Shown: positions 1-26,290 of the stretch, one piece after another | How positions within the stretch are numbered: the stretch's first letter is position 1 | How the letters are laid out: every line of letters begins with the position of its first letter | Source of the DNA: a virus | Virus record (IMG/VR): IMGVR_UViG_3300033146_005658 | Span: 1 to 26,290 of that record | Reading direction: 5' to 3' (one strand) | Length of the DNA stretch: 26,290 bases | Position numbers and translations under genes: made by a program | Notes under the pieces: generated by a model | What the model was told of the DNA's origin: nothing | What the model saw: the letters and a program-made list of their open reading frames with translations, nothing else | The model's database searches: none

Positions 1-730
1 CTAATTCAGATTCTTTCATTTCATCATCTTCATCAGACTCTTCAACTTCTGTTTTAACTTCTGGTTCTTCCATTTCTTCTGATTCAGGTTCGTCATCAGA
101 TTCTTCTTCATCAACAGATTCTTCTTCATCAACAGATTCTTCTTTTTGCATATATAAATCATCAATATCAAATTCTAAATCAAATAATGAATTGATTCTT
201 TTTGCAATTTTTTCTTCATCTACTTCTTTGTCTTCTTTGTCTTCTTTGTCTTCATCCATATCAATATCTTCAAATTCAAAAAGTGAATTCATTTTATTAA
301 TAAATTCATTCTTATTATTTTTTTGTTTGATATTATCAGTATCTTCTCCATCAATAACTTCAGCTCCATCTGGATGAGCCATATCATCAGTTGTTACTTT
401 ACCATCTTCATTAAAAGAATTTAATAATTCATCAGTTTGATCATCTAATTCTTTTAATAATTTCATTACACCTTCATCTTCATTTTTAGATTCAATTTCA
501 TTTAACTCATCTTCAGCTTCATTAAAATAAGTTTTAAGATCTTTCATCATAATATCAACATCAGTTTTAATTTTAGACTTATCTGATTTTGCATTGCTAT
601 TTTTATCATTAGCAGTAACAAGATTTTTTTCAGGGCCTTTATAAACTCCAAGTTCTTTTAATTTATCAATACTTCTTTTTTTAAGTTCTTCTAAATATTT
701 ATGCTTTTCAGCTTTAGTTCTTTTTTTCAT
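1..730 (-). CDS. Acidic low-complexity phage protein, C-terminus beyond window
   Basis: An open frame of 243 codons starts with ATG at 730 behind a clear ribosome site (AAAGGAGAA) and is still open at the left edge, so the C-terminus is missing. The first 35 residues are basic and helical (starts MKKRTKAEKHKYLEELKK). The rest is strongly acidic and low in complexity. Two related segments stand out: NSLFEFEDIDMDED near residue 148 and NSLFDLEFDIDDLY near 180. Tandem SVDEEE units follow near 199-210. I recognise no enzyme domain. Acidic proteins of this kind in phages can be scaffold-like or DNA-mimic proteins, but nothing here decides it. The two SLF-acidic-aromatic segments vaguely resemble T4-type clamp-binding peptides; this is inference only. 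It has its own presumed promoter downstream of the 893-942 terminator. Confidence 0.85.
   Translation of the reverse strand, partial: MKKRTKAEKHKYLEELKKRSIDKLKELGVYKGPEKNLVTANDKNSNAKSDKSKIKTDVDIMMKDLKTYFNEAEDELNEIESKNEDEGVMKLLKELDDQTDELLNSFNEDGKVTTDDMAHPDGAEVIDGEDTDNIKQKNNKNEFINKMNSLFEFEDIDMDEDKEDKEDKEVDEEKIAKRINSLFDLEFDIDDLYMQKEESVDEEESVDEEESDDEPESEEMEEPEVKTEVEESDEDDEMKESEL
99..143. repeat. 18-nt tandem repeat, 2.5 copies, in the acidic gene
   Basis: The unit gattcttcttcatcaaca is repeated at 99-116 and 117-134, followed by a half copy to 143. On the coding strand it encodes the repeated SVDEEE units of the acidic protein. The exact DNA identity suggests recent tandem duplication. Confidence 0.9.
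223..249. repeat. 9-nt tandem repeat, 3 copies, in the acidic gene
   Basis: Three perfect copies of cttctttgt lie at 223-231, 232-240 and 241-249. On the coding strand they give a (DKE)-type repeat around residue 161-169. This is probably a slippage-prone acidic spacer between the two SLF-containing segments. Confidence 0.9.
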
Positions 731-800
731 GAGACTTATTCTCCTTTATTTAATCATTTTATTTTTAATTTAAATTAATATGTTAATATAATTTAATATA

Positions 801-838
801 TTAGAAATCTCTATCTTCTGATTTCTTCTGATTTCTAA
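801..838 (-). repeat. Inverted repeat in the 5' leader of the acidic gene
   Basis: Perfect 9-bp arms TTAGAAATC (801-809) and GATTTCTAA (830-838) flank a 20-nt loop that contains a tandem cttctgattt (815-824, 825-834). It lies between the presumed promoter near 854-870 and the start codon at 730, so it would be in a long 5' untranslated leader. It could be an operator or an RNA stem-loop; no function is established. Confidence 0.4.
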
Positions 839-853
839 AAATTAATTACAAAA

Positions 854-870
854 CGTTATTTATTCTAAAA
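854..870 (-). promoter_or_regulatory. Candidate early/middle-type promoter motif (class A)
   Basis: On the minus strand the sequence reads TTTTAGAATAAATAACG, related to the motif TTnAGAAAAAATAA found before queE and polB. It sits just past the 893-942 terminator and upstream of the acidic gene, where a promoter is required. It is 124 nt from the start codon, farther than the other copies, so this is the weakest instance. Confidence 0.25.
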
Positions 871-892
871 AAGTATATTCAAATTTGACGTA

Positions 893-942
893 AAAAAAGA
901 CTGAAACTATAATTATTATTTAAATTAGTTTCAGTCTTTTTT
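893..942 (-). terminator. Rho-independent terminator after the helicase gene
   Basis: Perfect 16-bp arms lie at 893-908 and 927-942 (GACTGAAACT core) around an 18-nt A/T loop. Read leftward, the right-hand end is a run of T. It lies about 45 nt beyond the helicase stop codon and ends the leftward dpdA-helicase unit. The A/T tracts on both sides would also let it work rightward. Confidence 0.85.
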
Positions 943-960
943 AAATTTCTAAAATCAATG

Positions 961-983
961 ACTATGGAGACAAGCTCTATAGT
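961..983. other. Short imperfect hairpin just after the helicase stop codon
   Basis: The sequence ACTATGGAG at 961-969 and CTCTATAGT at 975-983 pair over 9 positions with one mismatch, which becomes a G-U wobble in a plus-strand RNA. The loop is 5 nt. It lies between the helicase stop codon and the main terminator and is flanked by two copies of TTTCTAAAAT. It may protect the transcript 3' end or be incidental. Confidence 0.35.
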
Positions 984-985
984 TT

Positions 986-2530
986 CTAAAATGAAAACCA
1001 TTCTGAATCTATTGATATGTCTGTTGTATCTATCATAGATGGCATTTCATTTAAATTATTTTGTTTATTATTTAAAGTTTGATTTTCAAATAAAGGAGTT
1101 TCTGATTGTTGATTATTATTAACTTCATAATATTCATAACCTCCCATTTCAGCTTCTGTTAACAAATACTTATCACCAGTTAATTGTAAAATAACAGCTC
1201 CTTCATCAGAACCTCTTGATTTTTTAAATGATATTATAAAAGTATCTTTGTCTCTATGTATTAATCCTATAACATCACTGTTATCAATTTTTTCACTTGA
1301 TTCTTTTATATCACCAAGATTAGGATCTTTATTATAAGCATCTTTTAATAATTGACTTGCTGTTATTACTGGTATTTGATATTTAACTGCTAATGTTTTT
1401 AATCCTAATGTTATTGCTCCTAATTGGTGTCTTAATGCATCATGATCTGGGGGTAATTTCATTATATCTAAATAATCTAAAAATATTGCATAAGGTTTCT
1501 TACCAGTTTTAATATTTAATTGTTCTATATAAGCAAATAAATCACCAGTACCAAATGCTCTTGGTGGAAAATAAGCTAAGTGTGAATTTGATAAATTATT
1601 ATGTAATGAATTTTTAATTATCTCACTTGATTCTTTATTTTTTGCAGTTATAATTCCTTTAGTAATATGAGTAGGATTATCATTAAGTATACATAATAAT
1701 CTTAAACCATTTTCCATAATTAGATTTTCAAGCGTAATAAATATCACATACTTATTATCTATATTTTTATTATTTAAATCATTTACCATATTCTTATATA
1801 AATTTAATAATAAAATTGATTTACCAACACCTGGCCTTCCTGCAAACATATATAATCTTGTTTTTTCAAATCCTCCATCAAGTTTTTTATCCATAGCTTT
1901 CCAACCTGATGATATTAAATTTTTTGGATTATAAAATTCTTTTAATTGATTACAAAATATATCTAATGAGTTAGTATCAGAAAAATCAATATAATTAGAT
2001 TTTTTTAAATTTTCATCTAAAGAAGTTTTAGCAACTAATTCTAAATAAAATTTTTCTACTACTGAAGTACATGTTTTCATTATACTATCAATACTAGAAA
2101 ATTCTTTATTATCTAATTTATTAAAAAAATCTTTAATTCCTTCTAATTTACTTTGCATTATATAATATTGATTTTCTACTGATAATAATTTTATTATAGA
2201 ATCTATTTCTTCTTGCTCTAATTCTAAATTTTTAATTTTATAAATATCATTTTTATATGAAGCATATTTAGATGTTAATAAATATCTTGGTAATATTTCA
2301 TCTACAGTTCGACCTTTACTTAAATGTAAACTAATTTCTTTTAATAAAAATAATTTATCTGATATAGATTCTTGTAAAGCTGAAGATGAAAATAATGGAT
2401 CACTTTTTATATTTTTTAATATTAGTTGACTTAATTCTAGAGATTCTTTTGCAATAATAACTTTATTGTATTTTGGTATTTTTTTATTTAATAATAGTTT
2501 TAAATAGTTTTCATATATTTCTAATATCAC
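986..2530 (-). CDS. dnaB: DnaB/T4 gp41-type replicative DNA helicase
   Basis: This 514-aa RecA-fold helicase should unwind the phage fork as a hexamer with the polymerase. The C-terminal ATPase half shows Walker A GRPGVGKS at 231-238, Walker B AIFLDYLD ending at 355, the sensor segment VITASQL at 388-394, and a basic FKKSRGS segment in the position of the DnaB arginine finger. The N-terminal 200 residues are helical and divergent. The start is GTG, preceded by AGAGGAG at good spacing; no better ATG fits. It follows dpdA by 22 nt and probably shares its transcript, which ends at the 893-942 terminator. The protein ends in an acidic-aromatic tail (DSEWFSF) that resembles clamp-binding tails. 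The family call is firm; whether it is closer to gp41 or DnaB is not settled. Confidence 0.93.
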   Translation of the reverse strand: MILEIYENYLKLLLNKKIPKYNKVIIAKESLELSQLILKNIKSDPLFSSSALQESISDKLFLLKEISLHLSKGRTVDEILPRYLLTSKYASYKNDIYKIKNLELEQEEIDSIIKLLSVENQYYIMQSKLEGIKDFFNKLDNKEFSSIDSIMKTCTSVVEKFYLELVAKTSLDENLKKSNYIDFSDTNSLDIFCNQLKEFYNPKNLISSGWKAMDKKLDGGFEKTRLYMFAGRPGVGKSILLLNLYKNMVNDLNNKNIDNKYVIFITLENLIMENGLRLLCILNDNPTHITKGIITAKNKESSEIIKNSLHNNLSNSHLAYFPPRAFGTGDLFAYIEQLNIKTGKKPYAIFLDYLDIMKLPPDHDALRHQLGAITLGLKTLAVKYQIPVITASQLLKDAYNKDPNLGDIKESSEKIDNSDVIGLIHRDKDTFIISFKKSRGSDEGAVILQLTGDKYLLTEAEMGGYEYYEVNNNQQSETPLFENQTLNNKQNNLNEMPSMIDTTDISIDSEWFSF

Positions 2531-2552
2531 TTTATTAACTCCTCTTTAGTAT

Positions 2553-3980
2553 TTACAAAAAATCAAAACCATCTACTTGATTATTTCCTTTTATCATTTC
2601 TTCTGATGATAAATAAGTATTTACTACATGATCAATATAATCAATATCTAAATCTTTTAATACTTGCATAGATTTTTTTAATTTATATTGAGTTCTTAAT
2701 TTTCTACTAATTTTCATTCTATTTAAAAGTATCATTTTATTATATATTAAATCAAAGAATTCTTCTTCTCTTCCATTCTCAAATAAATAAAATATTTCAT
2801 TTAGATACTTATCACTCATTTCTTCAACTAATTTATATTGATTAGCAATATTTAACATTCCAATTAATGCAATCTCTTTATTTAAAACACTTTGATTTTT
2901 ATCAGTATTAAATTGATAAAATTTTCTATTATTTAAAATAGAATTATATTTACCATTTTTATCCATATTACTTAACATAGCATTATATCTAGAAAATAAA
3001 TATTGTTCTATTGTTTTATCAATATTTAATTTTGGTAATGCTATTTTATTTAAATCATTTTCTTTTACTGATAATGTTTGAATTATAAATGTATCTGGTA
3101 TTAATATATCACATATTCGTGCTTGTTGAAATTGTTTAAATGGTGCTGATGAATCATATGTTATTTCTACTTTGATTTTATGATAATATTCAATTATTTT
3201 TGAAATTACTTTATAAAAAAATACATCTTTATATGAAGCTCCTCCAAGTATATGTATTTTAATATTGTCTTGTTTTTGTTCCAATGCATTTTTAATTATT
3301 TGACATAATGGAATTATATATAAATGAATTGGAGTAGTTTTAGCGCTACCTGAAAAAGCAACTATACCACCCATTGAATAATAATTTGAAAATTGTTTTT
3401 CATATGTTTTACTAATTTCTTTCCATATTGAATATATAGTTGGAGTTCTAAAATGATAAATAAAAATTAATTTTTTCTTTATCTCATCTGGTAAATTTGC
3501 TAACATTGTAAAACTAGTATGATTAATATTTAAAAGATCTTTTTTATTAGCCATACTACCAGTTATAAATAATAGATCTAATGTAAAAAAATAACTAAAA
3601 AACTGGTTATAGTTGCTTATAAAGTTAGCATATTCTCTTATGAATAAATTTAATTCTTGCTTACCAAGATAACCCATAGTAGCTTGAAAACCACCTGAAT
3701 CCATAAATAATTGTAATTTATTTTTTTGTAAGTAATCAAAACTTTTAATCATAAAAGGTTTACCAAATACAGTTTTTATTAATGAATTATTATAATTATT
3801 TGGAGTTTTTAATTTATTATAATTAGTTTTAGTAGACTTAGATAATCCTGTACCATATGTAATTAAAAATTTATTACTTATATTAGTTATATAACCTTCG
3901 AAAAAATCACTATCAATTTCACCTCCAGTATTATATATAAGACTTAATAAAGTTTCTGATGCTGCATAAATATATGACAT
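2553..3980 (-). CDS. dpdA: DpdA-like DNA-guanine transglycosylase (7-deazaguanine insertion)
   Basis: This 475-aa protein has the TIM-barrel signature of the tRNA-guanine transglycosylase superfamily: MDSGGFQ at 93-99 (substrate-binding Asp), LD at 134-135, MGG at 203-205, HILGGAS at 243-249, and TYDSSA at 274-279, where D276 is the expected nucleophile. The C-terminal CxCxxC zinc site of tRNA enzymes is absent, as in phage DpdA proteins, which exchange guanine in DNA for a 7-deazaguanine such as preQ0. The nearby queE supports DNA modification. I chose ATG at 3980 (ribosome site AAAGGA) over an upstream TTG at 4010, which would place that ribosome site inside the gene. The last seven residues, VDGFDFL, are identical to those of the DNA polymerase here. 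The exact modified base cannot be told from this window. Confidence 0.82.
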   Translation of the reverse strand: MSYIYAASETLLSLIYNTGGEIDSDFFEGYITNISNKFLITYGTGLSKSTKTNYNKLKTPNNYNNSLIKTVFGKPFMIKSFDYLQKNKLQLFMDSGGFQATMGYLGKQELNLFIREYANFISNYNQFFSYFFTLDLLFITGSMANKKDLLNINHTSFTMLANLPDEIKKKLIFIYHFRTPTIYSIWKEISKTYEKQFSNYYSMGGIVAFSGSAKTTPIHLYIIPLCQIIKNALEQKQDNIKIHILGGASYKDVFFYKVISKIIEYYHKIKVEITYDSSAPFKQFQQARICDILIPDTFIIQTLSVKENDLNKIALPKLNIDKTIEQYLFSRYNAMLSNMDKNGKYNSILNNRKFYQFNTDKNQSVLNKEIALIGMLNIANQYKLVEEMSDKYLNEIFYLFENGREEEFFDLIYNKMILLNRMKISRKLRTQYKLKKSMQVLKDLDIDYIDHVVNTYLSSEEMIKGNNQVDGFDFL

Positions 3981-4017
3981 AATGCTAATATCCTTTCTTT
4001 TTATTTTCAAAATTGTG

Positions 4018-4035
4018 GAACAAAATATATTAAAT
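4018..4035 (+). promoter_or_regulatory. Candidate late promoter motif (class B) for the 4066 gene
   Basis: GTGGAACAAAATATATTAAAT lies 48 nt before the ATG at 4066, in the divergent gap with dpdA. The GAACAAAA core at the same distance is found before four other structural or morphogenetic transcription units in this window. Confidence 0.5.
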
Positions 4036-4065
4036 ATATTTTATACAAAATTAAGGAGAATTTTT

Positions 4066-4794
4066 ATGAGTAAAATTGCTATGAAATTAAATGATATAAA
4101 TTATAAAATAAACAGATTAATAATATTAACAGAAGATAATGATAATACATTAACAGCTGAAAAAATTAAAAAACAATTTGGTGTAGAATCTGAAGATCTT
4201 AAAACAGTAGGTGATGCATTAAATAGTTTATATAATTTCATAAAAAATCCTACAACTAATTCTGTAAAAGTTAAAGTTAATAAAAAACCCAGTGAAGATA
4301 TTAATAATGAATCTGGTATATTATATAAGGTGCTTAGTTATATAAATAGAATAGTAGCACCAATAATGAATAACAAATATGTTAAAATCTTATTAGGTTA
4401 TATTGATTCTATTAAAGGTTTCTATAAAAAAGCAAAAGAAAAATATACAGAAATGAAACCTTTAATATCATCTATTATTTCTATGTTAGTATTTTTTATA
4501 TCTGCATTACTTATTATATTTTATGCAGTTACTAAAAATAATATGAAACGAGAATTAGAGCAATCTTTATTAAATAAAATTTATAATAATAAAAGCAATA
4601 GTATATTACCAGATGCATTACAAAAAATATATGATTTTGTAGTTAGCTTATTAGTTGGTATTAAAAATTTTATTAAAGATATATTAGATTTTTTAGTTAA
4701 AGAACCAATCTTATCAGCGATACTAATTGGTTGTATTGGATTTACTATTTATTTTTATAATAGATCAGTTGAATTATATTATAAAAAAGCATAA
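4066..4794 (+). CDS. Leader-bearing membrane protein, probable packaged phage protein
   Basis: This is the only rightward gene in the left half of the window, between dpdA and queE. Its 242-aa product starts with a leader (KLNDINYKINRLIILTE, ending at residue 23) related to those of the four-gene operon at 9045-13338. Its C-terminal half has the same order: TM1 at about 132-154, amphipathic helix at about 185-209, TM2 at about 214-231. The middle (30-130) is helical and charged. I chose ATG 4066 because AAGGAGAA precedes it; an upstream in-frame start would cover the promoter motif. Its 3' end overlaps queE by 16 nt in convergent orientation with no terminator seen. No known domain was recognised. 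Packaging in the head and cleavage after E23 are inferences; the residue after E is Asp, not Ala. Confidence 0.85.
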   Translation: MSKIAMKLNDINYKINRLIILTEDNDNTLTAEKIKKQFGVESEDLKTVGDALNSLYNFIKNPTTNSVKVKVNKKPSEDINNESGILYKVLSYINRIVAPIMNNKYVKILLGYIDSIKGFYKKAKEKYTEMKPLISSIISMLVFFISALLIIFYAVTKNNMKRELEQSLLNKIYNNKSNSILPDALQKIYDFVVSLLVGIKNFIKDILDFLVKEPILSAILIGCIGFTIYFYNRSVELYYKKA

Positions 4795-5504
4795 TCTATA
4801 TGTGAACGGCCACTTACATTACAATTATATTCTAATGATGTATTCATAATTAAAGACATATTATTAGATATATCACTTTTATTAGCACCAATCGGCATAA
4901 GATATAAATTATAAAACCAAGAATTTTCTGGAGTTACATTGTTTTCAGTTTCTAATTTTTTTATTACATTTAAATATTGTTTTACTAATTCTTGATTTTC
5001 ATATGACATTGGTATCTTAATAGATATGTCTTTTTTATATTTGTTAACTAATTTTGATTGACATAAAAATGTAACATTATCAATTACTTCTTGTTCATTA
5101 AAAAATTTTGGACTATAACTAATATAAACTTTAGTTTTATTAGTATTTACTTTTTTAGTATACCAAGATATAAAATCTTCTAATTTATATCCATTAGTTT
5201 CTATACTTAATAAATTAAGTTGATTTTTATAATACTCATATATTTTATCAATATCATTTAAGTATATAGTAGGTTCTCCACCAGTAAAACAAATCTTATA
5301 TAATGTATTTTTTAATAAAGTAGATAAATCTTTTTCTTCAAAATTAAAATTTATACTATTATTCATTTTAAATTTAGTATCACACCAAGGACATAAATCA
5401 TTAGCAAATGGTCTTGCACAAAATTTAAATCTTACGAAAGTTATTAATTGCCCTGTTTGTAATCCTTCACCTTGCCAACTTGAAAATATTTCTATTGCTT
5501 TCAT
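4779..5504 (-). CDS. queE: QueE, 7-carboxy-7-deazaguanine synthase (radical SAM)
   Basis: This 241-aa enzyme of the QueE family converts 6-carboxy-tetrahydropterin to 7-carboxy-7-deazaguanine, the step before QueC makes preQ0. It shows the N-terminal SSWQGEG, the iron-sulfur cysteines C29, C38 and C41 followed by DT, the SAM-binding GGEP at 75-78, and ETNG at 102-105. The C-terminal LMPIG and GRSHIDY segments fit the family. The cysteine spacing is CX8CX2C, not the usual radical-SAM CX3CX2C; longer loops occur in some QueE proteins, such as the Burkholderia multivorans enzyme. GGAG lies 10 nt before the ATG. It likely has its own promoter (5533-5556). With dpdA it points to a 7-deazaguanine in the phage DNA; QueD, QueC and FolE are not in this window and may come from the host or elsewhere in the genome. 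Confidence 0.93.
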   Translation of the reverse strand: MKAIEIFSSWQGEGLQTGQLITFVRFKFCARPFANDLCPWCDTKFKMNNSINFNFEEKDLSTLLKNTLYKICFTGGEPTIYLNDIDKIYEYYKNQLNLLSIETNGYKLEDFISWYTKKVNTNKTKVYISYSPKFFNEQEVIDNVTFLCQSKLVNKYKKDISIKIPMSYENQELVKQYLNVIKKLETENNVTPENSWFYNLYLMPIGANKSDISNNMSLIMNTSLEYNCNVSGRSHIDYAFL

Positions 5505-5532
5505 TTTATAATTTCTCCTTTTTAATTTTTTG

Positions 5533-5556
5533 TTATTTTTTCTAAATTAAGTTGAA
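5533..5556 (-). promoter_or_regulatory. Class A promoter motif before queE
   Basis: This 24-nt segment matches the one before polB (8939-8962) at 22 of 24 positions; the shared core on the minus strand is TTAATTTAGAAAAAATAA. It lies 28 nt before the queE ATG, against 32 nt for polB. It is probably an early or middle phage promoter. Confidence 0.5.
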
Positions 5557-5561
5557 TTATT

Positions 5562-8500
5562 CTATAAGAAATCAAATCCATCAACTTCAACATTTACTTG
5601 AAAATGATCATCTAATATTGGTTCTAATATATTAGTATATCGTTCATTCCATAAAAAATCTAAAGTTTTCTTTTTATCAATAATAATCCATTCAGGTAAT
5701 ATATCTACACTTTCTGGTACTGCTATTGAATTACATCTAAATTCTTTAAAATAATTATCACCAGATAATTTAAATTGTATTATAAGATCTTGCACATCTT
5801 TTGGTAATTTTGTTTCATCAATATTATCAATATAAAATAAATAACCTTTTGATGCTGGTTTAAATATTTGTTTATTATATATATGATTCCATAATAACAT
5901 AGCATCTATATTTTGAGGTCTATTTTTATATTCACATAATTCTTTTGTAAAGCTAATAGGTTTACCAATTATTTTATTTCTTTCATTAATAAAATTAATA
6001 AATTCATTTTCTATTGTATAGATATCATCAAAAGTATCACTAACATTAAATTTCTTAACAGTAAGAATTCTGGTTAATAAATAATTTAATTTATCTCTTA
6101 CTATTTGAGGATAATCAGATCTTCTTATTTCAATTCCTCTATAAATAAATTCATCTTTTAATTTTCCACCTTCTTTTACAACATGTAATGCATATCGTTT
6201 TCTTTTATTTTTATAAAATAATCCTTTTTGTGCAATCCATTCTTCTTTGAATTTCATATACTTATGAATAGAATCTGGTTTTATATTAAAATAACTGTAT
6301 ATATTATTTACAATATTTTTAATATAAGTATTAGTCAAATCAATCATATATTCAATATCAGACATTTGTTTTTCATCACTATCATCAATATTAAAAAAAT
6401 CTGGATAAGTAATCGCTGTACCATCTGTATCAGCATATATACAATATCTTAAATTCATATCATCTTGTTTTTTAATATCAATGGTTTTAAATTGATCTGT
6501 TATAAATTGTGGATGATTTGATAATTTTATGATTTGATTAGTTAATTCTTTCTTTTTATTTTCATCAGTATCATACCAATATTTAGTATTTTCTAATAAT
6601 AGTGTATTAGTTGTTTGCATGATTACTTTAATAAAAAGTCTACCAGACATAGTGATACTATTTCCTAATGTATTAGAAAAGAAAAGAAAACTTTTAAACC
6701 CAAAAACACCAAAGAAACTATTCATTGATATTTTAACTGCCCATTGTTTATTATATAATGATTGAATTAAGTTTCCTAATTTATCATACATATTAGATTT
6801 AACATTGACTCTAATATCATTTAATCTAGTTAATATTTTATAATATATAGATTCTTCTTCATCATGACTACAAAATATTCCTCCACTTGGTGTAAGTATA
6901 TAATTATTCTTTTGTATTAATTTTAATAAATCTTTTATTTGTATTTTATTTCTTCTTTTAAATAATATTTCATTATTAGAAATAATATTAATATCTAATT
7001 CTCTATCTATATATTCTATAATTTCTGATTCAACAAATTGATTAGTCATTATTCTTATAGCATCTTCAGATGATATTGTTATTCTTAAACTATTTGGACC
7101 AATATTAAAATTTCTAATTAAAGATGGATACATTGATGCTGCATCATAATCAGTTATCCAATCTACTAAACCACCAACTGATGATTGAGTATATCCTCCC
7201 AATAATTCTTTAAGAAAAGTTGATTCAAATAAACTACTACTAATTCTACTTCTTAATACTATATTATTTTCTTTAGCGAATGATAATAAAAACCCCATAA
7301 TAATACCTATTGAAGAATAAGTATCTTTCCAAGGACATTGTGCATATTTCATCATATTATATGTAAAATTATGTAATTGAGATTTTGAATCTATTTCAAC
7401 CATACATTCAGTATCTCTAACATTATAACGAATCCATTCTTCAATAGGAGCATCTGCAGCTGGCATTTTTAATTTAGCATATTCTTCTCCTAATTCTAAA
7501 TTAGATATAAATGATAATGACCAACTTTCTTTAGCATTCTGTTGTGCATTTTTATAGAGTTGCATTAAATCAGTAATAATAATACCAGTCCAAACATTAG
7601 TAATATAATTATATTTTTCTTCTACTATAACTTCTTTTTTATCATTATCAGTCATTAAATCATATACAGTATTACATTGTAAATTATGTATATTAGTTTT
7701 ATAATATTTTAATTTTTTACATCTATTTACTATATATGGAAAATCAAATCTATCTCCATTCCAAGCAGTTATAATATCTGGGTTTAAATCTAATATTAAT
7801 TTTATAAAATCTTGCATCATTAAAGATTCATTATTATTATAAAATTTACTAATTAATTTATAAGTACCTGATTTAGCTTTATATTCAGATTCTATTGTTA
7901 CTTCTTTATTATATAAACAAAAACTATAATATGTATCTTTATAAAAAGCAGATAGAAAATTTATTTCTTTACCTGCTACCATTTTATTTAAAGAACCTTC
8001 ATCTTCTACATTTAATTCTATATCATAATAAAATACTTTTGGATTATAATCAATTGAATCATTTATAGAATTATAATAATAATCAGCAGTTGCTTTTAAA
8101 ATTAAAGAAATATCATTTTCATATATATTACTATTATTTAAATTATTTACACCTTTTAAAGAACCAGATTTACAAACACAATTTTTTACATTAAGTATTG
8201 GAGTACTAACTTTACAATTATCAAGTTCATAATAATATTTAAATTTATTTGCAGATACTGATACTATATATTTTTTATCATTTGTTAAACTTCTAAATAT
8301 AAATTTAACTTCTTTATATTTATATAATTGTACATCTAATAATACATATTTATTTTTATCATAATATCGTTTAGGTAAGCCTGTAAAGGAATATATTTCA
8401 TGTTTGGATAATATATTACCATTTGATTGAAACTTTCTTATATGATTAGATTTTACCTTTTTTAGTTCTTTAGTTTTCTTTTTTAATTCTTTTAATTCAT

Positions 8501-8906
8501 TTTCATTTAATAAAGTATTTTTAGTAAATTCATCAGAATTATTAATTAACCATTGCATAAATAATTTAGCTTCTGGTTCTCCTAATTGGCCTTGAATCTT
8601 TTCTGGTAATTTAAATTTTTTTGATTTGCCTTTGCCTTTTGTAAATATTGGATATTGAATGTTTTTAAATTTTTTAAAAAACATTCTTAAATAATTTAAT
8701 AAACTTATACTATCTAATTGATATATAACAGATATATCATTACATGTATCATTTAACATAGAACCTAATAAAGGATTACTATAACAATATGATTTTAATA
8801 AATAAGTATGAGGTAATGAAGATAATTCTTTAATTTCAATATCTGTTAATTTTTTCTCATTAAAAATTTTAGAATGAAATAATTTAATCTTATCAAAAAA
8901 CTGCAT
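5562..8906 (-). CDS. Family B DNA polymerase with proofreading exonuclease
   Basis: This 1114-aa replicative polymerase resembles T4 gp43. Exonuclease motifs: DIE at 295-297, NGDRFD at 383-388, YNVRDTE at 494-500. Polymerase motifs: A, DYDAASMYPS at 586-595; B, KISMNSFFG at 725-733; C, YADTDGT at 824-830 (catalytic D826 and D828; the usual Ser after the second Asp is Gly). All catalytic acids are present. It is about 200 residues longer than T4 polymerase (898 aa), mostly in a Lys-rich N-terminal part before exonuclease motif I. The C-terminus VDGFDFL resembles the RB69/T4 clamp-binding tail (FDMFDF) and is identical to the end of DpdA. It starts at ATG 8906 with AAAGGA upstream, is preceded by a class A promoter motif, and its stop is 57 nt before the queE start codon. 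Confidence 0.97.
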   Translation of the reverse strand: MQFFDKIKLFHSKIFNEKKLTDIEIKELSSLPHTYLLKSYCYSNPLLGSMLNDTCNDISVIYQLDSISLLNYLRMFFKKFKNIQYPIFTKGKGKSKKFKLPEKIQGQLGEPEAKLFMQWLINNSDEFTKNTLLNENELKELKKKTKELKKVKSNHIRKFQSNGNILSKHEIYSFTGLPKRYYDKNKYVLLDVQLYKYKEVKFIFRSLTNDKKYIVSVSANKFKYYYELDNCKVSTPILNVKNCVCKSGSLKGVNNLNNSNIYENDISLILKATADYYYNSINDSIDYNPKVFYYDIELNVEDEGSLNKMVAGKEINFLSAFYKDTYYSFCLYNKEVTIESEYKAKSGTYKLISKFYNNNESLMMQDFIKLILDLNPDIITAWNGDRFDFPYIVNRCKKLKYYKTNIHNLQCNTVYDLMTDNDKKEVIVEEKYNYITNVWTGIIITDLMQLYKNAQQNAKESWSLSFISNLELGEEYAKLKMPAADAPIEEWIRYNVRDTECMVEIDSKSQLHNFTYNMMKYAQCPWKDTYSSIGIIMGFLLSFAKENNIVLRSRISSSLFESTFLKELLGGYTQSSVGGLVDWITDYDAASMYPSLIRNFNIGPNSLRITISSEDAIRIMTNQFVESEIIEYIDRELDINIISNNEILFKRRNKIQIKDLLKLIQKNNYILTPSGGIFCSHDEEESIYYKILTRLNDIRVNVKSNMYDKLGNLIQSLYNKQWAVKISMNSFFGVFGFKSFLFFSNTLGNSITMSGRLFIKVIMQTTNTLLLENTKYWYDTDENKKKELTNQIIKLSNHPQFITDQFKTIDIKKQDDMNLRYCIYADTDGTAITYPDFFNIDDSDEKQMSDIEYMIDLTNTYIKNIVNNIYSYFNIKPDSIHKYMKFKEEWIAQKGLFYKNKRKRYALHVVKEGGKLKDEFIYRGIEIRRSDYPQIVRDKLNYLLTRILTVKKFNVSDTFDDIYTIENEFINFINERNKIIGKPISFTKELCEYKNRPQNIDAMLLWNHIYNKQIFKPASKGYLFYIDNIDETKLPKDVQDLIIQFKLSGDNYFKEFRCNSIAVPESVDILPEWIIIDKKKTLDFLWNERYTNILEPILDDHFQVNVEVDGFDFL

Positions 8907-8938
8907 AATTTAAAATTCCTTTTATTATAAATTTGTTA

Positions 8939-8962
8939 TTATTTTTTCTTAATTAACTTGAA
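8939..8962 (-). promoter_or_regulatory. Class A promoter motif before the DNA polymerase gene
   Basis: The minus strand carries TTAATTAAGAAAAAATAA preceded by TTCAAG, matching the queE upstream element at 22 of 24 positions. It lies directly beyond the 8978-9017 terminator and 32 nt before the polymerase ATG, the expected place for a fresh promoter. Confidence 0.5.
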
Positions 8963-8977
8963 ATTTTATACCGTTAA

Positions 8978-9017
8978 AAAATAGCCTATTTATATTCAAA
9001 ACTAAATAGGCTATTTT
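8978..9017 (-). terminator. Rho-independent terminator of the leader-protein operon
   Basis: Perfect 15-bp arms AAAATAGCCTATTTA (8978-8992) and TAAATAGGCTATTTT (9003-9017) enclose a 10-nt loop. Read leftward, the stem runs into six T. It ends the operon 13338-9045 and separates it from the polymerase promoter. Flanking A/T tracts make it potentially bidirectional. Confidence 0.85.
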
Positions 9018-9044
9018 AAAAAATAAAACTAATCTATTTTAATA

Positions 9045-10022
9045 TTATTTTTCTTTTAATATATCACTATTTTTTAATAAATTTTCTAATTCAAATGAAT
9101 TAAAAGAATAATGTAAGCAATAAATACCAATAACTAAAAATAAGATACTAACACCAGTATCAAATTTATGTTTTATTATAGTACTGATTGCAGATTTAAA
9201 TACTAAAGCTATAAAAGCAACTAACCATTGTATACCAGAAAGTCCTGATAATTTTGAATGAACATCTTTGATTAATTGTGGTATATATATTAGTAAAAAT
9301 ATCATAGCAGATAAAAATAAAAATATTAATCCTATGACTAAAAATTCTTGTGAATAAATATCTAATATTTCATTTTTAGCAAGTCCTATTTGATATTCTT
9401 TACTATATTTATCACCTGCTTCAAATCTGGAATCTTCCAATTTTCTATTCATATCTGTAAGTTTATTTACTAATTTATTAACATTATTCCATCTATTTTT
9501 TAACATATTTTGTTGCTTTTTTAATTTTTTAATTTCAGCATCTTCTTTTCCATGTTTTATAACTAATAAATCATCTATCTTTTTTTCAATTTCCCATTTA
9601 GAAGAATTTAATGCTTTTTTCATACTTTTTAAATTTACAATTGAATGAGTGAGCTTTAACTCTCTTAATAACCGACCTGTTGTTTCCCATCTCCAAGGAA
9701 ATCTTTCATTACTAAAAACATGATATATAGATTTTATATCACCATTAGAATCAGCAAGTTTAGTTATAAACTGTTTTACTAAATTTTGTTGTTCAGAATC
9801 TTTCGGTAATAATTTTTTACTTATTTTTTTAATATCAATTACATTACTCCAAATCTTTAACCATTTCACTTCAAAATTTTTAATATCTTCTTGATAAGTA
9901 CTCGGTGTTTCTACTTCATAATCTTGAAAAAAATCTGGATCTTCATCTTTAGCTTCTAATAAAATAATATCTAATTGTTCTTTGATATTTTTTAGTTTCT
10001 TTCTAAATATTTCTTTATTCAT
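9045..10022 (-). CDS. Leader-bearing membrane protein, last gene of the four-gene operon
   Basis: The 325-aa product begins with the shared leader (NIKEQLDIILLEA, residues 12-24), with a T4-like prohead-protease site L-L-E|A after residue 23. A hydrophilic, largely helical middle follows, with a likely coiled coil at about 145-200. The C-terminal third is TM1 at about 227-246, an amphipathic or hydrophobic helix at about 264-283, and TM2 at about 290-306. ATG 10022 has GGAG upstream and follows the previous gene by 13 nt. Operon membership and leader say it works with its three upstream neighbours. No enzyme motif was recognised. The inference is a protein packaged in the capsid and later inserted in the host membrane; it could instead be a superinfection-exclusion or lysis-associated membrane protein. 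Confidence 0.87.
   Translation of the reverse strand: MNKEIFRKKLKNIKEQLDIILLEAKDEDPDFFQDYEVETPSTYQEDIKNFEVKWLKIWSNVIDIKKISKKLLPKDSEQQNLVKQFITKLADSNGDIKSIYHVFSNERFPWRWETTGRLLRELKLTHSIVNLKSMKKALNSSKWEIEKKIDDLLVIKHGKEDAEIKKLKKQQNMLKNRWNNVNKLVNKLTDMNRKLEDSRFEAGDKYSKEYQIGLAKNEILDIYSQEFLVIGLIFLFLSAMIFLLIYIPQLIKDVHSKLSGLSGIQWLVAFIALVFKSAISTIIKHKFDTGVSILFLVIGIYCLHYSFNSFELENLLKNSDILKEK
9952..9980 (-). repeat. Leader-coding DNA repeat, copy 1
   Basis: This 29-nt stretch coding EQLDIILLEA is identical to 11507-11535 and differs at two positions from 12394-12422. Near-identity at the DNA level, against unrelated sequence after the leader, suggests the leader was duplicated or swapped as a module. Confidence 0.85.
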
Positions 10023-10035
10023 TTTAGAAATCTCC

Positions 10036-11577
10036 TTATTTATATATTAAACTATTTATATATTTTTTATCTATTAAATCATATTGTAAAAATAAACCTA
10101 CTGTTACACATAAAAAAGATAAAAAACTAAAACTTAAAAAAATAAACTTACTTACACTATTATAATTAGATACAAATTCAGCAATAGCAGTAAATGGTGT
10201 AAATATAATAGTCATAAAATTATTCAAAGCAGAGCTAATATTACCAGAAGTAATATCTGAAACAAATTTGGTAACATTAGATTTAAGATCAGACCATACT
10301 TGAGTTAATACTTCTGTAAATTTATTTGGATCAGAAAATATCATATATCCAAAAGAACCTACTAAAGCTAATAAAGCCATAACACCTGATAAAATATACC
10401 AATTTGTTTCATCAGTAATTTTCTTTAATAGTTTTTTAATCATATCTTTCATCTTATTAACTATATTATTAAATCTATCTAATCTTGTATTATTACCTTT
10501 AATACGATTATCTAACTCATCACTTGTTTTTTTCATAACACTAACAAATTTAGTTTGTAAATTTTTAATGTCATTTGATACTTTTTTAATTTGCTTACTA
10601 TTATTTTTAGATTTATCATTGACTAATTTTTTAAGAGTATTAATTTTAGTATTTAATTGTTTTTTAATAGTTCTACTTTCATTAACTATTACATGATTAA
10701 TTTTAATAGTTGACGATTTAGCATTATCAATAATATTTTTATTAATTTTATATCCATTAGAAACTATTGCTGCCGAAATTATTGCATGATTATTATCAAT
10801 TTCTCTATTTAAATTATCAATTTTATTAGAAACATTTCTATTTAAATTATCAATAGATGCATCTATAATATCCATTTGTTTACTTAATCTATCAGCTGCA
10901 TTATTAACAAGTTTCTTATTAGCTTCATCACTTTTAACTATTCTAGTAAATATTTCTTTTTTACTATTTACTACAGTATTAGTTAATGTAATTCCTTGAT
11001 TATTAATAGTTTGAACTATGATAGATGTTCCATCAGATAATTTCTTTTTTATATCATTAACTACATTAACATCACCAGATATAAATTTTATATTATTTTG
11101 TAAATTTTTAATTTTACTATCTAATTTTTTTATTGCTACTTGTTGTTTTTTTATTGCTCTTTTTTTATCTGCTATTCTTATTTTTTGAATACCAACTTGT
11201 TTAAGAACTTTTGATGAATCTTCTGGTGCACTTTTTTGAATTTCAGTGATAAAAGTAGAACTAGTATCTTTTACTACATCTAATGCTTCATTAGCAGCTT
11301 TTTTAACTTTATCAGCTTTATCTCCAACATATTTAATACCTTGATCTATTTTTTTCTTTGTTATATCAACAGCTTTATCTGCATTATCAGCTGCCTTAAA
11401 ACTAGTTTTTTTAACTTTATTTCCTACACTTTCAGCCTTATTAAATAACCAACCAACTTTTTGTTTAAACCAACCAGATTGCTTAGCAGAAGAAATATTA
11501 GTATCTGCTTCTAATAAAATAATATCTAATTGTTCTTTTATGTCATTAAGTTTTTTCTTAAGTAAATGTTTTTGCAT
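10036..11577 (-). CDS. Leader-bearing, coiled-coil-rich membrane protein
   Basis: This is the longest of the leader family, at 513 aa. The leader (HLLKKKLNDIKEQLDIILLEA, with E23|A24) is followed by Lys/Ala-rich amphipathic repeats at about 50-115 and then long helical segments to about 385, with many Asn and Lys, consistent with coiled coils. The C-terminus has TM1 at about 393-414, a hydrophobic segment at about 452-470 and TM2 at about 477-497, the same order as its relatives. GGAG precedes ATG 11577. It sits third in the operon, 23 nt after the 11601 gene and 13 nt before the 9045 gene. No catalytic motif was seen. A long rod ending in a membrane hairpin would suit a periplasm-spanning or ejected structural protein; this is inference. 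Confidence 0.87.
   Translation of the reverse strand: MQKHLLKKKLNDIKEQLDIILLEADTNISSAKQSGWFKQKVGWLFNKAESVGNKVKKTSFKAADNADKAVDITKKKIDQGIKYVGDKADKVKKAANEALDVVKDTSSTFITEIQKSAPEDSSKVLKQVGIQKIRIADKKRAIKKQQVAIKKLDSKIKNLQNNIKFISGDVNVVNDIKKKLSDGTSIIVQTINNQGITLTNTVVNSKKEIFTRIVKSDEANKKLVNNAADRLSKQMDIIDASIDNLNRNVSNKIDNLNREIDNNHAIISAAIVSNGYKINKNIIDNAKSSTIKINHVIVNESRTIKKQLNTKINTLKKLVNDKSKNNSKQIKKVSNDIKNLQTKFVSVMKKTSDELDNRIKGNNTRLDRFNNIVNKMKDMIKKLLKKITDETNWYILSGVMALLALVGSFGYMIFSDPNKFTEVLTQVWSDLKSNVTKFVSDITSGNISSALNNFMTIIFTPFTAIAEFVSNYNSVSKFIFLSFSFLSFLCVTVGLFLQYDLIDKKYINSLIYK
11507..11535 (-). repeat. Leader-coding DNA repeat, copy 2
   Basis: Identical over 29 nt to 9952-9980; codes EQLDIILLEA at the N-terminus of the 10036-11577 product. 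Confidence 0.85.
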
Positions 11578-11600
11578 TTATAAAATCTCCTTATAAATTT

Positions 11601-12464
11601 TTATTCTATATAATCCCATATAGATGTTTTAGAATTAAATTGATTAACTAATTTTCTATTGATATCTTCTTCTACATTAAATTTTTCATTATATAATATA
11701 TTAAATGTTCTAGTTAATATAAACATACCACCAACTACTAATGCAATAGCAATTATAAAAAGTGGATCGGTTATTTTATCATAAATAGTTCCACCAATGA
11801 TTTTAGCAATTAATTTAATAGCACCAATAATTTTCTCAGTAAAAGTTCCACTTTTTAATTTTTTAAATTCATCTTGATATTTAGCTGCTTGATTATAAAA
11901 AGAAATTGAAACAGATATTACAATAAACATATATCCTAAAAAAATTAATAATAGCATTGTTTGAGAAATCAATGTCATTTTATCTTCTATTTCTTTAGTA
12001 GATTCAGCTATTTTTTTATTTCTATTTTGATAAAATTTCTTTCTTGCTTCTACTAATTTTTTATGTATTGATTCAAGATTTTTTGTAGTTATATATTGCT
12101 GCTCTACACTCTTAGAAGTTTTAGGTGATTTTTTCATTTGTTTTTCACAAAGATCAATCATACCATCTATAGTAAATATTCTACTAAATATTGGAGTAAT
12201 ATGTTTTTTAGCTTTTGATTTTAATTCTTGATCAACTAAAGCACCACTAAATTTACCAGTTGCTAAAAAATTTACAATTTTAGTTTTAAGCATATTAAAA
12301 TCATCTGCTATATAATTTTTCATTTGATCCCAAGATTTTAAAGTAATAATTTGATCTGGTTTAATTTCACTTGGTTTAACTTCACCTTCTTTAGCTTCCA
12401 TTAAAATAATATCTAATTGTTCCTTAATATTGTTAAGTTTCTTTTTAAGTAAATGTTTTTTCAT
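11601..12464 (-). CDS. Leader-bearing membrane protein
   Basis: The 287-aa product starts MKKHLLKKKLNNIKEQLDII, continues LMEA (site after E23), and has a charged helical middle to about 165. Its C-terminus shows TM1 at about 169-190, an Ile/Lys amphipathic helix at about 210-226 and TM2 at about 234-252, then a short charged tail. GGAG lies upstream of ATG 12464. It is second in the operon, 31 nt after the 12496 gene. Outside the leader and the TM plan it shares little obvious sequence with its neighbours, so the family looks modular: constant leader, variable middle, hydrophobic hairpin end. No known domain was recognised. Confidence 0.87.
   Translation of the reverse strand: MKKHLLKKKLNNIKEQLDIILMEAKEGEVKPSEIKPDQIITLKSWDQMKNYIADDFNMLKTKIVNFLATGKFSGALVDQELKSKAKKHITPIFSRIFTIDGMIDLCEKQMKKSPKTSKSVEQQYITTKNLESIHKKLVEARKKFYQNRNKKIAESTKEIEDKMTLISQTMLLLIFLGYMFIVISVSISFYNQAAKYQDEFKKLKSGTFTEKIIGAIKLIAKIIGGTIYDKITDPLFIIAIALVVGGMFILTRTFNILYNEKFNVEEDINRKLVNQFNSKTSIWDYIE
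12394..12422 (-). repeat. Leader-coding DNA repeat, copy 3
   Basis: 29 nt matching copies 1 and 2 at 27 positions; codes EQLDIILMEA of the 11601-12464 product. Confidence 0.8.
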
Positions 12465-12495
12465 TTTTATAACTTCTCCTTTTATTTTTATAAAT

Positions 12496-13338
12496 TTATA
12501 CTTTATAATTAATTATTTCTTGTGGTAAATATGCTGCAATAAACATAACTATACCAATACCAAATAATGCTAATGCAAATCCACCAATAGGATCTTGAGA
12601 TAAAGTTTGTAAGAAAGAAGTAATTGGTGAAAATAATAAATAAACAATATTACCAAATAGTTTACCAAGTTCAGCAAAAAATGTTTTTATAGCATTCATA
12701 GGATTACCACCAAGAAGATCTTTTAAAACTCTAATAAAAGAAGTTATAGATTTCTGCAATGAATCTATTACTCCTTGAAAAGCCATTCCAAGTACCTTAG
12801 CAAAATTAGTTATAACTTTAGTTAAAGTGCCTCTTAATAACATAACTATTAATGAGATAACAGCTAAAAATAATCCAGAATATTTAAAAAAATCATCTTG
12901 TGGATTTTTCATAATACTTTTTACTTTATCAAATATACCATTTAGTTTATTAATTTTTTTCTTTACTGCTTCTTTATCAGTTGGCTTTTCTAAATTTTTA
13001 ATATCGCTACTCAGATAACCAGTAACCTTAATAAATAATGGTTCTATTTTTTTTAAAATATATTCATATAATTTATCTATTTTATTATAAAATTTAGACA
13101 ATAATTTTTTAGCTTGATTTATTAATTCGTCTTTATTTTTAAAAAACCAATCAAAATTTTTAGATTTGCTCATTTCAATTATACCATCTGAAATTTTATT
13201 ATAAACAGATGATATCATAGAATGTAATATAGAAGTATCTACATCTTTTTTATCTTCTGCTTTAGTTTCTACTTCTAATAAAATAGAATTAATTTTTTCT
13301 TTAATATTAATAACTTTGTTTTTTAGTATTAAATTCAA
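12496..13338 (-). CDS. Leader-bearing membrane protein, first gene of the operon
   Basis: The 280-aa product starts with a divergent leader (KVINIKEKINSILLEV, E22|V23). The start codon is TTG at 13338, with AAAGGAG 10 nt upstream and no in-frame ATG that keeps the leader. The middle is helical and charged. TM1 lies at about 152-168, a long amphipathic stretch covers about 172-240, and TM2 lies at about 251-271. A class B promoter motif lies 38 nt upstream, in the short gap after the 13391 gene, so the four-gene operon appears to start here and to end at the 8978-9017 terminator. The function is unknown; a capsid-packaged, membrane-inserting role is inferred from the leader and hydrophobic hairpin. 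Confidence 0.87.
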   Translation of the reverse strand: MNLILKNKVINIKEKINSILLEVETKAEDKKDVDTSILHSMISSVYNKISDGIIEMSKSKNFDWFFKNKDELINQAKKLLSKFYNKIDKLYEYILKKIEPLFIKVTGYLSSDIKNLEKPTDKEAVKKKINKLNGIFDKVKSIMKNPQDDFFKYSGLFLAVISLIVMLLRGTLTKVITNFAKVLGMAFQGVIDSLQKSITSFIRVLKDLLGGNPMNAIKTFFAELGKLFGNIVYLLFSPITSFLQTLSQDPIGGFALALFGIGIVMFIAAYLPQEIINYKV

Positions 13339-13359
13339 TTTTAAAATGCTCCTTTATAA

Positions 13360-13376
13360 ATTATATTTTTTTGTTC
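13360..13376 (-). promoter_or_regulatory. Class B promoter motif for the leader-protein operon
   Basis: The minus strand reads GAACAAAAAAATATAAT, almost the same as the element at 20758-20773, and lies 38 nt before the TTG start at 13338. It sits in the 52-nt gap after the previous gene. Confidence 0.5.
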
Positions 13377-13390
13377 TTTCCATTTATTAA

Positions 13391-14653
13391 CTATTGATAA
13401 ATAAAGATATCCCAATAAGTATCTTTATCTACATCAATTTTAACAATAATATTTTCACCAGCTAAATCTAATTCATATGTATTACCATATATTAATTCAC
13501 CAATTTTTCTATGACCTACTATAATTTTATCAGGATCATCAACTACTTCTCCATCTAAATTAATAGTATGATTATCAACTGATAATACATCATTTGGAAA
13601 TTGATATGCTAATGCTTTTTTAAATTCAAAAGTTGAATTATCACATATTCTTAAAGCTTGAGCTGGTATATGTAAATATGGTTGAGTTTGCTTTGGAATA
13701 TATTTTGGTTGTTCAGGTCCCTTAACATTCTCAGGCCATATATCATTATTATTTTCAGGTTCATAAGTTTCTGTATTATCAGGATCATCTGGGGGAATTT
13801 CTATTTGATAATCTTTAGAACTAGTAGCAATATCAGTATCAAATGTTATTTTAATATTTTCCATTTTTTCTGCATTTCTTATTACAATATAAGTTGGTAA
13901 ATCAACATCATATTCCATAGTTAATTGTAATTTATAATTAGCTATATCATCACCACCATAAACAACACTAGCATCTGATAATGATGTTAGCCATATTTGG
14001 GGACTCATTTTTAATGGTAAAAAATATTTATCTTGATTTAATACTTTTATTAATTCATTTCTTAAACCAGTATTAGACCAATCATATTGAAATCCTTGAT
14101 ATGCTGTTTCAATAATGTCTGCAGGTATTATGATATTAGTATCTATATGATCAATCCTAACTCTTCTATTATTACCACCATGAAACCACATTTGTAACAT
14201 TACTTTATGATCGATATATTCATAAACACTTTCTAACCAAATTATCATTTCTAAGTTACCTTTAAATTTTGTCCTTATAATCGAATAAGCAAAATACTCA
14301 TCTTCATATTCATAAGGTCTTATAAAAGCATTAACTCCTGGTACACCAATTTGTCTAAATCTCCAAAGATGTAAAAAATTAGGATCTGGTAATATATCTC
14401 CTAATGGATTAAATGATATTGCTGGTAATGGTATAGCATCTACTAATTCACCTGAACCACTTGTATTAGCATCACATGCATATTGCTTTAATTCCTCAAT
14501 AGCTTTATCATGTGTTGACATAGTTTTATATTTAAAATCAGTAAAATAATCTTGTATAAACCAATTAAAAATACCTTGATAAACCGTCATTAAGCCATTG
14601 TTTATATAGAATAATCTTTCATCATTAATATGTGGTTTTACTATATCTACCAT
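13391..14653 (-). CDS. Probable virion structural protein (neck/tail region), unknown family
   Basis: The 420-aa product has no membrane segment and is rich in Asp, Tyr, Trp and Pro, as beta-rich virion proteins often are. It has an N-terminal domain to about 270 with segments such as MLQMWFHGGNNRRVRIDHID, a Pro/Asp/Glu/Asn-rich linker at about 287-325, and a C-terminal beta-type domain ending DIFIYQ. I do not recognise the family. ATG 14653 overlaps the stop of the small upstream ORF (TAAAATG); the best ribosome site, GGGAG, is about 19 nt away, so translation is probably coupled to that ORF. It is likely transcribed from the class B motif at 14788-14810, which argues for late expression with the structural genes. 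Confidence 0.85.
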   Translation of the reverse strand: MVDIVKPHINDERLFYINNGLMTVYQGIFNWFIQDYFTDFKYKTMSTHDKAIEELKQYACDANTSGSGELVDAIPLPAISFNPLGDILPDPNFLHLWRFRQIGVPGVNAFIRPYEYEDEYFAYSIIRTKFKGNLEMIIWLESVYEYIDHKVMLQMWFHGGNNRRVRIDHIDTNIIIPADIIETAYQGFQYDWSNTGLRNELIKVLNQDKYFLPLKMSPQIWLTSLSDASVVYGGDDIANYKLQLTMEYDVDLPTYIVIRNAEKMENIKITFDTDIATSSKDYQIEIPPDDPDNTETYEPENNNDIWPENVKGPEQPKYIPKQTQPYLHIPAQALRICDNSTFEFKKALAYQFPNDVLSVDNHTINLDGEVVDDPDKIIVGHRKIGELIYGNTYELDLAGENIIVKIDVDKDTYWDIFIYQ

Positions 14654-14654
14654 T

Positions 14655-14762
14655 TTAGTATTTTTTAATAAACTCCCAAATAAAAATTTTACTATCTATA
14701 AGATTCAAATCTAATAAGATAATATTATTATTAAGTTTCTTTAATAATAGTTTATTTTTCAT
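14655..14762 (-). CDS. Small leader-like ORF (35 aa), possible leader remnant or coupling peptide
   Basis: ATG 14762 follows AAGGAG by 12 nt and opens a 35-residue frame starting MKNKLLLKKLNN and then continuing LLDLNLID. This resembles the leader MKKHLLKKKLNNIKEQLDII of the downstream operon, also at DNA level (TTAAAGAAACTTAATAATA against TTAAAAAGAAACTTAACAATA). It has no LLEA site and no membrane domain. Its stop overlaps the start of the 13391-14653 gene, so translating it may feed ribosomes to that gene. It may be the remnant of a sixth family member. Whether a stable peptide is made is unknown. Confidence 0.5.
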   Translation of the reverse strand: MKNKLLLKKLNNNIILLDLNLIDSKIFIWEFIKKY

Positions 14763-14787
14763 GTTATACCATTTCTCCTTATTATAT

Positions 14788-14810
14788 ATTATATCATATT
14801 TTTGTTCCAC
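14788..14810 (-). promoter_or_regulatory. Class B promoter motif before the 14655/13391 unit
   Basis: The minus strand reads GTGGAACAAAAATATGATATAAT, with GAAC 45 nt before the ATG at 14762. It overlaps the stop codon of the upstream gene by three bases. A second TATAAT farther on would also fit a host-type -10 box 17 nt after TGGAAC. Confidence 0.5.
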
Positions 14811-15088
14811 TAAAATGACCAAGTCTTATTTATATATGCCATAATATCAGGATCCCAATGTGTATATTCAGTAGCAACACCTATACCAGCAGACCAATTA
14901 TGACCAAGATCTTTACTAATTCCTATTCCTACTTGTGTTTTAGTAGCTTCAATATCCATATTAGTTTTTGATTTATCCCATCTATGAACTGTAACTCCAT
15001 AAGATTTTTCAATACCGTGTTCTGAAGTATACATCCATCCTTGTTTCCCTTTTAAGAGTAAAAAAAGGGCTACCAAAGAAGACCACAT
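14810..15088 (-). CDS. Short beta-rich ORF, possibly the -1 frameshift extension of the holin
   Basis: From ATG 15088 the frame gives 92 residues: a hydrophobic start (SSLVALFLLL), then amphipathic beta-type sequence with many Gly, Trp and His, ending KTWSF. A terminal Phe after an alternating strand resembles outer-membrane beta-barrel proteins. No ribosome site precedes this ATG. The same frame is open upstream to 15181, through protein-like sequence (SWQEIAPEIKQIIYKKLGY) that overlaps the holin gene up to its A9 run, and holds no ATG, GTG or TTG there. It may therefore be made as a -1 frameshift fusion with the holin (153 + 123 residues, 276 aa), or it is a gene with an unusual start. The function is unknown. 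Confidence 0.5.
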   Translation of the reverse strand: MWSSLVALFLLLKGKQGWMYTSEHGIEKSYGVTVHRWDKSKTNMDIEATKTQVGIGISKDLGHNWSAGIGVATEYTHWDPDIMAYINKTWSF

Positions 15089-15150
15089 TTTAGAATCTGA
15101 TCTTAATTGATAACCCAGTTTTTTATATATTATTTGTTTAATTTCTGGCG

Positions 15151-15639
15151 CTATTTCTTGCCAGCTTTTTCCGCTATTGCTTTTTTTTTAGCAACTGCAA
15201 CTGCTGCTTCTATTGCACCATCTATTAATCGTTTAGCATTTTCACTTACTTCTTTTTTCTCACCAGTAGCTTTAAGAAATTCACCATATAATTCTATAGC
15301 ATATTTCATAGCATATTCTTTTCTTAATTTATTAATTTCATCTTTATTAGTTTTTTTAGTAATTTTATGATATTGTTCAGCTGCTGCTACAACCATATGA
15401 GAATAATCTAAAATTTTTTCTAAAGGATCTTTGTGAAGTGGATCCTTATCAAACTTTGCTAAAATATTCTGTAAAGTTTCTATTGATAATGTTAAATTCT
15501 TAAGAGTATTTCCACCGATATACTTACCAATTCTTTTAAAAATTAATGGTAATACTATAAATAAAATTATAGCAACAATAGTACCTGATAACATAGTACC
15601 AACTGCTTCTTTTAAATAACTAATTACTACTTGATCCAT
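15151..15639 (-). CDS. Holin-like membrane protein (LLH-type pattern)
   Basis: The 162-aa product has one N-terminal TM at about 16-34 (VAIILFIVLPLIF) followed by a soluble helical region with VVAAAEQYHK at about 88-97, a Lys-rich KLRKEYAMKYAIEL segment and an Ala/Lys C-terminus. This layout, short hydrophobic N-terminus then an AAEQ-type helix, matches phage holins of the LLH family, which make pores for lysis. No endolysin is adjacent, which weakens the call. AGGAGG lies 10 nt before ATG 15639. Codons 151-153 are AAA AAA AAA after a T, giving an A9 slippery run near the 3' end. An alternative is a virion membrane protein. Confidence 0.65.
   Translation of the reverse strand: MDQVVISYLKEAVGTMLSGTIVAIILFIVLPLIFKRIGKYIGGNTLKNLTLSIETLQNILAKFDKDPLHKDPLEKILDYSHMVVAAAEQYHKITKKTNKDEINKLRKEYAMKYAIELYGEFLKATGEKKEVSENAKRLIDGAIEAAVAVAKKKAIAEKAGKK
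15181..15189 (-). other. A9 homopolymer, candidate -1 frameshift site
   Basis: On the coding strand the holin gene has nine A at codons 151-153, immediately before GCA. The -1 frame is open from here to the stop at 14810-14812. A-rich heptamers of the A-AAA-AAN type are classic bacterial -1 slip sites. No internal Shine-Dalgarno stimulator was clearly seen. Confidence 0.4.
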
Positions 15640-15691
15640 AATAAAACTGCCTCCTGTACTTAATTAATTTTACTTTTACTTGTTTTCAATA

Positions 15692-17605
15692 TTATAATGT
15701 ATTTAAAGCATCTAATATTGAAATAAAACTATCTGAATTAAAATTAGCATCAGTAGTTTTTAATCTATATAAATTTTCTATTTGTTCTAATGTTTTAAAT
15801 TTATCTTTATTCTCATTACTAAATATTGATATAGCTCTTAAGAAATCAGTTGAATACTTTTTAAAATTATATTGTCTTTCATTATTACATAATTCTTGAT
15901 AATTATTAGTATTAGACAGTATAGTAATAACATCGATTATCTCTTCTTTTAATTCTAAAAAATAATTTATATTTTTACATACATTATTACTATAAAAATA
16001 TAATGCAAAAAATTGTTGAACTACATTATCAGCATAACCAATATTATTAAATGGTTTACTTCCTGCTGGTACTATTGATTTTACATAACTTACTATTACT
16101 TCTTTTATAAATTTATTTTCCCAAAATGGAGAACTAATAAATACTGGTATATATTTTTTTATTATTTGAAAGACTTGTTCTGAATTACTTCCTAATGATT
16201 TTATGTTATTTGGAAATACTCCATAATATGTCATCCAGAAAGGAGCAAAAAATATTCTACAAAAATTTAATTCTTTTTGATTACATTTTCCACTAAAAAA
16301 TAATGTTGCTATAGCCTCAGATAATAATCCCATTCTTTCTAATATACTATTATCTTTAAATTTTAAACAATACATTGGTTGATTACCAGACACATTTTTA
16401 TTAGATATAAATGCTAATGTCATTAAATAGTATTCAAATCCACTTTTAGTCATATTAACATTTTTTCTTATTTCATCAAATTGTGGTAAGTTAGGTAAAT
16501 ATATTGACATACGAATTAAAAAATCTTTATACCAACCATATTCAAATATATTAGATTTTTCTTCTAAATATTTTTTTATTTCTTCTATCAATTTTGGAAC
16601 AGTAACTTTTTCTAAATTTTTTTGTATAGTCATATCTAATTTATTTGATAATGACATATCTAAATTATTTGATTCTATTGAATTTTGTCCTAATGTAGAT
16701 AGACTATTTAAATTATTACTATTATTACTATTAGTAACTGTTTCAGTATTTTGATTTATATTTACTTGCTTTTGAACTATAGATATTTTATCTTGTATTT
16801 CTATTTTATCATTTGTTATTATTTTTTGATTATTAATATTATTATTACTATTAGTAACTGTTTCAGTATTTTCAACTATATCATCTGCTATAAACCATTC
16901 ATTATTTTCAGCATTAGTAACTATAGCATTACTTGGGATCTCATTATTTAATGTATCCATATAACCATTACGATGAGTAGGTATTTCAGCATTTAACTGA
17001 TTTGATTCTATTGAATTTTGTCCTAGTGTAGATAGACTATTATTTAATATTTTATTTAAATCTATATTATTTACATTGCTATTAATATTTGATAATAAAC
17101 TTTTAATTTCATTTAATAAATCATTTCTTTTTTGATTCTGAATTATTTGTATAAACATTAAACTTGTTTTTTGTAATTCTTGTATTACTGTTTTTAATGT
17201 TTGAGTTATCTGATACATTATATTAGTATGAACTTTAAAAGTCATACCAACTTGTTTTTGTGTATTTGATAAATTAATTAAAGTGTATTGATTTTCAAAA
17301 TTTGTTAAACTAAAAAAATATCTACCATTTCCAAAGCTAACATTTATTTTTTGTTTATTAGTTAAGTAATTAGTTAAAGTATTAAATAAACCCATAGTTT
17401 CTAAATAATCTACAAACAGTCTAACTTCAGATCTATCAGCAGCTCCTTTATTACTTATCTTTAAACATAAATTCGGCATTGAAAAATATGTTTCATTTTC
17501 ATTAGCTTTAAATAAAAAATACATAGAAAATACACTTGGTATTCGTGGATTAGTATTATCCCAAAGATTACATATTTCTAATAAAAAAGTATTATTATTA
17601 TTCAT
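15692..17605 (-). CDS. 637-aa phage protein of unknown function with internal repeats
   Basis: ATG 17605 has the strongest ribosome site of the window (AGAGGAGGG, 7 nt away). The N-terminal domain (about 1-165) is beta-rich, then helical. The middle (about 190-330) is Asn/Ser/Thr-rich and disordered, with SLSTLGQNSIESN twice and TETVTNSNN twice. The C-terminal 300 residues are helical with many aromatic residues. There is no TM segment, leader or catalytic motif. I do not recognise it. A class A motif lies 38 nt upstream in the divergent gap, which would place it with polymerase and queE in expression, unlike its structural neighbours; that hints at a replication or takeover role. A virion role is equally possible. 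Confidence 0.85.
   Translation of the reverse strand: MNNNNTFLLEICNLWDNTNPRIPSVFSMYFLFKANENETYFSMPNLCLKISNKGAADRSEVRLFVDYLETMGLFNTLTNYLTNKQKINVSFGNGRYFFSLTNFENQYTLINLSNTQKQVGMTFKVHTNIMYQITQTLKTVIQELQKTSLMFIQIIQNQKRNDLLNEIKSLLSNINSNVNNIDLNKILNNSLSTLGQNSIESNQLNAEIPTHRNGYMDTLNNEIPSNAIVTNAENNEWFIADDIVENTETVTNSNNNINNQKIITNDKIEIQDKISIVQKQVNINQNTETVTNSNNSNNLNSLSTLGQNSIESNNLDMSLSNKLDMTIQKNLEKVTVPKLIEEIKKYLEEKSNIFEYGWYKDFLIRMSIYLPNLPQFDEIRKNVNMTKSGFEYYLMTLAFISNKNVSGNQPMYCLKFKDNSILERMGLLSEAIATLFFSGKCNQKELNFCRIFFAPFWMTYYGVFPNNIKSLGSNSEQVFQIIKKYIPVFISSPFWENKFIKEVIVSYVKSIVPAGSKPFNNIGYADNVVQQFFALYFYSNNVCKNINYFLELKEEIIDVITILSNTNNYQELCNNERQYNFKKYSTDFLRAISIFSNENKDKFKTLEQIENLYRLKTTDANFNSDSFISILDALNTL
16668..16708. 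repeat. 41-nt direct repeat, copy 1 (copy 2 at 17001-17041)
   Basis: The two 41-nt copies differ at one base and encode SLSTLGQNSIESN in both places, 333 nt apart in the linker of the 637-aa protein. Recombination between them would delete 111 codons in frame. Confidence 0.9.
16721..16752. repeat. 32-nt direct repeat, copy 1 (copy 2 at 16841-16872)
   Basis: Two perfect 32-nt copies 120 nt apart encode NTETVTNSNN in the linker of the 637-aa protein. With the 41-nt pair this shows that the linker grew by duplication. Confidence 0.9.
16841..16872. repeat. 32-nt direct repeat, copy 2
   Basis: Perfect match to 16721-16752. Confidence 0.9.
17001..17041. repeat. 41-nt direct repeat, copy 2
   Basis: Matches 16668-16708 at 40 of 41 positions. 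Confidence 0.9.
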
Positions 17606-17625
17606 TATATACCCTCCTCTGATAT

Positions 17626-17640
17626 GAACAAACTACAATA
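17626..17640 (+). promoter_or_regulatory. Class B-like motif for the rightward unit at 17680
   Basis: GAACAAACTACAATA starts 54 nt before ATG 17680. It is the least conserved of the five GAACAAA elements but stands at the same relative place. The rightward run of hub-like and terminase genes would start here. Confidence 0.35.
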
Positions 17641-17643
17641 ACT

Positions 17644-17663
17644 ATTATATATTTTTTTCTAAG
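17644..17663 (-). promoter_or_regulatory. Class A-like motif for the leftward 637-aa gene
   Basis: The minus strand reads CTTAGAAAAAAATATATAAT, 38 nt before ATG 17605, similar to the queE and polB elements. The 74-nt divergent gap would then hold back-to-back promoters of different class. Confidence 0.35.
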
Positions 17664-17679
17664 TTTAGGAGATTTTTTT

Positions 17680-18996
17680 ATGAGTAAAAATAGTGGCGGT
17701 CATATATATCTATTAGAATTGAAATTTGACAAAAGTGATTTCGATTTAGCAAAGGCTGTTTCTTCGTTTCAATTTATAATTAATTTTGATTCACCATTAA
17801 CACTTATTAAAATACAATTAAATTTAACTAGAGAACAATATGATACTTATGTTTTACCTAATAGAGATAAGATTCTTTTTAAATTAAAAATAAGTCAAGA
17901 TTCTAAAGATGAAAAAAGTGTTACTAATCCAATAGATGTTATAGAAGAAGAACTTATTTTAATAGAAGAAAAAGTAATTGATAATCCATTATATTTTTCA
18001 GAAGATATGAAAGAAGGATTTTCAGAATATATTTTTACTTTAGCAACTAAAAAGAATAATAAACAAATTCAAAAATTAATAAAAAATAAAGTATATTATA
18101 AAAAGAATCGTGATTATATTTTAAAAGATATTTTAAAAGGTACTAAGTATAATATAATTTCTGAAATATATGAACCTGATAAAGAAATAGAACAATTTTT
18201 TATTCCTCCTATGACTGAATTTCAAGCAATACATTATGCTAATTACTGGCTGGGATTATTTAAAAATGGAAATCCATTATTATGTCAATATGATATAAAA
18301 GGAACTTTAAATATAGGCTCTGTTGTTAAAAATAAACTTAAACCATTAAGAGTATTATATGCTACAGATCCAGAACAAGATAAATTAGTTAAACAAATAA
18401 TTGATTATAATAATAGATTATATAATTATGTAATATTAACTCCTATAACTGTTCATGGAAATCCTATTATTGAAACTGCAAATATTACTACTAATATTTC
18501 ATATCATTTTAATCCTTTAAATGAACTAGAACATACTTTTAATAAAAATTTAAAAGAATATAAAATCAATGATATAATAATGGAAAATAATATATATGGT
18601 TCTAAAGATGAATTATTAAAACAAATTAAAAATAATAATTCAAAAGGTGAAACTTGGTCAAGAATCCATACTGGGGTTCCTTTAATAGATAGAAAAAATT
18701 TAGATCAAAAACAAGAAAATGAAAATTTTCCAAATCAATTTATTTCTAATTTAATTAATAGGACTTATAAAATTTCTAATAAATTTAGTTGGAATATTAT
18801 AGTCAATGATTTTTTAATTTTAGGTAAACATGTACAATTATTTACCGCATTAAGAAAGATAAATAATTCTGGGGAATATTATATTAAAGATATATCTATT
18901 AACTTCTCTAGAGGAGATGCTACCGCATCCAACTATGCTTTCTTATCTGAAGTTGAATTTTCTATTCGTGGTGCTATAAATACTACTAAGTTATAA
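17680..18996 (+). CDS. Probable baseplate hub/tail structural protein
   Basis: The 438-aa product is beta-rich with an even mix of charged residues and no TM or leader. Its N-terminal domain (about 8-135) reads like a tail-hub barrel, and the C-terminus (NIIVNDFLILGKHVQLFTAL, then SGEYYIKDISINFSRGDA and EVEFSIRGA) follows the pattern seen at the end of gp27/gpD-type hub proteins: a polar surface loop, then YxIKxIxH/N strands, then a final strand. This is a pattern impression and was not confirmed. AGGAGA precedes ATG 17680. The terminase start is 12 nt after its stop, so the two are in one operon, which supports a virion role. An alternative is another tail or neck protein. Confidence 0.85.
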   Translation: MSKNSGGHIYLLELKFDKSDFDLAKAVSSFQFIINFDSPLTLIKIQLNLTREQYDTYVLPNRDKILFKLKISQDSKDEKSVTNPIDVIEEELILIEEKVIDNPLYFSEDMKEGFSEYIFTLATKKNNKQIQKLIKNKVYYKKNRDYILKDILKGTKYNIISEIYEPDKEIEQFFIPPMTEFQAIHYANYWLGLFKNGNPLLCQYDIKGTLNIGSVVKNKLKPLRVLYATDPEQDKLVKQIIDYNNRLYNYVILTPITVHGNPIIETANITTNISYHFNPLNELEHTFNKNLKEYKINDIIMENNIYGSKDELLKQIKNNNSKGETWSRIHTGVPLIDRKNLDQKQENENFPNQFISNLINRTYKISNKFSWNIIVNDFLILGKHVQLFTALRKINNSGEYYIKDISINFSRGDATASNYAFLSEVEFSIRGAINTTKL

Positions 18997-19008
18997 AGGA
19001 TATATTTT

Positions 19009-20742
19009 ATGGATCAAATTAATGATATTATAAATCAAATAAAACAAGTAAGTCCAAAACTAAAAGATATACAATTAAGTAGTAAATCTAAAACTGAATT
19101 AGAAGAATGGTATAGATGTAAACAAGATTTTTTTTATTTTTTAAATAATCATGTTAAATTAAATTTACCAGGTGCTAATATTAGTTTCAAAGAACATAAG
19201 GGGCAAGAGTTTTTAATGAATGCATTTTTATATTATCATTATATAGTAACATTAAAAACTAGACAGATTGGAATTACTACTGTAGTTAGAGCATTGGTTG
19301 CTTGGTGTACTATCTTTTTTGATAATATTGGAGTTGGTATAATATCTAAGAAAGGACCTGATGCTACAGCTTTCGTAAGAAATACTATACATACTATAGA
19401 GCATGATTTAGATTCTTTTTTAATTCCACAATTTAATAAAAAATCAGAACAACAATTCTTTTTAAAAAATGGAAGTTATGCTATTGCTGAAGCAGTATCT
19501 CCAGTACAACCAGAAAATACTTTAAGATCTAATCCAATAACTGTATTAATTATTGATGAAGCAGCTTTTGTGCATAAAATTGATGAAGCAATATCTGGTC
19601 TCATGCCTACTATTGTTACTGCTCATAAATATGCAAGACTTAATAATGTTCCTTTTGGAGTTATTGTAATGAGTACACCAAATAAAACTAGTGGTACTGG
19701 TAAATGGTTTTTTGATATGTATAAAACTGCAGTTAATAATACTACTGTTGCTGATGAAGATGATGATACTTTATATAAAGCTATTAAATTACATTGGAAA
19801 GATATTCCTTTATATAGAGATGATCCTAATTGGTATGAATCTCAAAAGAAAATGCTTAATTTTAATAGAAACCAAATAGCACAAGAATTAGATTGTACAT
19901 TCATACCATCAGATCGAGAATCTATAATTGATGCTGATATTGCTATTGAATTATCTGAAAAGAATTATAAACCAATAAATATTATAAAAACCAAAGGTGG
20001 AGAGATTTGGCAATTTAAAGAACTATCAAAAGATAAAAGATATATCGTTGGTATTGATACTGCTACTGCTTCTGGTACAAATGCTTTTTCAGCTATTGAA
20101 GTTTTTGATTTTGAAAATAATGAGCAAGTGCTTGAATATATGGGTAAATTATCTACTTTAGAATTTCCTTCTATAGTAATGCAAATACTTGATATGATTG
20201 GACTTAATTGTTTTATAGTACCTGAAAGAAATACTATTGGTGAACCTATCGTAGATACTATTATTAAAAATGTTATTTATAAACAAAGATTATTTAAAAC
20301 TATTAAGAAAAATAAAAATACAGGTTTTATAGAATCAGTTACTTATGGATTAAATACTTCAGGCTCTACTAAACCTTTATTAGTAGAAGCAGTAACTACA
20401 TTTATTGAAGAAAATTATAATAAAATTTATAGTGAAAGATTAATATTACAAATACTGGATGCTAAATTAAAAAATAATAAACTTAAAGGATTACCAAATG
20501 ATTTATTAATGGCTACTTCATTTTGTACTTATGCTAAAAAATATACTAATGTTAAATTTATTAATTTTGATGATAATAATTGGATGGATGATTTATTAAA
20601 AAAAGATAAACAATTATCAAAAGATGAATTAATGAATTATTTATATAATGATAAATTACCTTATAATAAAGAACTTGAAAAAAATACTAATAAGCTAAGA
20701 GGTAAGAATCCTGACCTTTTAGATTATTTATTTGACTTATGA
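19009..20742 (+). CDS. terL: Terminase large subunit (T4 gp17-type packaging ATPase/nuclease)
   Basis: This 577-aa motor cuts concatemers and pumps DNA into the prohead. The ATPase domain has an adenine-binding/Walker A segment LKTRQIGITT at 82-91, Walker B VLIIDEAAF at 179-187 and coupling motif VMSTPN at 220-225. The nuclease domain has the three acids of the RNase H fold: D350 in VGIDTA, E406 in VPERN and D498 in PNDLL. The length matches T4 gp17 (about 610 aa). AAAGGA lies 8 nt before ATG 19009. The C-terminus DLLDYLFDL is acidic-aromatic, like clamp-binding tails. T4 gp17 is known to cooperate with the late-transcription and clamp machinery, so such a tail would make sense, but this is inference. 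No small terminase was recognised in the window. Confidence 0.96.
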   Translation: MDQINDIINQIKQVSPKLKDIQLSSKSKTELEEWYRCKQDFFYFLNNHVKLNLPGANISFKEHKGQEFLMNAFLYYHYIVTLKTRQIGITTVVRALVAWCTIFFDNIGVGIISKKGPDATAFVRNTIHTIEHDLDSFLIPQFNKKSEQQFFLKNGSYAIAEAVSPVQPENTLRSNPITVLIIDEAAFVHKIDEAISGLMPTIVTAHKYARLNNVPFGVIVMSTPNKTSGTGKWFFDMYKTAVNNTTVADEDDDTLYKAIKLHWKDIPLYRDDPNWYESQKKMLNFNRNQIAQELDCTFIPSDRESIIDADIAIELSEKNYKPINIIKTKGGEIWQFKELSKDKRYIVGIDTATASGTNAFSAIEVFDFENNEQVLEYMGKLSTLEFPSIVMQILDMIGLNCFIVPERNTIGEPIVDTIIKNVIYKQRLFKTIKKNKNTGFIESVTYGLNTSGSTKPLLVEAVTTFIEENYNKIYSERLILQILDAKLKNNKLKGLPNDLLMATSFCTYAKKYTNVKFINFDDNNWMDDLLKKDKQLSKDELMNYLYNDKLPYNKELEKNTNKLRGKNPDLLDYLFDL

Positions 20743-20757
20743 TTATTCTCAAGAGTT

Positions 20758-20773
20758 GAACAAAAAATATAAT
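20758..20773 (+). promoter_or_regulatory. Class B promoter motif for the HExxH gene cluster
   Basis: GAACAAAAAATATAAT lies 46 nt before ATG 20804, in the 61-nt gap after terL. It is nearly the same as the element for the leader operon at 13360-13376. Confidence 0.5.
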
Positions 20774-20803
20774 TTAAAATAATAAAAGGAATAATAAATT
20801 TAT

Positions 20804-21781
20804 ATGAATAAAATAGATAAACAGAATCTTGAAGAAAGCTATTATATTGGTTTATTTGAAAAATTGCAAGCTGTTAAATTAGATGGTCAAAAAATTGGAT
20901 ATACCAGTAAAGAAATTAGAAAAGAATTTATTAAAGATATTATAGCTAATAATTTTTTTGCTAGTCAAAGTACTAAAAATAAAATAATTGAACTAGTAAA
21001 AAATAAAAGAATTATACCAATTTATAGTTCTAAACATAATATAAATATATTTTTTAATGTTGGTACATATCAAAAAAGCATTCAAGGTTTTTGTTATCCC
21101 AGTAAAAATAAAAGTTTTATAATAGTTTTTACTAATCATATTTCTAGTTCTATAACTCAAAAAATTAAACCATTTGATGTTTGGAAAATTTGCAGTCATG
21201 AATTAATGCATTATTTGGAAGTAGAATCTTCTAGTCAATATTATGGTAATAGTTTAATTAGAAAAGATATTAAAAAATGGTATTATGAATTTTTTAAAAA
21301 GTATTTCTATGAAGCTGATTTAAATGATAAAACTATAAATTTAGCAATCAATGCAATAATAAAAAATAATATAATAAATAATAAAATTGGAAACTTTAAA
21401 AAATTAATTTATAATGTTAAAAATATATTAATGAAATATTTCTGGAAAGATGATGATTCTAATGCAACCAAATATGATAAGATATTTGAAAAAATTGAAT
21501 TACTAATTAATATTGTAAGTTTTGTTACTGGTACAGTTTATGGTTTTCCACAAATAAATTCGAGAGAAGATTTTTTTCATTATTTTACATGTTGTGAAAA
21601 AGCCTATAGATCAATTATAAGTACTTCTAATTCAAAAACAATTAATAGTTTCTATGGACAAGAATTTATTATACTTAGTGAAATAAGTGCAATAGCATAT
21701 TCTAATGATGTTAAACTTGGAAATAAAATTTTAACTACTATTACATTTCCAAGTAATAAACTTAAAAGGATTAATAAATAA
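20804..21781 (+). CDS. Putative zinc metalloprotease-like phage protein (HELMH), first of three paralogues
   Basis: The 325-aa product has HELMH at 132-136 inside a hydrophobic helix (VWKICSHELMHYLE), the HExxH zinc-binding and catalytic signature of gluzincin-type proteases, and a later SEISAIAYS helix in which E293 could be the third ligand. A strand pair GFCYPSKNKSFIIVF precedes the helix, as usual for the edge strand. A helical region IKKWYYEFFKKYF follows. No signal peptide or TM was seen. Its stop overlaps the start of the next gene by one base (TAATG). It lies in the packaging/structural region, so a role in head or tail maturation, or as a virion enzyme acting on the host, is possible. 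No substrate can be named. Confidence 0.85.
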   Translation: MNKIDKQNLEESYYIGLFEKLQAVKLDGQKIGYTSKEIRKEFIKDIIANNFFASQSTKNKIIELVKNKRIIPIYSSKHNINIFFNVGTYQKSIQGFCYPSKNKSFIIVFTNHISSSITQKIKPFDVWKICSHELMHYLEVESSSQYYGNSLIRKDIKKWYYEFFKKYFYEADLNDKTINLAINAIIKNNIINNKIGNFKKLIYNVKNILMKYFWKDDDSNATKYDKIFEKIELLINIVSFVTGTVYGFPQINSREDFFHYFTCCEKAYRSIISTSNSKTINSFYGQEFIILSEISAIAYSNDVKLGNKILTTITFPSNKLKRINK

Positions 21782-22896
21782 TGTTTATATTACCTGGTCA
21801 AGAAATTAGTTTAGATATAATTACAGAAAAAAATGCTTTATCATTAAAAAAGTTTAAAAATAAATTTAATAAAAAATTATCTATAATTGAATTACAATTA
21901 AATAATTCTATCTCTATTAACTTATATGAAGATAAAGAATTATGTTTCTCTTCATTAAATATACTATATAAAGAAAATAAAATAATTAATGATGAAACTT
22001 ATAATTTTATTAATCAATTAAATCAAAATAATAAATTACATATTTGTTATATAGAACCAAAAGATGTTTTATCATTATCTAATAATGGTAATTTATCTTT
22101 ATTTGATATAGAACAGAATAAAGTTATTTCTTTGATTATTGAAAAACAAATTTTTATCTTATTACAAACTCATGAAAGTATTGAAAGTAGTTTACATTTA
22201 GCAAAACAAATTATAATTAGTTTATCTAAATCATTAATCAAATATAATATTATTATTCTTAATATGGAAAATGATATTATTAAACAACAATTATTAAATA
22301 TTAAAAAATGGTATTATTTATTTCTTAGAAATTTATTTAATGAATATGTTATTAATATTAGAGATAACAAAGCAATTAAAAAATTACTATCTGATTTAAC
22401 AAATATATGGGTTACATTAATTTTTGAATTTTATCTTGAACCAGATAAATTTATAACTAATAAAAAGAAAATATTATTTACTATTTGTAATATACCTAAA
22501 AAAATTTTAACTTTTATGACTACTACTAAAAAAGAAAAATTTAAAAGTTCAAATAAATCTAAATTTATTAATACTAATTTTGAATTTAATGATGATAATC
22601 AAAAATTTTTATATGCTTTAAAAATAACTAAATTTAGAGATGAATTTTTAATTCCATTAATTAGTTTATTTGAAAATGATATGTTAGAATCAGCAGTATT
22701 ATATTCTAATCTTGAATATGAAAAATTAATAGAATTAATTTCAAATACTTATAAACAATTTAAAAATAATAATTCTATTAATTTATTTAATCCATCTATT
22801 GGTAAAGAATTATTATTTGCACATGTTTTAATTGATATATTAATAGATGATGATGAGAGTCTTAATATAATTAATCAAAATCAATTAAAAATATAA
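21781..22896 (+). CDS. Degenerate paralogue of the HELMH proteins (zinc site lost)
   Basis: The 371-aa product aligns by eye with its neighbours: NGNLSLFDIEQNKVISLII in place of the edge strand, then HESIESSLHL at 131-140 where HELMH is expected, then IKKWYYLFLRNLFNEYV matching IKKWYYEFFKKYF of the first gene. Only HE remains, and the spacing to the next His is wrong. The late helix reads ELLFAHVLIDI, so the Glu third ligand is also gone. It is therefore probably catalytically dead but retained at full length, perhaps as a structural partner or regulator of the two intact copies. Its ATG overlaps the previous stop and GGA lies 10 nt upstream, so translation is coupled. Confidence 0.85.
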   Translation: MFILPGQEISLDIITEKNALSLKKFKNKFNKKLSIIELQLNNSISINLYEDKELCFSSLNILYKENKIINDETYNFINQLNQNNKLHICYIEPKDVLSLSNNGNLSLFDIEQNKVISLIIEKQIFILLQTHESIESSLHLAKQIIISLSKSLIKYNIIILNMENDIIKQQLLNIKKWYYLFLRNLFNEYVINIRDNKAIKKLLSDLTNIWVTLIFEFYLEPDKFITNKKKILFTICNIPKKILTFMTTTKKEKFKSSNKSKFINTNFEFNDDNQKFLYALKITKFRDEFLIPLISLFENDMLESAVLYSNLEYEKLIELISNTYKQFKNNNSINLFNPSIGKELLFAHVLIDILIDDDESLNIINQNQLKI

Positions 22897-22908
22897 AAGG
22901 AGAAAAGA

Positions 22909-24003
22909 ATGCTAAAAATAACAATTACTAAATATGAATCATTTCCATTAATTGAAGCAATTGGTATAGTACCTTCAAGTCTTGGTGATGATGTAGAAGA
23001 AATTAAACTAGAAGATAATGATTCTTTTCTCTCTAAAGGTTATACTTCTTCCTATTTAAAAACTTATGTTAAAGATAATATATTATGTGGATATAAAATT
23101 TTTAATGATTTAGGAAAGAAAATTAGTTTGTTAATAGATAAAAATATAATAGTACCAGTACTAACTCAAAAAAGAAATGATTCATTATTTATTATAAATC
23201 AATTACCAATATATAAATCTGAAAAACATACTATGGGATTTTTTGATCCAGCTACAAATAAAATATATTTATTTCTTAGTAATCTTAGTACTGGTGGTAT
23301 TGGTAATTTTTCTGATTTTCATTTTATAGAATTAATTATTCATGAATTGATGCATTATTTTTGTGCTAATTTTATTAATGATTATATAGAACTAGTGTCT
23401 CCTTTATTAATAGATTTCTTTAATAATTTATTTTCAACTTTATTTGATATAAATAACATAGATAAAAATCTATTAAGAAACTATATAGTTTCTAATATTA
23501 AATTAGAAAAAAATATGGTTGACGTAAATAATACAAAATACATTAAAAAATTAGCTGCATCTATAAATGATTTAGTTGATTGGATTAAAAATAATCAAAG
23601 TAATAATATTAAAAAAAGTAATTATTCTATATATAAAAATAATGATAGCAATATAAAAAATTTTATAGGTATATTTAATTTAGTATTTAGTGAAAAAGAA
23701 GATATCTTACAAGAATTAATTACTATTAATAAAAAATTTTTAAGACCTGCTATGCTTGATTCATATGATTTTATAATTAAAAAACATATAAAAGAATTTA
23801 AAGATAAAGATATTGAATTTAATATTAGTAGTATCTTTTATCAAGAACTTTTATTTAGTAGTGAGATATTAGCTATTTGGGCAGGTCATGTTATAGAAAG
23901 TATTATTGATAATCAAATACAAATAAATAGCAATAATTTAATAGTAAGAATATTAAATCAAATAATTAAAAATTTATCAGTTAATAAAAAGGAAACAATA
24001 TAA
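22909..24003 (+). CDS. Putative zinc metalloprotease-like phage protein (HELMH), third paralogue
   Basis: The 364-aa product has HELMH at 145-149 (FIELIIHELMHYF), preceded by the strand GFFDPATNKIYLFLS, and a later YQELLFSSEILAIWAG helix with E319 as possible third zinc ligand. Both match the 20804 product and differ from the middle gene. The N-terminus, KYESFPLIEAIG, contains L-I-E|A at 14-17, which fits the T4 prohead-protease rule and looks like the short T4 capsid-targeting sequences; this may be chance. GGAG lies 6 nt before ATG 22909, 12 nt after the previous stop. The three genes and the next large gene form one operon. Confidence 0.85.
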   Translation: MLKITITKYESFPLIEAIGIVPSSLGDDVEEIKLEDNDSFLSKGYTSSYLKTYVKDNILCGYKIFNDLGKKISLLIDKNIIVPVLTQKRNDSLFIINQLPIYKSEKHTMGFFDPATNKIYLFLSNLSTGGIGNFSDFHFIELIIHELMHYFCANFINDYIELVSPLLIDFFNNLFSTLFDINNIDKNLLRNYIVSNIKLEKNMVDVNNTKYIKKLAASINDLVDWIKNNQSNNIKKSNYSIYKNNDSNIKNFIGIFNLVFSEKEDILQELITINKKFLRPAMLDSYDFIIKKHIKEFKDKDIEFNISSIFYQELLFSSEILAIWAGHVIESIIDNQIQINSNNLIVRILNQIIKNLSVNKKETI

Positions 24004-26290
24004 ATGATTAATGGAAAATTAGAAAATAATTTTTTAGCAGGAAAAGATAGAAAATCTATTATCAGTAATAGATATCAATCTGATAACTTTTCTCAATTAT
24101 CTAAAAATATTAATGATAGTGCTAAAAAATTAATTACTGATAAAGAAAAGAATTTTATTAAAATGAGTAAACAATTTATTTCTATTAGTTCAATGGGAGT
24201 TTCTCATTTAAAATCTTTAGATAATAAGTTTTCTCAATTATTAAAATATCAAAAAATAATAGTTGATAAATTAGTAGGTGGTACTACTGCTAATGATATT
24301 AATAAAAATGCTAATTTAAATTATAGTAGAACATTTGGTAAAGAAATACAAAAACAATTTAGAGAAAGTAATAAAAATGTTACTAAAGCATTATTATTAG
24401 TATCAACTAATTTAAAAGAATCTCAAACTAAACGAGAAGATCAATTTGCAGAATTAATTGCCACCTTTAGTAAAACTAGTGATATAATGGGCATGTATGA
24501 AAAATTCATGAGAAAAATATGGAGTGAACATCCTATACTTTCTATTGTTAGAACTGTTACTAAAAATGTTGTTTCTGGTGTATGGAGTCATTCAATTGGT
24601 AGTTTATTTAAAACTTCTGCTCATAGTGCCAGTAATGAATATAAAATTAAAAAAGGTTTACCATTAGATAATTTATTAACTTTATTAGTTGCCATACATA
24701 AAAAATTATTTGATATTAAAGAAAGTGGTATTAGTGATAAAAGTGCTTCAAATTATTATACTAAAAGTTTAAAAATACAAAAGTTACAAATTAAAACTAA
24801 TGTATTAATAGCTGATTCAATTTTTAGTATTAAAGAAGCTATAACTGGTAAAGAAGGTATTAAAGAAAAAATTGTTAAACTTGAAAAAACAACTACAGTA
24901 AAATCTGGTATTATTGGGTTACTAGTAGAAATTAGAAATTCTCTTAAAAATTCATATCAAAAAAATAATAGTGATGTAATAATTGATATTAATAATATTA
25001 ATAATACTAATAAAAAATATAATTATAATAAACAATTAAATGATAGATTTATAGATGATGATTATATTAATGATAATAATGATATCCCTATAAAAGATCA
25101 ATATATTAATAACTTAATTAAGAAACATGATAATAAAGCATCACTTACTTTCAATCAAAAATTATTAGAGTATAATCCAGTACAACAATCTAAACAATAT
25201 ACTCCTAAAAGACCAATTAATAAAATATTAGAATTATTATATAATACTATAAATATTGAAGAACAATTATTTAACGGTAAACAACCTCTTACTATGGATG
25301 ATCTATTATATTATAATGATTTATTATATGACAATATAGATAAATTTAATAATTTTAAAACTAAAGGTATTAATAAAATTAAAAATATTACAAATACTGC
25401 AAAAGATAAATTTAATAAAATCAATTCTAGTTTTAAAAATAAATTTGATAATAAGACTACTCCATTAAAACTTAATAATGAAATGGAAGAAAAAATTGAA
25501 GTTATTACTGGTAAACCAAAAGAAGAATATAAATTATTAACGCCTGCAGAAAAAATATTATCAAATTTAGATTCTATATTTAATGATAAAAAACCTAAGT
25601 TAACTTTTTGGCAAAAGATTCTTAGTCCACTTAATTTCTTAAATCAAATGAAGAAAGATAGAAAATCTAAAGATATGATGAGTAGTGTAATTAGTAAAGG
25701 TATTGGATTAGCTTTAACTAGTTTCTTAATGTATGGTGGATATAAATTACTCACTGGTTCTACTCTTGGAAATTTATTACCTTCTCTTATTGGTGATAGT
25801 TTTAAAGGTGTTGGAGCTGGAGTTTTAAGTAGTGTTAGTAAACCGTTAACTGCTATATATAAAGTATTAACAAGTCCTGAAAAAGAAAAAGGTTTATATT
25901 ATGTTATCAATAAAGCAATTAAAGAATCATTTGTTTCTAAACCAGGAGAAATTGATGATACTAAAAAGCGATTAGCTACTGGTGAAGATGCCACTAAAAT
26001 AGCAGCTGAAAAAGCTGGTAAAGGTTTAACTGATGTATTTGATTTTGTTACTATTTTTAATGATTTAGAAAAAGCTAAAAATGAAGTTAAAAAATTAGCT
26101 AATACTAAAGATACAGATGCTAATATTAAAAAATTTGGAAAAGCATTAGAAAAAGAAAAAATCATTTCAAAAAGAAAAACTGCTAAAGCTACTGGTTTTT
26201 TTACTGGAGCTATTGCTACTACTTTACTTTCATATTTAGCCACAGCTGGAACTGCAGTTGCTGAAGCTGGTACTGCTGTAGCTGCTGGAG
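24004..26290 (+). CDS. Large virion-type protein with hydrophobic segments, 3' end beyond window
   Basis: ATG 24004 follows the previous stop directly, with AAAGGA upstream, and the frame is open for 762 codons to the right edge. The first 330 residues are helical. An Asn/Asp-rich stretch follows (about 320-370), then charged helices. Hydrophobic Gly-rich segments appear late: about 560-610 (ISKGIGLALTSFLMYGGYKL and onward) and about 730-762 (Ala/Gly/Thr-rich). Long helices with interior Gly/Ala-rich membrane-like segments are typical of tape-measure proteins, which set tail length and enter the membrane at DNA ejection. That is the best guess from layout and position. It has no leader like that of the five-protein family. 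Its true length and C-terminal domains are not visible. Confidence 0.85.
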   Translation, partial: MINGKLENNFLAGKDRKSIISNRYQSDNFSQLSKNINDSAKKLITDKEKNFIKMSKQFISISSMGVSHLKSLDNKFSQLLKYQKIIVDKLVGGTTANDINKNANLNYSRTFGKEIQKQFRESNKNVTKALLLVSTNLKESQTKREDQFAELIATFSKTSDIMGMYEKFMRKIWSEHPILSIVRTVTKNVVSGVWSHSIGSLFKTSAHSASNEYKIKKGLPLDNLLTLLVAIHKKLFDIKESGISDKSASNYYTKSLKIQKLQIKTNVLIADSIFSIKEAITGKEGIKEKIVKLEKTTTVKSGIIGLLVEIRNSLKNSYQKNNSDVIIDINNINNTNKKYNYNKQLNDRFIDDDYINDNNDIPIKDQYINNLIKKHDNKASLTFNQKLLEYNPVQQSKQYTPKRPINKILELLYNTINIEEQLFNGKQPLTMDDLLYYNDLLYDNIDKFNNFKTKGINKIKNITNTAKDKFNKINSSFKNKFDNKTTPLKLNNEMEEKIEVITGKPKEEYKLLTPAEKILSNLDSIFNDKKPKLTFWQKILSPLNFLNQMKKDRKSKDMMSSVISKGIGLALTSFLMYGGYKLLTGSTLGNLLPSLIGDSFKGVGAGVLSSVSKPLTAIYKVLTSPEKEKGLYYVINKAIKESFVSKPGEIDDTKKRLATGEDATKIAAEKAGKGLTDVFDFVTIFNDLEKAKNEVKKLANTKDTDANIKKFGKALEKEKIISKRKTAKATGFFTGAIATTLLSYLATAGTAVAEAGTAVAAG

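Follow-up and report, generated by a model that had tools for sequence, protein, structure and literature searches.

Introduction

The head proteins gp14–16 of the phage T7 form a conduit through the host envelope after ejection. The head proteins gp7, gp16 and gp20 of the phage P22 are described in the same role (PMC8402733). In the phage T4, capsid-targeting sequences (CTS) comprise 10–20 N-terminal residues ending in [L/I]xE↓A, where the arrow marks cleavage by a prohead protease with the site L/I-X-E (PMC9026906; gp68 is listed there as uncleaved). The T4 internal proteins IPI, IPII and IPIII are otherwise divergent, small, soluble proteins that have in common a short leader of this kind (10–19 residues). 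In the phage P1, the first 30 residues of DarB suffice for direction to the capsid (PMC9024508). The phage SPN3US, of the phiKZ-like group, contains a head protein, gp47, with a predicted transmembrane (TM) helix in its mature part and an N-terminal propeptide of 111 residues that is cut by the prohead protease; its ejection was inferred by the authors, and relatives have diverged genes at the gp47 position (PMC5694885).

Here, we analyze four adjacent genes (A–D) in a 26,290-base IMG/VR record (21.8% GC; a fragment, hereafter the window). A preliminary description of this DNA had read their products as membrane proteins directed into the prohead by a common leader, and as a phage system of a sort not known to have been described before. 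Within an incomplete coverage of the literature, we met no account of hairpin proteins that form a tagged set, although the already described SPN3US gp47 narrows that claim.

The source phage and the four-gene module

The source of the window is a divergent phage of the T4 superfamily, encoding a T4-like terminase, a family B DNA polymerase (PolB), a DnaB-like helicase, QueE, and a queuine tRNA-ribosyltransferase-like protein, along with a tape-measure candidate (Table 1). No capsid, portal, protease or scaffold genes were identified within this 26-kb fragment. Profile searches of genome contigs with terminase and PolB alignments returned no relatives, and scans for further relatives of PolB and the conserved gene g13391 returned only the contig L006 (IMGVR_UViG_3300035698_025392) and one remote contig. 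Between the terminase and the tape-measure-like gene, we noted two related proteins (20804–21781 and 22909–24003, plus strand) with a HELMH metallopeptidase-like motif, which are conserved in the relatives L004, L006 and L007 and gave no match in Pfam or PHROG.

The four genes are present where the preliminary description placed them: A–D are co-directional open reading frames on the minus strand (9045–13338), separated by gaps of 13 to 31 bases and each preceded by an AGGAG-type ribosome-binding site. The module joins the 3′ end of g13391, and a stable hairpin followed by a U run, between gene A and PolB, is the probable end of the operon. No function is known for any of the neighbors g13391, g15151 and g15692. 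The T4 late-promoter motif (TATAAATA) has two exact copies upstream of gene A, yet it occurs 16 times across the window, with no visible enrichment. Given that the GC content of the module (21.9%) equals that of the rest of the window (21.7%), its composition does not mark it as recently acquired from elsewhere.

Table 1. Coordinates of the module, its leaders and neighboring features in the window, and of the shared-leader genes in the immuto phage. The arrow marks the putative protease site.
Feature	Coordinates	Strand	Details
Gene E (candidate fifth member)	4066..4794	+	242 aa; TM 130–159 and 206–224; leader MSKIAMKLNDINYKINRLIILTEDN
PolB	5562–8906	-	Family B polymerase
Hairpin, then U run	8978..9017	-	3′ of gene A, before PolB; −18.7 kcal/mol, z = −3.9, no shuffle as stable
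Gene A	9045..10022	-	325 aa; leader, helical body, three hydrophobic segments near the C-terminus (219–238, 257–276, 289–307)
Leader of A	9951..10022	-	Codons 1–24; MNKEIFRKKLKNIKEQLDIILLE↓A
Gene B	10036..11577	-	513 aa; leader, long helical/coiled-coil-like body, TM 394–415 and 474–499
Leader of B	11506..11577	-	Codons 1–24; MQKHLLKKKLNDIKEQLDIILLE↓A
Gene C	11601..12464	-	287 aa; leader, helical body, TM 163–191 and 230–258, helix 208–232 between
Leader of C	12393..12464	-	Codons 1–24; MKKHLLKKKLNNIKEQLDIILME↓A
Gene D	12496..13338	-	280 aa, TTG start; leader, helical body, TM 149–177 and 249–276; weak tape-measure similarity
Leader of D	13270..13338	-	Codons 1–23; MNLILKNKVINIKEKINSILLE↓V
g13391	13391..14653	-	Conserved gene directly upstream of D
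T4-like terminase	19009–20742	+	
Tape-measure candidate	24004–26289	+	
immuto shared-leader gene	1803–2318		
immuto shared-leader gene	103806–104354		Product with two TM segments
immuto shared-leader gene	117631–118632		Directly upstream of terminase (119017)
immuto shared-leader gene	118632–118931		Directly upstream of terminase (119017)

An accessory position

The closest relative found was L006, with a terminase 57% identical and a PolB 44% identical to those of the window. Its gene order is that of the window, with g15692, g15151, g14810, g13391 and PolB on one strand, and g17680, the terminase and the next genes on the other. The junction between g13391 and PolB in L006 consists of 95 bases, in which we noted by eye a terminator-like GC hairpin and T run, and holds no hairpin gene; A–D occupy exactly this junction in the window. 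Judged by this gene order, A–D form an accessory module that closes the operon at its 3′ end and that either one lineage acquired or the other lost, with the proviso that the L006 contig covers only 17.6 kb and that A–D could lie elsewhere in that phage.

Several features of these relatives were noted in passing. The PolB of L006 (131–4159, minus strand) has, in its N-terminal part, a uracil-DNA glycosylase domain (PF03167, residues 237–380, E = 4.3e-14) that is missing from the window PolB. Both polymerases end in the peptide VDGFDFL (5562–5585 in the window), as does the queuine tRNA-ribosyltransferase/DpdA-like protein of the window (2553–2576, minus strand like PolB); this may be a sliding-clamp-binding tail, tethering a DNA base-modifying enzyme to the replisome. 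The contig IMGVR_UViG_3300027917_000053 (L022) encodes an array of nine paralogous proteins (2033–9017 and 11984–12436), five with one predicted hydrophobic segment, which share the motif FLxxEATDYQILHLI near the N-terminus and a cysteine-bearing C-terminal motif. This array, for which no known family was found, is flanked by tail-tube-like and gp25/gp6-like baseplate genes and has two relatives in L028.

A shared leader on divergent bodies

The products of A–D all open with a related leader of 22–23 residues (IKEQLDIILLEA in A and B, IKEQLDIILMEA in C, and IKEKINSILLEV in D), after which the bodies diverge, in agreement with the preliminary description. BLASTP matches among A, B and C cover the first 24–26 residues (C–B, E = 1.8e-8; C–A, 3.6e-6; A–B, 3.8e-5), and a leave-one-out leader profile scored 64.7, 66.3, 70 and 47.7 for A, B, C and D, respectively; the best of the 404 remaining N-termini, drawn from the window and nine related contigs, reached 24.5. 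This sharing of a leader among divergent bodies is far beyond chance. Read from the sequence, the putative leader ends are LLE↓A (A and B), LME↓A (C) and LLE↓V (D); being common by descent, the motif counts as one observation.

The claim that three copies are nearly identical in DNA holds for a 22-nt leader core, with no difference between A and B and 95% identity in C, and fails for the whole leader; a 67-nt family has four copies with 75–78% identity to B. Extended into the upstream region, the repeat is a 130-nt unit with three copies at 66–72%. Of the 24 leader codons compared between B and C, 14 are identical, six differ synonymously and four non-synonymously; the differences in the core are mostly synonymous, so the conservation lies in the peptide. 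The leader peptide must be constrained, or else the copies are so recent that it has yet to decay; the more diverged D, which still keeps IKE and ILLE, argues for constraint.

A possible fifth member, gene E, encodes a protein with the layout of A–D, and its leader carries KLNDI and ILTE, with marginal similarity to the others (shuffle fraction of 0.03; tied fifth of about 408 N-termini).

Membrane segments, structure models and database searches

The preliminary description had also given all four C-termini the arrangement of a TM segment, an amphipathic helix and a second TM segment. C-terminal TM segments were indeed predicted in all four, two each in B, C and D, while the arrangement is only approximate for A, which has three hydrophobic segments. 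Charges flanking the segments leave the topology unfixed, and a cytosolic N-terminus is possible. Comparison of the hairpins between proteins gave no convincing homology (best shuffle fraction of 0.018 among ten comparisons). The bodies of A and B displayed some similarity (z = 4.1, 0/500 shuffles), which may reflect coiled-coil pattern and composition.

The AlphaFold models of C and D are almost entirely helical. For C, the single-sequence model comprises a high-confidence helical hairpin (residues 160–260, pLDDT of about 90) and a low-confidence N-terminal helix (residues 2–25), while the model of D is of low confidence. Foldseek with the model of C returned nothing significant; the best PDB matches were the B subunits of alpha-pore toxins, which, at E of about 0.2, we do not count as evidence.

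No convincing homologue was found by tblastn with A, C and D in 50,697 phage records, and searches of IMG/VR with C and with a degenerate leader pattern gave nothing beyond a chance match in the unrelated contig L005. Searches of A–D against PHROG, Pfam and NCBIfam gave no credible match to known internal proteins, profile and tblastn searches indicated no membership in T7/P22-type ejection protein families, and no holin, exclusion (Imm, Sp) or defense profile matched above the cut-off. The PADLOC matches of B to LmuB/ZorA and of D to LeoA were rejected as weak coiled-coil or hydrophobic matches. No full-length match to tape-measure proteins was seen for A–D; only D showed a partial, weak similarity (PHROG, E = 1e-5; best tblastn, E = 5e-3).

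Comparison with phage head cargo

Applied to the whole T4 genome as a positive control, our leader-sharing search recovered ipII and ipIII (MKTYQEFIAE↓A), the other pairs being ordinary paralogues or chance. The motif [LI]xEA occurs within the first 32 residues of 9/263 T4 open reading frames, in five of the ten head-core or internal proteins (ipI, ipII, ipIII, gp68 and gp22) as against 4/253 others (Fisher p of about 3e-6), with the caveats that some of these very proteins went into defining the T4 consensus and that gp68 is listed as uncleaved. The leader ends of A–D fit the gp21-type site [L/I]xE, and like the T4 internal proteins they combine a short leader with unrelated bodies. They differ in that the leader is longer, shows no homology to the T4 leaders by search and precedes TM hairpins, and the T4 proteins having no TM segments counts against A–D being capsid cargo. 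Two apparent likenesses were set aside: the amphipathicity of the leader, which in A–D is not beyond that of shuffles, and the resemblance of the T4 gp22 start (MLKEQLIAEA) to KEQLDIILLEA in the window, which is probably coincidence.

The same search of the Flavobacterium phage immuto, also of the T4 superfamily, revealed a MENFDLKKFLVENKLTxNS leader (MENFDLKKFLVENKL proteins) on four divergent proteins (Table 1); the Microcystis phage Mel-JY01 gave no comparable shared-leader set. As in the window, one leader precedes divergent bodies, and one of the proteins has two TM segments. The immuto set differs in its leader sequence, scattered genes and mostly non-membrane cargo, and we found no description of it as a system. 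The annotation of immuto includes portal, gp21-type prohead protease and gp23 genes. We also noted that an immuto gene between portal and protease opens with a similar start (MKKSQIVKAVQEVLEE), and that a small-gene cluster (102294–104354) bears two kinds of leader (MKKSxLxxxIxxEL and MENxFDLKKFLVENKL), with TM segments in two genes.

The other systems share some traits with what is proposed for A–D. SPN3US gp47 resides in the head, is cut by the prohead protease, has a predicted TM helix and varies among relatives; it differs as a single protein with a far longer propeptide from another phage group. P1 DarB has an N-terminal capsid signal of the sort proposed for A–D and differs in being a very large antirestriction protein outside any shared-leader set of membrane hairpins. 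The T7 and P22 ejection proteins would be matched in function if A–D served as a head-delivered conduit; they belong to short-tailed phages, lack such a shared leader and have no detected sequence similarity to A–D.

The gp21-type protease (PF03420) was not found in the 26-kb window or in the seven closest contigs, all of them fragments, and is present in the more distant G008 and G009; the portal search gave no match anywhere, controls included. The CTS-like layout, the motif enrichment in T4 and the immuto parallel support, by analogy and in part, the earlier reading of the leader as a capsid-targeting sequence.

Possible roles of the module

The explanation we consider best, at about even chances of being correct, is that A–D belong to the virion of a T4-superfamily phage as accessory proteins, where a T4-type leader is placed on unusual membrane cargo that is packaged, cleaved and delivered to the host envelope. 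The leader would act as a capsid-targeting sequence that binds the prohead core or scaffold, so that the protein is enclosed, and the prohead protease of the phage would then cut after [L/I]xE at the leader ends given above. The mature helical proteins would exit with the DNA and insert their hairpins into the host envelope, where they might help DNA entry or have an early effect on the host or competing phages. We infer packaging, cleavage, delivery and membrane action by analogy with the systems above. The absence of A–D from the L006 junction was counted in favor of this explanation, as it is expected of host-interaction cargo. Counted against it were the neighboring genes of no known function, the late-promoter motif that does not stand out, the absence of homologues of A, C and D from the collections searched, and the chance that a hairpin protein inserts into the membrane of the producing cell instead of being packaged. 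A coordinated pore or conduit built from A–D would be a further step; that a contractile-tailed phage packs four or five hairpin proteins into its head with one cleavable tag, to form, once ejected, a hetero-oligomeric pore or exclusion complex in the envelope, much like the head-delivered conduits of short-tailed phages, seems to us doubtful.

A–D might instead act only in the infected cell, at the inner membrane, in superinfection exclusion, lysis timing or host takeover; the leader would then be a helix in the cytosol, bound by one partner shared among the four. T4 Imm, among other membrane proteins, acts in this manner according to annotation, and both the accessory nature of the module and the possible cytosolic N-terminus are in keeping with it. 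However, such a role does not predict the [LI]xEA end of the leader, no exclusion, holin or defense family matched above the cut-off, and at 280–513 aa, with long helical bodies, A–D are larger than typical Imm or holin proteins, leaving this role rather unlikely.

Alternatively, A–D may dock growing proheads to the inner membrane, the leader binding the head core and the hairpin staying in the membrane until protease cleavage of the leader brings release. Nucleation of T4 heads takes place at the inner membrane and the proheads of SPN3US protease mutants stay membrane-bound (PMC5694885, PMC10052503), and a leader with a cleavable site next to a TM anchor would fit. We nevertheless regard docking as improbable, as it has no need for four different anchors and the genes are missing at the L006 junction, though they may lie elsewhere in that phage beyond the 17.6 kb contig.

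More doubtful still is that A–D are accessory proteins of a tail or tape-measure-like kind, with a DNA channel formed by their hydrophobic segments: the weak similarity of D to tape-measure proteins and an array of TM proteins within the tail module of the relative G005 would suit it, but this phage has its tape-measure candidate elsewhere, A–C have no credible tape-measure similarity, and the scores are at the level of generic helical hydrophobic sequence. The least probable alternative, a very remote one, is that the leader has no targeting role and merely arose when gene starts were recently duplicated or recombined locally, for although the repeated DNA reaches the upstream region in three copies, the mostly synonymous core differences and the motifs retained in D speak against it.

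Implications

If A–D are leader-tagged head cargo, the capsid-targeting principle of the phage T4 would reach membrane proteins, and would do so as a tagged set. Shared N-terminal leaders would then provide a simple means of finding head-delivered cargo in uncultured phages. The leader scan recovered T4 internal proteins as well as the immuto set, and, given that immuto is cultured, its set is directly testable by proteomics.
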